Assembly (NCBI GenBank): GCA_011049115.1
Contig: DSCM01000089.1
Span: 1-60,036 of the forward strand
Direction of reading: 5' to 3'
DNA from: Pseudomonadota bacterium
Lineage (GTDB): Bacteria; Desulfobacterota; Anaeroferrophillalia; Anaeroferrophillales; Tharpellaceae
Length of the DNA: 60,036 nt
In this document: one piece after another, positions 1 to 60,036 of the stretch
How positions within the stretch are numbered: the first letter of the stretch is position 1
Layout of the letters: the number at the start of each line of letters is the position of its first letter
Notes under the pieces: generated by a model
Database searches by the model: none
Told to the model about the DNA's origin: nothing
Seen by the model: the letters and a program-made list of their open reading frames with translations, nothing else
Made by a program: the position numbers and the translations under genes

Positions 1-2216
1 ATTTCCAGAGCGGCGGCTGAATCAGCCAGACCCGAATCGACCCGGGGAAAGCTCGTTTGCATCAGACTGAGCGGTGCCCCCGCAAGCCGGGGCAGAGCCT
101 GCCAGATCTCTTCGCAGACAAAGGGCATGATCGGATGCAACAGCCGGACGATCTGCTCCAGACTGCGATGGAGCACGGTTTGCGCCAACCACCGCCGCCT
201 CTGATCCTGACTTTGAAACAGATCCGGCTTCACCAGTTCCAGATACCAATCACAGAACTCATGCCAGATAAACTGATACAGAACCTGCGCGGCATCGTTA
301 AAGCGATATTCGTCAAAAGCCGCGCCAACCTCGCCAATCGTCTGATTCAGACGATGACTGAGCCAGCGGTTGGCCAGGCTCATCCCTTCCGAGGGCCGAT
401 CATCGGCCGACGGCTGAAAGTCCTCGAGATTCATCAGGGTAAAACGGGCCGCGTTCCAGAGTTTGTTGACAAAGTTGCGATAGCCGCTGATCCGGGCTTC
501 GGAAAGGCTGACATCACGCCCTTGCGCGGCGAAGGCGGCCAACGTGAAACGCAGGGCGTCGGCGCCGTACTGATCGATGATAATCAACGGATCAATCACA
601 TTGCCGCGTGATTTACTCATCTTCTGGCCATGTTCGTCGCGCACCAGGGCATGGATATAAACGTCCCGGAAAGGAACTTCATCCATGAATTTGAGGCCCA
701 TCATCATCATACGAGCGACCCAGAAGAAAAGAATATCAAACCCGGTGACCAGCACCGCGGTCGGATAATAGGTTCTTAAAGTCGCGGTCTGCTCCGGCCA
801 GCCCATGGTCGAAAAAGGCCAGAGCCCCGAGGAAAACCAAGTATCCAGAACATCGGTTTCCTGACGCAGAGGCCCGCCGCAGTCGGGACAGGAGGTCGGA
901 TCCTGACGGGCGACGATCATCTTGCCGCAGGCATCACAGTACCAGGCCGGAATCCGATGCCCCCACCAGATCTGCCGGGAAATGCACCAGTCGCGGATAT
1001 TTTCCATCCAGTTGAAATAGGTTTTCTCCCAGTTTTTCGGAATTATCCGGGTTTTCCCATCCTGGACCGCGGCCACCGCCCGTTCGGCCAGCGGTTTGAT
1101 TTTGACAAACCACTGATTGGAAAGATAGGGCTCGATAATCGTCCGGCACCGATAACAATGGCCGACATTATGCTGATAGTCCTTGATTGCGGACAGCCGG
1201 CCCTGTTTTTCGAGATCGGCCACCACCCGCAGGCGACAAGCCTCACGGGTCAAGCCGGCATAAGGCCCGGCATTCTCGTTCATAACCCCTTTTTCATCCA
1301 TGACCTTGATCATTTCCAGGCCGTGACGCAAACCCACCTCAAAATCATTGGCGTCATGGGCCGGGGTGATTTTGACCGCTCCGGAACCAAACTCACGATC
1401 GACATAATCATCGGCGATAATCGGAATCCTCCGCCCCAGCAGAGGCAGCACCACTTCCTTGCCGATCATCTCCCGATAACGTTCATCCGCGCCGTTGACG
1501 GCGACCGCCGTATCCCCGAGCATGGTTTCCGGCCGGGTGGTGGAAACGATAATCGAACCACTGCCGTCAGCTAATGGATACTCAAGATCCCAGAGCCGCC
1601 CTTCATTATGCTCCTCGAATTCAACCTCCAAATCGGAAAGCGCGGTATGACAGCGGGGGCACCAGTTGATAATATAGTCTCCCTGATAGATCAGCCCCTC
1701 CTCATACAATGAGACAAAAACCTCACGCACCGCCCGCGAAAGCCCTTCATCCATGGTGAAACGCTCCCGCCGCCAGTCGCAGGAAGAACCGAGCCGCTTG
1801 AGCTGATTGATAATCGTACCGCCGGATTCACGGCGCCATTGCCAGACCCGCTCAATAAATTTTTCCCGACCGATGGCATGGCGGTCCAGACCTTCGGCGG
1901 CCAGCTGTCTTTCCACCACGTTCTGAGTCGCGATGCCGGCATGATCGGTGCCCGGCATCCACAGCACATTGCGCCCCTGCTGACGGTGATAGCGGGCCAG
2001 GATATCCTGCAGAAGGTTGTTCAACGCATGGCCCATATGCAGGGAGCCGGTAACATTGGGCGGCGGGATGACCATTGAGAAAGGCTGGCCAAAGGCCTCG
2101 GGATCGGCTTCGAAACAGCCGTTTTCTTCCCAGAAGGCGTACCATTTACCCTCAATCTGCTGAGGATCGTAATTCTTTTCAAGGGTTTTGACTTGGGGGT
2201 CGGAACTTTCGGGCAT
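1..2216 (-). CDS. valS: Valyl-tRNA synthetase (C-terminal part beyond window)
   Basis: Class Ia aminoacyl-tRNA synthetase that charges tRNA-Val and edits mischarged threonine. I read it by translating the reverse complement from an ATG at 2214-2216, which has an AAGGA ribosome-binding site about 9 bases upstream. The protein begins MPESSDPQVK, shows the HIGH-type motif HMGH near residues 60-63, the valine-type pocket PPPNVTGSLHMGH, and KMSKS near residue 532. A Zn-ribbon-like CxxC...CxxC stretch is present near residue 425. About 738 codons are visible against a usual 880-950, so the anticodon-binding and coiled-coil C terminus is cut off by the window edge, not by mutation. It lies downstream of the acidic pseudo-receiver gene, 185 bases away. 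Confidence 0.96.
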   Translation of the reverse strand, partial: MPESSDPQVKTLEKNYDPQQIEGKWYAFWEENGCFEADPEAFGQPFSMVIPPPNVTGSLHMGHALNNLLQDILARYHRQQGRNVLWMPGTDHAGIATQNVVERQLAAEGLDRHAIGREKFIERVWQWRRESGGTIINQLKRLGSSCDWRRERFTMDEGLSRAVREVFVSLYEEGLIYQGDYIINWCPRCHTALSDLEVEFEEHNEGRLWDLEYPLADGSGSIIVSTTRPETMLGDTAVAVNGADERYREMIGKEVVLPLLGRRIPIIADDYVDREFGSGAVKITPAHDANDFEVGLRHGLEMIKVMDEKGVMNENAGPYAGLTREACRLRVVADLEKQGRLSAIKDYQHNVGHCYRCRTIIEPYLSNQWFVKIKPLAERAVAAVQDGKTRIIPKNWEKTYFNWMENIRDWCISRQIWWGHRIPAWYCDACGKMIVARQDPTSCPDCGGPLRQETDVLDTWFSSGLWPFSTMGWPEQTATLRTYYPTAVLVTGFDILFFWVARMMMMGLKFMDEVPFRDVYIHALVRDEHGQKMSKSRGNVIDPLIIIDQYGADALRFTLAAFAAQGRDVSLSEARISGYRNFVNKLWNAARFTLMNLEDFQPSADDRPSEGMSLANRWLSHRLNQTIGEVGAAFDEYRFNDAAQVLYQFIWHEFCDWYLELVKPDLFQSQDQRRRWLAQTVLHRSLEQIVRLLHPIMPFVCEEIWQALPRLAGAPLSLMQTSFPRVDSGLADSAAALE

Positions 2217-2401
2217 ACCTGGTTTCCTTGTCAGATCTTTTTAAGTTACAACTATTCGCCGCTCCGCTGGGTTTAATCAGACGAATACGTTTTTTCGTGG
2301 TCCAGTCCGCGAGGCCCGCGATGAATAGTTACGACAGTTGAAAGACTACGCTTCTGAAAGTCTAAGCCTCGCGGGCTTTCGCCCTGAAGGAAAAAAATAA
2401 G

Positions 2402-4249
2402 TTACTGCCCGGCTGGGCTTTCTTCTTCATCTGCCTCATTCTCAAGCTTTTTCTCCAGCCGGGCGATTTCAGCCTTGATAACCTTTTCCGCCAGCGGCGG
2501 AATCACTTCTCGAGCCACCTGATCGACAATAGTAGGGGCCAGATCACCAATCGCCTTGATCATCTTGTCCATGCTTGAATAGGTGGTTTTCAGAAGCTGT
2601 TTGCTCCACTCTCGGGTCAGACTTTCTATCTGCCGAGAGAAATCATCATTAACCGGCTCCGGCCAGACTTCCGGTTCAGGAGAAAGCGGCCGGCGCTTAA
2701 ACATATCGACCTTTCGATTCTCCGCAAGATCATCCCCCCACAAATAATCCTCGGGGCTTTCAGCGGCGGCCGCGGGTTCTCCGGATGCGGCCATTGTCCC
2801 AACTTGCTCCTCGGCCGACAAAGAGGTCAGCGGCTCCGCAAGGCCCTCGTCCTCAACCGCCACCGCCGATGCTTCCGCAACCTCGTCCTGAACCTCAACA
2901 TCAAACGCCGCGTCAGCTTGCATGAGTCCGTTATCCAGAAGATCAGGTTCCGAACGGTTTTCTTCCTCAGAGCTACCGTCCTCGACCGCCACCGCGCTGA
3001 CCATGAAATCCGTTTCCGCGTCGCGTTCTTCACTGACAAGTTTTTCCGGATCGAACGCTGCGCGAGTCACCGCTTCTTTATCAGGGGTTTCAGCTGCAAC
3101 TTCCGCAACCGTTGTTTGCGGGGCGTTTGCCGTAGCGCCCGCGGCCTCACAGGCAGCAGCTTCGGACCCTGGCGCCATAGAAGGGATTGCCGAGAAATCA
3201 GCTTCCACGCCGTTTGTGGTCGCGCTCCCCGTAACCGCTGTTGTCTTGATTTGCCGGGTCCGCGGCGCGGGTTCGGTTTCGAGTTCCTTCAGCAAATCAT
3301 CCAGATCCATAAGTTCATCTTCAACAGACAGGCCAACCGTCCGCCCATCCCCTTCAGCCCGGTTTTCCGAAGCCGAGGATGTTTCATTCGAAGCGTCAAC
3401 CTCCAGGGTGAGGCCAGCATTTTTCAACTCCCGCAGGGTCAGGTCTTCCGCTTCCGGCTCTGCTTCCAGCTCAAGATCAGCGAACTCCTCGGCTGGAAGC
3501 AGCGTGTCGAAATCAGCCTCCGTCACCGGCTGTAATTTCCCCGAAGCCTCGGCCTTAACCTGACGCTTGTCATCGAAATCCCTCTCGGCGGCAATGGCAA
3601 TGAGATCATCTTCCGCCAAGGAATCGAACAGCTCCATCGCGCTGAAATCCTCATCCAGATCTGAAGCCGCCACATCCTGGCCCCCGACAGACTCTTCCTC
3701 CCGCCCCTCCCCACCGCCTGCCAGGGGGGCGGGAGAAACCGGTGTTTCAGCTTCAGACATGTCGGGAAGCTCATCCAGAGGCAGGCCTTCATCAACAATT
3801 TCCGTCAGTTCCAAAATCTTCACCGAAGCATCTCCAGACTTAGCCATCATCGTTTCCTTTTCCTGATAAATTTCCTTGGCGGCGAAGCGGATTCCCGTTA
3901 TCCGCTGCAAAAAAAGACGCAACTCGGCCCCGCTGAAAGGAAGCCGCAGGAGATTGTCATCCGGCAACCGACAAGGGAAAACATCTTCCGCCGCATCCGG
4001 AGGCAAGATCCCGACCACCGCCAGATCGTCATTCACTTCCTGCAGGAACTTCCGTAACGGGTGGCTTTCGAGCGGATCATTTTCCGACTCCGGCACAAGG
4101 ATTACGGCTCTTACCCCAGGTTCTGAAACCAGTGCCGAAAGCTTTTCGACCTCGGCCAGTGCTATAGCCCCGACCCCGTAGAGAGAGAGTTCCGCCTTGA
4201 GAAATGAGGCCAGAGGCTTCTGTTTACACAGGACAATAATGCTTGCCAT
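2402..4249 (-). CDS. Acidic protein with degenerate receiver domain and C-terminal helix
   Basis: A protein of about 615 residues in three parts. Residues 1-120 (starting MASIIVLCKQ) resemble a CheY-like receiver, but the phospho-acceptor position reads PESEND and the usual KPF becomes LPF, so phosphorylation is unlikely. Residues 130-520 are very rich in Glu, Asp, Ala and Ser and look disordered. The last 90 residues form a conserved-looking amphipathic region (DLAPTIVDQVAREVIPPLAEKVIK) of the kind found at the end of deltaproteobacterial receiver-like proteins. I chose the ATG at 4249 because the receiver fold begins there and GGAAG precedes it; an in-frame start at 4303 would add 18 residues of poor quality. 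Probably a scaffold or adaptor. The specific role is not recognisable. Confidence 0.75.
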   Translation of the reverse strand: MASIIVLCKQKPLASFLKAELSLYGVGAIALAEVEKLSALVSEPGVRAVILVPESENDPLESHPLRKFLQEVNDDLAVVGILPPDAAEDVFPCRLPDDNLLRLPFSGAELRLFLQRITGIRFAAKEIYQEKETMMAKSGDASVKILELTEIVDEGLPLDELPDMSEAETPVSPAPLAGGGEGREEESVGGQDVAASDLDEDFSAMELFDSLAEDDLIAIAAERDFDDKRQVKAEASGKLQPVTEADFDTLLPAEEFADLELEAEPEAEDLTLRELKNAGLTLEVDASNETSSASENRAEGDGRTVGLSVEDELMDLDDLLKELETEPAPRTRQIKTTAVTGSATTNGVEADFSAIPSMAPGSEAAACEAAGATANAPQTTVAEVAAETPDKEAVTRAAFDPEKLVSEERDAETDFMVSAVAVEDGSSEEENRSEPDLLDNGLMQADAAFDVEVQDEVAEASAVAVEDEGLAEPLTSLSAEEQVGTMAASGEPAAAAESPEDYLWGDDLAENRKVDMFKRRPLSPEPEVWPEPVNDDFSRQIESLTREWSKQLLKTTYSSMDKMIKAIGDLAPTIVDQVAREVIPPLAEKVIKAEIARLEKKLENEADEEESPAGQ

Positions 4250-4522
4250 CAGCGTCTTCCACAATCCTTCCCTCGCGAACGAAGTAAAAACCGGCCCTGC
4301 CACCCGCAGCCACCATCACCGCCAGTCCACTTACTCCGTGAACCTTTTTTTTGCAACCGCTGCGGAGTGCAGCCAAGTAGGTCAGCACTACCAACTACTG
4401 CGGGAGCAAGCCCGCAACCCCAGCGCTGCCATTCAGCTTCCGGTTTTTTCAAACCGAAAAGGAACTAAACTTTCAGCGCTCCCGCAGGCCATCCGTCATT
4501 CACCTTGGTTTTTCCTGGGTTT

Positions 4523-5944
4523 TCAGGCAACCTCCTGATCACGGTATTCCTTGAGTTTATTCCTCAGGGTTCGAATACTGATGCCCAGCCGGGCCGCAGC
4601 ATGGGTACGATTGTCATCAACTTCACGCAGGGTTTTAAAGATCATGTAGCGTTCGACCTCGGCCAGGGTCGTGCCGACCACTGAAGGGCACCCAGAATCA
4701 AGGCTTTCGGATTCAATTTTCGGTTCCGGACTCTCGGAAGCACAATGCTTTTCCGGCAGCGGCGGAAGCCGATCGACCTCCGGCAGATGCTCGGAATCCA
4801 TGAAAAAGTCAGCCAGTTCAAGCCGGGGTCCATCACCCAGAACCACGGCCCGCTCCACCATATTCTCCAGTTCCCGAACATTTCCGGGATAGTCATAGGA
4901 CAGAAGAAAACGTCGCGCCGCTTCTGAAACCCCATGATAATCACGCTGATTAAGGCGAGAGTAGGAGGCAATGAAATTATCCAGCAACAACTCCACATCC
5001 TGTGGTCGCTCCCGTAAAGGAGGAATGGTCAGGGGAATAACATTGAGACGAAAAAAGAGATCCTGGCGAAAGTTACCCGCCTCCACCTCCTGCTGCAAAT
5101 CCCGGTTGGTAGTAGCGATAATTCGCACATCCACCGGCACCGGTTGCCGCCCGCCAAGACGATCAACCTCTCCTTCCTGAATCACGCGCAACAGCTTGCT
5201 CTGCAAGGGCAAAGCCATTTCCCCGAGCTCATCCAGCAACAAGGTGCTGCCGTCCGCCTGTTCAAACTTCCCGATTCTCCGCTGGGTGGCTCCGGTGAAA
5301 GCACCCTTCTCAAAACCGAAAAGTTCACTTTCCAAAAGATTCTCGGGCAGGGCCGCGCAGTTGATCGCCACCATCGTCTTCTGGGCCCGAGAACTTTGGC
5401 GATGAATAAAACGCGCCAGCAGCTCCTTGCCGGTGCCACTTTCCCCCTGAATCAGAACCGTGGCCCGACTGGCCGCCGCCTTTTGCGCGAGCCGCAGCAT
5501 GCGGATCATACCCGGATCACGGGAAAGCAGTTCCCCACTGCCCTGTCGGTCACTGATTCGAATTCGAGCGGCGACGATTTCGGCAATCCTGTCAGCCAGT
5601 TCGTCAATCGTGAAACTGTTTTTCAGAAGATAATCAAGCGCCCCGGCCCGAATGGAGCTGACCGCGCCGTCAATCGAGGGACGGCCGACAATCGCCAGCA
5701 CCGGCAAATCGGGATAATTACGCCGCAGATAGAGTAATAAATTTCCGTTCTGGAACGGACAATCCAGTTCTCCCGCCAGAAGTAACGGCAGACCTGCTTC
5801 GGCAAAATAACCGTCAACATCTTCCGGCACCTCCGAAACCGTCAACCGCACTCCGCTCCGGGACAAAGCCCGGCCCAAAGCCGCCGTGAAATTTACATCA
5901 CCATCCCAGAGCACTACTTTAATGACGAATTCTCCTGACGCCAT
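4523..5944 (-). CDS. Sigma-54 activator with atypical receiver (NtrC family)
   Basis: A 473-residue transcription activator. It has a receiver-like N terminus (about 1-125), a central AAA+ sigma-54 interaction domain (about 140-370) and a Fis-type helix-turn-helix at the end ([10 protein letters not shown]... then [19 protein letters not shown]). Walker A is GESGTGKE, the sigma-54 contact loop is GAFTGA and Walker B is LLLDELGE, so remodelling of RNA polymerase-sigma-54 should be intact. In the receiver, the phospho-acceptor position aligns with Glu ([10 protein letters not shown]) rather than Asp, and KP becomes KN, which suggests phosphorylation-independent or constitutive activity. The start overlaps the end of the TPR gene by 31 bases, so the two are probably translated together. 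The ATG at 5944 has no clear ribosome-binding site. An AGGAG lies just inside the gene, so the true start may be slightly downstream. Confidence 0.9.
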
Positions 5945-8940
5945 CTGAAATCATCCACCGCTACCCGTGCCGCCGCGGTCCAGGAACTTGCTTGAAAACC
6001 CTGCTGAAGACGCCGCAGCAGGGTATCGACCTCCGGCTCCCGCCCCAGAGCCACCTGACAGAGCAACTGCCAGTAAAGCAGCTCCGCCGCTTCTTCCGGT
6101 GCAGCCAGCAACGCCAGTTTGGCAAACCAGGAAACGGCCCCCTCATAATCGCGCTCTTCAAACAAAACCCGCGCCAGACGATATCCCAGAAGCAAGCGCC
6201 GAGCTGCAGGAATCTCCCCGGGAAAGAGAAAAGCGGTCTTCACGGCCTGGCTCAGACTTTCCCGGGAGGCCGTTTTTTCTTCACGGCGCAGCCAGAGCTC
6301 GGCTTCCAGTTCCGCCGCCGCGACCCTCTCCTTCACCGCACTCTGCGGCAGCAACCTCCGCACCTCGCCCAGCGTCGCCAGGGCCTCAGGTAACTGCCCT
6401 TTCTCACTCTGCAACCGGGAGCGCAGCAGCAACATTCGGGCCCGCCAAAAAGGCGGCATCCGATCAATCTCCAACCCGCCCATGAGAGTCTCAGCCGCGC
6501 CGAAACTTTTCTGCCGGCAGAGAAGATCGGCAAGCCCCCACTTTATCTTAAGACTCTGCTCGTAGTCGGGTTTGAGCTTGTCAACCTCTTGATAAACTTT
6601 GAGCGCCGCCGCCTCACAACCCTCTTCGTGCAACGCCTCGCCCACCCAGAGAAGGGGATAGACCGAGGTCGGACGCGAAAGAAAATCTTCCCCGTAACGA
6701 ATCTGCAAAGCCACAATTTCAGAATTTTTCCGGTCCTCGTGCAGCGCCCTGATTTCCGCGAAGAGAGTCTCCCGCAGGGTCGTGAAGGCCGCTTCGCGCA
6801 AACCCGGCTCAAGTTGCCGGGAAAGCATTTCATCCAAAACCAGACGGGCTTTCCGGTACTCCTGACGACCAAGATACAGCTGACCGAGATCCAGCCTGGC
6901 GATAGCTGTGTAAGGGCTCTCAGGATGCTTTTCCAGCAGATAAAGATAGGCCTTCTCACAATCCATAAAGGAAGTGTATTCTGCATGATCACGCAGCAGC
7001 CGCTCCCGCACCGGCTCATCCTGGCCCAGAATCGCCATCTTCAGGCGGGAAACAATATCGCCCTCACTTTCAGGGTACTCCTTGACCGTCGTCATGAACA
7101 TCGACATGGCTTCCGCCGGTTTTCCCTCGAGCAACAGGATTTCGCCGATCTTGGCCAGGGCCAGCGGCGTATGAATATCCCCCGGAAAAAGACTGCGCAT
7201 TCTGAAAAAATATTCTTTCGCTTCAGGGAAGCGTCCCAGACCATGGTAGGCGGTACCCAGCAGATAGAGGGACAGCGCGTCGTTTTGCAAAAAAACCGGG
7301 TTTTTCTCAATCCCGACCCGATAGTCCTCCAGCGCCTGACGGGGCCGGCCCAGATAAACCAGGGTATTGGCCCTATAGTAATGAGAGTAAACCGCAAAGC
7401 CCCCCTCAGGCTGCCTTTCCAGCAGCGTGGAGAAATCATTCAGGGCGTCGTCGTAACGCTTGAGAAAAAAATTAAGCCTGGCCAGGGCAAAATTCGCCGC
7501 TTCGGCAAAAGGACTGCCCGGATAGCGCAGCAGGAGCGCTCGATAAAGACCGGCCCCTTCATCATAGAACTCCATCTTCTCGTAAAGCCTCGCGACCTGC
7601 AGAAAGGCCCAGGGGGCTTCCTGATGATCGGCATGGGCGCGGGCCGCGGCAAGGAAATCATCAATCACCGCAATCAGTTTTTCCCGACCGTCATCCTCTT
7701 TCAGCACCATCTGGGCTCGAGCATCATAAGCACGAAAACGCGCCTCCGGCAGCAGAGGAGAATCAGGAAAAAGCTCATCTATTTTAGAAAAGAAATCAAC
7801 CGCCGCCGCGTAGTCTTCTTCAGCATAGGCTTTCAACCCCTGAGCAAAAAGATCCTGGCCCGGCAACATCAGGTTCTCCGGCGCCACAAGCCCGGTCGCG
7901 TCCGCGCCGAAGATCGGTTTCTCGTCTCCTCCGGAAAGCAAAGCCTCGTCCCGGGACTCAGCTTCGCCGACACCGGGCGCTTCGGCCTCGGCAAGGGCCC
8001 GCTTGCCGGGCTCTGCTTCCTGTACAAAAGGCGCTGTCGGAACCACCAGAGCCGGCCTCGACAACGGCGCCGACGGGTCCGCAATTGTTCCTGAAGCCGG
8101 TTGCGTTAGAGGCGGCGGCACCTCAGTGGAAATCATGGGTTCAGTTTTGATTTTCGATCCCGCTAACGGCAGCATTTCCAGAAGCGGCCCGCCATCCTTG
8201 CCTACCGGAGCGGCTTCGGTCTCAGGCAGCAAAACCTTTCCCGAGTCCATCGGCAGGTCCGCGACAGGATTTTCCAGCGCGGCAATCCGACTAACAACCT
8301 CTTTTTCTCCAGGCCACAACGACTCGGCCCCCTCGGTTTTCAAGGCGGTCAGCGGCGAACTCGCTGCCGCAGCCACTTTTCCCGGCGGCGAAGCCGCGGC
8401 TTTTTCCCCGGAAACCGTATCGCCAGCTGCAAGCGTTTCAGCTTGGCCCGACAACGGCGCGGCCGCGACAGACAATTCCGTCCCCGGTTCCAGAACCCGA
8501 AGATCAATCACGCACATGGCCGGAGTTTCAAACAGGGAAGCGTTATAGGCATAGCTATTGGTTTTCAGGCGTAATGCAACTTCGAGATAGTGGTTCCGGT
8601 CCGTAATATCCACCCCCAGAAGCAAAGGATCTTCAACTACGTTAAGAGGCTCGGCCCCAAAATTATGAAATTCATACAGCTTGATCAGTAACCTTTGTTT
8701 TTCACGGTCTTCGGCGATTTCATAATAACCTCCCTGGTTAAGACGCATGACAACCCGGATTTTACCATGCTCCTTCTCGCTTTTAAGCTGTACTTTAAGC
8801 AGGTTTTTTCGATTTCGCTCAATCGCCGCCGCATTTTTTGGCTGGCCCATGAAAACCAGACAAAGACAGGCGGCCAGCCAACAACCAACCATTCGCCCCA
8901 CCTTGCACCGGACTGAGCCGAATCTCCATCCCCGCCTCAA
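5914..8940 (-). CDS. Large exported TPR protein with AMIN-like N-terminal domain
   Basis: A 1008-residue protein with an N-terminal membrane or signal segment (hydrophobic residues about 17-33, VGCWLAACLCLVFMG). A beta-rich AMIN-like domain follows (about 40-150), then a Pro/Ala/Glu-rich linker to about residue 355. The remainder consists of many tetratricopeptide-type helical pairs, for example FAQGLKAYAEEDYAAAVDFF and LYLLGTAYHGLGRFPEAKEYF. It probably works in the periplasm as a binding scaffold. It sits between two sigma-54 activators with overlaps at both ends (4 bases with the upstream gene, 31 with the downstream one), a tight operon that suggests a shared process such as envelope, pilus or flagellar assembly. 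No enzymatic motif is visible. The exact function is unknown. Confidence 0.85.
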   Translation of the reverse strand: MRRGWRFGSVRCKVGRMVGCWLAACLCLVFMGQPKNAAAIERNRKNLLKVQLKSEKEHGKIRVVMRLNQGGYYEIAEDREKQRLLIKLYEFHNFGAEPLNVVEDPLLLGVDITDRNHYLEVALRLKTNSYAYNASLFETPAMCVIDLRVLEPGTELSVAAAPLSGQAETLAAGDTVSGEKAAASPPGKVAAAASSPLTALKTEGAESLWPGEKEVVSRIAALENPVADLPMDSGKVLLPETEAAPVGKDGGPLLEMLPLAGSKIKTEPMISTEVPPPLTQPASGTIADPSAPLSRPALVVPTAPFVQEAEPGKRALAEAEAPGVGEAESRDEALLSGGDEKPIFGADATGLVAPENLMLPGQDLFAQGLKAYAEEDYAAAVDFFSKIDELFPDSPLLPEARFRAYDARAQMVLKEDDGREKLIAVIDDFLAAARAHADHQEAPWAFLQVARLYEKMEFYDEGAGLYRALLLRYPGSPFAEAANFALARLNFFLKRYDDALNDFSTLLERQPEGGFAVYSHYYRANTLVYLGRPRQALEDYRVGIEKNPVFLQNDALSLYLLGTAYHGLGRFPEAKEYFFRMRSLFPGDIHTPLALAKIGEILLLEGKPAEAMSMFMTTVKEYPESEGDIVSRLKMAILGQDEPVRERLLRDHAEYTSFMDCEKAYLYLLEKHPESPYTAIARLDLGQLYLGRQEYRKARLVLDEMLSRQLEPGLREAAFTTLRETLFAEIRALHEDRKNSEIVALQIRYGEDFLSRPTSVYPLLWVGEALHEEGCEAAALKVYQEVDKLKPDYEQSLKIKWGLADLLCRQKSFGAAETLMGGLEIDRMPPFWRARMLLLRSRLQSEKGQLPEALATLGEVRRLLPQSAVKERVAAAELEAELWLRREEKTASRESLSQAVKTAFLFPGEIPAARRLLLGYRLARVLFEERDYEGAVSWFAKLALLAAPEEAAELLYWQLLCQVALGREPEVDTLLRRLQQGFQASSWTAAARVAVDDFRWRQENSSLK

Positions 8941-10352
8941 CTTAATTCCTCCTCAAGCTGATTGCGACGAATCTTTTCAATCAGGGTCGTACGGTTTATC
9001 TGCAACAGCCGCGCGGCCTGTTCCTTGACTCCATGACTGCGCTTTAAAGCCTCGGCGATCAATTCCTTTTCCAAACGGGACACTTCAGATTTCAAAGAGA
9101 GACCACCGGCCGGCAAAGTGACCATAGCTGCCGGAACCGGCCCGGTTTCGGCTTCGACGACTTCCTCCTCCACTCGAAAAATTTTTTCCGGCAGATCCAG
9201 GGGCATGATCCAGGAGCCGGGTTTCATAACCGCCGCCCGTTCGATAACATTTTCGAGTTCCCGAACATTGCCCGGCCAATTATAACTCTTCAACAGCCAC
9301 ATGGCTTCCGGGGTAATCCCCGCCACCCGTTCATGAGGATCAAAATCGGCATTGAAAGAGCGCAGAAAAAACTCGGCCAACCCTTCGAGATCACCGCTTC
9401 TTTCCCGCAGGGGGGGCAGGGTGATGGAAACCACATTGAGTCGATAAAAAAGATCCTCGCGAAACCTTTTATCGGCGATATCCTTTTCCAGGTCACGATT
9501 GGTCGCGGAAACAATCCGCACATCAACCTTTTTGGGCTCCTTGCGCCAGCCCAGCGGCTCAATCGTCCGTTCCTGCAATAAACGCAGGATTTTGACCTGA
9601 AGCAGAGGCTCCATATCTCCGATTTCATCAAGAAAAACCGTACCTCCGTCGGCCATTTCAACCCGTCCGATGCGGTCCCCCACGGCGCCGGTAAAAGCGC
9701 CTTTGACATAACCGAAAAGTTCCGATTCCAGAAGATCCCGGGGAATGGCCCCACAATTAACCGGAACAAATGGCTTTCCCGAACGTCGACCAAGATCATG
9801 CAGGGCTCGGGCGGCCAGTTCCTTGCCGGTACCGCTTTCCCCCCGAAGCAAAACATTGCTCTCGGCGGCGGAAACCTTCAGCAGTTGCCGGTAAACCTCC
9901 TTCATGGCCTCGGAAGCACCAATCAGATGACAGAAACCTTCGGTAAATAAAATTTCATCGGAGGGCAGCCCCCGATCAAACGCAGCCGTCGCCCGGGCCC
10001 CGCTCAGACACTGTTCAATAACCCGGTTTGTCTCAGACTTGTCCAAGGGCGTAAACAGATAGTTATCAGCCCCTTTCTGCAGGGCCCGGCGAACGATACC
10101 CAGGGCTTCACGAGGACAGATCGCAATCACCGGACAGCTTCCGTTCCAGTTTTCCTTCAGAAACGGGAGCAAAACTTGCCAGGAGAAACCGACCTCTTCC
10201 CGACAGTCCACCAGAATAATTGCCGGACAACTGTCGGCCGGCAAGGTTTCAGGATGCGGAAGGACCATCAGGTCAACCCCGGCCGGCAGAACCCGGGCCA
10301 GTTCAGAAGACAGTTTTTTACTCTCCGTCAGGAGCAAACAGGATAATGTCAT
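8937..10352 (-). CDS. Sigma-54 activator with atypical receiver (NtrC family)
   Basis: A 471-residue activator whose ATG is at 10350-10352. The receiver-like region (1-120) keeps a candidate acceptor Asp (ILVDCRE), but the first acidic pair is reduced to LLTES and the conserved KP lysine is replaced (YLFTPLD), so normal phosphotransfer is doubtful. The AAA+ domain is complete: [14 protein letters not shown] and VFLDEIGD. A Fis-type helix-turn-helix closes the protein (VKEQAARLLQINRTTLIEKI). Its stop overlaps the TPR gene start by 4 bases, making it the first gene of a three-gene translationally coupled unit. I could not find a convincing -24/-12 promoter in the 230 bases upstream. Confidence 0.9.
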   Translation of the reverse strand: MTLSCLLLTESKKLSSELARVLPAGVDLMVLPHPETLPADSCPAIILVDCREEVGFSWQVLLPFLKENWNGSCPVIAICPREALGIVRRALQKGADNYLFTPLDKSETNRVIEQCLSGARATAAFDRGLPSDEILFTEGFCHLIGASEAMKEVYRQLLKVSAAESNVLLRGESGTGKELAARALHDLGRRSGKPFVPVNCGAIPRDLLESELFGYVKGAFTGAVGDRIGRVEMADGGTVFLDEIGDMEPLLQVKILRLLQERTIEPLGWRKEPKKVDVRIVSATNRDLEKDIADKRFREDLFYRLNVVSITLPPLRERSGDLEGLAEFFLRSFNADFDPHERVAGITPEAMWLLKSYNWPGNVRELENVIERAAVMKPGSWIMPLDLPEKIFRVEEEVVEAETGPVPAAMVTLPAGGLSLKSEVSRLEKELIAEALKRSHGVKEQAARLLQINRTTLIEKIRRNQLEEELS

Positions 10353-10474
10353 AAAAATTCAGTTTACCAGGCCCCCCGCGAAGAAGGGTTTGTAACTCGC
10401 TTGAGAATTCTACGAAAGATAATAGACTTTATCAATAACCCAGAAAAGGGAAAAAAACAAGCCGATGACAACCT

Positions 10475-10497
10475 GATGCGGGGATAAGCCCCGCATC
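10475..10497. repeat. Perfect 9-bp inverted repeat (hairpin)
   Basis: GATGCGGGG, a 5-base loop, then CCCCGCATC, lying between the AmrS-like gene and the sigma-54 activator, both on the minus strand. Read on the minus strand it follows the AmrS stop by about 85 bases. A T-rich run occurs only about 17 bases after the stem, so it is a weak terminator candidate. Nothing else is evident in 10353-10581. Confidence 0.5.
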
Positions 10498-10581
10498 CCA
10501 AACGATCCCTGCGGGCCGCAAACAAGTACTCGCATCAGTTCATCCATATGTTCTTTCAAAGCGAAAATAAACGGCGCGAGC

Positions 10582-11595
10582 CTAAAAGATACCGGCGACG
10601 GGCGTCCCGCAGGCCGGACAGGCGGCCCCGGAAATCTGATTACGAAGCACCGCGAAACCATAGCGTTCAACCAACACCTCACCACAATGATGGCAGACCG
10701 TATCTTCTCCTCCGATACCGGGAAGATTGCCGGCGAAAACATAACGCAGGCCCGAGGCCAGCCCGATTTCCCTGGCCCTGGAGATGGTTTCCGGAGGGGT
10801 AGCCGACACCCCGGTCAAGCGATAGGTGGGGAAAAAGCCGGTGACATGCCAGGGAATTGAAGGCGACAGGGAGACCAGGAAACGGGACATTTCCTGCAAC
10901 TCAGATTCTCGATCATTGTACCCAGGGATCAACAGCGTAGTCACCTCGACCCAGATTCCGTGGCCGACAAAATCACTGATCGTCTCCAACACCGGACGCT
11001 TGCTTGCAACCCCACAAATACGTCGATAGAAACCATCCGACCAGGCTTTGAGATCGATATTGGCGCCCTGAATCAGCGGATAGAGCCGCTGTCTGGCCGC
11101 CGAGCTCAGGTAACCATTACTGACCATCAGATTAAGCAGACCCTTTTCCGCCGCCAGAGGAGCCACGTCCAGCATCATTTCAAAAAAAACCGTCGGCTCG
11201 GTATAGGTATAGGCCAGCGACCGACAACCCGTGGCCACCGCCTCCCGCACCAGTTCCGCCGCCGCCCGATGCCGACCGGGGAGCCTGCCTCCTTTCAGTT
11301 GCGACACCTGCGAAATCTCATAATTCTGACAATGTCGACATCTGAAGTTGCAGCCCGGGGCGGCGACGGAATAACTTTTAGAACCGGGATAAATATGATA
11401 GAATGGTTTTTTTTCGATCGGATCAACATGGGAGGCAACCACCAAATCGGCGACCCTGGTGTAAAGCACGCCGCCTTCGTTATAGCGCACGCCGCAGATG
11501 CCGCTCTGCCCAGGTTGCAACATGCAACGATGTGCGCAGAGTTCGCAACGAACCCGATGGTCTGACAACTTTGTGAAAAGTTCAGCCTGACGCAT
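10582..11595 (-). CDS. amrS: Radical SAM enzyme of the AmmeMemoRadiSam type (AmrS-like)
   Basis: A 337-residue radical-SAM protein of the pyruvate-formate-lyase-activase-like group. The cluster motif is C82-x3-C86-x2-C89 (GCNFRCRHCQN). It is preceded by an N-terminal cysteine set (CELCAHRC and GICGVR) and followed by a C-terminal zinc-ribbon-like pair (CHHC near 291, CPAC near 329), all typical of this family. Its ATG follows a strong GGAGGTGA site. The family is named for frequent linkage to AMMECR1 and Memo proteins, neither of which is present here. The substrate is unknown. It is divergent from purH across a 140-base spacer. Confidence 0.88.
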   Translation of the reverse strand: MRQAELFTKLSDHRVRCELCAHRCMLQPGQSGICGVRYNEGGVLYTRVADLVVASHVDPIEKKPFYHIYPGSKSYSVAAPGCNFRCRHCQNYEISQVSQLKGGRLPGRHRAAAELVREAVATGCRSLAYTYTEPTVFFEMMLDVAPLAAEKGLLNLMVSNGYLSSAARQRLYPLIQGANIDLKAWSDGFYRRICGVASKRPVLETISDFVGHGIWVEVTTLLIPGYNDRESELQEMSRFLVSLSPSIPWHVTGFFPTYRLTGVSATPPETISRAREIGLASGLRYVFAGNLPGIGGEDTVCHHCGEVLVERYGFAVLRNQISGAACPACGTPVAGIF

Positions 11596-11611
11596 AAGTC
11601 ACCTCCATAGC

Positions 11612-11635
11612 CAGCTGCAAAAGTCAGCTGCAAAA
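11612..11635. repeat. Direct repeat in the amrS-purH divergent promoter region
   Basis: CAGCTGCAAAA occurs twice, at 11612-11622 and 11625-11635, 13 bases apart, inside the 140-base divergent spacer. It could be an operator or a replication slip. Nothing identifies a regulator. Confidence 0.4.
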
Positions 11636-11734
11636 AAAATTATTGCTTTTTCAGCCCCGGTTCGGTATTTTTTTCAGTCGTTCTTTTTGATTTTTTTCGC
11701 CTCCAACTCAGGCCCCTTTAAGGAATTTTTATCC

Positions 11735-13312
11735 ATGGCTACCATCAAACAGGCTCTGATAAGTGTCTCCGACAAACAAGGCATCGTCGAATTCTCACAA
11801 CAGCTGATCGCTCTCGGGGTCCGCATCCTTTCCACCGGAGGAACCGCCAGGATCCTGCGTGACAACGGACTTGAAGTTGTCGAGGTTTCGGATTACACTG
11901 GTTTTCCGGAAATGCTTGATGGCCGGGTTAAGACCCTGCACCCCAAAATTCATGGTGGCCTTCTGGGACGTCGCGACCTGCCCGAACATCTCGCGAAAAT
12001 GGCGGAACACAATATCGCACCCATTGACATGGTGGTCGTCAACCTCTACCCGTTTGCCGCGACCGTCGCCAAACCTGATTGCAAATTTGCCGACGCCATT
12101 GAGAATATTGATATCGGCGGGCCCACGATGCTACGTTCGGCGGCCAAGAATTATACGGCGGTAACCGTCATCGTCGATCCCGACGATTATGCCCAGATCA
12201 TTACCGAAATGCAAGCTAACAATGCAGCCGTGAGTTCTCAGACCAATTTTACCCTGGCAAAAAAGGTGTTTCAGACGACCGCGCTTTATGATGGCAGCAT
12301 CGCCAATTACCTAGGCTGTTTCCCCCGCCCTGACGCCCACCCACTGGAACTCAGTTTTCTGCCGGAAAGCTTTACCTGGCAGGGGAAAAAGGCTCAGGAT
12401 CTGCGCTACGGCGAGAACCCCAACCAACGGGCCGCTTTTTACAAGGATCCGCACATAGACGAATCCTGCGTCAGCAATGCCCGCCAGCTGCAGGGCAAAG
12501 AGCTTTCCTTTAACAACCTTCTAGACAGCAATGCCGCCTTCGAACTGGTCAAGGAATTTACCACATCGACCGCAGTTTTCATCAAGCACAACAACCCCTG
12601 CGGCGCGGCTTCCGCCGACGATGAACCCCTGGCCGAAATCCTGCGCCGGGCCCGGGCCTGCGATCCGGTTTCCGCCTTTGGCGGCATCGTCGCTCTCAAC
12701 CGCGAGGTTGATGAGGAAAGCGCCGCGGTGTTATGCGAAACCTTTCTCGAAACCGTCATCGCTCCGGGTTTCAGTCAGGCGGCGCGTAAGTTGCTCGCCG
12801 CCAAGGAAGCCCTGCGACTGCTCGAGGCTCCGCTGCTGACCGCGCCGCGAACCGGCGGTCTGGATATCAAAAAGGTCATCGGCGGGTTTCTGCTTCAGGA
12901 GCGGGATCTGAAAGAAACACCTTCCGACAACTGGCTGACGGTCAGTAATCGCGAAGCCACGGCCGAAGAACTGGAAAGTTTGAAGTTTGCCTGGAAAGTC
13001 TGTAAACATGTTAAATCCAACGCCATCGTCCTGGCCGTCGACAAGGTTCTGGTCGGAGTCGGTGCCGGCCAGATGAGCCGGGTGGATTCGGTCAAGCTGG
13101 CGATCATGAAAGCTCTGTCGCCTACGATTGGTTCGGTTCTGGCGTCGGATGCCTTTTTTCCTTTCCGCGACGGGATTGACACCGCGGCCCAGGCTGGAGT
13201 AAAGGCCATCATTCAGCCCGGCGGCTCAAACCGCGACAACGAAGTCATCGCCGCCGCCAACGAACATGGTATGGCCATGATCTTTACCGGCAATCGCCAT
13301 TTTAAACATTAA
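11735..13312 (+). CDS. purH: Bifunctional AICAR formyltransferase / IMP cyclohydrolase
   Basis: Catalyses the last two steps of de novo IMP synthesis. The 525-residue protein has an N-terminal MGS-like cyclohydrolase domain ([50 protein letters not shown]) and a C-terminal transformylase domain with the KHNNPCG motif ([11 protein letters not shown]) and DSVKLA...[10 protein letters not shown]. The ATG at 11735 is chosen because the conserved N terminus begins there and AAGGA lies 10 bases upstream. It leads a purine-gene run (purH, purD, purE) on the plus strand, although 140 bases separate it from purD, so a second promoter or leader is possible. Confidence 0.97.
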
Positions 13313-13317
13313 TACCG

Positions 13318-13424
13318 GCTCTGTCTGTCAAACCTTCATGGACTAAGGTTTTCGGCAAAAAATTTAAAACCGGCAACCAACAGACTAAATTGCTAAATGA
13401 TACTGTTTTTTACCGAGACAGAGC
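13318..13424. repeat. Long-range inverted repeat in the purH-purD spacer
   Basis: GCTCTGTCT at 13318-13326 is matched by AGACAGAGC at 13416-13424, enclosing about 90 bases. In the transcript this could close a leader structure ahead of purD. I saw no purine-riboswitch core in it and no terminator T-run. Confidence 0.3.
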
Positions 13425-13452
13425 TGATTAAACCCCCGGACAGGAAAAAAAG

Positions 13453-14730
13453 ATGAAAATTTTAGTGGTTGGCGGTGGCGGGCGGGAACATGCCCTGATC
13501 TGGAAACTTTCCCAAAGCAACAAAATCGAACAGATTTTCTGCGCCCCCGGCAATGCCGGGATTGCGGCGCTCGCGACCTGTGTCCCGATTGATTCCGATG
13601 ACATTGAAAGACTGGTCGAGTTTGCCCGCAATGAAGAGATCGGCCTGACCATCGTCGGCCCTGAAAATCCTCTGGTCGCCGGCATTGTCGACGCCTTTGA
13701 AACCGCCGAGCTGAAAATTTTCGGCCCCAACCGGGCCGCCGCCGAGATTGAAGGCAATAAAACCTTCTGCAAGAAATTGCTCAGAAAATATGAGATTCCA
13801 ACGGGTGACTTCGCCTCTTTTGACAATCTTGATGATGCCGTCGAATATGTCTACAAAAAAGGTGCTCCGATTGTCATCAAGGCCAACGGCCTGGCCGCGG
13901 GCAAGGGCGTGGTGGTCGCCCACACGGTTGAGGAAGCGGAAGACGCCATCAATAAAATTATGCGGCGGCGGGCCCACGGGGATGCCGGCAAGGAAATCAT
14001 CATTGAAGAATTTCTGGAAGGCGAGGAGGCCTCGTTTCTGGTCTTCACCGATGGCGACATTGTCGTCCCGATGGTCACCTCTCAGGATCATAAACCGGTT
14101 TTCGATAACGACCAGGGACCAAACACGGGCGGCATGGGGGCCTACTCCCCGGCCCCGGTGATCTCCGAGGGGCTCTTCCGCCGGATCATGAACGACATCA
14201 TGATTCCGACCGTCAAGGCCATGGCGGCCGAAGGTCGTAAATACCGGGGGGTTCTCTATGCCGGCCTGATGATCAAGGACGGCATTCCCAAAGTGCTTGA
14301 ATTCAATGCCCGCTTCGGCGACCCGGAAACCCAGCCGATCCTGATGCGCCTGAAAAGCGATCTCCTACCCATTATCGAAGCCTGCATTTCCGGTCATCTC
14401 GCCAAAACCATTGTCGAATGGGATGACCGACCGACCGTCTGCGTGGCCTTGGCTTCCGGCGGTTACCCCGGAGCCTACGAGAAGGGCAAGGTCATTTCGG
14501 GCCTGAATCTGGCCAGCCGGCTCAAGGATGTGATGGTCTTTCACGCCGGCACCACCCGGAATGCGGAAGACAAGATCGTCAGCAACGGCGGTCGCGTGCT
14601 CGGGGTTACCGCGATCGGCGACAATATTCCCAAAGCCATTGAAAAAGCTTACCACGCGGTTTCAAAAATCAGCTGGGATCAGATCCATTATCGCACGGAT
14701 ATCGGCCGCAAAGCCCTTAAACGTATTTAA
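13453..14730 (+). CDS. purD: Phosphoribosylamine-glycine ligase (GAR synthetase)
   Basis: ATP-grasp enzyme of purine synthesis that joins phosphoribosylamine and glycine. The 425-residue length is normal. Diagnostic segments are MKILVVGGGGREHAL at the N terminus, GPENPLVAGIVD, the ATP-grasp lysine region PIVIKANGLAAGKGVVVA, and the metal-binding EFNARFGDPETQ. The start ATG lies after AGGAAAAAAAG. It is followed 36 bases later by purE. Confidence 0.97.
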   Translation: MKILVVGGGGREHALIWKLSQSNKIEQIFCAPGNAGIAALATCVPIDSDDIERLVEFARNEEIGLTIVGPENPLVAGIVDAFETAELKIFGPNRAAAEIEGNKTFCKKLLRKYEIPTGDFASFDNLDDAVEYVYKKGAPIVIKANGLAAGKGVVVAHTVEEAEDAINKIMRRRAHGDAGKEIIIEEFLEGEEASFLVFTDGDIVVPMVTSQDHKPVFDNDQGPNTGGMGAYSPAPVISEGLFRRIMNDIMIPTVKAMAAEGRKYRGVLYAGLMIKDGIPKVLEFNARFGDPETQPILMRLKSDLLPIIEACISGHLAKTIVEWDDRPTVCVALASGGYPGAYEKGKVISGLNLASRLKDVMVFHAGTTRNAEDKIVSNGGRVLGVTAIGDNIPKAIEKAYHAVSKISWDQIHYRTDIGRKALKRI

Positions 14731-14766
14731 ACCTGAAGAAAAATCCGCCGGGGGAGACCTTTTACG

Positions 14767-15282
14767 ATGTCTGATCTTTTCGACATTCTGATCATCATGG
14801 GCAGTGACTCGGACTGGGAAGTCATGCGCGAAGCCGCCGTTCTCTTGGATCGTTTTGGCGTTCGCTATACCGCCAGAGTTACGTCGGCCCACCGCACCCC
14901 GGAAAAAACCCTGAGCATTATTCGACAGGCTGAAAGCAACCAATGCAGGGTTATCATCGCCGGAGCCGGGGCCGCCGCCCATCTGGCCGGAGTCGTGGCC
15001 GGTCACAGCCTGCTCCCGGTGATCGCGGTACCTCTCAACGCCACCTCCCTGCAGGGTCTGGACGCACTTCTGGCCACCGTCCAGATGCCGGCCGGAATTC
15101 CGGTTGCTTGCATGGCCATCGGTAAGGCCGGAGCCGCCAACGCCGCCCTTTTCGCCCTGCAGATCCTGGCCGTCGCGCGACCGGAAATCACCGTCCGGCT
15201 GGCGGATTACCGTCGGCAGATGATTCAAGGGGTGGAAAACAAGGACCAACACCTGCAGGAACAACTCCATCAACGGGAATGA
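14767..15282 (+). CDS. purE: N5-CAIR mutase (PurE)
   Basis: Converts N5-carboxyaminoimidazole ribonucleotide to CAIR. The 171-residue protein carries the active-site motifs IIMGSDSDWEVM and SAHRTPEK and the glycine-rich AGAGAAAHLAGVVA. A GGGGGAGA site lies ahead of the ATG. No purK is seen nearby. Its TGA overlaps the start of the YrdC-family gene (ATGA), so the two are coupled. Confidence 0.96.
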   Translation: MSDLFDILIIMGSDSDWEVMREAAVLLDRFGVRYTARVTSAHRTPEKTLSIIRQAESNQCRVIIAGAGAAAHLAGVVAGHSLLPVIAVPLNATSLQGLDALLATVQMPAGIPVACMAIGKAGAANAALFALQILAVARPEITVRLADYRRQMIQGVENKDQHLQEQLHQRE

Positions 15283-15917
15283 TAACTCTCAACTACCCTT
15301 TTCCCGAAGAGGAATGGGGACGTAATTTTGACCTGACCGCCAGAATCTGCCGGCAAGGGGGAATCCTGATTTATCCAACGGAAACCTTTTATGCAATCGG
15401 CGGCCATGCCTTGAATGCGGCACTCGGGCACAGGCTTTCCCTGATCAAACATCGCCCGGCGGGAAAAACCTTTCCGACCCTTTGCGGCAGCCTGGCGGCG
15501 ACCCGCTCCCTGATCGGGCTGTGGCCGGAGCCGGCTCGCCGGCTGGCTCGTAAATACTGGCCTGGTCCCCTGACCATGATTCTCCCCGGACGCCCCGGCC
15601 TGCCGGACAGTATCCGCGATCAAAACGGCGGGATTGCGGTGCGCTGGTCTTCGCATCCGCTACTCAACGAACTGGCGAAATTCTTTTCCGGACCCCTGAT
15701 TTCAACCAGCGCCAATCTCAGCAACCACCCGCCGACCGCGACTACCGCAAAGCTTGATCCCGAGTTACTGGCGCAAGCCGACCTGTTGCTCATCGCTGAC
15801 AATCCGGAACCACCGCCGCAACCTTCGACCATCATTGACGCCAGGGTTGACCCGCCCCTCCTCGTACGCCGGGGAAGTCTCGAAATCAGCGAGACCGGCT
15901 CTTCCACCATCGTCTAA
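15279..15917 (+). CDS. tsaC: Sua5/YciO/YrdC family protein, probable threonylcarbamoyl-AMP synthase
   Basis: A 212-residue YrdC-fold protein with the conserved IYPTETFYAIGG segment (residues about 30-41), KTFPTL, and the later ISTSANLSNHPP. TsaC/Sua5 enzymes make threonylcarbamoyl-AMP for the t6A37 modification of tRNA. YciO-type paralogues cannot be excluded without alignment. The length fits TsaC rather than the longer Sua5. Its start overlaps purE by 4 bases. The next gene begins 45 bases later. Confidence 0.82.
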   Translation: MITLNYPFPEEEWGRNFDLTARICRQGGILIYPTETFYAIGGHALNAALGHRLSLIKHRPAGKTFPTLCGSLAATRSLIGLWPEPARRLARKYWPGPLTMILPGRPGLPDSIRDQNGGIAVRWSSHPLLNELAKFFSGPLISTSANLSNHPPTATTAKLDPELLAQADLLLIADNPEPPPQPSTIIDARVDPPLLVRRGSLEISETGSSTIV

Positions 15918-15962
15918 AGCCTAACTTTCTTACAATCTCTCGGCGTCTGACTAAAGCACCTT

Positions 15963-16979
15963 ATGATACCTCAGCTTTCCGTCAAGCCTGATATTATCGC
16001 TCTTTTTTCTCAAGGACTCGACAGCATTCTGGCCGTCCGAATCATCCAGCAGCAAGGTCTTAAGGTTCACGCCCTCAAATTTATAAGTCCATTTTTCGGA
16101 TACGACATCAAGCATCACGAACTCCAGTTCTGTGAACGAATGAAACTCGAATACGGGATTGAGCTATCAATCATTGATCTGACCGACGACTATCTTGAAA
16201 TGCTGGGACAACCGCAGTTCGGCTATGGAAAAAACTTCAACCCCTGCCTTGACTGCAAGCTCATGATGCTGGAAAAAGCGCGCGACATAGCGCGAAAGTG
16301 GCGGGCCGCGGCAATCATCACCGGAGAAGTAGTCGGCCAACGACCTTTCTCCCAACGCCGAGGCACCATGCACCGCCTCGAGAAACTGAGTCGAACCGAA
16401 GGCCTGCTGCTGCGCCCTTTAAGCGCCAAGCTATTGCCGCCCAGCCAGGCCGAAGAACTGGGCATCGTTGACCGGGAGCTGCTTTTTGCCTGCAGCGGCC
16501 GAAGCCGCAAACCACAAATCGCCCTGGCTCAGAAACTTGGAATCAGCAACTACCATAACCCGGCTGGAGGCTGCCTACTTACCGATCCTGGTTTTACCGC
16601 CCGCCTCAAAACCATTTATCATCAGGATATCCCCGCCGCTGACATCAACCTGCTCAAATACGGACGTTTTTACCCTTTGGCGACACCAAGCGATTTCATC
16701 ATCGTCGGCCGCCACCAACAGGATAATCAGCGGCTGCTGGAAACCGCTGACGCCGACCATTTCATTCTCCACCTGGCCGAGATAGCCGGCCCCGTCGCGG
16801 TGCTCAGGGGTGGCCCCGAAAACCTTGAAACCGCCGCCGAAAAAATCTGCCGCCACAGCCGGGCTTCGACCTTGCCCCAAGTCACCATCAACTGGCGCCG
16901 GGGCAAGCACCGCGGCAGTTTGACGATTGCATGCCGGCAAAAAACCCCTGCCACGATTGAAGAAAACCCAGATGAATGA
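15963..16979 (+). CDS. PP-loop ATPase, ThiI/MnmA-like sulfur-transfer protein
   Basis: A 338-residue protein with an N-terminal adenylation PP-loop in the form FSQGLDS (residues 15-21), then NPCLDCK near 92-98 and GGCLL near 200. The paired cysteines suggest thiolation chemistry or an Fe-S cluster, as in ThiI/MnmA-like tRNA sulfuration enzymes. A C-terminal domain of about 100 residues resembles the extra module of bacterial ThiI-like proteins. The family is normally annotated as thiamine-biosynthesis or tRNA-thiouridine synthase, but it lacks the THUMP domain of true ThiI. The stop overlaps the mutS start. Confidence 0.7.
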   Translation: MIPQLSVKPDIIALFSQGLDSILAVRIIQQQGLKVHALKFISPFFGYDIKHHELQFCERMKLEYGIELSIIDLTDDYLEMLGQPQFGYGKNFNPCLDCKLMMLEKARDIARKWRAAAIITGEVVGQRPFSQRRGTMHRLEKLSRTEGLLLRPLSAKLLPPSQAEELGIVDRELLFACSGRSRKPQIALAQKLGISNYHNPAGGCLLTDPGFTARLKTIYHQDIPAADINLLKYGRFYPLATPSDFIIVGRHQQDNQRLLETADADHFILHLAEIAGPVAVLRGGPENLETAAEKICRHSRASTLPQVTINWRRGKHRGSLTIACRQKTPATIEENPDE

Positions 16980-19659
16980 TAAAGTCATGCCCGAAATAAA
17001 AAAAACGACTCCGATGCTGCGCCAGTATCTGAGTGTCAAGGATAAACACCCGGACAAGATTCTGTTGTTTCGCATGGGTGATTTCTATGAAATTTTTTTC
17101 GCCGATGCCACGGAAGCGGCCCGCATCCTGAAAATCACCCTGACCAGCCGCAACAAAAAGGATGAAAATTCGGTCCCGATGTGCGGTTTTCCGCATCATG
17201 CAGCCGACGGCTACATAGCAACCCTGGTCCGGGCCGGTCGCAAGGTGGTGATCTGCGACCAGGTTGAAGATCCCAGAACCGCCAAGGGACTGGTTCGTCG
17301 TGAAGTAACCAGAATCATCACTCCGGGGGTGAACCTGGAACAGCACTGTCTGACCTCCGACCGGGATAATTTCCTGGCGGCGATCAGTCTTGACGAGCGT
17401 AATGCCAAAGCCCGCTTCGGTCTGGCCCTGCTCGATATCAGCACCGGCAAGTTCAGGGTTACGGAACTGCCCGACCAGGAATCCCTGCATGATGAACTCA
17501 GCCGATGTGAGCCCTCAGAAATCATTCTGGCCTCCGGCTCTTCGGCTCAGGAACAGCAGCTGCGAGAAGAGCTTGAAAAAAATTTCCCGCAAATCCTGCT
17601 GAGCAACCAGCCCGACAACCTCGGTTTCTCCCCCGAAAAAGGCTATGACGTTCTCTGCCGGCATTTCGGCACCCTGAACCTGGAAGGTTTCGGCGCCCAC
17701 CATCTGCGACCGGGAATTGGTGCCGCCGGAGCCGCCCTGATCTATGCCCAGGCCACCCAGCCGGGCGTCAATCTTCAACATATTCAGGGATTAACCGTCT
17801 ACCAGACCAGCCATTTCATGCAGGTTGACAGCAGTCTCATCTGTAACCTGGAACTTTTACAAACCATGCAGGAACAACGGCGGGAAGGCAGTCTGTTGGG
17901 AATCCTTGACCGTTGCCAAACCAGCATGGGAAGCCGCCAGCTCAAAGAATGGCTCCTCTTTCCCTTGCTTGACCAAGAACTGATCGAGCGACGCCTGGAC
18001 GCAGTGGAAATCCTGCTTAAGGAAAAAAAATGCCGCCTCAGACTGCGTGAAAAACTCAAACGGATTTATGATCTCGACCGTCTGTCCGGACGCCTGGCCG
18101 CGGGCAAGGCCAACGGTCGTGACCTGCTCAGCCTGAAAAATTCCCTGGACCTGGTTCCGGAAATCAAAGCACAGCTCGACAGTCTGCCGCTGCAACCCAG
18201 CCTGCTTAATCAACTCAGCCAAGGCCTGCATCCTCTGGCTGAGCTCAGCGAGGAAATCGGCCGCACCCTGTTCCCGGAGCAACCTCTCTCGCTGGCCGAG
18301 GGCGGCCTGATCCGCGGCGGTCTCGACCCCCGGCTTGACGAGCTCCGCTCCATCAGCAAGACCGGTAAACAGTGGCTGCTGGCCTACGAGCAGCAGGAAA
18401 AGGAAAAAAGCGGCATTAACGCTCTGAAGGTGCGTTACAACCGGGTCTTTGGCTACTACATCGAGGTAACCCGACGCAATCTGGACCAGATTCCAGACTA
18501 TTATCAGCGACGCCAGACCCTGGCCAACGCTGATCGTTTCATCACGGTTGAGTTAAAAGAATACGAAGAAAAGATATTAAACGCCGAAGAAAAAATCAAC
18601 CAGCTTGAATATGAAATTTTCCTGGCCCTGCGCCACAAAGCGGTCCAGGAACTCGCCCCTCTGCGGGAAACCTCGAGGCATCTGACCCGGCTTGATATCC
18701 TGTGCAGCCTGGCCGAAGTCGCCGACCTGGGTCATTATTGCCGACCGGAGATAACGACGGGGGCAGCCGTCATGGAGATTGAAGAAGGTCGCCATCCGGT
18801 CATCGAAGCCTGCAATGAGCACTTTGTCCCCAATGATACCTCATTGTCGGCGGACAAGGAACAGATCTGGATCATTACCGGACCCAACATGGCCGGGAAA
18901 TCAACCTTTCTGCGCCAGAACGGACTCTTTGCCCTGATGGCGCAGATGGGAAGTTTTCTGCCCGCTCGAAAAGCGCGCCTCAGTATCTTCGACCGGGTTT
19001 TCACTCGGGTCGGTGCTTCCGACAACCTGAGTCGCGGACTTTCAACCTTCATGGTCGAGATGACCGAAACCGCCAGGATTCTCCACCAGGCCAGTGCTAA
19101 AAGTCTGATCATTCTCGATGAAATCGGCCGGGGCACCAGCACCTTTGACGGCTTAAGTCTGGCCTGGGCGATTGCCGAGGAAATTCATGGAAAACTCGGC
19201 AGTCTGACCCTGTTCGCGACCCATTACCATGAACTGACCGAACTTGAACTGATTCGGGAACGGATTATAAATTACAATGTCGCGGTCCAACAGCACAACC
19301 AGAAAATCTCCTTTCTCTACCGCATCATTCGCGGCGCGACCAATCATAGCTACGGCATCGAAGTCGCCGAACTAGCCGGAATTCCACGACCGGTCATCGA
19401 CAAGGCAAGGCAGATTCTGAGCAACCTGGAAAGTGCGGAAATCGCCGCAGGCGGCAATCTGAGAATGACCGGAAAAACGGTTCTTAGTAGTCGCACCAAT
19501 GGCCGGCAAAGCGGCTATCTGCCTTTACTCGAACCAAGCAAAGAGATTTATGAGGTAGATGAAATCAGGGAACTGATAAAAAAACAGGACCTTAACCGGA
19601 CAACCCCGCTCAAAGCCCTGATGCTACTGGAAAAACTCCAAAAAATGCTGAATCAATGA
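16972..19659 (+). CDS. mutS: DNA mismatch repair protein MutS
   Basis: Mismatch-recognition ATPase of 895 residues. The N-terminal mismatch-binding motif is FRMGDFYEIFF (Phe-x-Glu), the Walker A is GPNMAGKST, and LIILDEIGRGTSTFDG and FATHYHELTEL complete the ATPase. The C-terminal beta-clamp/tetramer region is present. I chose the ATG at 16972, which overlaps the preceding gene by 8 bases (ATGAATGA). An alternative ATG at 16987 is possible, and an upstream in-frame one at 16927 looks like part of the previous gene. No mutL is seen in the window. Confidence 0.97.
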   Translation: MNDKVMPEIKKTTPMLRQYLSVKDKHPDKILLFRMGDFYEIFFADATEAARILKITLTSRNKKDENSVPMCGFPHHAADGYIATLVRAGRKVVICDQVEDPRTAKGLVRREVTRIITPGVNLEQHCLTSDRDNFLAAISLDERNAKARFGLALLDISTGKFRVTELPDQESLHDELSRCEPSEIILASGSSAQEQQLREELEKNFPQILLSNQPDNLGFSPEKGYDVLCRHFGTLNLEGFGAHHLRPGIGAAGAALIYAQATQPGVNLQHIQGLTVYQTSHFMQVDSSLICNLELLQTMQEQRREGSLLGILDRCQTSMGSRQLKEWLLFPLLDQELIERRLDAVEILLKEKKCRLRLREKLKRIYDLDRLSGRLAAGKANGRDLLSLKNSLDLVPEIKAQLDSLPLQPSLLNQLSQGLHPLAELSEEIGRTLFPEQPLSLAEGGLIRGGLDPRLDELRSISKTGKQWLLAYEQQEKEKSGINALKVRYNRVFGYYIEVTRRNLDQIPDYYQRRQTLANADRFITVELKEYEEKILNAEEKINQLEYEIFLALRHKAVQELAPLRETSRHLTRLDILCSLAEVADLGHYCRPEITTGAAVMEIEEGRHPVIEACNEHFVPNDTSLSADKEQIWIITGPNMAGKSTFLRQNGLFALMAQMGSFLPARKARLSIFDRVFTRVGASDNLSRGLSTFMVEMTETARILHQASAKSLIILDEIGRGTSTFDGLSLAWAIAEEIHGKLGSLTLFATHYHELTELELIRERIINYNVAVQQHNQKISFLYRIIRGATNHSYGIEVAELAGIPRPVIDKARQILSNLESAEIAAGGNLRMTGKTVLSSRTNGRQSGYLPLLEPSKEIYEVDEIRELIKKQDLNRTTPLKALMLLEKLQKMLNQ

Positions 19660-19692
19660 ATAAAGAAGAAAGGTATTTACAACAGCAAAAAA

Positions 19693-20121
19693 TCATTCTC
19701 TCTGCCGGCGATGTTCCAGTTCGCGGGCGGCGAGATCGGCGAAATTGGTTTTACCAAGACTTTCAATCAGCACTTCCTGCACCTTGGCCAGTTCCTTACG
19801 AATCGGACAGACAGCCATGCGATTACAGGCTTCATACCCGTCCAGACAAATATTGAGGCGAATATCGCCTTCGACGGCTTCCACCACATCGCAAAGGGTC
19901 ACCTCATCGGGTTTGCGGGCCAACGAATAGCCGCCTTTTTTACCGCGATGCGAAATAACGATTCCGGAGCGACTCAAGCTCTGAAAAATCCGGGCCAGGA
20001 AACCAACCGGCACATCCATTTCGCGCGCCACCTCTGGGATCACCACAATGCTGCCCGGCGGCTGCATGGCCACATAAACGACTCCTCTAACCGCGTAATC
20101 CGATGCTCTCGTTAACTTCAT
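19693..20121 (-). CDS. Rrf2-family regulator with Fe-S-type cysteines (IscR-like)
   Basis: A 142-residue winged-helix regulator. The N terminus MKLTRASDYAVRG is typical of Rrf2/IscR/NsrR proteins, and GKKGGYSLAR is the wing. Three cysteines, C92-x6-C99-x5-C105 (ICLDGYEACNRMAVC), match the spacing used by cluster-binding members to hold a [2Fe-2S] or [4Fe-4S] cluster. It therefore probably senses iron-sulfur status, redox or nitric oxide. No isc or suf genes follow it. It is convergent with mutS and has its own promoter with a palindrome. Confidence 0.88.
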   Translation of the reverse strand: MKLTRASDYAVRGVVYVAMQPPGSIVVIPEVAREMDVPVGFLARIFQSLSRSGIVISHRGKKGGYSLARKPDEVTLCDVVEAVEGDIRLNICLDGYEACNRMAVCPIRKELAKVQEVLIESLGKTNFADLAARELEHRRQRE

Positions 20122-20147
20122 AAAACCATTCCAATGCATAAGTTACC

Positions 20148-20187
20148 AAAGTTGATAAACTTTATAATGTTAGGTTTGCTTTGTCAA
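20148..20187 (-). promoter_or_regulatory. Promoter and palindromic operator of the Rrf2 gene
   Basis: On the minus strand TTGACA (20187-20182) is followed 15-17 bases later by a -10-like TATAAA/TAAAGT. The perfect palindrome AAAGTTTATCAACTTT (20148-20163) overlaps the -10 and is a natural autoregulatory site for an Rrf2 protein. The rest of 20188-20418 shows no gene. Confidence 0.5.
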
Positions 20188-20418
20188 GTTATTTATCAGC
20201 GTGACATGATCAGCACCTTACAATCCATTTCGGCTTGAAAAAACAAGAAACTGATCTGAGGCAAAGACTCCTTCAGGTCGAAGGGAAGGGCCTGCTGACG
20301 CAGGTCGCGAAAGCCGCTTTGGAGTTGTGGCTCTTGCAACCGATAAACACGTCGCCACCATCAAGAAGCGCAAACATGATAAGCCACTGCCGTCTCCAAT
20401 ATCGAGACTAAGCCTGCA

Positions 20419-21186
20419 TCATTTTCTATTCATATCATAAATATACCTTAAACCCTTAAGGGTCAGGAACTCGTCGACTTCATTAATAATTTTGGTTTCG
20501 CGTTCGATCACTTTGGCCAGACCGCCGGTGGCGATCACCAGCAAATCGCTTTCCAGCTCTTTCTTGATCCGGGCAACCAAACCCTCAACCAGGGCCAGAT
20601 AACCGTACACCAGCCCGGACTGGATGGAATGAACCGTGTTTTTACCGACCACCTCGCGCGGCCGTTTCAATTCCACTCGAGGTAACTTGGAGGTTCGCTG
20701 ACACAATGCTTCCATTGAGATATTCATCCCCGGAGCGATCACGCCGCCGAGATATTCCCCTTTTGCGGAAACGCAATCAAAGGTCGTGGCCGTGCCAAAA
20801 TCAATGATCACCATCGCCTGGCGGTGTTTTCTGTAGGCCGCCACCGCATTCACAATCCGGTCGGCTCCGACTTCGCGGGGATTATCGAGCAAAATCGGCA
20901 AGCCGGTTTTGATGCCGGGACCAACAACCAGGGGACGAAAATGAAAATATTTTCCAGCCAGAGCGAGCAGTTCGTTCAGAACCGGAGGCACCACACAGGA
21001 AATCATCATTCCGCCGACTTCCCGCCGATCGACCATCAAGGAACGAAGAAACTCCTGCAGAAGAATGATGTACTCATCCCTGGTTCTTTCAACCGACGTG
21101 GAAATCCGCCAATGATCCAGCAATTTCTCTTCGCGATAAAGACCGAGCACAGTTTGCGTATTACCAACATCAACAACCAGTAACAT
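20419..21186 (-). CDS. coaX: Type III pantothenate kinase
   Basis: Phosphorylates pantothenate in the first step of coenzyme A synthesis. The 255-residue ASKHA-fold protein starts MLLVVDVGNTQTVLG and shows DHWRISTSVERTRDE, GADRIVNAVAAY and IIDFGTATTFD, the hallmark motifs of CoaX. I chose the ATG at 21186, since the conserved fold starts there and eukaryotic-like upstream extension is absent; the longer in-frame start at 21207 would overlap birA. It is the last gene of a nadC-birA-coaX operon devoted to cofactors. Confidence 0.95.
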   Translation of the reverse strand: MLLVVDVGNTQTVLGLYREEKLLDHWRISTSVERTRDEYIILLQEFLRSLMVDRREVGGMMISCVVPPVLNELLALAGKYFHFRPLVVGPGIKTGLPILLDNPREVGADRIVNAVAAYRKHRQAMVIIDFGTATTFDCVSAKGEYLGGVIAPGMNISMEALCQRTSKLPRVELKRPREVVGKNTVHSIQSGLVYGYLALVEGLVARIKKELESDLLVIATGGLAKVIERETKIINEVDEFLTLKGLRYIYDMNRK

Positions 21187-21203
21187 TGCGACATCCTTAA
21201 AAA

Positions 21204-21989
21204 TCATTCTGAAATATTATAAGGCTGTTTTTCAAGCTGAACCTCGCCTGCACTAAAGCAGCGGGTGCTGCCGTCCCGGCCGCTCACCAGCAGGCGGCCG
21301 CAAGCATCAATCGCCCGCACCCGACCGCCATACCGCTGCTCGCCGCTGAGCAACACGACATCCCGGCCCGCCAGATAAAAATTACGGTTTATTAGGGTGC
21401 TAAGCTGCTGTCCCAGACCTTCCTGCTGATAAATCCGTTCACAGTCAGCAATCTCGACCAGAAGCTGTTGCAACAGAGCCCCGAGATCATACTCGGTACC
21501 GGTCTCAATCCGCAAGGAAGTGACCAACGGCCGCAAAGCTTCCGGATAATCAAGAGCCCGAGCATTGACGTTGAGTCCGATTCCCAGCACCACAAATTCT
21601 GGTCCATTCACCCCAGGTTTCATCTCCGCCAGAATCCCGGCCAGTTTCCTGTCCTTGCAGAAAATGTCATTCGGCCATTTAATTGTCAGCCGCGAAAGTT
21701 CGCGCGCCAGCGCCCGCCACAAAGCGACCCCAACCACCAGGGAAAGCTGCGGCACTTTCGCAAAATCGAGACAAGGACGCAGGAGAATTGAAAAATAAAG
21801 GTTGAGCCCCGGCGGCGAATGCCATGACCGGCCTCGCCGCCCGCGCCCCGCGGTCTGAGTGGCGGCCACCGCCACCTGCCCGGACTCAGCGCCGGCCTCG
21901 CCCTGCCGCCAGAGATAACGACTGGTCGAATCCAGCCTGGCAAAGCTTTGCAGGCGATTGCCCCAGGGGGTCACAAACGGCTCGATCAC
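21204..21989 (-). CDS. birA: Biotin-[acetyl-CoA-carboxylase] ligase, without HTH domain
   Basis: Attaches biotin to carboxyl-carrier proteins. The 261-residue protein contains the biotinyl-AMP loop AGRGRRGRSW and the KWPNDIF motif, followed by a C-terminal SH3-like domain (GGRVRAIDACGRLLV). The N terminus begins directly with the catalytic domain, so unlike E. coli BirA it has no DNA-binding domain and should not repress the biotin operon. The start overlaps nadC by 4 bases. Confidence 0.93.
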   Translation of the reverse strand: MIEPFVTPWGNRLQSFARLDSTSRYLWRQGEAGAESGQVAVAATQTAGRGRRGRSWHSPPGLNLYFSILLRPCLDFAKVPQLSLVVGVALWRALARELSRLTIKWPNDIFCKDRKLAGILAEMKPGVNGPEFVVLGIGLNVNARALDYPEALRPLVTSLRIETGTEYDLGALLQQLLVEIADCERIYQQEGLGQQLSTLINRNFYLAGRDVVLLSGEQRYGGRVRAIDACGRLLVSGRDGSTRCFSAGEVQLEKQPYNISE

Positions 21990-22822
21990 GAGACCAGGTC
22001 AAGAGAGATATCAATGGCCGGGGCCGAATGAGTCAGAGCGCCGACCGAAATAAAATCGACCCCAGCCGCCGCCACCTGTCTGACATTCTCAAGCACGACG
22101 CCTCCCGAAGCTTCAAGTTTAAGGGCCGAAGCCTGAGACCTGACATAGGCCACGGCCTCACGCAACTGGGAAACTTCCATATTATCCAGTAAAACAATAT
22201 CGGCCCCGACGGCGACAGCTTCCTGAACCTGCTTCAGGTTGGCTGCCTCGACCTCGATTTTCAGGCCATGAGGCGCCAGCCTTTTCGCGTGTCCGATCGC
22301 CTCGGCAATCGAGCCGGCGGCCCGAATATGATTATCCTTGATCAGAATACCGTCAAACAGACCATGCCGGTGATTACGGGCCCCTCCGACCTGAACTGCA
22401 TATTTCTCCAAAGAACGCCATCCGGGAGTGGTTTTGCGCGTGTCGACGATTTCAGCTGCATATCCCTCGATCGCGGCCACAAACCTGGCCGTGATCGTCG
22501 CGACGCCGCAAAGTCGCTGAATAAAATTCAGCGCGACGCGTTCAGCCATCAGAATGGATACCGCCTCGCCGCTGATCGTCATCAACGGCGCTCCCACTTG
22601 CAGACGGTCTCCATCCGTGGCCTGAGCCTCAAGCCTGAGCGAGGGATCTAGCGTGCGAAAAACCAGACCCGCAACCTGAATACCGGCGACCACGCAGTCC
22701 TGCTTGGCCTTAATCAGGGCTTTAGCCTGGGTCCCCGGAGGCACGGTTGAAAGGGTGGTCACATCTCCCGAACCCAGGTCTTCCTCAAGGGCCATCTTGA
22801 TCAGTTTTTCGGTTGCGAACAT
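21986..22822 (-). CDS. nadC: Nicotinate-nucleotide pyrophosphorylase (quinolinate phosphoribosyltransferase)
   Basis: Makes nicotinate mononucleotide from quinolinate and PRPP in NAD synthesis. The 278-residue protein shows EEDLGSGDVTT, the RKTTPGWRSLEKYAVQVGGARNHR segment that binds substrate, LIKDNHI, and VEVEAANL-type strands. An AGGAGC site precedes the ATG. It is first in the nadC-birA-coaX unit. Confidence 0.96.
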   Translation of the reverse strand: MFATEKLIKMALEEDLGSGDVTTLSTVPPGTQAKALIKAKQDCVVAGIQVAGLVFRTLDPSLRLEAQATDGDRLQVGAPLMTISGEAVSILMAERVALNFIQRLCGVATITARFVAAIEGYAAEIVDTRKTTPGWRSLEKYAVQVGGARNHRHGLFDGILIKDNHIRAAGSIAEAIGHAKRLAPHGLKIEVEAANLKQVQEAVAVGADIVLLDNMEVSQLREAVAYVRSQASALKLEASGGVVLENVRQVAAAGVDFISVGALTHSAPAIDISLDLVS

Positions 22823-23275
22823 TTTGCCGCTCCTGTCTCACTAAAACCATTAAAAATTCACCGCCGAACCGGGTCAGATGCGCCGTCAACGGACCAGGGC
22901 CACCGACAGATAGCCTGAGTCCGGGATCTTAACAGGATTTAAAGAGGCCGCGGCGTTAATATAATCAGCGGAAATAACTGCGCGCCTATAGCACAATCCA
23001 ACCAGGGAAAGCAATCCGGCAAAATGAAGGCTGGATAATATAATCGGCGTCTCCCCGAAAAACATTCCCAAGCCGCAGAAGGACGGTTTACGACATCTCC
23101 TGCAACAGGCCTGAAACCGCAAGAAACCCGTTCACGAAAACCCCTTGACATAGTTTTATCAATGTTTTATTTCAAAAAAAATCAGCATAATCAGAAGTAT
23201 GAAACTATCACAGGCTCCCTAAGGATCAAGGGAACCATGAAATGATAAAAATATGAGGCATGGTGAATCGGAATC
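22823..23275. other. Intergenic region with one candidate promoter
   Basis: About 450 bases between nadC and the DUF3795 remnant. No open frame here looks like a gene. A plus-strand TTGACA at 23145-23150 followed after 17 bases by TATTTC (23168-23173) is a plausible sigma-70 promoter for the pseudogene. Confidence 0.35.
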
Positions 23276-23781
23276 ATGCAGGCGAATTCGGCCTTGATCG
23301 GCCCTTGTGGACTTTATTGCGGCGTCTGCGCTGTTTATATCGCGCACCGTGATAGTAACCAGAAATTAAAGGAACGGTTAGTCAAACTTTACCAGGGAGG
23401 AATCCCCGGCAAAGGCACGCTTCCCGGCAGTGAGAATTTATCGTTTGAAGACATCAGATGTGAAGGCTGCCTCTCTAAGGCTGCCTCTCTGATGACGTGT
23501 TCATGTATTGCAGACATTGTCCAATTGAGGACTGCACGAATGAAAAAGGTTACACCGGCTGTCATCAGTGCGATGAGTTCCCTTGCCGACAGATCGAGGA
23601 TTTTCCCATGGCAATCGGTAAAAAGGTCATTTTGCGCACGATTCCGTAATGGCGAAAGGTAGGCACGAAGAAATTCGCCGAAGATGAAAAGGCTCGCTAT
23701 ATTTGTCCGGAATGCGGCAATCGCGTTTTCCGGGGCGCTGTGAAATGCAATGCCTGTACAGCGAAGCTGGATCTTGACTGA
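23276..23781 (+). pseudogene. DUF3795 family cysteine-rich protein, broken by a 14-bp duplication and a stop
   Basis: The first frame starts MQANSALIGPCGLYCGVC and runs to RCEGCLS, characteristic of DUF3795. It then loses homology at a 14-base tandem duplication: GGCTGCCTCTCT is at both 23465-23476 and 23479-23490. Removing one copy joins it to the second frame, which reads DDVFMYCRHCPIEDC, GCHQCDEFPC and, near the end, YICPECGN and KCNACTAK. A second lesion, TAA at 23647-23649, interrupts the restored frame where the family usually has an aromatic residue before Trp. Two independent lesions make it a pseudogene. The intact family is a probable metal- or Fe-S-binding protein of unknown function. 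Confidence 0.85.
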
Positions 23782-23950
23782 GTTTTTACCGGCAGGGTAA
23801 AAGCGCTCTCACACTTATAACCGCCGGCACATCTGCGTTAAAGACTTTTCACCGGATTACCGGTGCATTTCTATGATGCCGAAGACTTACAAACTGCCGG
23901 CATTTAGCGGCAAGAAGCTTCAGCCGCCGGTTTGTAAGAAAGGTAAAATA

Positions 23951-25108
23951 TTGCGAACGGAAAACTTTTCCCAAAAAGCGGCCGGGCTTAAACCCTTCGT
24001 GACCATGGATATTCTTGAACGGGCCCAGGAACTGGAAAGAAAAGGGCGCTCGATCATTCACCTGGCCGTGGGCGAACCCGATTTCGCCACTCCCACGCCG
24101 ATCAAAAAGGCCGCAGCTGAGGCCTTGCAGAAAGATCTCACCCATTACACGCACAGTCTGGGGACTTATGGCTTGCGCCAGACGATCGCCGACTACTACC
24201 TTAAACGTTATCGGGTCAGGATCGTTCCGGAGCAGATTCTTGTCACCTCCGGCACCTCTCCGGCCTTGATGCTGGCCTGCGCGGCCCTGCTCAATCCCGG
24301 CGACCGGGTCATCGTCAGCAATCCCGGCTATGCCTGTTACGGTAATTTCATCACTTATTGCGACGGCGCCCCGCAGTATATCAAGGTTTACGAAGACAAT
24401 GGTTTTCAGTTTGAGCCGCAGGCCCTGAAACCGCAGCTCACCCCACAGACCCGGGCCATCCTGATCAATTCCCCGGCCAATCCGACCGGCAATCTCCTGG
24501 AAGTCGAACAGATGCGGGAACTGGCCGAGCTGGGACCCATGATCCTCTCAGATGAAATCTATCACGGACTAGTCTACAAAGGCGAGGCCCACTCAATCCT
24601 TGAGTTCACCGACAACGCTTTTGTTTTCAACGGCTTTTCCAAACTCTACGCCATGACCGGCTGGCGTCTGGGCTATCTGATCGCCCCCCTGAGATACATG
24701 CGAACGTTGCAAACCCTACAGCAGAACTTCATGATTTCCGCCAGCCATTTCGGTCAGGAAGCCGCGATTACCGCCCTAACCTCACAAGAGGTCGCCGCGG
24801 AACTGGAAAACATGAAACTAATCTACAATGAGCGGCGCCGTTTCATGCTCAGACGGGTGCGCGAAATCGGTTTGCAGGTTGCGACCGAACCAACCGGAGC
24901 TTTTTATATCTTCGCCAATGCCAAAGAATTCACCGCCGATTCCTACGCATTCTCCTTTGAAATCCTGGAAAAAGCCGGTGTCGGCGTGACTCCGGGCATT
25001 GACTTCGGCAGCAACGGCGAGGGTTATCTGCGTTTTTCCTACGCCAATTCCCTGGAAAATATCGCCGAGGGAATGAAACGCCTGGAAATCTTTTTCAAGT
25101 CACGCTGA
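23951..25108 (+). CDS. PLP-dependent aminotransferase, class I/II
   Basis: A fold-type I aminotransferase of about 385 residues, related to aspartate or aromatic aminotransferases. It has LAVGEPDFATPTPIK, the PLP-contacting SPANPTGN and SDEIYHGLVY, and the Schiff-base lysine in FNGFSKLYAMTGWRLGY. I prefer the TTG at 23951, because an AAGAAAGG site lies 7 bases upstream and the family N terminus begins near there; an ATG at 23873 would add 26 unlike residues. The amino-acid substrate cannot be told from the sequence. Its end faces the FG-GAP gene. Confidence 0.88.
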   Translation: MRTENFSQKAAGLKPFVTMDILERAQELERKGRSIIHLAVGEPDFATPTPIKKAAAEALQKDLTHYTHSLGTYGLRQTIADYYLKRYRVRIVPEQILVTSGTSPALMLACAALLNPGDRVIVSNPGYACYGNFITYCDGAPQYIKVYEDNGFQFEPQALKPQLTPQTRAILINSPANPTGNLLEVEQMRELAELGPMILSDEIYHGLVYKGEAHSILEFTDNAFVFNGFSKLYAMTGWRLGYLIAPLRYMRTLQTLQQNFMISASHFGQEAAITALTSQEVAAELENMKLIYNERRRFMLRRVREIGLQVATEPTGAFYIFANAKEFTADSYAFSFEILEKAGVGVTPGIDFGSNGEGYLRFSYANSLENIAEGMKRLEIFFKSR

Positions 25109-25109
25109 A

Positions 25110-25131
25110 GGCCGGGCGGCCAATCCCGGCC
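25110..25131. terminator. Hairpin between convergent genes
   Basis: GGCCGGG, an 8-base loop, then CCCGGCC, filling the 28-base gap between the aminotransferase stop and the FG-GAP stop. It lacks a T-run on either side, so any termination effect would be weak or bidirectional. Confidence 0.4.
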
Positions 25132-25136
25132 ACAAT

Positions 25137-26888
25137 CTAGCGCTGCGTCAAGGGAAAGGCCAGCAGGAGGGTGCTTCCGGAAAGTTTGAGCAGGTCGTCA
25201 CCGCGTCTGACCATGGCACAAACCAGCTCGTCATTGATAATTTGCAAACCCTGCAAGGGCCCACCGGTAACCCCGGTAACGTTCCGCAGGACAAAACCCG
25301 AGCCACTGGCCTTGACCATCTTGACCTGCCCCTTGCTGAGAAAACCATACTCACCCAGAGCGGTTGAAAAGCCGGATTCATTATCAACCAGAAGAAGCTC
25401 CGGACAGCCGTCCCGATCAAGATCCACCACCCGCAGGGGCGAGGCGATCTGGCGTTTCTCGGTGTAGCTCATTCGTTTGGTGCCAACCTCATACTGCACA
25501 TCATGCAGCGATCCGGCGAGCCGTTCATCACTGACCCAAAGCCGTTTACTGCCTTGATAAATCTCGAGAAAATTCTGTTTATTGATAAAGCACAGTTCCT
25601 TGACGCGATCATGGTTAATGTCTTCGTAGACGGCTCCCGGCAGGGCGAAACCGTTGGGGACCGAAAAGGTTCCCCGCGAACGCACCCCACCCTGGCGATA
25701 TTCCAGCAACACCACCCGGTTATTAAAAAGAACTTCTTTGGCAAAACCCTGCCCCACAAAACTTGTGCCCTGGTCCGCCACCGAGCGACCTCCGAGCAAG
25801 CCCATGACAAAAGGAATATTCTCCGCGACAACCTGAAACTTACCACTTCTGACGGCAATCACAAAGGAAGAAAAACCATCCTCGGTTTCCTTGAAGGTAT
25901 TGACCATGATTTCATCGCGACGGTCACCGTCTATATCACCGACTTGAAGGTTAATGATACTGCCCCATCTCGCAAAATGATAACGGTAACGATATTTCAG
26001 ACCCGCTTCGGTAAGCTGATAGACATAAATTTTCTCACCGTCGCTAAATACCACATCCGGCATGCCGTTACGATCAAGATCGCCGACATCCATGCCCCTG
26101 ACCACCAGATTGACTTTGGCCAACTCCCGGTATCGGGTCAGGAAGGCCTCGTCGGCATCCGCCGTTGAAAGGCCGTACCGGCTGCCGTTGTTTTCAGCCC
26201 GGGCAGAACCGCTGCCGTTTGCGTCCGCAGACAAGGGAAAAACCGAAGTTTTGTCGTCCCAAGCCACCACCAGTTCCTGGTCTCCGTTATAAACCGACAA
26301 ACCCGTCCCTTGATTAACGACATAAAGATCATAGCCGATAGCGCCCGGGCCACCCGGGCGCTGCAATACCTGTCGCAACTGTAAACCGACTCCGTAGTCA
26401 GCCCAGTTAAGCTGCGGCAGGATTTCTCGCAGGCGACCGAAAAGCTCCTTGCCATCACCCTGCAAATCAACAAAAAGGGAAGCCATGGCGTTAAAACGGC
26501 GGACCAACGCGCCACGCTGCAACGGCACCCTGAGATAACGTTGCAACGGCTGACAAACGGCAAACTCGGCTTCCGCCCGCATCACCTTCAGGGAAGCGAC
26601 CAGGCGCTCCTGAGTGCCCAGAGACTGCCCGGTACGCGGATGAATCAGGGGCGCGCCCGGAGCCATGACGGCAAAGAGATCACCGGCGCTGACCCCTTTA
26701 CGCAGACCACAGTCGATAACAATCCCGTGAACGCCGACCTCCACCAGATAACCTGACAGGGGCTTGAAACGAGACCATGGATCCGCTCCGGAAACCGCCG
26801 GCCATCCCAGACTCAAAACCAACCCCAGCAACCACAAATATCGAGCCGCCCGTAATCTCATCCCTGAGAGACTGTACACATCCTTCAA
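25137..26888 (-). CDS. Exported FG-GAP/VCBS repeat protein
   Basis: A 583-residue protein with a signal peptide (YLWLLGLVLSLGWPAVSGAD). An N-terminal domain with GLRKGVSAGDLFAV and HPRTGQSLG follows, resembling the C-terminal module of FlgT-like outer-membrane proteins. Several FG-GAP/VCBS beta-propeller blades come next, such as VGDIDGDRRDEIMVNTF, GDLDRNGMPDVVFSDG and DLDRDGCPELLLVDN, which probably bind calcium. It begins at TTG 26888 with GGAGG 5 bases upstream; the ATG at 26861 is a less favoured alternative. Periplasmic or outer-membrane. Function unknown. About 300 bases upstream (26889-27196) hold nothing beyond the porin terminator. Confidence 0.8.
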   Translation of the reverse strand: MKDVYSLSGMRLRAARYLWLLGLVLSLGWPAVSGADPWSRFKPLSGYLVEVGVHGIVIDCGLRKGVSAGDLFAVMAPGAPLIHPRTGQSLGTQERLVASLKVMRAEAEFAVCQPLQRYLRVPLQRGALVRRFNAMASLFVDLQGDGKELFGRLREILPQLNWADYGVGLQLRQVLQRPGGPGAIGYDLYVVNQGTGLSVYNGDQELVVAWDDKTSVFPLSADANGSGSARAENNGSRYGLSTADADEAFLTRYRELAKVNLVVRGMDVGDLDRNGMPDVVFSDGEKIYVYQLTEAGLKYRYRYHFARWGSIINLQVGDIDGDRRDEIMVNTFKETEDGFSSFVIAVRSGKFQVVAENIPFVMGLLGGRSVADQGTSFVGQGFAKEVLFNNRVVLLEYRQGGVRSRGTFSVPNGFALPGAVYEDINHDRVKELCFINKQNFLEIYQGSKRLWVSDERLAGSLHDVQYEVGTKRMSYTEKRQIASPLRVVDLDRDGCPELLLVDNESGFSTALGEYGFLSKGQVKMVKASGSGFVLRNVTGVTGGPLQGLQIINDELVCAMVRRGDDLLKLSGSTLLLAFPLTQR

Positions 26889-27142
26889 ATCAACCTCCGA
26901 AGCCCTATCTGAAAAGATTTCTTTGCCCTGAAAACTCCGCCTTGCGCGACCTGAAACGCTGTCAACAGGTCCAAACCTATATCCTTTTTACTTCCAGACC
27001 TCAAGCAAAAAGGGTAATCGCCTCCATGTAAGTCAACTCAAAAGCAGATCACTTTCTCACATCGGTGGCCGCGATAGCGGTCTGAGGGCGCTATTCAGCC
27101 TCGAAGGCACAGGTGGCCGAATAATTACCAACCATAAAGAAA

Positions 27143-27166
27143 GGGGGCAGCGATAACCGCCCCCCC
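27143..27166 (-). terminator. Rho-independent terminator of the porin gene
   Basis: Read on the minus strand: GGGGGC, a 12-base loop, GCCCCC, then TTTCTTT, starting about 30 bases after the porin stop. Confidence 0.65.
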
Positions 27167-27196
27167 TGATGGCATCCTTTACGGAAACATGTTCCT

Positions 27197-28621
27197 TTAG
27201 AAACTGTAACGAATGCGCATGGTGCTGATAAAAATGTCCTCATCGCTGCTGCCGTTACGATCCTGAACCTCCCAGAAATCCATGGCATCGCCACTGAAAA
27301 GGTAACCGGCATTGATCGCGAACTCAAGGTTGTCATAAAGCTTGTATTTCAGATAGGCATCAAATTCGATCCCGACTTCATTCTCTTTCTGCATTTTGCC
27401 GTTTTTATCGATATATTCGATATCCTCGGCGGTCAGCATGTACATGGCGGCAGCCCCAAGAGAAAGCTTTTTGCTGGCTTTGTAATCAAAGGCCAGTTTG
27501 TTCATGATGAAACCCTTGTCGAGCAGGTAACCCTTCTCGGTATAGTAGTCATCATCAGTAAAACCGCCTTCGAAAATACAAATATTGTCCATCCGGTCGA
27601 TATCAACCGCCATGAAGGCGTTGAAATCTCCATCGGCGCCGTCATCGTCACCCGAGGAATACCAGAAAGTATAGGTAAACTTCATCTTGTCCATCTTGAA
27701 ACCAAGATCAAAATGAGCAAACCAGGCGCTGACATCGAAATTCTTGTTGACCGCCGCCCTATTATAAGCCCAGCCATTATATTCTTCGGAGAAGTTGGCC
27801 CCATCAACGCTGCCGGTCTGATACATCAGATCCCAGTTGACAAAGAATTTGCCGATGTCGGCCTTGCCGTCAAGACCCAGGGTAAAAAGATCGAGTTCAT
27901 AATTATTGGCAAAGTTCTTGACTTCATATTTCTGTGAGGTAATCGTGCTGGTCGCCGGGCCGCTGTTATCCGGATCGCCGGTCATGTAAACTCCGAACAC
28001 CCCGGCTTTGATGCCGTCCGCCGGCTTGAAATCGGCCCGGACGTAAAAGGCATCAAGATCCTCGACATCGTCGTCGGGGTCCTTGGTCTCATCACGGTAG
28101 GGGCGCAACCAGGCAAAATTAAGGTTGACCGGACCGGCGGCGATGTCGAAAGTCACCCCCATAATGGTTTCAGACCAGAAAAAACTGTTGGCGGTAAACG
28201 GTTGCAGACCCATGCGCACCCGGGCTTTTTCACAGGCCCAGGGCAGCTGGAAATCGGTATACAACCAGCGCGTCTCGATATTGACATTGTCACCGGAATA
28301 GCTGCCGCCGGTACTTGAGATGCCGCCGACACTGGGTTTACCGTATTCAAGACCACCGATTTCCATGCCCCAGACCCCTTTGACCTTACCATCATCGGTA
28401 CTAGCATCGAACCACATCCGGTATTTGGCCTCTCCCCAGGTTTCACTGGAAGAACCATCCCGCAAAACTCCTTCTTCTGCGTCAAGCCAATCATTATGAT
28501 TGGTGTAGATCATGAAACGATTATTGAAATCACCCTTGATCTTGACATCGGCCGCCAGTGACGGCAAGGCCACGGCCAGCAACATCAAAACCACCAGAAC
28601 AGCTCCCAATCTCCTAATCAT
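27197..28621 (-). CDS. Outer-membrane beta-barrel (porin-like) protein
   Basis: A 474-residue protein with a clear signal peptide (VLVVLMLLAVALPSLAAD). Alternating aromatic and polar strands follow, and the terminal Phe (STMRIRYSF) is the signature of BAM-inserted barrels. Acidic loops such as PDDDVEDLD and SSGDDDGADG resemble the porins of Desulfobacterota. A strong AGGAGG site lies before the ATG and a hairpin terminator follows, so it is a monocistronic, probably highly expressed gene. The substrate is not predictable. Confidence 0.82.
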   Translation of the reverse strand: MIRRLGAVLVVLMLLAVALPSLAADVKIKGDFNNRFMIYTNHNDWLDAEEGVLRDGSSSETWGEAKYRMWFDASTDDGKVKGVWGMEIGGLEYGKPSVGGISSTGGSYSGDNVNIETRWLYTDFQLPWACEKARVRMGLQPFTANSFFWSETIMGVTFDIAAGPVNLNFAWLRPYRDETKDPDDDVEDLDAFYVRADFKPADGIKAGVFGVYMTGDPDNSGPATSTITSQKYEVKNFANNYELDLFTLGLDGKADIGKFFVNWDLMYQTGSVDGANFSEEYNGWAYNRAAVNKNFDVSAWFAHFDLGFKMDKMKFTYTFWYSSGDDDGADGDFNAFMAVDIDRMDNICIFEGGFTDDDYYTEKGYLLDKGFIMNKLAFDYKASKKLSLGAAAMYMLTAEDIEYIDKNGKMQKENEVGIEFDAYLKYKLYDNLEFAINAGYLFSGDAMDFWEVQDRNGSSDEDIFISTMRIRYSF

Positions 28622-28839
28622 TTTTTTCCTCCTGATAAAAACACGAATTAAACTGCAAATAAACTTCCCTGTTGTCCCCTGAAACGTTAGAGAATTCTTA
28701 TTCCAATTTTATTAAGAACAGATAAACGACGGCCGAAAAAAGAGCTTAAATTACAGTTTGTGGAACCAACCGTAATCAACACGATATCCACTCTTTTCCC
28801 TCAAGGAGATAATTAACAAATTTTAATCTTCTTTACAAG

Positions 28840-28878
28840 AAAAAAAACTCCACGTGGTTTCCAAAGGAAACCACGTGG
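28840..28878 (-). terminator. Strong terminator-like hairpin facing the minus strand
   Basis: A 13-bp perfect stem CCACGTGGTTTCC / GGAAACCACGTGG with a 3-base loop at 28850-28878. On the minus strand it is followed by GAG and eight T residues. No minus-strand gene ends here. The nearest gene to the right, mobB, is on the plus strand. The remaining bases of 28622-29039 contain no recognisable gene, only an AGGAGG for the porin. Confidence 0.6.
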
Positions 28879-29039
28879 CCGGGCACTCACTAATTGCTTT
28901 TTTCCTCTTCATGGTTTACATAGCTCGTGCCTCGGGCAGGCGCTCGCTGCGAGCACCGATCTATTACACCAAAGGAACGCTTCCGTTGACCTTCATGGGC
29001 GCAGACGGTTGCGAATGTTTTCAGAAACAGGCAAAAATC

Positions 29040-29576
29040 ATGCAGGAACCACCTCGACTAGGCTTCGTCGGTTACAGCAATAGCGGCAAAACCACGCTGA
29101 TCTGCAACCTCATCAAACACCTGACGGAAGATGGATTCAGGGTTGGCGCCGTAAAACATCACCATAAAGTTTTCGACATCGACCACCAAGGCAAAGACAG
29201 CTACCGTTTCACCGCAGCGGGGGCCGGCAAAACCATCATCACCGGCCCCGAACGAACCGCTTTGATCGAAAAAACCACGGCCCAGATCCCCATTGAAAAG
29301 CTTACTCACAGCTACCTGCATGACCTCGATTTGATTCTGGTGGAGGGCTTTAAACAAGAGCGGATGCCCAAGATTGAAATCCAGCGCGCAGAGCTCAAAC
29401 GGCCCTTGCTCAGTCGTGGGGAAAACACCGACGAACACCTGATCGCAGTCGTCAGCGATATCGAGCAGGAACTGGACGTGCCCTGTTTCGGACTGGAACA
29501 GACCACCGCTATCAGCGTTTTCATCCGTAACTATTTTTCCCTGCAAAGACCGGCTGGCCATGCCAACAAATCCTGA
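29040..29576 (+). CDS. mobB: Molybdopterin-guanine dinucleotide biosynthesis protein MobB
   Basis: GTP-binding accessory protein for molybdenum cofactor maturation, 178 residues. It has Walker A GYSNSGKTT near residues 11-19, AVKHHHKVFDIDHQGKDS and ILVEGFKQE, all MobB signatures. The frame is open further upstream, but the family N terminus (MQEPPRLGFVG) starts at 29040, preceded by a weak ACAGG. It overlaps mobA by 17 bases, so the two are coupled. This implies molybdo- or tungsto-enzymes in the cell, none of which is in this window. Confidence 0.92.
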   Translation: MQEPPRLGFVGYSNSGKTTLICNLIKHLTEDGFRVGAVKHHHKVFDIDHQGKDSYRFTAAGAGKTIITGPERTALIEKTTAQIPIEKLTHSYLHDLDLILVEGFKQERMPKIEIQRAELKRPLLSRGENTDEHLIAVVSDIEQELDVPCFGLEQTTAISVFIRNYFSLQRPAGHANKS

Positions 29577-30174
29577 TTCAAAAGGCTATCCCTTAAGCGG
29601 CGCCGTACTCGCCGGCGGCAGTTCTCGACGACTGGGAGGACGAGACAAAACCCGGCTCAGATTCGGCTCCCAGAGCCTTCTTGAGCGGACAATTTCGCTA
29701 TTGGACGTTATCTGCGACGAAATTCTGATCAGCAGTAACACCCTTCACGACCATCCCCAGGGGCGCATCATCCCGGATCTGGAGAAAAATCAGGGTCCTC
29801 TGGGCGCCATCAACAGCTGCCTACGTGAGGCCCGTCATCCTTATCTATTGATTGTTGCCGGGGACATGCCCTTCATCGAACTTCCCGCCCTGCGAAAACT
29901 CTGGCAGGAACGGGAAAATTTCGACGTGATTTTACCCCAGACCCCCGACGGTCTACAACCACTAACCGCGCTCTACAATAAGAATTGTCTGCCCGCAATT
30001 GAGTCAAACCTGAAACAGAACCATTTAAAAATAAAAAGCTTCTTCGGCTCCGTCAGGGTGAAAACCATCCCCTGCGCCTTCTTTCCTGAGAGTTTTCCGA
30101 AGAACACCTTTCTCAACATCAATTCACCCGAGGATCTGCGGGCAGCCCGGTCTCTGTATGGCGCTTGGAATTAA
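29560..30174 (+). CDS. mobA: Molybdenum cofactor guanylyltransferase
   Basis: Transfers GMP to molybdopterin. The 204-residue nucleotidyltransferase shows the GTP-binding AVLAGGSSRRLGGRDK and GPLGAI segments and the metal-site VAGDMPF. Its start lies inside the end of mobB. No further MoCo gene follows. Confidence 0.93.
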   Translation: MPTNPDSKGYPLSGAVLAGGSSRRLGGRDKTRLRFGSQSLLERTISLLDVICDEILISSNTLHDHPQGRIIPDLEKNQGPLGAINSCLREARHPYLLIVAGDMPFIELPALRKLWQERENFDVILPQTPDGLQPLTALYNKNCLPAIESNLKQNHLKIKSFFGSVRVKTIPCAFFPESFPKNTFLNINSPEDLRAARSLYGAWN

Positions 30175-30214
30175 AGTAATTGAATCTTCAACTATTATCT
30201 GCTAATATACGTAG

Positions 30215-30231
30215 ACGGCCATCTAGGCCGT
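30215..30231. repeat. Small inverted repeat after mobA
   Basis: ACGGCC, 5-base loop, GGCCGT, 40 bases after the mobA stop. There is no following T-run, so it is only a weak terminator candidate. The rest of the 254-base gap to the helicase gene holds no gene. Confidence 0.3.
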
Positions 30232-30428
30232 TCCGGCTTCGGCAGGGACAACCCGACATCTTCGAAACCGAATATCCTCGATACTTTCCGGTTTATTTTT
30301 ACGCCCGGGCCTTTTAGCTGTTTGTCCGCGGCCCCAAAAAGCGAACAAGCTGAACAAGGCTTCGCTTATCCAAGTCATGAACCGGAACACGGGAATCCCC
30401 TAAACCTCCTTCATAAAGGGAAAGAAAA

Positions 30429-32123
30429 GTGCAACAAGTCTTCAGCGACACCCGCTTCAACCAACTCGAACTCCCCGCTTCGGTTCTCACCGGAATTGAA
30501 GCGGCCGGCTATCAATACTGCACCCCGGTCCAGCAGAAAGTCCTGCCCCTGTCATTGCAAGGGAACAATATTGCCGCCCAGTCCCAGACCGGAACCGGCA
30601 AAACCGCGACCTTTCTCATTACCCTCCTGACCCGTCTGCTACAAAATCCGCAGCCTCCGCAATCCAGCCCTTCCGAAAACGGCATCTGCCGGCCCCGGGC
30701 CCTGATCCTTGCTCCGACCCGGGAACTGGTGATTCAGATCGGCCAGGAAGCAAGCATCATCAGCGCCGCGGGCGGGATCCGTTTTCAGACCATCTACGGC
30801 GGTATCGATTATGAAAAACAACGGCAGGCCCTGCAAAAAAACACAGCCCAGGTAATCGTAGCAACCCCGGGCCGGTTAATCGATTATCAGAAACAAAATG
30901 TCATTTCCCTGAAAGGAATTGAGGTTCTGGTCATCGACGAAGCCGACCGCATGTTTGACATGGGTTTTATTCCTGATGTCCGTTGGCTGCTGCATCGTTG
31001 CTCACCGGCCGGCCAGCGACAATCCCTGCTATTTTCCGCCACGCTCTCCGCCAAGGTCATGGAGCTTGCCTACGAACATCTCAACATCAGCGAAGCGATC
31101 AACATCACGCCGGAACAGATCACGGTAGATAAAATCAAGCAAAGTCTTTACCACGTCGGCAAGGATGAAAAGATGGCGCTTTTATTCGGTCTCCTGCAAA
31201 AGGAGCAACCCGAACGCAGCCTGATCTTTACTAACACCAAAAGAATGGCGGAGATTCTTGAAGGTTACCTCAAAGCCAATGGCTATGCCGCCGCCTGTCT
31301 GACCGGTGATATTCCGCAACAGAAAAGGCAGACCACGCTTGAACGTTTCAAAAACAAACAGTTAACCATCCTGATTGCCACCGATGTCGCTTCACGTGGC
31401 CTCCATATCGAAGCAGTCACCCATGTTTTTAATTACGATCTGCCCCAGGACGCTGAGGATTACGTCCACCGTATCGGGCGTACCGCCCGTATCGGCGCTA
31501 CCGGGACCGCCATCGCTCTGGTGGGAGAGGAAGATGCTTTTTACCTGGAAGCCATCGAGAAACTGGCGGATAAAATTCCGGTCGAATGGGCTGAAGAAGA
31601 AGATTTTATCCGGAATTTCAAACGCTCACCAGCCCGCCCCAGAAGCAGCGCCTCGCCCGCCGGCCGTGGACGCCCCGACAGCCACCGCAAGAGTGGTGAC
31701 GGACGCCGCCCAAGCCGGCCGCCAAGCTCGGAAAGACGGATCAGCGCTAACAAAACCCGCAGCAAAACCACGACGGCCACCCCTGTCGACAGAACCCGGT
31801 CGGACCAGGAAACCGGGTTTCAAAAAACGGAAGGCAAAAGTGGCGGAGAGAGCGGCAATACCGCCAGTGTCCGGCCGCGCCGGCGCCGACCGCCACGTAA
31901 AAGCGGCGAAACGCAAACGGCGAGTTCCCACCCCGCAGCCGCAGGCCGGGAACCAGGCCGAAACGCAAACCCGGCGGCGAGCCCGATCGTCGGCGCCGCC
32001 CCAGGCTCGCCGCCGCCACCCCGACAGCCGGTTTCGCCGGCTCCGGAAAAACCGAAAAAAACCGGCCTCATGGCAAGACTGATCAAACTTTTTCGCAAAG
32101 GAGCGGCCGGCCCGCATGAGTAA
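30429..32123 (+). CDS. DEAD-box RNA helicase (RhlE-like)
   Basis: A 564-residue ATP-dependent RNA helicase. Motifs in order: Q motif GYQYCTPVQQ, Walker A SQTGTGKT, PTREL, VATPGRLID, DEAD in VLVIDEADRMFDMGF, SAT, IFTNTKRM, ATDVASRGLHIE and HRIGRTARIG. After about residue 390 the protein continues as an Arg/Pro/Ser/Gly-rich basic tail typical of RhlE-type enzymes, which would bind RNA non-specifically. It starts with GTG after AAAGGGA. The stop overlaps the DUF1820 start by 8 bases. Confidence 0.93.
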   Translation: MQQVFSDTRFNQLELPASVLTGIEAAGYQYCTPVQQKVLPLSLQGNNIAAQSQTGTGKTATFLITLLTRLLQNPQPPQSSPSENGICRPRALILAPTRELVIQIGQEASIISAAGGIRFQTIYGGIDYEKQRQALQKNTAQVIVATPGRLIDYQKQNVISLKGIEVLVIDEADRMFDMGFIPDVRWLLHRCSPAGQRQSLLFSATLSAKVMELAYEHLNISEAINITPEQITVDKIKQSLYHVGKDEKMALLFGLLQKEQPERSLIFTNTKRMAEILEGYLKANGYAAACLTGDIPQQKRQTTLERFKNKQLTILIATDVASRGLHIEAVTHVFNYDLPQDAEDYVHRIGRTARIGATGTAIALVGEEDAFYLEAIEKLADKIPVEWAEEEDFIRNFKRSPARPRSSASPAGRGRPDSHRKSGDGRRPSRPPSSERRISANKTRSKTTTATPVDRTRSDQETGFQKTEGKSGGESGNTASVRPRRRRPPRKSGETQTASSHPAAAGREPGRNANPAASPIVGAAPGSPPPPRQPVSPAPEKPKKTGLMARLIKLFRKGAAGPHE

Positions 32124-32424
32124 TCCGAAAAAGACAGTTTACCGGGTCTATTTTCAGACCGACGAGCGCAGCTATTCTCTTCTGGCGCGAAGCGTCCGGG
32201 AAGCGGAATTCTTCGGGTTTATTGAAATCTCGGAGATCATCTTTGACGATACCGACCGCATCATCATCTCACTCGAGGACGAAGCCCTGCGCAAGGAATT
32301 CGCCAAGGTCGAAAAGATAGCGATTCCGCATCAGTACATGCGTCGCATTGACCGTCTGGTTGAAAGTGACGACATCGGCGTTTCCTATCTTAAAATCGCC
32401 GACTCCCGAAAAAAAGCTGACTAG
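32116..32424 (+). CDS. DUF1820 family protein
   Basis: A 102-residue soluble protein with YRVYFQTDERSYSLLARSV, EFFGFIEISEIIF and IPHQYMRRIDRL, matching the DUF1820 pattern. Function unknown. It is translationally coupled to the DEAD-box helicase, hinting at an RNA-related or translation-linked role, which is inference only. Confidence 0.75.
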   Translation: MSNPKKTVYRVYFQTDERSYSLLARSVREAEFFGFIEISEIIFDDTDRIIISLEDEALRKEFAKVEKIAIPHQYMRRIDRLVESDDIGVSYLKIADSRKKAD

Positions 32425-32465
32425 GCGCTTCGGGATAAAATCAATCAATTCTAAGGAGCAGAATC

Positions 32466-32750
32466 ATGCACGAACATCATGATCACAACCTCTGTGAAAA
32501 TCACGGACACTGTCACGATTGCAGCAGTCATGCTGAGAGAATGACCTTTTCCGAAAAACTGAAAATGCTTTTAAATCACTGGATCGACCACAATGACAGT
32601 CACCAGGCCGACTACAAGAAGTGGGCCGCCCAAGCCCGGGAAGAAGGACAGAACGAAGTGGTGGAAAAGATACTTGAAGCGATGCAGCTGTTCAACGAAG
32701 GCAACCAGCGCTTACGTCAGGCCCAGCAGATCATGGAGATGGATGCTTAA
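32466..32750 (+). CDS. Small His-rich protein with helical C terminus
   Basis: A 94-residue protein. The first 24 residues (MHEHHDHNLCENHGHCHDC) contain nine His and three Cys, a likely metal-binding tail. The rest is predicted helical (MTFSEKLKMLLNHWIDHNDSH...). AAGGAGCA precedes the ATG. Its stop lies 2 bases before the tyrS start. The family is not recognised with certainty, though it may be a small zinc- or nickel-buffering protein. Confidence 0.65.
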   Translation: MHEHHDHNLCENHGHCHDCSSHAERMTFSEKLKMLLNHWIDHNDSHQADYKKWAAQAREEGQNEVVEKILEAMQLFNEGNQRLRQAQQIMEMDA

Positions 32751-32752
32751 TC

Positions 32753-34039
32753 ATGAAGAGCCAGGTTTACCAAGAGCTTGAAGAGCGGGGCTTGATCTAC
32801 CAAAGCACCGACAGCGCCGGACTGCAGCAACTATTAGAAAGCGGCCCTCAGAACTTCTATATCGGTTTTGATCCGACGGCTAACAGTCTCCATGTCGGCA
32901 GCCTGATCCCGATCATCGTGATGATGCATCTGCAAAAGGCCGGTCATCACCCCATCGCCATTCTGGGCGGCGGGACCGCTATGGTCGGCGACCCCAGCGG
33001 TAAAACCGAACTGCGTCAGATGCTGACTCCGGAAAATATCGCCGAAAACGGCCGCGGCATCGCCGCCCAACTCGGTCGCTTTCTTGATTTTACCAAGGAT
33101 CGCTGCCAGCTGATCAATAACGCCGACTGGCTTTCCGAACTCAAATACGTCGATTTTCTGCGCGACATCGGACGTCATTTCAGCGTCAATCGCATGCTCA
33201 CTGCGGAGTCCTACAAACAACGTCTGGAAACCGGTCTTTCTTTCATTGAATTCAACTACATGCTCCTGCAGGCCTACGACTTCCATATTTTAAGCCGGGA
33301 TCGGCGGTGCCGTATTCAGATGGGCGGCCAGGATCAGTGGGGCAACATTGTCGCCGGCATTGATCTGATCCGGCGCACTCAGAGTCTTGAAGCCTATGGC
33401 GTCACCTTTCCCCTGCTGACCACCAGCAACGGTGAAAAATTCGGTAAAACCGCAGCCGGCGCCGTCTGGCTCGCGGAGGAAAGAACTTCGGTTTTTGATT
33501 TTTATCAATTCTGGCGTAATTGCGAGGATTCCGAGCTGGAACGACTCTTGAAATTTTTCACCTTTCTGCCTCTCTCCGAAATCAGAGACCTGGCTGCCTT
33601 GCAGGACCAGGGCATCAACCGCGCCAAGGAAATTCTTGCTTACGAGGTCACGGCCCTGGTTCATGGTCATAACAAAGCCTTTCTTGCCTTTCAGACCGCT
33701 GTCAACCGTTTCGGCTGCGCCGATCCGGAAAAAATCATTCCGACTTCGTCTATGATCTATAATCTCAACCCGGAGCAAAGCCAGGATGACCTTCCCCAAC
33801 TGACAATTACGCCCGCTCAACTGGCAAACGGAATATCCTTGATCGAGCTCTTTGTCGAAAGCGGTCTGGCCACTTCAAAAGGTCAGGCTCGACGCCTTTT
33901 TGAACAGGGGGGAGCTTATCTGAACGAGGAACGCCTGCATGAGGACCGCTCTTTACGAAAAACGGATTTTAACCATACGAAGTTGCTCCTGCGCGCCGGG
34001 AAAAAGCGCTATCATCAGATTGTGCTGAGTTCCTCGTAA
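32753..34039 (+). CDS. tyrS: Tyrosyl-tRNA synthetase
   Basis: Class Ic synthetase of 428 residues. The N-terminal GFDPTANSLHVGS contains the HIGH equivalent (HVGS), QMGGQDQWGNI binds tyrosine, and KFGKT is the KMSKS equivalent. A C-terminal S4 RNA-binding domain (GLATSKGQARRLFEQGGAYLNEER) is complete. It is the last gene of the helicase-DUF1820-His-rich-tyrS run and is convergent with the response regulator. Confidence 0.96.
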   Translation: MKSQVYQELEERGLIYQSTDSAGLQQLLESGPQNFYIGFDPTANSLHVGSLIPIIVMMHLQKAGHHPIAILGGGTAMVGDPSGKTELRQMLTPENIAENGRGIAAQLGRFLDFTKDRCQLINNADWLSELKYVDFLRDIGRHFSVNRMLTAESYKQRLETGLSFIEFNYMLLQAYDFHILSRDRRCRIQMGGQDQWGNIVAGIDLIRRTQSLEAYGVTFPLLTTSNGEKFGKTAAGAVWLAEERTSVFDFYQFWRNCEDSELERLLKFFTFLPLSEIRDLAALQDQGINRAKEILAYEVTALVHGHNKAFLAFQTAVNRFGCADPEKIIPTSSMIYNLNPEQSQDDLPQLTITPAQLANGISLIELFVESGLATSKGQARRLFEQGGAYLNEERLHEDRSLRKTDFNHTKLLLRAGKKRYHQIVLSSS

Positions 34040-34201
34040 ATTCAGCCTGGCGCGGCCGGATTCCGTATTCACCGGAGAAAAACCACCCCGATTAAAACCA
34101 CTAAAACCACAGGGGCGCCCAATACGCCGCCCGGAATCAGGTGCCCGCGGCGGAAGTTTTTGCTGTTGGCGGCCGGACATTGACGACGTCACGGCCATGA
34201 T

Positions 34202-34903
34202 TTAGGCCACGAAACGGTAGCCGACGCCGACCACGGTCTGAATGTAACGGGGATTTTCCGGATCGGTTTCGATTTTGCAGCGCAGGTGGCGGATGTGAAC
34301 ATCGATGGCCCGGCTCCAGGAATAAAGCTCACGGTTGCCCCAGAGGGCGCGGCGAATATCTTCCCGACTTAAAACCCGGTCGCGATTTTCAGCCAGTAGG
34401 GCCAGAAGTTTGAACTCCTTATGGGTAAGCCCGGCATCTCGCTGGTCGACGCGGGCCTGTTTAAGCCGATAATCGATCAACAGACCGCCGAAGCTCAAGG
34501 GTTCAACCGGAGCGTCGCCGGCGGCCGTCCCCCGGCGACGCAAGCAGCTCTTGATCCGGGCCAATAATTCAAGAAAGGCGAAGGGTTTGACCACATAATC
34601 ATCGGCTCCGCACTCGAAACCCAGTACCTTGTCGGCCAGACCGTCGCGCGCGGTCAGCATGATGATCGGCAACCCTTCGCCGTATTCGGAGCGCAAGCGC
34701 CGGCAGACCTGGATGCCGTCATGATCGGGCAGACTCAGATCGAGAATCAGCAGCTCAGGCAATTCCCGGGCCAGCGCCGCGAAAGCCTCCCGGCCGTTCA
34801 GACAGCTTACCACGCGGTAACCGGCCAGCTGGAGATTGCCGCGCAGAACCGTCTGAATATCGGGATCGTCGTCGACGACCATGATGGTTATCTCACGCGT
34901 CAT
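34202..34903 (-). CDS. OmpR/PhoB-type response regulator
   Basis: A 233-residue regulator with an intact receiver: VVDDDPD acidic pair, acceptor Asp in LLILDLSLPDHDG, Lys in VVKPFAF. A winged-helix C-terminal DNA-binding domain follows (LTHKEFKLLALLAENRDRVLSRE and AIDVHIRHLRCKIE). It overlaps the kinase gene by 11 bases, so this is a cognate pair. Regulators of this class usually bind tandem half-sites 10-11 bp apart, which fits the TTAAC repeats at 36727 and 51157. That link is inference. Confidence 0.93.
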   Translation of the reverse strand: MTREITIMVVDDDPDIQTVLRGNLQLAGYRVVSCLNGREAFAALARELPELLILDLSLPDHDGIQVCRRLRSEYGEGLPIIMLTARDGLADKVLGFECGADDYVVKPFAFLELLARIKSCLRRRGTAAGDAPVEPLSFGGLLIDYRLKQARVDQRDAGLTHKEFKLLALLAENRDRVLSREDIRRALWGNRELYSWSRAIDVHIRHLRCKIETDPENPRYIQTVVGVGYRFVA

Positions 34904-36581
34904 CCTTCTTTCCCTCCTCTTTTTCCTCCATCACCGGCGTTGCCGCTGGCCCGGCCGGGGACTGTCGCGGCAGGTAAACCGTAAACACAGTTTCGACTCC
35001 AGGGCTGCTGACCACCGTCAAGCGACCGCCGTGAGCCTCGATCAGGCCCTTGGCGACAGCCAGGCCGATTCCGCTGCCGCCGCCGTCCTTGGAATGGCGG
35101 CAGCGATATCGAGTGAAGATCTCTTCCAGTTCCCGGGCTTCAATCCCGGAACCATGATCGACCACCTCGACCACGACGCCATCGGCTTCGGGCAACAAAC
35201 GCATTTCCACCGTCTGACCGGGCGGCGAAAAGCGCAGGGCGTTATCGATCAGGTTGATGAAAACCTGGTTAAGTCGGCGGTAATCGGCGTATAGTCTGAC
35301 TTCCGGAATCGCCGGGCAGCGAATTTCGATACCCATTCTGGCGGCTTCAGCCCGAAAAAGCAAGGCTACCTCCTGCAGCAGCATGCCCAGATCGAGCGCC
35401 TCATATTCAAGTTCGATCTGGTCAAGCTCGATGCGGGCCAGGTCGAGCAGGCGGCTGACCATGGCGATCAAGCCCCGAATATTGCGTTCGATAAGCTGCA
35501 AATAAGAACGCTGGTCCTCGTTGTCGACCGTCTGCAGGAGATAATCCACCCCACCCTGGATATTGGTCAGCGGCGTCCGCAACTCATGCGAAACCGTGGC
35601 CAGAAAATCGGTTTTCATGGCGTCGCGCCGCCGCAGACCCAGGTTGGCCTCGTTGAGCTCCCGGTTGACCTCCACCAATTCCCGCGTCGCCCGGGCAACC
35701 TTTTTTTCCATTTCTTCATGCTGACGCCGCAGGGCCGCGGCCAGCTCGGCGAAACCGACGGCCAGTTCACCGATTTCATCTTGACGTCGCAGGATCGGCA
35801 CCGGGAAATTGATATCCTGTTCGAAAGCGCGCATCTGCCGGCGCAAACGTTTCAATGGGCGCACGGTCAAATTGTAGTTAAGGATGAAAAGCACGGCGAG
35901 GGTCGACAGGAAGATAAAGACGGCGTCCCGAAAAAGTGCCCACGAGAGCTGCCTGATGCGACTTTCCGCCGTGTCGCTGGGGATGATAACGCTCAGACAT
36001 CCGCGCAGGTCGCCAACCCTGTAACCCTCGTATTCCCGATGACAACCAAGGCAGCCGGCCTCGATAAAGAGGGGGCGGATATGACGAAAGACCTTTTGCC
36101 CGTCCAACTCCTGCAGGAGATTGACTTCAGCCGCCCCCCGTTCGGCGAAATCGGCCAGGGCCCGCCGCTCGGTTTCGTCCGGAGCGTTGTCGGGGTTGAT
36201 CAGCCGGGTGCTGGTCAGGCGGAAACGATAAACCCCCTGTTTCATGGCGTATTTGGACAGTTCACGCGTGACCAGGGCGGGATTGCAAAGCTGCAGCCGG
36301 CAGCCATTCAAACTCAACTCGCTGCCGGGAAGATGAGGGTTGCCGGAGGTCCAGCGTACGTAAACCCCTCCCTGATCCGACAGCCAGCTGCGGGTCAGCA
36401 ACACCTGGCGTCCCAGCAAGCGGGCCTGGCTCTCCAACTGTCCCATAATAAAGGTCTTTTCCGTCTGAAACTGACGGGAAAAGAGCACGCCCACCCCGAT
36501 CAGCAGCAATCCGGAGACTCCGATCAGATATTTACCGCCGAGCCCCATGGCCGCAATCCGTCTTTTGATAAAACTCCGCAT
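34893..36581 (-). CDS. c-haem-binding sensor histidine kinase (DUF3365/Tll0287 type)
   Basis: A 562-residue inner-membrane kinase. A first transmembrane segment (about 18-33) is followed by a periplasmic DUF3365-like sensor with a single haem c motif C177-L-G-C-H181 (GCLGCHREY), a second membrane segment (about 213-232) and a HAMP linker. Then come a HisKA domain with SHELRTPLT (His near 343) and HATPase boxes GSGIEA and GSGIGLAVAKG. The haem suggests sensing of redox state or a gas such as NO. It starts at ATG 36581 after ATAGGAGA. Divergent 265 bases from the Rieske operon, it is the likely controller of that operon. Confidence 0.92.
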   Translation of the reverse strand: MRSFIKRRIAAMGLGGKYLIGVSGLLLIGVGVLFSRQFQTEKTFIMGQLESQARLLGRQVLLTRSWLSDQGGVYVRWTSGNPHLPGSELSLNGCRLQLCNPALVTRELSKYAMKQGVYRFRLTSTRLINPDNAPDETERRALADFAERGAAEVNLLQELDGQKVFRHIRPLFIEAGCLGCHREYEGYRVGDLRGCLSVIIPSDTAESRIRQLSWALFRDAVFIFLSTLAVLFILNYNLTVRPLKRLRRQMRAFEQDINFPVPILRRQDEIGELAVGFAELAAALRRQHEEMEKKVARATRELVEVNRELNEANLGLRRRDAMKTDFLATVSHELRTPLTNIQGGVDYLLQTVDNEDQRSYLQLIERNIRGLIAMVSRLLDLARIELDQIELEYEALDLGMLLQEVALLFRAEAARMGIEIRCPAIPEVRLYADYRRLNQVFINLIDNALRFSPPGQTVEMRLLPEADGVVVEVVDHGSGIEARELEEIFTRYRCRHSKDGGGSGIGLAVAKGLIEAHGGRLTVVSSPGVETVFTVYLPRQSPAGPAATPVMEEKEEGKKDDA

Positions 36582-36726
36582 ATTCTCCTATCGCAGGCTC
36601 CATTCCGGCTGTGAATGCTCGTCAGCCCAGCCTTTTCCGAGACCGCCGACAAACTCGACCCGCCCCCGATTCAGTCAGAACACTTCGATGACGAACTTTC
36701 AATTTCATATCGAAGTAGAACCTATT

Positions 36727-36751
36727 TTAACATTAAATTAACATCATTAAC
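36727..36751 (+). promoter_or_regulatory. TTAAC direct repeats, candidate response-regulator site
   Basis: TTAAC occurs at 36727-36731, 36738-36742 and 36747-36751, an 11-bp spacing then a 9-bp spacing. The first 16 bases, TTAACATTAAATTAAC, match 14 of 16 positions of the repeat upstream of the second octahaem gene (51157-51172). It lies 96-120 bases before the Rieske start and about 150 before the kinase start. Confidence 0.6.
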
Positions 36752-36846
36752 CAGCACTTTACATGGAGTATGCTATTTTTCGTAATGATAAACAGGCGAC
36801 CAACAATCAGTTTCGCCAACCGCCATTGTCTGGAGAAAAGCCGATT

Positions 36847-37305
36847 ATGAAAAAAGACAGCCAAAACAACCGGCGGCTGGGACGGCGGGATTTCCTCGCC
36901 AACGCGGCCGTGACCGTGGGTCTGACCGCCGTCCTGGGCCTGGCCGGAACCTATGGTGTCCGCTATTTGGTGCCGCGGGCGCGGAAAAAGACCTTCGTCG
37001 ACGTCCTTGTCAGCAACGTCGGTGAGCTGGCGCCCGGCGGCGCCCGGGAATTCATCGACGGCCGCGGCCGCAAGGGTATCATTATCAATCACGCCGGACA
37101 GATCAAGGCCTTTTCCAAGATCTGCACCCATCTCGGTTGCGAAGTCGAGTGGCACGACCAGACCAAGCAATTCTACTGCCCCTGTCACGAGGGTTTCTTC
37201 GCCGCCGATGGCCGCAATATCAAGGGCCCGCCCCCCCGGCCGCTAGACGAATACAAGGTTACGCTCAAGGACGATAACATCTACGTTGCCATAGAGAAGG
37301 TGTGA
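36847..37305 (+). CDS. Rieske iron-sulfur protein of a cytochrome bc complex
   Basis: A 152-residue [2Fe-2S] protein exported by the Tat route (RRDFLANAAVTVGL, residues 13-26). The cluster ligands are C93, H95, C111 and H114 in CTHLGC and CPCHEG, with C98 and C113 placed to form the stabilising disulfide. The usual CPCHG(S) glycine-serine is EG here, which may shift its potential. The ATG at 36847 is preferred over 36763 because the twin-arginine signal then sits at the N terminus, with GGAG upstream. The stop overlaps the cytochrome b start region, giving a tight operon. Confidence 0.93.
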   Translation: MKKDSQNNRRLGRRDFLANAAVTVGLTAVLGLAGTYGVRYLVPRARKKTFVDVLVSNVGELAPGGAREFIDGRGRKGIIINHAGQIKAFSKICTHLGCEVEWHDQTKQFYCPCHEGFFAADGRNIKGPPPRPLDEYKVTLKDDNIYVAIEKV

Positions 37306-37307
37306 TC

Positions 37308-38021
37308 ATGGAAAAGCAAGAGCAAACCCAGGGATGGATTGATAAAACCCTGCCGGTGGACTGGCGCAAAGTCAAGGAAGAAGCGGTCGGCGAAATTCTC
37401 CCCGGCCATATGAAGCTCTGGTGGTACTGCCTCGGCGGCGTACCGGCGATCATGTTCCTGATCCTGGTGGTCACCGGTATCATGCTGGCTTTTCACTACG
37501 TGCCGCACCCGGACATGGCCTATGAGAGCGTCTTCCGGATTACCACGGAAATTCCCTATGGCTGGTGGCTGCGCTCGATTCACCGCTGGAGCGCCGAAAT
37601 TATGGTGGTGACCGTTTCCCTGCATGCCATCCGGGTGTTTGCCACCGGCGCCTACCGCCATCCCCGGGAACTGTGCTGGATCACCGGAGCCCTGCTCCTG
37701 CTGCTGACCTTCGGAGTGGCCTTTACCGGCTACTCCCTGGTGTACACGCAGATGTCCTATTGGGCCATGACTATCGGCACCGGCATCGCCACCAAGACCC
37801 CGCTGATCGGGCCTTTCCTCGCCCGTTTTCTGCTCGGTGGCGAGGTCATCGGCGAGGCCACCCTGAACCGATTCTTCATTCTCCATGCCGCCCTGCTCCC
37901 CACCGTTATTTTTCTGATGATTTTTGTCCATATCATTTTAATCCGTCTGCATGGGGTGGCCGAACATCTGGTCGGCATCCAGCGTGAAGTGGTGCGCGGT
38001 CTGTCGCACGGCGACGAATAA
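37308..38021 (+). CDS. Cytochrome b, N-terminal (b6-like) subunit
   Basis: A 237-residue four-helix cytochrome b. Haem ligands are H92 and H106, and H193 and H208. The second pair has 14 residues between ligands, as in cytochrome b6 rather than mitochondrial cytochrome b. The quinone-site region WWLRSIHRWSAE is present. It is split from its C-terminal partner, again as in b6f. Electrons would pass from quinol through this subunit to the Rieske protein. Start ATG 37308, 3 bases after the Rieske stop. Confidence 0.94.
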   Translation: MEKQEQTQGWIDKTLPVDWRKVKEEAVGEILPGHMKLWWYCLGGVPAIMFLILVVTGIMLAFHYVPHPDMAYESVFRITTEIPYGWWLRSIHRWSAEIMVVTVSLHAIRVFATGAYRHPRELCWITGALLLLLTFGVAFTGYSLVYTQMSYWAMTIGTGIATKTPLIGPFLARFLLGGEVIGEATLNRFFILHAALLPTVIFLMIFVHIILIRLHGVAEHLVGIQREVVRGLSHGDE

Positions 38022-38035
38022 CCAGGAGGAAACCG

Positions 38036-38434
38036 ATGACCAAACCAACCCCCCGGCATCCCGAAAACAGCTACCGTTTTTTCCCAGACCACGTTCTGAC
38101 CGAGGTCAACATCGGGCTTTTTCTCTTTTTTCTCTGCTGCGTCCTGGCCATCGTTCTGCCGGTCGAGGTCGGCGAGAAGGCCAACCCCCTGGTGACGCCG
38201 GAGCACATCAAGCCCGAATGGTACTTTTTCCCCATGTACAAGTGGATCAAGCTGACCCCCGAAATAATCGGTCTCTTCGTACCCATGATTGTGATCGCGG
38301 TTTTCATCTTCTGGCCCCTGGTCGACAATTTTCTCGTCAAAGTCAGCGGCAGCCGCAACCTTCCCAGCATCATCGGTGTTATCGGCATGGTTTTCGTTAC
38401 CACCCTGATGATCATGGAAGCTTTTCCGCATTGA
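38036..38434 (+). CDS. Cytochrome b C-terminal (subunit IV-like) protein
   Basis: A 132-residue membrane protein with three hydrophobic helices and the Qo-site motif PEWYFFP (residues about 59-65), corresponding to the PEWY of subunit IV. It follows the b6-like gene by 14 bases with an AGGAGGAAA site. Together the pair forms a complete split cytochrome b. Confidence 0.92.
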   Translation: MTKPTPRHPENSYRFFPDHVLTEVNIGLFLFFLCCVLAIVLPVEVGEKANPLVTPEHIKPEWYFFPMYKWIKLTPEIIGLFVPMIVIAVFIFWPLVDNFLVKVSGSRNLPSIIGVIGMVFVTTLMIMEAFPH

Positions 38435-38469
38435 ATTTCTTGAGATTTTAACCAAAGGGGAGAATAAAC

Positions 38470-40086
38470 ATGGATGTTAACGCAAAAAAGTGGCTGGTCT
38501 TCATCATGTGTGTTTTTCTGCTCGCGGCCCTGTTCCTGGTCGCCCGCTTCGAATCGGCCCGATTTGCCGCGAAGGTGGGTCTGGAACCACACAAGGTTTT
38601 CGTCAGCGACGCCGCCAAACCCTGCCTTGAATGCCATCGGCGCAAAGGGGTGGCTCCGAAAATGATCGAGCAGTGGGAAAGCAGTGAACATGCCGCCAAG
38701 GGCATTGACTGCGTTCAGTGCCACACCGCGGAAAAAGGCGATTTCGACGCCTTTACCTGTCCCGAATCAAGCACCCTGGTAGCCAAGTTCCCGACTCCCA
38801 AAGATTGCTCCAAGTGTCATAAACAGATCGTCGAGGAATTCACCGAAAGCAAGCACGCCTTCCCCTTCTGGATCTACGCCAACGCAGACCGCGCCGTTTT
38901 CGAGCCCGTCATCGGCACCAAGCATGGCTGCGAGCAGTGCCATCAGATCACCAATATGTGGCCGGACGGCAGTGTCGGCGAATGCGACGCCTGTCATCCC
39001 AAACACAGTTTCAGCCTGGCCGTGGCCCGGCAGCCCGAAACCTGCGGCGAGTGCCATATCGGCCCGGATCATCCTCATATCGAGCTTTATCTGGAGTCCA
39101 AACACGGCAATATTTTCAAGGCCAACCAGAGCAAGATCAACCTCGATTATCACAGCAGCGATAAAGACCCGATTCCCCATGAAGTCCCGGTCTGCACCAC
39201 CTGCCACATGGACGCGGTTCCCGGCGTCGCCAAGACCCACAACGTCAGCGCCCGGCTGGCCTGGGAATCGCAGGCGCCGTGGAGTTTCAGAACCGTCTGG
39301 TTCGATGAAAAACTCGGCGACTGGCAGGCCAAACGGAAACGGATGGCCGGAGTCTGCGTCAACTGTCACTCGCGGAATTTCACCGACATTTATCTCCTGA
39401 CCGCCGATCTCGTCAATCTTCAGTACAACGAAATCCGCCGTTCCTTTGTCTACTGGAATAAGCGCTACACCGCCGCCGGGCTGGTCAAGCGAATCCAGCT
39501 GGGAGATAAATTCTATTCAAATCCGGTGCTCAACGGCTGGGATGAGAAACCTGAGGTGCTGATGTACGAAACCTGGCATCACGAAGGCCGCCGCTTCCGC
39601 CACGGCTCGGAAATGATGGGCGCCGATTACACTCAGTGGCACGGCATCTGGGAGATGCAGCATAAACTCCAGGAAATGATCAACTGGGGGGCCGAGAACG
39701 GCGATGAAGAAGCCAGAAAAATCGCCGAGAGTACCAGTCCGACGAAGTTCATGCCCTACAAGCTTTACGATTTCCCCGGCAATGAGTGGGGTATCGGCAC
39801 CGAGAGAAACCGCCTGCCGGTGCTTTACCAGGTAATTCCCGACTACTGGGAAAAGGTCAAGGCCAATGTCAAGGAAGCCGTCGATCAGGGGCTGTTGACC
39901 GCAGCCCAGTGGGAACTCTGGCTGGAGCGTTACAACAACCGCGACCATTATCTCGGCACCAAGTACCCGCCACATCCGATCAACGAAGCCTACAAGGCGC
40001 GTTTTGAGAAGGATATGGCCGAACAAAAGCGCCAGGCGATTGATCTCAAGTTACCGTCGCCGGATGCCTTCAGCGATGTTCATTAA
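38470..40086 (+). CDS. Membrane-anchored octahaem cytochrome c, HAO family
   Basis: A 538-residue cytochrome with an N-terminal membrane anchor (about 8-25) and eight CxxCH haem motifs at C52, C81, C113, C154, C172, C192, C242 and C296. The distal segment with HGSEMMGADYTQWHG is typical of the hydroxylamine-oxidoreductase (HAO) family. Members oxidise hydroxylamine or hydrazine, or reduce nitrite or NO. Direction cannot be decided here without checking for the cross-linking tyrosine. Placement after Rieske and cytochrome b suggests a terminal reductase fed from quinol. Confidence 0.88.
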   Translation: MDVNAKKWLVFIMCVFLLAALFLVARFESARFAAKVGLEPHKVFVSDAAKPCLECHRRKGVAPKMIEQWESSEHAAKGIDCVQCHTAEKGDFDAFTCPESSTLVAKFPTPKDCSKCHKQIVEEFTESKHAFPFWIYANADRAVFEPVIGTKHGCEQCHQITNMWPDGSVGECDACHPKHSFSLAVARQPETCGECHIGPDHPHIELYLESKHGNIFKANQSKINLDYHSSDKDPIPHEVPVCTTCHMDAVPGVAKTHNVSARLAWESQAPWSFRTVWFDEKLGDWQAKRKRMAGVCVNCHSRNFTDIYLLTADLVNLQYNEIRRSFVYWNKRYTAAGLVKRIQLGDKFYSNPVLNGWDEKPEVLMYETWHHEGRRFRHGSEMMGADYTQWHGIWEMQHKLQEMINWGAENGDEEARKIAESTSPTKFMPYKLYDFPGNEWGIGTERNRLPVLYQVIPDYWEKVKANVKEAVDQGLLTAAQWELWLERYNNRDHYLGTKYPPHPINEAYKARFEKDMAEQKRQAIDLKLPSPDAFSDVH

Positions 40087-40091
40087 TGCCA

Positions 40092-40129
40092 TTGCCGCCG
40101 GGGAGTCGCCGACGCCTACCCGGCGGCAA
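40092..40129 (+). repeat. Intercistronic 11-bp stem hairpin
   Basis: TTGCCGCCGGG pairs perfectly with CCCGGCGGCAA across a 16-base loop, starting 6 bases after the octahaem stop and ending 22 bases before the next start. There is no T-run, so it is more likely an RNA-stability or processing element than a terminator. Confidence 0.5.
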
Positions 40130-40151
40130 AACGAAATTTGAGGGAGGAACT

Positions 40152-40442
40152 ATGTTGAGGAAAAAGATTATGAGCTGGGGCCTGGCTGGATGTCTGGCGG
40201 CGCTGATCCTGACACCCGCAGTCGGCGGCGCCGCGGACGAGCTGCACCGGCAGCTGTTCACCGTCAAATGCAGCAAATGCCACAGCGCCGATAAAATCAA
40301 GCAGTTTCACGGCAACCAACAGCAGCTGCTGAAACTCTTGCAGCGGATGTCGGGCAAACACGGCGCGGAAATCAAGCCCGAAGACCTGGAAAAAATCGAC
40401 GAGTACATCCTCTCCCTGGATCTGACCACCGGTTCCGGTTGA
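40152..40442 (+). CDS. Small periplasmic monohaem cytochrome c
   Basis: A 96-residue protein with a signal peptide (LAGCLAALILTPAVGGAAD) and one haem motif CSKCH, followed by a short helical domain. AGGGAGGAA precedes the ATG. It is the last gene of the Rieske-cytochrome operon and is followed by a strong terminator. Probably a periplasmic electron shuttle to or from the octahaem protein. The axial Met is not obvious. Confidence 0.85.
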   Translation: MLRKKIMSWGLAGCLAALILTPAVGGAADELHRQLFTVKCSKCHSADKIKQFHGNQQQLLKLLQRMSGKHGAEIKPEDLEKIDEYILSLDLTTGSG

Positions 40443-40483
40443 TCATCCCGGCGCTGTCTCGTTATCGATAAAGATATGCCCCC

Positions 40484-40516
40484 AAAGGCCGAAGTCTCGC
40501 CGGGACTTCGGCCTTT
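40484..40516 (+). terminator. Terminator of the Rieske-cytochrome operon
   Basis: A 13-bp perfect stem AAAGGCCGAAGTC / GACTTCGGCCTTT with a 7-base loop, 42 bases after the cytochrome stop. The A and T ends would serve both directions. Confidence 0.8.
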
Positions 40517-40560
40517 ATCTGTTCCGTACTCAGCCATCAGTCGAACCAGGAGTAAAGCTT

Positions 40561-41106
40561 ATGCGCTTGCTTACGATATATTTTGCCTTCATGCTTTCGC
40601 TTCTATGTCCGCTTGCCGGCCTCACCCCGGCCGCGGCGGAAAGTGATGCCGCCGGCGTCGTTCTGGCAAACATTGACGGGGATCAGATCACGGTCGCCGA
40701 TTTTGACGACTATCTCAAACTCTTTCACCAGGAGAGTGCTTTCGCCCAATGCGATCATGAGACCCGGGGCCGACATCTTCAAAACCTGATCAACCGGCGT
40801 CTGCTGCTCGAAGAGGCGCAGAAGCTGGGCTATTTTGCGGCGCCGGAATTAAAAAGTCACGGCCGACTCGACCAGGGAGAACAAGAGGCCTTTGCCCTGC
40901 GTAAACTGCTGACCGAAAAGGTTGTAAAACCCGGCACCGCCACTCGTGAAGCGATCGAGAGCTACCAGGCCGAACACGCGGTCGCCAGTTACGCCGTAGC
41001 GGAAACAGAATTGAATCACCGTCTGCGCCGGCAGCTTTTTGATGATTTCGTCTTGCAACTGAGAAAAATTAAGCGTATAGAAACTTACGAAAATAATCTG
41101 AAATAG
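40561..41106 (+). CDS. SurA-type chaperone fragment without PPIase domain
   Basis: A 181-residue exported protein (signal about 1-26, [14 protein letters not shown]). It keeps the SurA/PrsA N-terminal module ([20 protein letters not shown]... [15 protein letters not shown]) and the final helix of those proteins ([16 protein letters not shown]), while the parvulin isomerase domain between them is missing. It is more likely a dedicated folding chaperone than a broken gene, since the frame is clean. It sits just downstream of the cytochrome operon terminator, so it may help fold exported cytochromes. Confidence 0.65.
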
Positions 41107-41171
41107 CTCGGAGTCAGCTTCCGACCCCGAGCAAGAACCTGTCTGGCGCTGTCAATGTCTGGAGAAAATTC

Positions 41172-42836
41172 GTGAAAAGTTTGTCCATTAAAACCAAACT
41201 GGGTTTGAGCCTCGGCGGACTGATACTGATTGTTGTCGTGATGTTTTTGCAGACTCTAAACACCACCAGGGGCCAGAAACATGACGGTTTACTGATCAAT
41301 CTCGCCGGCCGTCAGCGGATGCTGACCCAGAAGATGACAAAAGAGGCACTGCATCTTTTTCTGGCCCGAGGGGCAACCAGGACGGAGATTTTACCGAAAC
41401 TGACCGCTGACCTGAAAAACACCATGGCGGTTTTCGAACAGACGCTTACCGCCCTGAAAGACTCAGGCCGCGCCCCTCTGACTCTGGACTTGGACAAGGG
41501 GGCTTTTCGTGACTGCCCCAAAGCCGAAGAACCGGCTTACTCTCAACTGGCCAAAGTCGAGGAACTGAAAAACGCCTTTTTTGCGAATCTGGATCTGATC
41601 ATCAGCAACAGCGGCGATACGCAAAAGAATCTACAGGCCGTATTGTCCGACAATCTCCCCCTGCTCCAGGAGATGAACAAGGCTGTCGGCATGATGCAGA
41701 AGCAGTCGGAAAACCGGGTGCGCCAGCTCCTGCTCAGCCAGATGATCGGCCTGGCCGCCGGTGCCGCTTTATTTATTGGCGCCTTTCTCCTGGCTGGTTC
41801 GATTGTGCGACGTATTGCCGAGATTGGTCGCTTCGCGGATCGCCTGGGAACTGGCGATTTTTCCGTCAATGCCGCCATCGCCGGCAACGATGAACTGGGA
41901 GCCATCGGCAGGAATCTCCATGCCATGGTCAGAAACCTCGCGCAGATGTTTGCCACCGTCAAGGAGAAAACCACCTCGTTGCATCAGTTGGCAGCGGCCC
42001 TGGAAGGCATTGCCGATAAAATCGCGGCCGAAGCCTGGGAGAGCGCGGAACGATCCCGTGCGGTTTCAGCTGCGGCGGAAGAGATGAATGTCAACTTTTC
42101 CTCCATCAATGATGCCGTCGAGAGAACTTCCGCCAATATCGGCCGGGTAAGCAATGCCGCGGAAAGCATGACCGGAACCATCGCGGAAATCGCCGGCAAC
42201 AGTAGCCGCGCCCGGCAAATAACGTTAGAAGCTGTCAAAAAATCAAAAGCTTCGGGAGAAAAAGTTAAAGAATTAAATCAGGCCGCCATCGCTATCGGCA
42301 ATGTCAGCGAAACCATCACTGCAATTGCCGCTCAGACCAATCTCCTGGCTTTGAACGCCACCATCGAAGCCGCCCGTGCCGGGGAAGCGGGCCGGGGCTT
42401 TACGGTGGTTGCCAACGAAATCAAAGCCCTGGCCATGCAGACCGCCGGGGCCACCGATGAGATTACAGCTAAAGTTCGAGGGATTCAGGGTTTCACTGAG
42501 GTCACGAAGCAGGATATTGTGCAGATATCCGAGATCATTAAAGAGATCAATAACCTCGTCAACGAAATTGCCACCGCAGTCAACGAGCAGTCTCAGGCCA
42601 CCCAAGAGATTGCCGACAGCGTTTCTGAATCATCCCAGGAGATGGCCGACGTTAACGACAATATCAGTCAGGGCAGTCAGGTCGCCACCGAAGTCGCCAA
42701 AGATATCAGCGCGGTCAGCCATTCAGCCAACGAGCTTGACGATGGCGGCCGGGAGTTACTGACTTTTTCCAAGCAGCTTTCCAAACTCGCCGACCAGTTC
42801 AACTCATCTATGAACCAATTCAAACTGACAAGCTGA
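41172..42836 (+). CDS. Methyl-accepting chemotaxis protein with PilJ-type sensor
   Basis: A 554-residue transmembrane receptor. The periplasmic part has the type IV pili methyl-accepting motif [19 protein letters not shown], which in related sensors binds nitrate or nitrite. Membrane helices are at about 9-28 and 178-200, then HAMP, then the signalling domain with the conserved hairpin tip [33 protein letters not shown]. It starts at GTG 41172 after GGAG. No CheR-tethering pentapeptide is visible at the C terminus. The sensor type fits the nitrogen-oxide theme of the neighbours. The ligand is inference. Confidence 0.92.
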
Positions 42837-42883
42837 AGTTAAACCACGATACGGGATAAGTCACTCACCCAATGACAGGAGAA

Positions 42884-43435
42884 CTAGAACCAGAATTCGG
42901 GATAACGCCGATTTCTGGGAAGATTGTTGATGGCTAGGGCGATTAGGAGCATGACCAGAGCTCCGGAAGCGGCCGGGATCAAAGCGTAGAGAAAGCCCAG
43001 ACGATGGATGGCATCACCACCGATTACCGCGATCAGGGCGGTAGCCCCTCCCGGAGGATGCAGGGTCTTGGTCAGATGCATCAGGGCAATGGCAGATGAG
43101 ACCGCCAGGGCTGAAGCCAGCCAGGGCTGCTGACCGGTCAGCCTGAAAAAAACTACCCCGACCAGGGCGGACAGCACATGCCCGCCGATCAGGTTGCGCG
43201 GCTGGGCCAGAGGGCTCTTGATGGCCCCGTAGATCAGGACGGCCGAAGCCCCGAATGAACCGATGACCATCACCAGCCCGGTCTGATCCAAAACCTTGAA
43301 GTGCAGTAATCCGACCGCGGCAATCCCCAAAAAAGATCCAATCCAGGACCAGACCACCTCGGCGATGCCAACCCGCGGCGGACTCTGGCCGCCGCCCTTC
43401 ATTTTTTCCAGATATGAAAGCTGCCCGTCGCGCAT
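42884..43435 (-). CDS. HPP family integral membrane protein
   Basis: A 183-residue protein with about four transmembrane helices and the family motif LHPPGGAT. Some HPP proteins act in nitrite transport in cyanobacteria, but most are uncharacterised. It is divergent from the RND genes with a 241-base spacer holding an FNR-like site. Confidence 0.85.
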   Translation of the reverse strand: MRDGQLSYLEKMKGGGQSPPRVGIAEVVWSWIGSFLGIAAVGLLHFKVLDQTGLVMVIGSFGASAVLIYGAIKSPLAQPRNLIGGHVLSALVGVVFFRLTGQQPWLASALAVSSAIALMHLTKTLHPPGGATALIAVIGGDAIHRLGFLYALIPAASGALVMLLIALAINNLPRNRRYPEFWF

Positions 43436-43559
43436 GCCGATTCTCCTTTTTTTTCCGCCTTACAGATCACTTTACAGATATTTAAATGAGGTTGCGGGGC
43501 CCGCTCCCGTCTTGGCCTTCGTTGATGGGAATTGTATATCAACCCTGAAGAAAAAGTCC

Positions 43560-43573
43560 TTGACTTAGATCAA
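43560..43573. promoter_or_regulatory. FNR/HcpR-type palindrome
   Basis: TTGACTTAGATCAA, arms TTGAC and ATCAA separated by 4 bases, in the HPP-RND divergent spacer, 104 bases before the membrane-fusion gene. It matches the CRP/FNR-family layout and one arm of the HcpR-type TTGAC-N4-GTCAA. Confidence 0.5.
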
Positions 43574-43676
43574 TGCTCTCGCAGGGGGAAAGCTGGCATA
43601 GAAATGCGCGCAACTCACCAGCACAGGTTGCCCCCAACCTGAGTCCGCAAGCAATCAACTTTTGGAGCGTTTTGCT

Positions 43677-44825
43677 ATGAAAAAGATACTTCTCCGCCTG
43701 GCGACGGTAGTGGTTGTCATGCTGCTGATCCTGGCCGCGGTCCTGCTGGTCAAGCGCCGGCAGGCAGAACTTGCCACCCGGCCGACGCCGTCGATCCGGC
43801 CGGTGGCGGTAACCATCAAATCCGCGCATTGGGGGCGACTGGCCGTGACCCGACATTACCTCGGCGTCATTGAACCCGAAGCCGAAGCTCGGCTGACGGC
43901 CCAGACCACCGGTTATATTACCTCACTCACCAAGGATGTCGGCGACCGCCTGGAAAAGGGCGAGATCGTCGCCGACATCGATCCGCGTCTGGCCGCGGCC
44001 CGGCAAAAGGCCTTGGCGGCGGAACTGGACGGGGCCCGGGAAGATCTGGCCATCAGGGAAACCATCCGCGACCGCAGACGAGGGCTTATCGGCAAACGGG
44101 CGGTCTCCCAGGAGGCCCTCGATGAAGCCGAACTGGCCGTCAGTCTGGCCGCCAGCCGACTGCGGCGACTAAAGGAGGAACTGACGGCGGCCACGGTTGA
44201 GCTGTCTTTCACCCATCTTGAGGCGATGTTCGCCGGGATAGTCAGCGAGCGCCTCGTGGAAGTCGGGGATCTGGTGCATATCGGCACCCCGGTGCTGCGG
44301 ATCGAAGAACCGGAACGGGGCTACAAAATTCTGCTCCGGACGCCCCAGGAAACCGCCGCCCATCTGGCCGTCGCGGCCCCGGCCAGACTTAGTCTGGGAG
44401 AGCAAAGCCAAGCAACTACAGTCGAACGGATTTATCCGGCGATAATCGCCGGTAAACTCGCAACCGTGGAAATCAAGGTTCCGAACCGACCCTTCAACCT
44501 GCCCAGCTACGCCGAGGTCGGTGTCGATCTGACCGTAGCCGAGCCCGAGGGCTGGATTATTGATGCCGACTGTCTCCTGGAAACCGGGAACGAGGCCATG
44601 GTTTTCGTTGTCGGCGTCAAACAAATGATTTTGTCTCGGCCGGTCGCGGTTCGCGGCCGCCTGGCTTCCCAAGTGGTAGTCGAGGGTTCCTTGACGACAG
44701 CTGACCGACTGGCGGCCGGACCTGAATCCCTGCTCCTGACCCTGGGAGACGGGGTCGAAATCATGCCGGCGGCTGAAGCTGTTTCCAGGACAATCCCCGC
44801 AACGACTGCCGGTGACAACTCATGA
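43677..44825 (+). CDS. RND efflux membrane fusion protein
   Basis: A 382-residue periplasmic adaptor with an N-terminal membrane anchor (VVVVMLLILAAVLLV). It shows the paired lipoyl halves typical of HlyD/AcrA proteins (VIEPEAEARLTAQTTGYI and the return near TVELSFTHLEAMFAGIVSERLVEVGDLV). A coiled hairpin lies between. The ATG at 43677 is chosen since the anchor begins there. Its stop overlaps the next start (ATGA). Confidence 0.9.
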   Translation: MKKILLRLATVVVVMLLILAAVLLVKRRQAELATRPTPSIRPVAVTIKSAHWGRLAVTRHYLGVIEPEAEARLTAQTTGYITSLTKDVGDRLEKGEIVADIDPRLAAARQKALAAELDGAREDLAIRETIRDRRRGLIGKRAVSQEALDEAELAVSLAASRLRRLKEELTAATVELSFTHLEAMFAGIVSERLVEVGDLVHIGTPVLRIEEPERGYKILLRTPQETAAHLAVAAPARLSLGEQSQATTVERIYPAIIAGKLATVEIKVPNRPFNLPSYAEVGVDLTVAEPEGWIIDADCLLETGNEAMVFVVGVKQMILSRPVAVRGRLASQVVVEGSLTTADRLAAGPESLLLTLGDGVEIMPAAEAVSRTIPATTAGDNS

Positions 44826-46375
44826 AAATGAAAAACTCCCGCTACCACAACGCGCTCAAGCAAATCCATAAATATCTGGGTCTGCTGGTTCTGCTGTATG
44901 GTCTCTGGATGGCTCTGAGCGGCATCGCCCTCAATCATCCGGAGGCTATAAAAAACCTGTCTTTTTCCAATCGTCTGATGCCGGATAACTATCAGTATCG
45001 CAACTGGAACAGAATGAGCTGGCGCTGCGCCCAATTTTCCAGCTTCGATGACAACCTTCTCTTGGTTGGTGGAAAAGAGGGGGTCTGGCAAAGCCTCGAT
45101 CGGGGAAAAAGCTTTACTCGGCTGGCAGGTGGTTTTCCTGCGGCAAGTTATGCAAAAGATACCTTCAGCCTTCTCCTGGCCAATAACGGAAGCAAAGAAA
45201 TTCTTTTTGCGGGCACCAGATCCGGGCTTTATTACTGGCAAGAGCAACAGTGGCAGAAGGTCGATCATCCGGTGCTGAGCCAGGCCAGGGTCCTCGACCT
45301 TCTCCAGGTCGACAACCTGATTCTCGCTTTTACCGACAGTCTTGCCTTCAAGGCCGAGATAAGCAGCGAAAAGCTTATTTTCAGATCCTTGCCTCTACCG
45401 GTTGAAGCATCGATCTTCCAACACCTGCCTCTTTTTCGCTGGCTAAGAAAGGTACATGATGGTTCCATCCTGGGTTTTTACGGTAAACTGTTTGCAGACG
45501 GCATCGGCCTGATTCTGATCTTTCTCAGTCTGTCTGGCTTGGTAATCTGGTATACGCGCCAAAGAAAAAAACTGCATAAAAAAACAATTTTCAGCGGAAA
45601 ATTTTTCTTTTTTAATTTTCACTGGCATAGCAATCTGGGCGTGGTTAGCGCCCTGTTTATTTCCATCCTGATTTTTTCCGGAGCCTTTTCCTTTCCCCCG
45701 CTATTGGTGACCATCGTCCGCCTCGCGACTCCGGCTTGTCTGCTCGCGGATAAAGACGCCGACAATCCCTGGCGGGAACAAATTCTCCGGGCCGCTTATC
45801 TTGAAAGCCGTAAACGACTGATTATCGCCACGAAAAACGGTCTTTTCAGCGGCCCGCTCGACGGCAGCAGAGAATTCATCCGACTTCCCGATACCGTTCC
45901 GATTCATGGCATGGGGGTTCAGGTCTTCACCAATATTGGCTCTGAACAACTTCTGCTTGGTTCCTTCAGCGGGCTTTACCTCTGGGATACCAGCAGCAAC
46001 AACGTGATACATTTAAAAGCCGGCAAGCAGGCCAATGTTCCCGACTGGGGACGGGCGATCATGGTAACCGGAGTCGCGATTTTCAAGGATCGGCCCGTAC
46101 TGGCGGTAGACTACGAAAGTGGAATCAAGCCTTTAAATGTAAACCAGGAAATCACCCCGCAGATGCCCGCTCTTCTGGCCGAACAAAGCCGCATTTCTCT
46201 CTGGCACGCTCTCTTTGAACTCCACAACGGGCGAATTTTCGAACAATTCATCGGGCAGTTTTACTGGCTGATTACCCCTTTGGGCTGGCTGGCCTTCTTC
46301 CTGATCACTTTGAGTGGCGTGCTGCTCTGGCTGAAGAAAAAAATCAACGGGGGCTCTAAACGGAGAAAACCATGA
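44822..46375 (+). CDS. PepSY-like transmembrane protein within an RND operon
   Basis: A 517-residue inner-membrane protein. Membrane segments are near residues 15-40, 220-245, 265-300 and 475-500. They carry HKYLGLLVLLYGLWMALSGI and HWHSNLGVVSALF, which resemble PepSY-associated TM (iron-uptake-linked) proteins. Two large exported domains contain WD/BNR-like repeats, for example FAGTRSGLYYW and LLGSFSGLYLWD. It is coupled by overlaps to both the membrane-fusion and pump genes, so it is part of the efflux set. Role unknown; possibly sensing or metal reduction. Confidence 0.65.
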   Translation: MKMKNSRYHNALKQIHKYLGLLVLLYGLWMALSGIALNHPEAIKNLSFSNRLMPDNYQYRNWNRMSWRCAQFSSFDDNLLLVGGKEGVWQSLDRGKSFTRLAGGFPAASYAKDTFSLLLANNGSKEILFAGTRSGLYYWQEQQWQKVDHPVLSQARVLDLLQVDNLILAFTDSLAFKAEISSEKLIFRSLPLPVEASIFQHLPLFRWLRKVHDGSILGFYGKLFADGIGLILIFLSLSGLVIWYTRQRKKLHKKTIFSGKFFFFNFHWHSNLGVVSALFISILIFSGAFSFPPLLVTIVRLATPACLLADKDADNPWREQILRAAYLESRKRLIIATKNGLFSGPLDGSREFIRLPDTVPIHGMGVQVFTNIGSEQLLLGSFSGLYLWDTSSNNVIHLKAGKQANVPDWGRAIMVTGVAIFKDRPVLAVDYESGIKPLNVNQEITPQMPALLAEQSRISLWHALFELHNGRIFEQFIGQFYWLITPLGWLAFFLITLSGVLLWLKKKINGGSKRRKP

Positions 46376-49300
46376 ACTGGGTGGCTGTTTATCTGAAAAA
46401 ACCCCATGCCGTCATTTCCCTGATTCTGCTGGGCTGCGTTTTCGGGCTGATCAGTTTCAAAACCCTGCCGCTCAATCTCTTTCCCGACGCCAACTACCCG
46501 CAGGTGGCGGTGATTCTCAGCTGGCCCGGGGCTACGGCCGAGGATGTCGCCGACCAGGTTTCCCGGCCGGTGGAAAAGGAGTTGGCGAGCCTGGATCGCT
46601 ATCGTACGGTCAAGGCCACGGTTCGCGATGAAATCGCCGCCGTCCGGGTCGAATTCGACTACGGTAAGTCGCTGGACGCGGCGGTCGCCGATGTCGGTTC
46701 CGCCCTCGACCGGATTCGGGCGAGTCTGCCGCCCGAGCTCCTGCCGCCCCGGATCTTTCGGGTCAGCGACGCCACCACTCCGGTCCAGACCCTGGCAGTG
46801 ACCCCGCGGCCGGGGTCGCTCTTAGACCTGGACAAGGTGCGTCAGCTCTGCGACAACCAGGTCCAGGAGGCCCTGCTGCGGGTACCGGAAATCGCCGATG
46901 TCGAGGTCTTCGGCGGCCGGCAGCCAGAGATTCAGCTCCGCCTACAAGGCGATCGCCTGGCCCGTTACGGGCTGACGGCGGATCAGATTCAGGCGGCGGT
47001 TTTCGCCGCTAATCGCAACCTGCCGAGCGGCTGGCTGCGCTCGGCAACCGGTGAAGAGGTCATCAGCCTGCGCGGCGAGCGCAGGCTTCGCCATGAGCTG
47101 GCGGATATTGTCCTTGCCCGCGACCCCAGCGGGGGGGCGGTCTATGTCCGGGACGTGGCCGAAATCATTACCACCGTCGAGGAGCCGCTCTCCTTATTCC
47201 GGGGCAACGGCCGTCCCGCCATCGGCCTCAACATCCTGCGCGGCGAAGGCAAATCGGTAAGCGCCGCCCTTGAAGTCCTGAGAAAATCTCTACCGGAAAT
47301 CGCGGCCGCCTTTCCCGATCTGGAATTTACCATCGTCGACACCCAGGGCGAACTGATCGCCACCTCGGTGGACAACCTCCTTGACGCTTTACGTGACTCG
47401 ATGCTGCTTACCGTCCTGGTGATTTTCCTCCTGATGGCCCGGCTGCGCCCCATCCTGCTGGCCGCGATTTCAATTCCCTTCACCTTTCTGCTGACCTTCG
47501 CGGGCATGAAGCTGATCGGCTACGAGCTCAATATCGTCACCATGACCGCCGTCATCCTGGCGGTGGGGCTGCTGGTCGACGACGCCATCGTCGTCATCGA
47601 AAACATCGACCGCCACGCCGCCGGCGGCGACAAATCCCGCCTTCAGGCCGCGATCGACGGCACCCGGGAAATCATGCTCGCCGATTTCGCGGGCACGGCC
47701 ACCACCCTGGTGGTGCTGATTCCGATCATGTTTGTCGGCGGCTATTCCGAAAAGATTCTTCGACCTCTGACCGTGGTTCTGGCACTGGCTTTGTTTTCCT
47801 CCTACATCGTTTCGATCACGGTGATTCCCCTGCTCGCCCCGAAACTGATGAAGACCGGCCGCGACCGCAAGCGGCTGGAAAAAATCTGCGCCCGCGGCAC
47901 CGACGCCTGGCTGTTCCCCCTGCAGGAGTTCATGGTTTCTTGCTTTAGGCTGATCCGCGGCAAAAAAGGCTGGCTCATGCTGGCGGGGCTGCTGGTGTTG
48001 CTGCCGCTTAGCCTCAAACAGCTGCCTCTGGCCGGCCGCGACCTGATGCCGCCCATGGATACCGGCATCGTCAAGATCGACTTCGAGGTCTGGCCCAACG
48101 TGCCACTGGCGGTCACGGAAAAGGTGGTGGCGGCCATGGAACAGCGGATCATGGCCCGGCCGGGGTTTGTGCGGATGGCGACCGTGGTCGGAGCCGAGCC
48201 CGCTGTCATCAGTTTCGGTTCCGAGCGCACAGCGCAGGAGGGCCTGATCACCGTCCATTTCGTTAATCGTTTTGCCCGGGAACAATCGATCTGGGAAATC
48301 GAGGAGGAACTGCGGCGGGAATTTGCCGGGATTGCCAACCTCAAGCGGGCCGATGTCTACGATTACGGGGCTACCCCTTTATCGTCAATCGCGGCCCCAA
48401 TTGACGTCATGGTCTCAGGCCCCGATCCCCGGCAGCTCGATCGGCTGGCCGCCGAGGTTGAACAACGGCTGCGCCGGGTACGGGGGCTGACCACGGTTTC
48501 GCGTTCCTGGGACTGGTCGAAAAAGGAAATCACCGTCACCCTCGATGAAGCCCGTCTGGCCGGTTGGGGCCTGTCGCCAGATGAGGTTTCGGCAAGCCTG
48601 ACGACCGCCACCAACGGCCGCATCGCCTCGCGCTTTTTGGTGCCCGGCCAGGACGGCTATCCGGTACGGCTACGCTTTGACCCGACCGGATTTGGCCATG
48701 TCGCCGACCTCGAAAGCCTGCAGATCGCGGGCCCTGAAGGGGTAGTTCCCCTGGCCGAGATCGCCGAGTTCGGCCGGGTTTTCCGGCAGACCCGCATTAC
48801 CCGTCAGGATCTGATGCCGGTGGTCGATATCCGTGGCTATCGCGGCGGCGAGTCAGCGATTACCCAGCTTCAGGATCAGGTCAAGGCCCGGCTCGCCGAC
48901 CTGCCGCTGCCGGCCGCTTACCAGATCACTCAGGAAGGCGAAATCCGCCACATGCAGGAGAGTTTCGCCGATCTCGGCCGGGCCCTGGGCCTGGCGCTGC
49001 TTCTGCTCTACTTCGCCATGGTCGTCACTTTTTCCTCTTTCACCCGGCCCCTGATCATCATGAGCGCCATTCCTTTAGCCTTTATCGGCGTGCCCTGGGG
49101 CATGCTCCTGCTTGACCGCCATTTCTGCATGCCGGCGGCCATGGGTATGATTCTGCTGGCCGGCATCGTCGTCAACAACTCGATTCTGCTGGTCGATTTT
49201 ATCGAGAGCGCCCGGGCCCAGGGCCGTTCTCTGGATGAAGCCGTCGAAGAGTCCATCCGCCGGCGCACCCGGCCGATTCTGATGACCGCCTTAAGTACCG

Positions 49301-49473
49301 TCGCCGGCATGCTGCCGATCGCGGCCCAGTCAGCCGTCGGCCTTGAACGACTCTCGCCGCTGGCGGTGGTGGCGATTGCCGGGCTGCTGGTCGCAACCTT
49401 TCTCACTTTAGCCTGGGTGCCGGCTCTTTACGCCGGAATCGACCGGCTAAAACAAAAACTGCGCCGAGCCTGA
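46372..49473 (+). CDS. RND efflux transporter permease (HAE-type)
   Basis: A 1033-residue proton-driven pump with 12 predicted transmembrane helices in the AcrB arrangement. The proton-relay aspartate pair is present in VGLLVDDAIVVIENIDRH, and the matching TM10 motif AGIVVNNSILLVDFIE is seen. Two large periplasmic loops lie after TM1 and TM7. No outer-membrane TolC partner is encoded nearby. The substrate is not predictable; metal-specific CusA residues were not verified. A terminator-like hairpin follows. Confidence 0.95.
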   Translation: MNWVAVYLKKPHAVISLILLGCVFGLISFKTLPLNLFPDANYPQVAVILSWPGATAEDVADQVSRPVEKELASLDRYRTVKATVRDEIAAVRVEFDYGKSLDAAVADVGSALDRIRASLPPELLPPRIFRVSDATTPVQTLAVTPRPGSLLDLDKVRQLCDNQVQEALLRVPEIADVEVFGGRQPEIQLRLQGDRLARYGLTADQIQAAVFAANRNLPSGWLRSATGEEVISLRGERRLRHELADIVLARDPSGGAVYVRDVAEIITTVEEPLSLFRGNGRPAIGLNILRGEGKSVSAALEVLRKSLPEIAAAFPDLEFTIVDTQGELIATSVDNLLDALRDSMLLTVLVIFLLMARLRPILLAAISIPFTFLLTFAGMKLIGYELNIVTMTAVILAVGLLVDDAIVVIENIDRHAAGGDKSRLQAAIDGTREIMLADFAGTATTLVVLIPIMFVGGYSEKILRPLTVVLALALFSSYIVSITVIPLLAPKLMKTGRDRKRLEKICARGTDAWLFPLQEFMVSCFRLIRGKKGWLMLAGLLVLLPLSLKQLPLAGRDLMPPMDTGIVKIDFEVWPNVPLAVTEKVVAAMEQRIMARPGFVRMATVVGAEPAVISFGSERTAQEGLITVHFVNRFAREQSIWEIEEELRREFAGIANLKRADVYDYGATPLSSIAAPIDVMVSGPDPRQLDRLAAEVEQRLRRVRGLTTVSRSWDWSKKEITVTLDEARLAGWGLSPDEVSASLTTATNGRIASRFLVPGQDGYPVRLRFDPTGFGHVADLESLQIAGPEGVVPLAEIAEFGRVFRQTRITRQDLMPVVDIRGYRGGESAITQLQDQVKARLADLPLPAAYQITQEGEIRHMQESFADLGRALGLALLLLYFAMVVTFSSFTRPLIIMSAIPLAFIGVPWGMLLLDRHFCMPAAMGMILLAGIVVNNSILLVDFIESARAQGRSLDEAVEESIRRRTRPILMTALSTVAGMLPIAAQSAVGLERLSPLAVVAIAGLLVATFLTLAWVPALYAGIDRLKQKLRRA

Positions 49474-49480
49474 AAAATAA

Positions 49481-49514
49481 AAAAGGCGTTTCTCGCAAGC
49501 GAAAAATACCTTTT
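49481..49514 (+). terminator. Imperfect hairpin after the RND permease
   Basis: AAAAGG..TTT.TCGC pairs with GCGA.AAA..CCTTTT around an AA loop, beginning 8 bases after the RND stop. The pairing has two internal mismatches. Confidence 0.45.
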
Positions 49515-49633
49515 CGACAACCGCTCGGAAAAGAAATAAACGGATGCGAGCAGCCGTCAACATATTGCCGCATTCTATAACATGCCGGAACTCGACATAT
49601 CATTCCTTTTTGCATCCTCCGCAAAAATAAAAA

Positions 49634-49669
49634 AGCGAAAGCGGGCATATGCCTACGCCCGCTTTCGCT
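49634..49669 (-). terminator. Terminator of the second octahaem gene
   Basis: A 13-bp perfect stem AGCGAAAGCGGGC / GCCCGCTTTCGCT with a 10-base loop. On the minus strand it is followed by TTTTTTATTTTT, about 25 bases after the octahaem stop. Confidence 0.8.
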
Positions 49670-49692
49670 GCTAAACACTCGGCCGGAAAAAA

Positions 49693-51003
49693 CTATTTTT
49701 TCTTTAGCTCGTGCAAAACCCGCATTTTCTTGGCATCGTCGTTAATTTTGCCCAGATCCTTGGTCATCATCGCCCAGCCGTACCAGTAGGCGTAATCGGG
49801 ATTAACATGAAAATGCCCCTGGTAGGTGCGCATCCGATGTTTCATGTACATCTCAAACAGGGTCTGCTCGATGGAACTCATCCCGGCGGGAAGTTCCTTG
49901 TAGCTGTCACCCGAGGCATGGGCGTAATCTGTTCTCATAAAATAAAGAAAATCCGGATAAGCAAAGGGCTGAGCTTCGCGCTTCTGCAGAATGCCGTCCT
50001 TGTAGAGTCCGGCCACGATGTCGATGGCCTGGGCCAGGAGACGGTCGGCCTTCATCAGCATGGTGTCACCCATGGCCAGCTGTTCTTTGGCGTAACTTTC
50101 GGAATGACATTTCGAGCAGGTCTTGATCATCTTGTCGCGCTCGGTCTGCCAGGCTTCCTGGGTCAGACGGGCGAGATCGACGGCCTTGACCGCATCGAGA
50201 CGGGCGGTGGGCTGGCCGGTTTCGGGATTGAGGACACCTAAAGCCTTGAGAATCGTAACCTGGTCCGCGGCCCACTGTTTGTCTTCGGGCAGCGGCAGGC
50301 GCACGCCGAGAAAACCCCAGGCGGTGTGATTATTGTGGGTACCGTCGGGCAAATGACATTCCTGGCAGGTCGGGGCCGGAGCGTCGGCTGGCAGCCGGCC
50401 GGCTTCACGCACCTGCCAGCGGGTACCGTGTTTGGCGCTCGACCACATCTCCCACTGAGGATGGTCGTAGCCCATATGACATTGCTGACAGGCCCGAGGA
50501 TCCTGGGCTTCCTTCTTCGAGAAGGTATGCCGGGTATGGCATTCATCACAGGAATTATTCTGATAGCGGTAGCCCTTGGCCCGCTGTTCCTGTTTCTGGG
50601 CCTCGGTCTTGATGCCCATGTTGTGGCAGCCGCCGCAGCCGCGACCGCCTTCCATGAGCTCGTCGGGCTCGACGTGGGTGATCGGCAGGGCGTTGAGCGA
50701 GGTCCAACCGAAATTATGTTTGCCCATGGCAAACGAATTGAACTGTTCTTCATGGCATTCCTTGCAGACATGCTCGTCCGGCAGCACCGCCAGCTTGTAA
50801 TCGGCCGCGTTCCGGTGTTTGTCGCCGTGGCAATCGACACAGCCGACGCCGTTTGTCGAATGCTTACTCAGTTTCCAGTCCTGTACCTGACCCGGTGACT
50901 TCCGGCTGTGACAGTCGATGCAGACATCGGCCCACAGCGGCGCCGTCCAGAACAAGATAACCGCCGCCGGCAATCCCCAGAAAAACCATTTACCTGTTTT
51001 CAT
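49693..51003 (-). CDS. Periplasmic octahaem cytochrome c, HAO/HaoA family
   Basis: A 436-residue exported cytochrome (signal LPAAVILFWTAPLWAD) with eight CxxCH motifs at C28, C55, C80, C123, C152, C172, C213 and C296. The segment HRMRTYQGHFHVNPDYAYWYG near the C terminus matches the HAO-family octahaem group, including the HaoA proteins thought to act in nitrite ammonification. It differs clearly from the 38.5-kb protein: no membrane anchor, different spacing. ATG 51003 follows AAGGAGG. It has its own terminator and a TTAAC repeat upstream, so it is a single-gene unit. Confidence 0.9.
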   Translation of the reverse strand: MKTGKWFFWGLPAAVILFWTAPLWADVCIDCHSRKSPGQVQDWKLSKHSTNGVGCVDCHGDKHRNAADYKLAVLPDEHVCKECHEEQFNSFAMGKHNFGWTSLNALPITHVEPDELMEGGRGCGGCHNMGIKTEAQKQEQRAKGYRYQNNSCDECHTRHTFSKKEAQDPRACQQCHMGYDHPQWEMWSSAKHGTRWQVREAGRLPADAPAPTCQECHLPDGTHNNHTAWGFLGVRLPLPEDKQWAADQVTILKALGVLNPETGQPTARLDAVKAVDLARLTQEAWQTERDKMIKTCSKCHSESYAKEQLAMGDTMLMKADRLLAQAIDIVAGLYKDGILQKREAQPFAYPDFLYFMRTDYAHASGDSYKELPAGMSSIEQTLFEMYMKHRMRTYQGHFHVNPDYAYWYGWAMMTKDLGKINDDAKKMRVLHELKKK

Positions 51004-51156
51004 CGATTTCCTCCTTGTTAAATTGGTTAACGAACGCCTGACAGAATACCCTAAGCCGTAAGACGCGGCCCAGGCCACGGGGCTCGCCCCTACGTCGGCC
51101 TTTCCCCGTTTCCGGGAATGAACTTTAGTTTACTCTTTCACCAACCTGAATTCAAG

Positions 51157-51172
51157 GTTAACTTTATGTTAA
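51157..51172 (-). promoter_or_regulatory. TTAAC direct repeat, candidate response-regulator site
   Basis: On the minus strand TTAACATAAAGTTAAC: two TTAAC units 11 bp apart, 154 bases before the octahaem start. It is 14 of 16 identical to the site upstream of the Rieske operon and in the same orientation relative to its gene. Confidence 0.6.
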
Positions 51173-51259
51173 TTTTGTCACCTCAGCCGGGCCAAAGCTC
51201 GGGCGGGGTGCTAAACGGGCAGAAAAAATTGAGTTGTCAAAGAAGCTGTAAGCCCCCTT

Positions 51260-51580
51260 TCAGTTGACGCCCCCGCGCCGACTAAAGCGAGCCCGCCAAA
51301 AATGTTTCAGCGCCAACCAGGGATGATGCCGGGCCATCCGCGGCCCGGCGTAACGCATCACCTTGACTATGCTTTCTTTCATGTCCGGGCGGTAACAGTG
51401 AATCGGACATTTGCCGCAGGTCGTCCGCCGATCACCCAGTGGGCAGCGGGCCAGGCGGCCTGCGGCGTAAGCCAGTAGTTCCCGGCAATTTTCACATAAA
51501 TCTTCAGCAACGCCATGATGCTCCCGGCAATACATGACCAACATCAGTTTCAAGGTGTAGGCTTCATCCTTCGTGCTCAT
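51260..51580 (-). CDS. ygbA: YgbA_NO family protein (nitrosative-stress induced)
   Basis: A 106-residue cysteine-rich protein (C18, C29, C32, C46, C55, C58, C62) with MYCREHHGVAEDLCENC, CGKCPIHCYRPDM and VMRYAGPRMARHHPWLALKH, a close match to the nitrous-oxide-stimulated-promoter family of E. coli YgbA, which is induced by NO. The exact biochemical role is unsettled. The ATG at 51580 is preferred because AAGGAGA lies 6 bases upstream. An FNR/HcpR-type palindrome lies 89 bases before the start, so NO-responsive control is likely. Confidence 0.9.
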   Translation of the reverse strand: MSTKDEAYTLKLMLVMYCREHHGVAEDLCENCRELLAYAAGRLARCPLGDRRTTCGKCPIHCYRPDMKESIVKVMRYAGPRMARHHPWLALKHFWRARFSRRGGVN

Positions 51581-51668
51581 GGTCATTCTCCTTAAAGAAA
51601 AAGCGGAATTTTCCGGCGGGATCACTCCACCGGCCCGACTCATCTAACGTATTTAACGAAAATACGGC

Positions 51669-51682
51669 TTGACTTGAGTCAA
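51669..51682. promoter_or_regulatory. HcpR-type palindrome upstream of ygbA
   Basis: TTGACTTGAGTCAA has perfect 5-base arms TTGAC / GTCAA with a 4-base centre. This is the layout reported for HcpR, a CRP/FNR regulator of hybrid-cluster protein in anaerobic deltaproteobacteria. No hcp gene is in the window. Confidence 0.65.
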
Positions 51683-51813
51683 GGTTTTTCCTTTCGCAGC
51701 GGACTATGGTGCGATCACACCACACCATGCCGAAAGTTCCACCCGAACGCACTCCCGAGACTTCCGGTTTGGCCAAATAACGCCCCGGTGCCGATCATGA
51801 AATCGAGGTAATC

Positions 51814-52167
51814 ATGTCAGAGCTGAAAATTTCACCGGCGACAACCGCGATCGTCACTGCCATCATCCTGGCCATCATTCCGGCTGCCGCACCCGGCCTG
51901 CTCCGGGCGGCACCGAGTTGCCACTGTTTCCGACAGCGCGAGTATGACCCCGGCAACCATTTTGCCGCCGACACTTACCTCCTGGCAACCAGCTTCAACA
52001 GCCTGCTGGCCCGCTACTTTGGGGTCGAAAAAAAAGAGCTGGTGCTTCTGAAAATGAAAGGCGGGATTGACGAGGATGAATTGCTGCCGGATCTGCGCCG
52101 GTTTTGCCCTGTCCCCCCAAGATGTCGGTCGGCGGATAATGGCCAGACAATGACCTTGGTAAACTGA
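51814..52167 (+). CDS. Exported hypothetical protein, possibly truncated
   Basis: A 117-residue protein with an N-terminal hydrophobic signal (TAIVTAIILAIIPAAAPGLL). It then has SCHCFRQREYDP and FAADTYLLATSFNSLLARYFGVEKKELVLLKMKGG, similar to exported proteins common in Desulfobacterota. Beyond residue about 90 the sequence (RRFCPVPPRCRSADNG) no longer looks like that group, so a late frameshift is possible. No function known. Confidence 0.5.
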   Translation: MSELKISPATTAIVTAIILAIIPAAAPGLLRAAPSCHCFRQREYDPGNHFAADTYLLATSFNSLLARYFGVEKKELVLLKMKGGIDEDELLPDLRRFCPVPPRCRSADNGQTMTLVN

Positions 52168-52268
52168 GAAATAAGTATTATGTCTCCAGTTTCTTGAAGA
52201 ACCTCTATGGGATCAGGTTGGGGTTAAATTATCATAAATTTTGGCCGGGTTCCGTATTCGCCGATGAA

Positions 52269-54377
52269 CTAAGAACGTCGGGAAACACCCGCCTCCTCGA
52301 ACGATGCCATTTCCGACATGATACAACCGGCGGCCGCGACCACGTCGATAGCCATCGCGGCTCCGGTGCCCTCTCCCAGCCGCATGCCAAAATCGACTAC
52401 GGGCGAAAGACCAAGGTAGTTCAGGGCCGCGCCCTGGGCAACCTCTACCGAACGATGCCCTGAAATCAGATAGCCCTTGACCGCCGGTTGCAGCAGACCG
52501 GCGATCAGACCGCCGGCCGTCGAAATCAACCCGTCCAGCACCACCGCGCAACCTTTAGCGGCCGCGGCCAGAATCGCCCCGGCGATGCCGGCGATCTCGA
52601 AACCACCAAAGGTTCTCAAGACCTCAAGGCCATCCCGACCGTCAATCTCATGCATCGCCAGGACCTTGCTTAAGACCTTGATTTTATGTTCGAGCCCGCA
52701 ATCATCCAGTCCCGTTCCCCGCCCGGCGGCCGCGCGCGGCGAGATCCCGGTCACGGCGCAGACGATGGCGGAAGCGGAGGTGGTATTGGCAATGCCCATT
52801 TCACCCAAGCCCACAATGGAAATCGGCGCCCGGGCAAATTCTTCGTCAAAAACGCGGGCGCCGGTCAGCAGCGCCTGACGGGCCTCGAAGCGGGTCATGG
52901 CGGGCTCCAAAGCAAAATTTCTGGTGCCTTTTCTGATTTTTGCCGCGATCAGCAAAGGATGGGGCTCCAGATCGGCATTGACCCCCATGTCCACAATCTT
53001 GAGATCGATGCCGTGATGACGGCACAAGACATTGATCGCCGCTCCTCCCCGCAGGAAGTTCCGCACCATCTGCTGAGTCACCTCGGCCGGAAAGGCCGAA
53101 ACCCCCTCTTCGGCAATGCCGTGATCGGCCGCGAAAACAAAAACCGCCTTTCTTTCGATGCGGGGACTCAGATTCTGCTGAATCAGGGCCAGGCTGACGG
53201 CCAGGTTTTCTATCATTCCCAGGGCTCCGAGGGGCTTGGTCTTGCCGTCGATCTTTCGCACGGCGGCGGCCCGCAGCCCCTCGTCCACGGCCTTGACCGA
53301 CGCGGTCAGAGCCGACAACGCATTCCCGCCCTTTTCCCCGGGCAGATCACCTTCTCCGACCTGAAACCGGAGCGCGGTCCTGTCCGCTGAAACATCGAGT
53401 GACGGAGTTCGCAAATCGACAATGTATTTCAGACACTTGCCGTTTAAAATTTCGGCCAACACCTGGGGAACCTCGCTTAACGAAATCTGTTTCTCGACCA
53501 GGCGCGCAAAGCTATCCCGCCGCTCCTGAATGAAAGTCAGGGCCTCCCGCAGATGGCCGACGGTCAGGCCGTAAGCGCCGCAAAGCTGAATCTCACGGTA
53601 ATGCAGAAGGTTGAGGAGATTGGTCTCGATCTTGGCGTTTTTCCCCAGGCCGCTGAAAAAAGACAAGCGGCCGCCCCGGGCCAACTTGGCAATCGCCAGG
53701 TTGAAGGCAATCGGATCCGAACAGGCATTGAGGGCCGCCGCGAAGGAGCTCTCGGTGGTATCCTTGACACACCTGATGCCGCGTTCATCCAGCAGCGGCC
53801 GAATCCGGACCAGCTTTTCCTCGTTTTTTTCGACAATCGTCGGCACCGCGCCCAGATGCGCGGCATAGAGTCCGGCAATAATCCTCATGGTCCCGCCCCC
53901 GTAAATAACGATACGCTCACCCGCGCCAAGCGCCAGCCGACGCAGGGCATTGATGGCGCAACCAACCGGTTCGGCAAAGGTTGCCAACCGGGCAGGCAAG
54001 CCCGCCGGAAGCGGAATCATCGAACCTTTCGGCACCATAATGGAATCCGAGAAACCACCATCAAGGTGAAAACCGAGAATCTTCATCTCCGCGCAGAGAT
54101 TTTCCCGGCCACGACGGCAAAAATCGCAAGCGCCGCAACTCGAACCGGGCCAGATGGCATAGCGTTTGCCGGCATCGTCTTCAGCCACAATTTCATGCCC
54201 CTGAACGCGCGGCAAGACCACGTCACGGTGCCCCTCTTCCCACATCTTGGCGTCGGCCCGACAAACCGCGCAGTACACCACCTTAAGTTTCACCCAGGCG
54301 CCAACGGCCGGGGTGTCGCTCGCTTGAGGCTCGGCAACTAATTCCAAACATTGCCGCCCTTTCAATAACAATTGCAC
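52269..54377 (-). CDS. Fusion of zinc-dependent alcohol dehydrogenase and CobT
   Basis: A 702-residue fusion. Residues 1 to about 335 are a medium-chain zinc dehydrogenase: catalytic-zinc candidates C36 and GHE (H61, E62), structural-zinc cysteines C81, C84, C87 and C95. The coenzyme loop is atypical (YGGGTMRIIAG instead of GxGxxG). Residues about 345-702 are CobT: KTKPLGALGMIENLA, FAADHGIAEEGVSAFP, DMGV, and the catalytic-Glu motif LGEGTGAA (Glu near 669). CobT makes alpha-ribazole phosphate, the lower-ligand precursor of B12. GTG start with GAGGTGG upstream. It ends the operon downstream of the cobalamin riboswitch. Confidence 0.88.
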   Translation of the reverse strand: MQLLLKGRQCLELVAEPQASDTPAVGAWVKLKVVYCAVCRADAKMWEEGHRDVVLPRVQGHEIVAEDDAGKRYAIWPGSSCGACDFCRRGRENLCAEMKILGFHLDGGFSDSIMVPKGSMIPLPAGLPARLATFAEPVGCAINALRRLALGAGERIVIYGGGTMRIIAGLYAAHLGAVPTIVEKNEEKLVRIRPLLDERGIRCVKDTTESSFAAALNACSDPIAFNLAIAKLARGGRLSFFSGLGKNAKIETNLLNLLHYREIQLCGAYGLTVGHLREALTFIQERRDSFARLVEKQISLSEVPQVLAEILNGKCLKYIVDLRTPSLDVSADRTALRFQVGEGDLPGEKGGNALSALTASVKAVDEGLRAAAVRKIDGKTKPLGALGMIENLAVSLALIQQNLSPRIERKAVFVFAADHGIAEEGVSAFPAEVTQQMVRNFLRGGAAINVLCRHHGIDLKIVDMGVNADLEPHPLLIAAKIRKGTRNFALEPAMTRFEARQALLTGARVFDEEFARAPISIVGLGEMGIANTTSASAIVCAVTGISPRAAAGRGTGLDDCGLEHKIKVLSKVLAMHEIDGRDGLEVLRTFGGFEIAGIAGAILAAAAKGCAVVLDGLISTAGGLIAGLLQPAVKGYLISGHRSVEVAQGAALNYLGLSPVVDFGMRLGEGTGAAMAIDVVAAAGCIMSEMASFEEAGVSRRS

Positions 54378-54604
54378 AAAGCCACCTCATCCCCGGAATC
54401 GCGCGGCGCTGAGTCCTCACGCTCCGATCCTTTACCGGTTCCGGCTTTTCCAACCGGAAGCGAAACTTTATGGTAACCATTCAACCGACCCGAAAAACCC
54501 GGCGACACGATCCCGACTTCTTTCAGACATCAGGTCGGATTCTAAGATTTTCCTGATGTTCACCTCTTAAAGGTCAGCTGAAAACAACGACGATGCCGAC
54601 CCGG

Positions 54605-54820
54605 CTAATCCGGAAACGGACCCTCTCGCAACTCCAGCCGACGAATAACGGCGCTGGGGAAGAGGCCTGATCGGACCTGGGCCAACAACCGCCGCACCGT
54701 CTCGGTTTCACTAAGAGGAAAAACACTTGCCTGAGCCAGCAAAACCTCACGGCAGTCATCCCCGCTCAGGCGCAGGTATGAGTCACCAACCTTCAGCACC
54801 AACAACTCAAGCTCTGCCAT
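54605..54820 (-). CDS. Small hypothetical protein in the corrinoid operon
   Basis: A 71-residue soluble protein (MAELELLVLKVGDSYLRLSG...). Its ATG begins immediately after the TAA of the TrpD-like gene, with GGAGG 5-6 bases upstream, so it looks like a genuine coupled gene. No family recognised. Confidence 0.5.
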   Translation of the reverse strand: MAELELLVLKVGDSYLRLSGDDCREVLLAQASVFPLSETETVRRLLAQVRSGLFPSAVIRRLELREGPFPD

Positions 54821-55929
54821 TTAGGCCTCCAGGGCTTGCAGCCTGGCAAGGCCCTTTTTCGGATCCAGATTCTGCGCGGCGACCCAGCCGGTAAGCGCGG
54901 CGTAGCCATTGCCGTCTTCGAGATGCTTCCTGGCCCTTGCCATCCCTACGACAAGAGTGTCATCCCGGCCGGCCACATAATTGATCAGGCCGGCATTCAT
55001 AACGACCGCCGCGCGCCGCGCGGCGGAGCCTTCATTCTTCAACAAGCCGACAAAGGCGCGGGCCTCGCCCACCCGGTCGGCTTTAGGCGTCAAGGCCGCG
55101 GCCCGCTGCAACGACAAGCCGAAATCTTCCGGCCGAAAGGCGAGCTCCAGCAAATCTCCCTGTTCGGTGATCTCGATCGCTTCGGTCAGACCGCAGACCG
55201 AAGCCTCGTCCATGCCCTTGTCGGAACCGTCAATCCGACCGTGCAGAACCAAGGCCCGACGATAACCGATAGCCTGCATGACCTCGGCTACAGGACGCAG
55301 CAGGGCCGGGGAAAAGACTCCCCGAACGGCCCGCTGAGGCAAGGCCGGATTGGCCAGGGAGGCGGCGATGTTCAGAGTCGAACCAAAGGCGATCCGCGAC
55401 AGGATGCGGCCCAAGCCCTACGGATGGACCTTGGGGCTCATGCCGTTGAAAAGACCAATCCCGCTTTTTCGGATACTGGCGGCCACCAGGTCGACCTCGC
55501 ACTCGACATTGACGCCGAGCATCTCGGCCATATCGACGGTTCCGCAAACCGAGGTAGTGGCGCAAGCGCCGTGACGGGCCATACGGACCCCACCCCGGCC
55601 GCGGCGACCAGGATCGAGGCCGCGGTACTGATGTTGAAGGTTTTAAACGAGTCCATACCCGTGCCGCTGTTCTCGACGACCCCCAAATCCTCACCCAGAT
55701 CCACCTTGTTGGTATCGCACAGATAGATCGCCTCCCAGGCCCCGGCCGCCTCGGCGGCGGTTTCCCCCTTGGCGGCCAGCGCCGCCAGAAAGGCTCCTTG
55801 CTGCATCTCGGTGGTGCCGTCCTGCAAAACCAGGGTAAAAGCGGCCCGAGCTTCGGCCTGGCTCAGGTTTTCTTTTCTGAGCAGACGGCCGATAAGTCCT
55901 CCGAACTGACGATCGTTTTCGCTTAGCAT
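54821..55929 (-). pseudogene. TrpD-like phosphoribosyltransferase, broken by frameshift and TAG
   Basis: Homologous to the anthranilate phosphoribosyltransferase / glycosyltransferase-3 fold. The first part runs from MLSENDRQFGGLIGRLLRK (ATG 55929, AAGGAG site) to VVENSGTGMDSFKTFNIS. It then leaves frame at a G-run near 55584-55600. The second frame continues VRMARHGA... CGTVDMAEMLGVNVE and FNGMSPKVHP, then hits TAG at 55418-55420 where Gln is expected, then GLGRILSRIAFGSTLNIAASL to the normal end. One missing base explains the shift. In a B12-riboswitch operon with CobT it may have acted on a lower-ligand base. Decay or assembly error both fit. Confidence 0.75.
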
Positions 55930-56164
55930 AGACACTCCTTTCCACCATCATCGGGGCAGATGGCTGATCGGCCCGGCCGTCGCAAGCAATAGCCTCGCGG
56001 GCGACCGCAACCATTAATTTGGCCAACAGGAATGATAAAAGCGAGGAAGAGAAGATGAACGACGCTCTAATATGCATTCCCCGGCAAACTCACGGGCTTT
56101 AAGTACCCGCACTTCACCGGAACGCTACCAGCGTGCATCCACGAATAAAAACCGGCGATTTGTC

Positions 56165-56345
56165 CACCTGACAATACGTCGCTGGCTGTGATAGTCTGGG
56201 CAGGCTTTCTGGCTTACGAATCATCCTACTTGACCGCGCCTTCCCGGTTTCCCAGTGGCATTATGCGGCTTTCGTCACCGTTTACAGCGAAGGCTGGCTC
56301 GCGATGGTTTTGCACCATCTTTCCTTTTACCGGGCGAAGCTTCAA
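56165..56345 (-). ncRNA. Cobalamin (B12) riboswitch
   Basis: On the minus strand the hallmark GCCACTG box is at 56253-56259. GGAAAGATGGTGC and the paired ACCATCGCGAGCCAG lie before it, and CCGGGAAGGCGCGG after it. The 3' box AAGCCAGAAAGCCTGCC is at 56199-56215. The order and spacing match the adenosylcobalamin riboswitch. A weak hairpin followed by TTTTTATT (about 56147-56175) could be the expression platform. It precedes the TrpD-like / small ORF / dehydrogenase-CobT operon by about 230 bases. Confidence 0.85.
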
Positions 56346-56438
56346 GCCCCGCCCGCACCCAGACCTTTTTTAAGGTAAGTAATCTGTCTTTAAGCTTTGG
56401 TGCGGCGACGAAACCCAGATTCACGATGCCGCCACACG

Positions 56439-57140
56439 TTAATTAAAATCCTTTCTGGTTAAGGTTCGGCCGGGAGGCACGACCACAAAATCATCGCCCC
56501 ATGGACCTCGAACCAGTTTCTGCATGAGATCGGCCGAACCCGTCATGAACTCAGCCCGCAAATTGAATTTTTGCGCGATTTTCCGAGTATAGACCTCGTA
56601 GGTTTCGAGCCCCGCGCCGGGCTCGGCCCGAATAAAAACCAATCTCTTATAGTTTTTCAGGATGATTCCCATCAGATACTCGGCGCGTTTTTCACCCCAA
56701 CGCGCCACCATCGCCTGATAGTCATCGAAGGGAGTGATGGCGGCATCGATCCAGCCTCGGGTCAGATAATAGGTTCCCGGATCGGCCAGGACCAGCCGAC
56801 GATACTCCTGTCTGGAACCAAGGAACAGACTGATACAATCGTCAATCTTGGGAATCACCAGCCGACACCCGCCGGCCGTGATCCCATCCGCGGCCCCGGA
56901 ACAGAGACCATAGGCCAGGATCACGGCGCTGAAGTTTGCTCCAGAGGCATCGATCACCTTTTGCAACTCCAGCCGCAAGGATTCCGGCCGCACATGGAGA
57001 CCGGCGTCCAGGGCCTGAGTCTCGGTCTCCACCGTCAGGTAAGGAGCCAGAGCCTCCAGGACCACCGGACAACCGATAATCTTCTGACGGGTGGGCTTGG
57101 CATCCCCGGCCTTACGGCCGGCTGTTTCATTCGGCTGCAT
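56439..57140 (-). CDS. DUF1638 family protein
   Basis: A 233-residue protein with IGCPVVLEALAPYL, VILAYGLCSGAADG and VIPKIDDCISLFLGSR, the conserved DUF1638 segments. DUF1638 genes are commonly found beside corrinoid methyltransferase genes, but their role is unknown. The ATG at 57140 shares one base with the RACE stop, so it is coupled to that gene. Confidence 0.85.
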   Translation of the reverse strand: MQPNETAGRKAGDAKPTRQKIIGCPVVLEALAPYLTVETETQALDAGLHVRPESLRLELQKVIDASGANFSAVILAYGLCSGAADGITAGGCRLVIPKIDDCISLFLGSRQEYRRLVLADPGTYYLTRGWIDAAITPFDDYQAMVARWGEKRAEYLMGIILKNYKRLVFIRAEPGAGLETYEVYTRKIAQKFNLRAEFMTGSADLMQKLVRGPWGDDFVVVPPGRTLTRKDFN

Positions 57141-58669
57141 CAACTGATCGGCCTCTCATTTGCCGGTCGAAAAGCAAAAGCTTGGGGGAAACGAAGGGCC
57201 CGGGCAAAAACTCCGGAAAACTCCCGGCGACGGGTCAGCTCCAGACAACGCAAGCGCCGGCTCAGGGCAACCACTTCTCGGCGTCGGGATGCCGACAGCA
57301 GGATCGTTTGCGCCCCGACGCCGGCGGCATTGCCGACCTGACGAAAACGCTCTCTGGGCAGGTCCGGTAACAAGCCTACCCGAATCGCGCTTTCGATATC
57401 CAAATGGGTACCGAAGGCCCCGGCCACCACAATCTGATCCAGCTGTTGCAGATCGACCTTGCCGACCTGCAACAGAATTTCAATACCGGCGGCCACGGCC
57501 CCTTTAGCCAGCTGAATCTCGGAAATATCCTTCTGCGTGATAACGATTTCCCGACCGGCGCCGCTTTCGGCCCCGGCTACCAGGTTAAAAGCCAGCCCCG
57601 CCTGGCCGAAGAGCCGCACCCGGACATGGTTTTTGTCCAGCAGCCCCCTGCCGCTCACGATACCCAAGCGGACCAGTTCGGCCACGCCATCGAGAATTCC
57701 CGAGCCGCAGAAGCCTCGGGGACGCGTTTTGCCAATGGTTTCATAGTGAATCTCCATGCCCCCTGAGTCCATCCGCACCCGGCTGATGGCGCCTTCGACC
57801 GCACGCATGCCCTGATGAATATGCGCGCCTTCGAAGGCCGGTCCCGAGGCACAGGAGCAAGACAGCAGCTGCCCTTCGTGGACGAGCACGATTTCGGTAT
57901 TGGTGCCGATATCCAGACCGAGGACGATCTTTCGGGCCAGATGAAGGTCGGCCCCGAGAATCATGGCCAGATGATCGCCGCCGATGAAACCCGCGACCGC
58001 GGGCAACAGATGCACCTGAGCCTGCGGCGCGCCCTGAATACCGAGATCGGCGGCAGGACAAAGCAGTGGGCTCGAAATCGCCGGGACGTAGGGCGCCCGT
58101 CCCAACTGTTCCACCGGCAGGCGCAGCAAGAGATGATGCATCGCCGGATTCCCCCCGATCACAAGCTCGTACACCTCTTCCCGAGCCCGGCCGGCCGCCG
58201 CCAGCAAGGCAGCCATCAGGCAGTCGATGCCCTGGGCCGCCACGAGGCTCAGTTCTGCACGGGCCTTCTCTCCTGAAAGGGCGTAAGCCAGGCGACTCAT
58301 CAGGTCTTCACCATAGGGGATCTGAGGATTCATGATCCCATCGGCGGCCAGCTGTTCACCGGTAATAAGATCGACCAGAAAAGCGGCAATCTTGGTTGTA
58401 CCAAGATCCACCGCCAAACCCAGCGGCGCAAAAGGCGGATCCTCAAGCCGGATATCGAGCAATTCACCTTCCCGTAACAAAAGGTGGACGGCGCCGGCCT
58501 GAGCCCGGGCGGGCACCCGACGCAACAGTTCCAGGCCGACACTCAGCGGCGCTTCCTGATCCGGTTCAGACCATGCTTGCCGAAGCTGTGCCCAAACCGT
58601 CAACGGATAATCGACGGTCGTCGTTTGCAGGAGAACGGTTTCAGTCCGCACCCGAGACGAGACTTCCAA
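57140..58669 (-). CDS. RACE-type corrinoid activator, ASKHA part
   Basis: A 509-codon frame that is the main body of a reductive activator of corrinoid enzymes (RamA-like). It shows AVDLGTTKIAAFLVDL, NPQIPYGEDLMSR, GNPAMHHLLL, LDIGTNTEIVL and VVAGAFGTHLD, the ASKHA ATPase pattern. Its apparent TTG start is artificial, because the frame runs back without a shift through one TAG (58691-58693) into the ferredoxin part. Joined, they make one protein of 620 codons, the normal RACE layout. RACE proteins use ATP to re-reduce Co(II) corrinoids of methyltransferases. No methyltransferase is in the window. Confidence 0.85.
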   Translation of the reverse strand: MEVSSRVRTETVLLQTTTVDYPLTVWAQLRQAWSEPDQEAPLSVGLELLRRVPARAQAGAVHLLLREGELLDIRLEDPPFAPLGLAVDLGTTKIAAFLVDLITGEQLAADGIMNPQIPYGEDLMSRLAYALSGEKARAELSLVAAQGIDCLMAALLAAAGRAREEVYELVIGGNPAMHHLLLRLPVEQLGRAPYVPAISSPLLCPAADLGIQGAPQAQVHLLPAVAGFIGGDHLAMILGADLHLARKIVLGLDIGTNTEIVLVHEGQLLSCSCASGPAFEGAHIHQGMRAVEGAISRVRMDSGGMEIHYETIGKTRPRGFCGSGILDGVAELVRLGIVSGRGLLDKNHVRVRLFGQAGLAFNLVAGAESGAGREIVITQKDISEIQLAKGAVAAGIEILLQVGKVDLQQLDQIVVAGAFGTHLDIESAIRVGLLPDLPRERFRQVGNAAGVGAQTILLSASRRREVVALSRRLRCLELTRRREFSGVFARALRFPQAFAFRPANERPIS

Positions 58670-58690
58670 CGCGCGAGCCTCGCCCTCAAC

Positions 58691-58999
58691 CTAGAGTTGC
58701 TGATTTCCGGCCACACTCTCAGCCGGCACCTCCACCTTGGGGGATCCCAAAGGCTGTACCTGACAGGCCAGGCGGTAGCCGCCGGCCAAATCTTCGGCGC
58801 TGAAGCGCTGAAGCTCGTTTCGGGTGGGTTGGATTACGGAACCATGGCGCACCTTTACTCGGCACTGACCGCAGGTCCCCTGACCGCCACAGGGGGCATA
58901 AAGCTGTTCGTAGCCAACGACCATCGCCCGACGGATCGCGAGCAGCAGATTCTCGCCGGGCTCCAGGGGAACCCGCAAACCCACCGGCTGTAATTCCAT
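58691..58999 (-). CDS. RACE-type corrinoid activator, N-terminal 2Fe-2S part
   Basis: A 102-residue plant-type [2Fe-2S] ferredoxin domain: APCGGQGTCGQC followed by C near residue 79 (RLACQV). It ends PAESVAGNQQL then TAG, which is in the same frame as the following ASKHA domain. In intact relatives the corresponding junction continues without a stop. So this is either one gene with a decoded or read-through TAG or a recently interrupted gene. The start is ATG 58999 or GTG 59002. The ribosome site is weak. Confidence 0.75.
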   Translation of the reverse strand: MELQPVGLRVPLEPGENLLLAIRRAMVVGYEQLYAPCGGQGTCGQCRVKVRHGSVIQPTRNELQRFSAEDLAGGYRLACQVQPLGSPKVEVPAESVAGNQQL

Positions 59000-59235
59000 C
59001 ACTCAGTTCAAATCAACCTCTTGCCCGAGCCCGCCGGCGGACGGTTCCCAGGCTTCCTGAAAAAAACCAACCTTTAGGAAGCCGACCACCCGACGAGCAC
59101 ATTTCGTTTTCATCAAACCTTAAGCCATCAACCGCTGAAATAAATTATAATTGTAAAAAAGTCATGCCTAATTGTCAACCACCCCTTGAAAAGGCGGGCC
59201 TGACAAGCTTCCCAAGGTACGGGAAACACGCCCGC

Positions 59236-59282
59236 CCCGGGGGATGAAGCGGCCAGAGAAGTAATACGCCTCATCCCCCGGG
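59236..59282. repeat. 12-bp perfect inverted repeat
   Basis: CCCGGGGGATGA (59236-59247) and TCATCCCCCGGG (59271-59282) enclose a 23-base loop, between the transporter remnant and the RACE gene. No T-run follows on either side. The rest of 59003-59330 shows no gene. Confidence 0.45.
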
Positions 59283-59330
59283 AAGTGCTACACAAGGAGT
59301 GGAATGTAGCCGCTGACGATACCATCAACC

Positions 59331-59874
59331 TCAGAATTGACCCGTGATCTTGAGCCAGTGACTGGAGCCCTCGGTTTTGTTGCGGGCGGCGAATTCCCAC
59401 TGACTCCGAAGTTCGATAAACAACTTGCCCCAATTATACCATAAACCCGGCCCGGCGGCCAGTACCCGCGAATGGTTATCCTCGTCCGCCGCCAACAGCT
59501 CGCGCACCGGCTGCGGCACATCGGCGCCGGCGTGGTATTTGTCATCGCTCACCTGCGTGTAACCGTAGCCACTCACGCCGAGCCGCAGGCTTTCGCCGAA
59601 CTTCCGGGAGACGGAGTAATCGGCGTGAAACTCCTGCCCCGGGGTGCGATCGACGTTAAATTCGTAGATCGTCGGGCAGTCGTTCTGCCGAGTGCTGAAA
59701 TCATACATCAGCTTGAGGGAGAATTCCCACGGGCCCTACATATAAGTCATCGCCGCAGCGGGCTCAAAAGTCCAGTAATTTGCGCCCCATGGAGGCCAGA
59801 TTATCGTCATCTTCATTGCTAAGGGGAATAAAGAAAGGTGTTGCAAAGATTGGATAAAATATCAATAATAACAT
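59331..59874 (-). pseudogene. Outer-membrane transporter (phenol-degradation/SphA-like), truncated
   Basis: The readable C-terminal part (MYDFSTRQND... LGVSGYGYTQVSDDKY ... KITGQF) fits barrel-forming transporters of the MetA-pathway-degradation type. Upstream the frame gives ANYWTFEPAAAMTYM, then TAG at 59736-59738, then GPWEFSLKL. Just before ANYW one extra A in an AAA run (plus-strand 59779-59781) shifts the frame; the earlier frame reads ATPFFIPLSNEDDDN. The N-terminal half is missing where the probable IS begins. Three lesions make a pseudogene likely. Confidence 0.7.
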
Positions 59875-59887
59875 TTACTTAATGCAG

Positions 59888-59950
59888 GGAAACCTCTATA
59901 ATGGGCATCAATGATCACCACAAAACATCAGCCCAAAATAGAGGTTTTCC
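59888..59950 (+). promoter_or_regulatory. Hairpin that hides the transposase ribosome-binding site
   Basis: GGAAACCTCTAT (59888-59899) pairs with ATAGAGGTTTTCC (59938-59950), with an inner TGGGC/GCCCA stem. The right arm contains the AGAGG site that lies 6 bases before the ATG, so transcripts entering from outside would be poorly translated. Confidence 0.5.
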
Positions 59951-60036
59951 ATGCTCCGTAAAGATATCAAAAACGAAGTGAGAGCACAACTCAAAAAAGA
60001 GTACCCCAACTGGAAACGTATTCCGAAGAAAATGAA
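59951..60036 (+). CDS. Probable transposase, N-terminal start only
   Basis: The reading frame starts ATGCTCCGT (MLRKDIKNEVRAQLKKEYPN...) and runs open off the window edge. The Lys-rich N terminus resembles IS-encoded transposases, and it lies right next to a truncated gene, behind a translation-blocking hairpin. The family cannot be fixed from 28 residues. The left end of the element must lie between about 59860 and 59888. Confidence 0.5.
   Translation, partial: MLRKDIKNEVRAQLKKEYPNWKRIPKKM

Follow-up and report, generated by a model that had tools for sequence, protein, structure and literature searches.

A four-half-site direct-repeat array, the candidate operator of a c-haem two-component system, marks HAO-family octahaem cytochrome gene clusters across a bacterial phylum

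To our knowledge, most of the HAO-family octahaem cytochromes, which occur in many phyla, have no known substrate. The stretch of DNA analysed here (60,036 nucleotides, hereafter the window) carries two genes of this family, each preceded by a TTAAC-N6-TTAAC direct repeat, and raises the question of whether one switch serves both genes and which signal it would answer. A conserved switch with a sensor domain from an NO-binding family would constitute independent evidence on what the octahaem enzymes respond to.

Both octahaem cytochromes, OCC1 and OCC2, contain eight CXXCH motifs and match the HAO family by profile (PF13447/HAO) and by structure, with PDB matches to N. europaea HAO at E=3e-18 and E=2e-25. 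OCC1 has Gln in place of the cross-linking Tyr of HAO. OCC2 possesses a Tyr that aligns with HAO Tyr467 and is conserved in families f1 and f2, by alignment a candidate cross-linking residue. In these same two families, a divergently transcribed kinase/regulator pair adjoins the Rieske-cytochrome b-octahaem operon. The Tll0287 domain of the kinase (PF11845, 73.5 bits against a cut-off of 24.1) carries its CXXCH motif as CLGCH and is fused to HAMP and HisKA modules.

Table 1. Features of the window discussed in the text.
Feature	Position	Strand	Remarks
OmpR/PhoB-type response regulator	34202..34903	-	receiver (PF00072) and Trans_reg_C (PF00486)
Histidine kinase	34893..36581	-	periplasmic Tll0287-like (sCache_heme) domain, CLGCH motif, HAMP, HisKA, HATPase
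Four-half-site direct-repeat array, proposed operator	36727..36762	+	TTAAC(36727)-N6-TTAAC(36738)-N4-TTAAC(36747)-N6-TTTAC(36758)
-10-like hexamer TATTTT, preceded by TGC	36774..36779	+	11 bp past last array half-site
Rieske iron-sulfur protein	36847..37305	+	twin-arginine-like leader (by inspection)
Cytochrome b N-terminal half, b6-like	37302..38021	+	
Cytochrome b C-terminal half, subunit IV-like	38036..38434	+	
Octahaem cytochrome 1 (OCC1), HAO family	38470..40086	+	membrane-anchored
Small mono-haem cytochrome c	40086..40442	+	often adjoins OCC1
Octahaem cytochrome 2 (OCC2), HAO family	49693..51003	-	secreted
Promoter-like TTGAAT-N17-TAAACT	51127..51155	-	directly 3' of OCC2 box; by inspection
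Single TTAAC-N6-TTAAC box upstream of OCC2	51157..51172	-	

Rarity and conservation of the array

An earlier sequence-only reading had paired the repeats at 36727-36742 (plus strand) and 51157-51172 (minus strand), and we confirm their coordinates, strands, 14/16 identity and 11-bp spacing. Its description of the first site was incomplete: the TTAAC pair is present, but a further TTAAC at 36747 and a TTTAC at 36758 had been overlooked, and the four half-sites follow one another in steps of 11, 9 and 11 bp.

The window contains two exact TTAAC-N6-TTAAC matches against 0.07 expected, a count reached in one of 100 shuffles. Genome statistics were obtained from pattern searches with reversed controls. 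The 2.64-Mb genome to which the window belongs holds three exact matches against four for the pattern read backwards, and thus the bare pair shows no genome-wide enrichment; what is unusual is where the few copies lie. The third copy falls in a fliF/fliG region (gene names read from sequence). Relaxed TTWAC pairs are likewise not in excess in this genome (15 against 20 in the control), and a wider regulon was rejected there, the remaining TTWAC pairs lying mostly within open reading frames or not 5' of related genes. One such pair is found 70 bp ahead of a CheY-like gene, probably by chance. Across the family f1 genomes, TTAAC-N6-TTAAC-NT gives 35 matches against 21 for the reversed control, an excess accounted for by the 13 matches at OCC1 and OCC2 promoters.

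The full array was then sought as TTWAC-N6-TTWAC-N4/5-TTWAC-N6-TTWAC, again with the reversed pattern as control. It occurs once each in 12 of the 22 genomes of the order (control 0) and gives 18 matches in 395 genomes sampled from the phylum (control 2). A divergent gene for a Tll0287-domain sensor abuts all 19 distinct arrays, and an HAO-family octahaem gene lies 3' of 17, the contigs of the other two ending before it. Each of the seven matches beyond the order is flanked by a Tll0287-type sensor gene on one side and an octahaem gene on the other. Almost everywhere that it turns up in the phylum, the array marks a cluster of HAO-type cytochrome genes, provided the contig is long enough, and this DNA signature can predict further members. 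Its position relative to the promoter is equally constant: a -10-like hexamer (at least 4/6 matches) begins exactly 12 bp past the last half-site in 17 of 19 arrays, compared with about 9% at other offsets, and hexamers at the -35 position reach at most 3/6 matches in 18 of 19. The search of the genome and its relatives that the earlier reading had called for thus found the motif rare in its own genome and conserved in orthologous promoters.

An array conserved next to a Tll0287 sensor gene, in a 12-bp register to the -10 hexamer, supports its assignment as the operator of the adjacent OmpR/PhoB-type regulator. For regulators of this class, tandem dimers, and up to tetramers, are known on 11-bp direct repeats (PMC4832192). 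Conservation and genomic rarity favor the earlier proposal that a direct-repeat operator of the OmpR/PhoB type adjoins the genes of a c-haem kinase/regulator pair, and the array is very probably bound by the neighboring regulator. Covariation of recognition helix and half-site (DVHIRHLR with TTAAC in f1, DVHIQHLR with TTTAC in f2) looked promising and was abandoned, as G125/L235 combines the Gln with TTAAC sites.

Three other accounts of the repeats were weighed. Chance likeness in AT-rich intergenic DNA could be invoked, given AT-rich half-sites and a bare pair that, in the genome of the window, is not more frequent than the reversed pattern; across the phylum, however, the four-site pattern returned the same kind of locus every time with almost no control matches, which refutes chance for the first site and leaves it scarcely credible overall. 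That the boxes are Pho boxes of PhoB, with no tie to the neighboring kinase, is very unlikely. Although the half-site and its 11-bp spacing resemble those of PhoB/PhoP and the TIGR02154 PhoB profile gives the regulator about 191 bits (below the cut-off of 296), no recognizable phosphate gene follows any of the 19 arrays, whereas all 19 adjoin a Tll0287 sensor gene, and the absence of excess TTWAC pairs in the genome of the window speaks against it as well. A CRP/FNR-type site, for instance that of HcpR, is just as implausible as chance: nitrogen-oxide genes of Deltaproteobacteria are often under HcpR, with the consensus TTGACnnnnGTCAA in some lineages (PMC1274295), and in f2 a gene of Crp/Fnr type stands next to the regulator, but the conserved half-sites are direct repeats only and no inverted partner is conserved. 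The TAACTGA heptamer repeats of Guaymas Beggiatoaceae (PMC4679880) were also compared and set aside; these are adjacent 7-mers near start codons and differ from the array.

The single box upstream of OCC2

The OCC2 box is exact in 9 of the 10 readable f1 OCC2 promoters (P about 0.0005-0.002 per region) and, by promoter comparison, keeps the register to the -10 that the array has. Counting against the switch proposed below, the promoter-like element of the window itself lies 9 bp nearer the box than in relatives, and family f2 has OCC2 with no box upstream of it. The box is also kept in G009, G013, G015 and, with one mismatch, G004, four genomes in which no orthologue of the kinase, the regulator or the Rieske/octahaem operon (OCC1) was found; G015 is only 61% complete, the other three 94-97%.

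The earlier claim of one regulon for both octahaem genes accordingly holds in part: the box is conserved at OCC2, but it is also present in genomes that lack the pair. Because three of these are near-complete, co-regulation, though likely, is not secure, and OCC2 would, on balance, be controlled by the same regulator as the array. In the competing account, the array belongs to the local regulator while a different factor of similar specificity reads the OCC2 box, so that the two octahaem genes share no regulon. Persistence of the box in the four genomes without the pair favors this account, as does the placement of G009/G004 and G013/G015 in separate parts of the OCC2 tree, which suggests at least two losses. 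Yet a search for a second box-reading regulator in these genomes found only distant ones, about 37-41% identical and with differing recognition helices; the box-to--10 register is equal in both promoter types; and gaps in the metagenome-assembled genomes or recent loss of the pair may explain the absences. We regard a separate factor as rather unlikely.

The proposed switch and its signal

The array, the OCC2 box and the kinase/regulator pair are best explained together as one nitrogen-oxide-responsive octahaem switch, a reading of sequence patterns that we hold to be likely as a whole. The signal, most likely NO or a related nitrogen oxide, would be met by the periplasmic c-haem Cache domain of the kinase, which would then phosphorylate the regulator. 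Two regulator dimers would occupy the four half-sites head-to-tail, beside the -10 of a promoter without a good -35, and recruit RNA polymerase in the manner of PhoB, activating rather than repressing the Rieske-cytochrome b-octahaem operon. On the single box, the same regulator would probably raise OCC2.

The phrase 'haem-sensing regulon' in the earlier reading is better put as 'haem-based sensing': haem is the cofactor of the sensor, and literature on the domain family makes NO a candidate signal. Tll0287 domains fused to signalling modules reportedly act as NO sensors, and a signalling-type protein binds NO tightly with slow release while a stand-alone protein shows no such binding (PMC12889525, a 2026 preprint). 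The opposing possibility accepts the operator and has the c-haem domain sense either a sulfur compound or the redox state, with octahaems that reduce sulfur species. It draws on Speth et al., who proposed, as stated speculation based in part on the scarcity of nitrogen oxides in Auka sediments, that an HAO-family protein reduces sulfur in Tharpellota (PMC9213671). Tight NO binding by the signalling-type protein argues against it, as do a NapA-like enzyme (L238) and NapC/NrfH-like proteins encoded at related array loci and the YgbA_NO gene 5' of OCC2 in the window; the last is present only in the window genome and was dropped as a conserved neighbor. Such gene neighborhoods are more suggestive of nitrogen oxides than of sulfur, the earlier proposal for the clade. 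We place a nitrogen-oxide signal at about an even chance and consider the redox or sulfur alternative a less probable, still considerable one. More tentatively, a phylum-wide periplasmic NO-sensing two-component system may control, through its four-half-site operator, HAO-family octahaems that act as nitrogen-oxide reductases or detoxifiers, extended in Tharpellales to a second octahaem with the oxidative-type Tyr. The choice between nitrogen and sulfur can now be put directly to the test, a single kinase domain and a single reporter being enough.

The literature searches turned up no kinase/regulator/array module for HAO-family octahaems, and no operon or neighborhood analysis was found in the text of PMC12889525. 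Its parts have counterparts. As in PhoB/PhoP boxes, a winged-helix OmpR/PhoB regulator would bind half-sites of 11-bp period as more than one dimer, beside a -10 with a poor -35; unlike there, the operator is predicted, the half-site is TTAAC/TTTAC, the sensor is a c-haem Cache domain and the targets are HAO-family octahaems. A probable nitrogen-oxide response in related bacteria recalls the HcpR, NsrR and NorR regulons (PMC1274295), but those are cytoplasmic one-component regulators with other operators, in contrast to the periplasmic c-haem two-component system here. A quinol-oxidising module feeding an HAO-family octahaem is shared with reverse-HURM/epsilonHao nitrate ammonification and the Caldithrix Nap-Rieske-cytochrome b-Hao cluster, where nitrate reductase genes lie alongside (PMC3701875, PMC5317091). 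Finally, the kinases share with the NO-sensor class of Tll0287/sCache_heme proteins (PF11845; PMC12889525) a CXXCH-bearing domain, HAMP and kinase modules; the proteins used in that study were others, and the kinases described here have in common one additional conserved Cys (GC[IL]S).

A four-half-site array ahead of the OCC1 operon

The first of the two sites precedes an operon encoding, in order, a Rieske protein, a cytochrome b split in two, the octahaem cytochrome OCC1 and a small cytochrome c; the second precedes a separate octahaem gene, OCC2. Both octahaem proteins have matches to PF13447, and their hits among solved structures belong to the HAO family. The paired 16-mers of the sequence-only reading are present where it placed them, and exact TTAAC-N6-TTAAC occurs twice in the window against 0.07 expected from shuffles. 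Across the 2.64-Mb genome the repeat is rare but not enriched as such, since three exact copies stand against four of the pattern read backwards. Octahaem genes follow two of these three copies, and the third lies in a fliF/fliG region identified by reading the sequence. At the first site, the proposed TTAAC pair proves to be only part of a longer element, because further half-sites (TTAAC at 36747, TTTAC at 36758) extend it to a four-half-site array.

Features at the two sites
Feature	Position	Strand	Remarks
Response regulator	34202-34903		receiver and Trans_reg_C domains
Kinase	34893-36581	-	Tll0287-like domain with CLGCH motif, HAMP, HisKA, HATPase
First site (array)	36727-36762	+	
OCC1	38470-40086	+	8 CXXCH
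Chemoreceptor	41172-42836	+	PilJ-type N-terminal domain; directly after OCC1 cluster
HPP transmembrane protein	42884-43435	-	PF04982; near OCC1 operon
OCC2	49693-51003	-	8 CXXCH
Second site (box)	51157-51172	-	
YgbA_NO family gene	51260-51643	-	PF11756, 123.9 bits; immediately upstream of OCC2

The order was sampled by 22 genomes from two families, the window's own (f1) and f2, and the divergent kinase/regulator is linked to the Rieske-cytochrome b-OCC1 operon in both. The repeat is retained in orthologous promoters: every readable f1 promoter of this operon carries the array, mostly as TTAAC-TTAAC-TTAAC-TTTAC (first half-site degenerate in genome G002), and f2 has four TTTAC in the same layout. 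Searched blind, the pattern TTWAC-N6-TTWAC-N4/5-TTWAC-N6-TTWAC matched once in each of 12 of the 22 genomes and its reversed control in none; a sample of 395 genomes of the phylum yielded 18 matches, against 2 for the control. Each of the seven matches outside the order is flanked by a divergent Tll0287-type sensor gene on one side and an HAO-family octahaem gene on the other; at four of them a NapC/NrfH-like tetrahaem gene comes first. Among 19 distinct arrays, a Tll0287 sensor gene adjoins every one (mostly a full kinase; in G003 the contig end cuts it short) and an octahaem gene is seen at 17, the contigs of G011 and G019 stopping in cytochrome b. In G392 the sensor (L232:5633-6487, -) continues in frame into the C-terminal part of the regulator DNA-binding domain, kinase and receiver being missing; this may be a genuine fusion, what is left of a decayed gene or an artefact of assembly.

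Exactly 12 bp past the last half-site, 17 of the 19 arrays have the start of a hexamer that agrees with TATAAT at four or more of six positions, a score reached at about 9% of other offsets; in the window the hexamer is TATTTT and the spacing 11 bp. The -35 hexamer has at most three of six matches in 18 of 19. Such a layout is expected where a PhoB-like activator takes over the -35 contact, a role established for PhoB and inferred by analogy for these promoters. For one regulator of this family, binding as tandem dimers to direct repeats with a strict 11-bp period, extendable to tetramers, has been described (PMC4832192). The first site very probably serves as operator for the two-component system encoded beside it.

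The box upstream of OCC2

The TTAAC-N6-TTAAC box persists in orthologous f1 promoters of OCC2, exact in nine of ten and with one mismatch in the tenth (per-region shuffle probabilities about 0.0005-0.002). Downstream of the box, most relatives have TTGCAT at +26 and a -10-like hexamer near +49; the register of the box to the latter, by hexamers read by eye, is that of the array promoters; in the window, a promoter-like TTGAAT-N17-TAAACT lies 9 bp nearer the box. Across f1 genomes, TTAAC-N6-TTAAC-NT matches 35 times against 21 for the reversed control. OCC1 or OCC2 promoters hold 13 of the 35; without them 22 remain, so the excess is those promoters. The second site is a functional, conserved box and is probably read by the same regulator as the first.

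The main weakness of a single regulator acting at both sites is that the box is kept where the pair is not found: G004, G009 and G013 (94-97% complete) and G015 (61%) retain it, a search of them for orthologues of kinase, regulator and OCC1 found none, and their remaining OmpR-type regulators are distant from the window's. In these genomes a different factor may recognise the box, or else the pair has recently been lost or was not captured in the MAGs. OCC2 is present in the f2 genomes with no box ahead of it, and in G016, G018 and G019 a different regulator/kinase pair lies near OCC2. The literature searched contained no matching regulon, which does not prove that none exists.

At three f2 loci (L106, L107, L109) the box-less OCC2 comes after cysteine-synthase/NifU/NifS-like genes, and a further regulator of OmpR/PhoB type lies nearby with a kinase. 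A box also lies upstream of a tetrahaem cytochrome c3-like gene (L081, G013:C8:16316); at 25 bp from the gene it is nearer the start than a normal activator site would be, and it may be due to chance. Among f1 genomes, YgbA_NO was seen beside OCC2 in the window's alone.

Signal and octahaem types

The regulon had been called haem-sensing, a term we drop because haem is the sensor's cofactor. HPP proteins elsewhere are tied to nitrite transport. According to a 2026 preprint, Tll0287 domains (renamed sCache_heme) behave as NO sensors when fused to signalling modules, in proteins other than the window's kinase, whereas stand-alone domains look redox-related (PMC12889525). Array locus L238 encodes a NapA-like molybdoenzyme (PRK13532 at 650 bits, short of the 904-bit cut-off), L235 encodes a NapC/NirT-family protein and the f2 array loci a type II DMSO-reductase-family enzyme; the Nap cluster of Caldithrix combines Rieske/cytochrome b with Hao in a comparable way (PMC5317091). 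Reduction of sulfur compounds by a Tharpellota HAO-family protein was put forward by Speth et al. as a speculation (PMC9213671). The regulatory evidence leans towards nitrogen oxides over sulfur compounds, short of proof.

At L108:9277-13330 (+) and L233 (f2, G091), a molybdoenzyme of the type II DMSO-reductase family and an iron-sulfur subunit are encoded after the octahaem gene; the f2 and G091 molybdoenzymes are 54% identical. Array-linked kinases (the window's, L146-L153, L232-L238) all have a further Cys just past CXXCH, in the context GC[IL]S or GCVS, possibly a haem ligand or redox Cys; the position is Met in solved Tll0287 and Ala in the kinase of array-less L154.

At the position of HAO Tyr467, all OCC2 orthologues reaching it have Tyr and OCC1 has Gln. 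Reductive HAOs are without it, and Desulfobacterota are inferred to have gained the Tyr separately (PMC12758564); as a lead only, OCC1 and OCC2 may therefore differ in catalytic direction. The OCC2 segment at the cross-link position reads NPDYAYWYGW, and a G004/G016 paralogue of OCC2, 45% identical, has Thr there.
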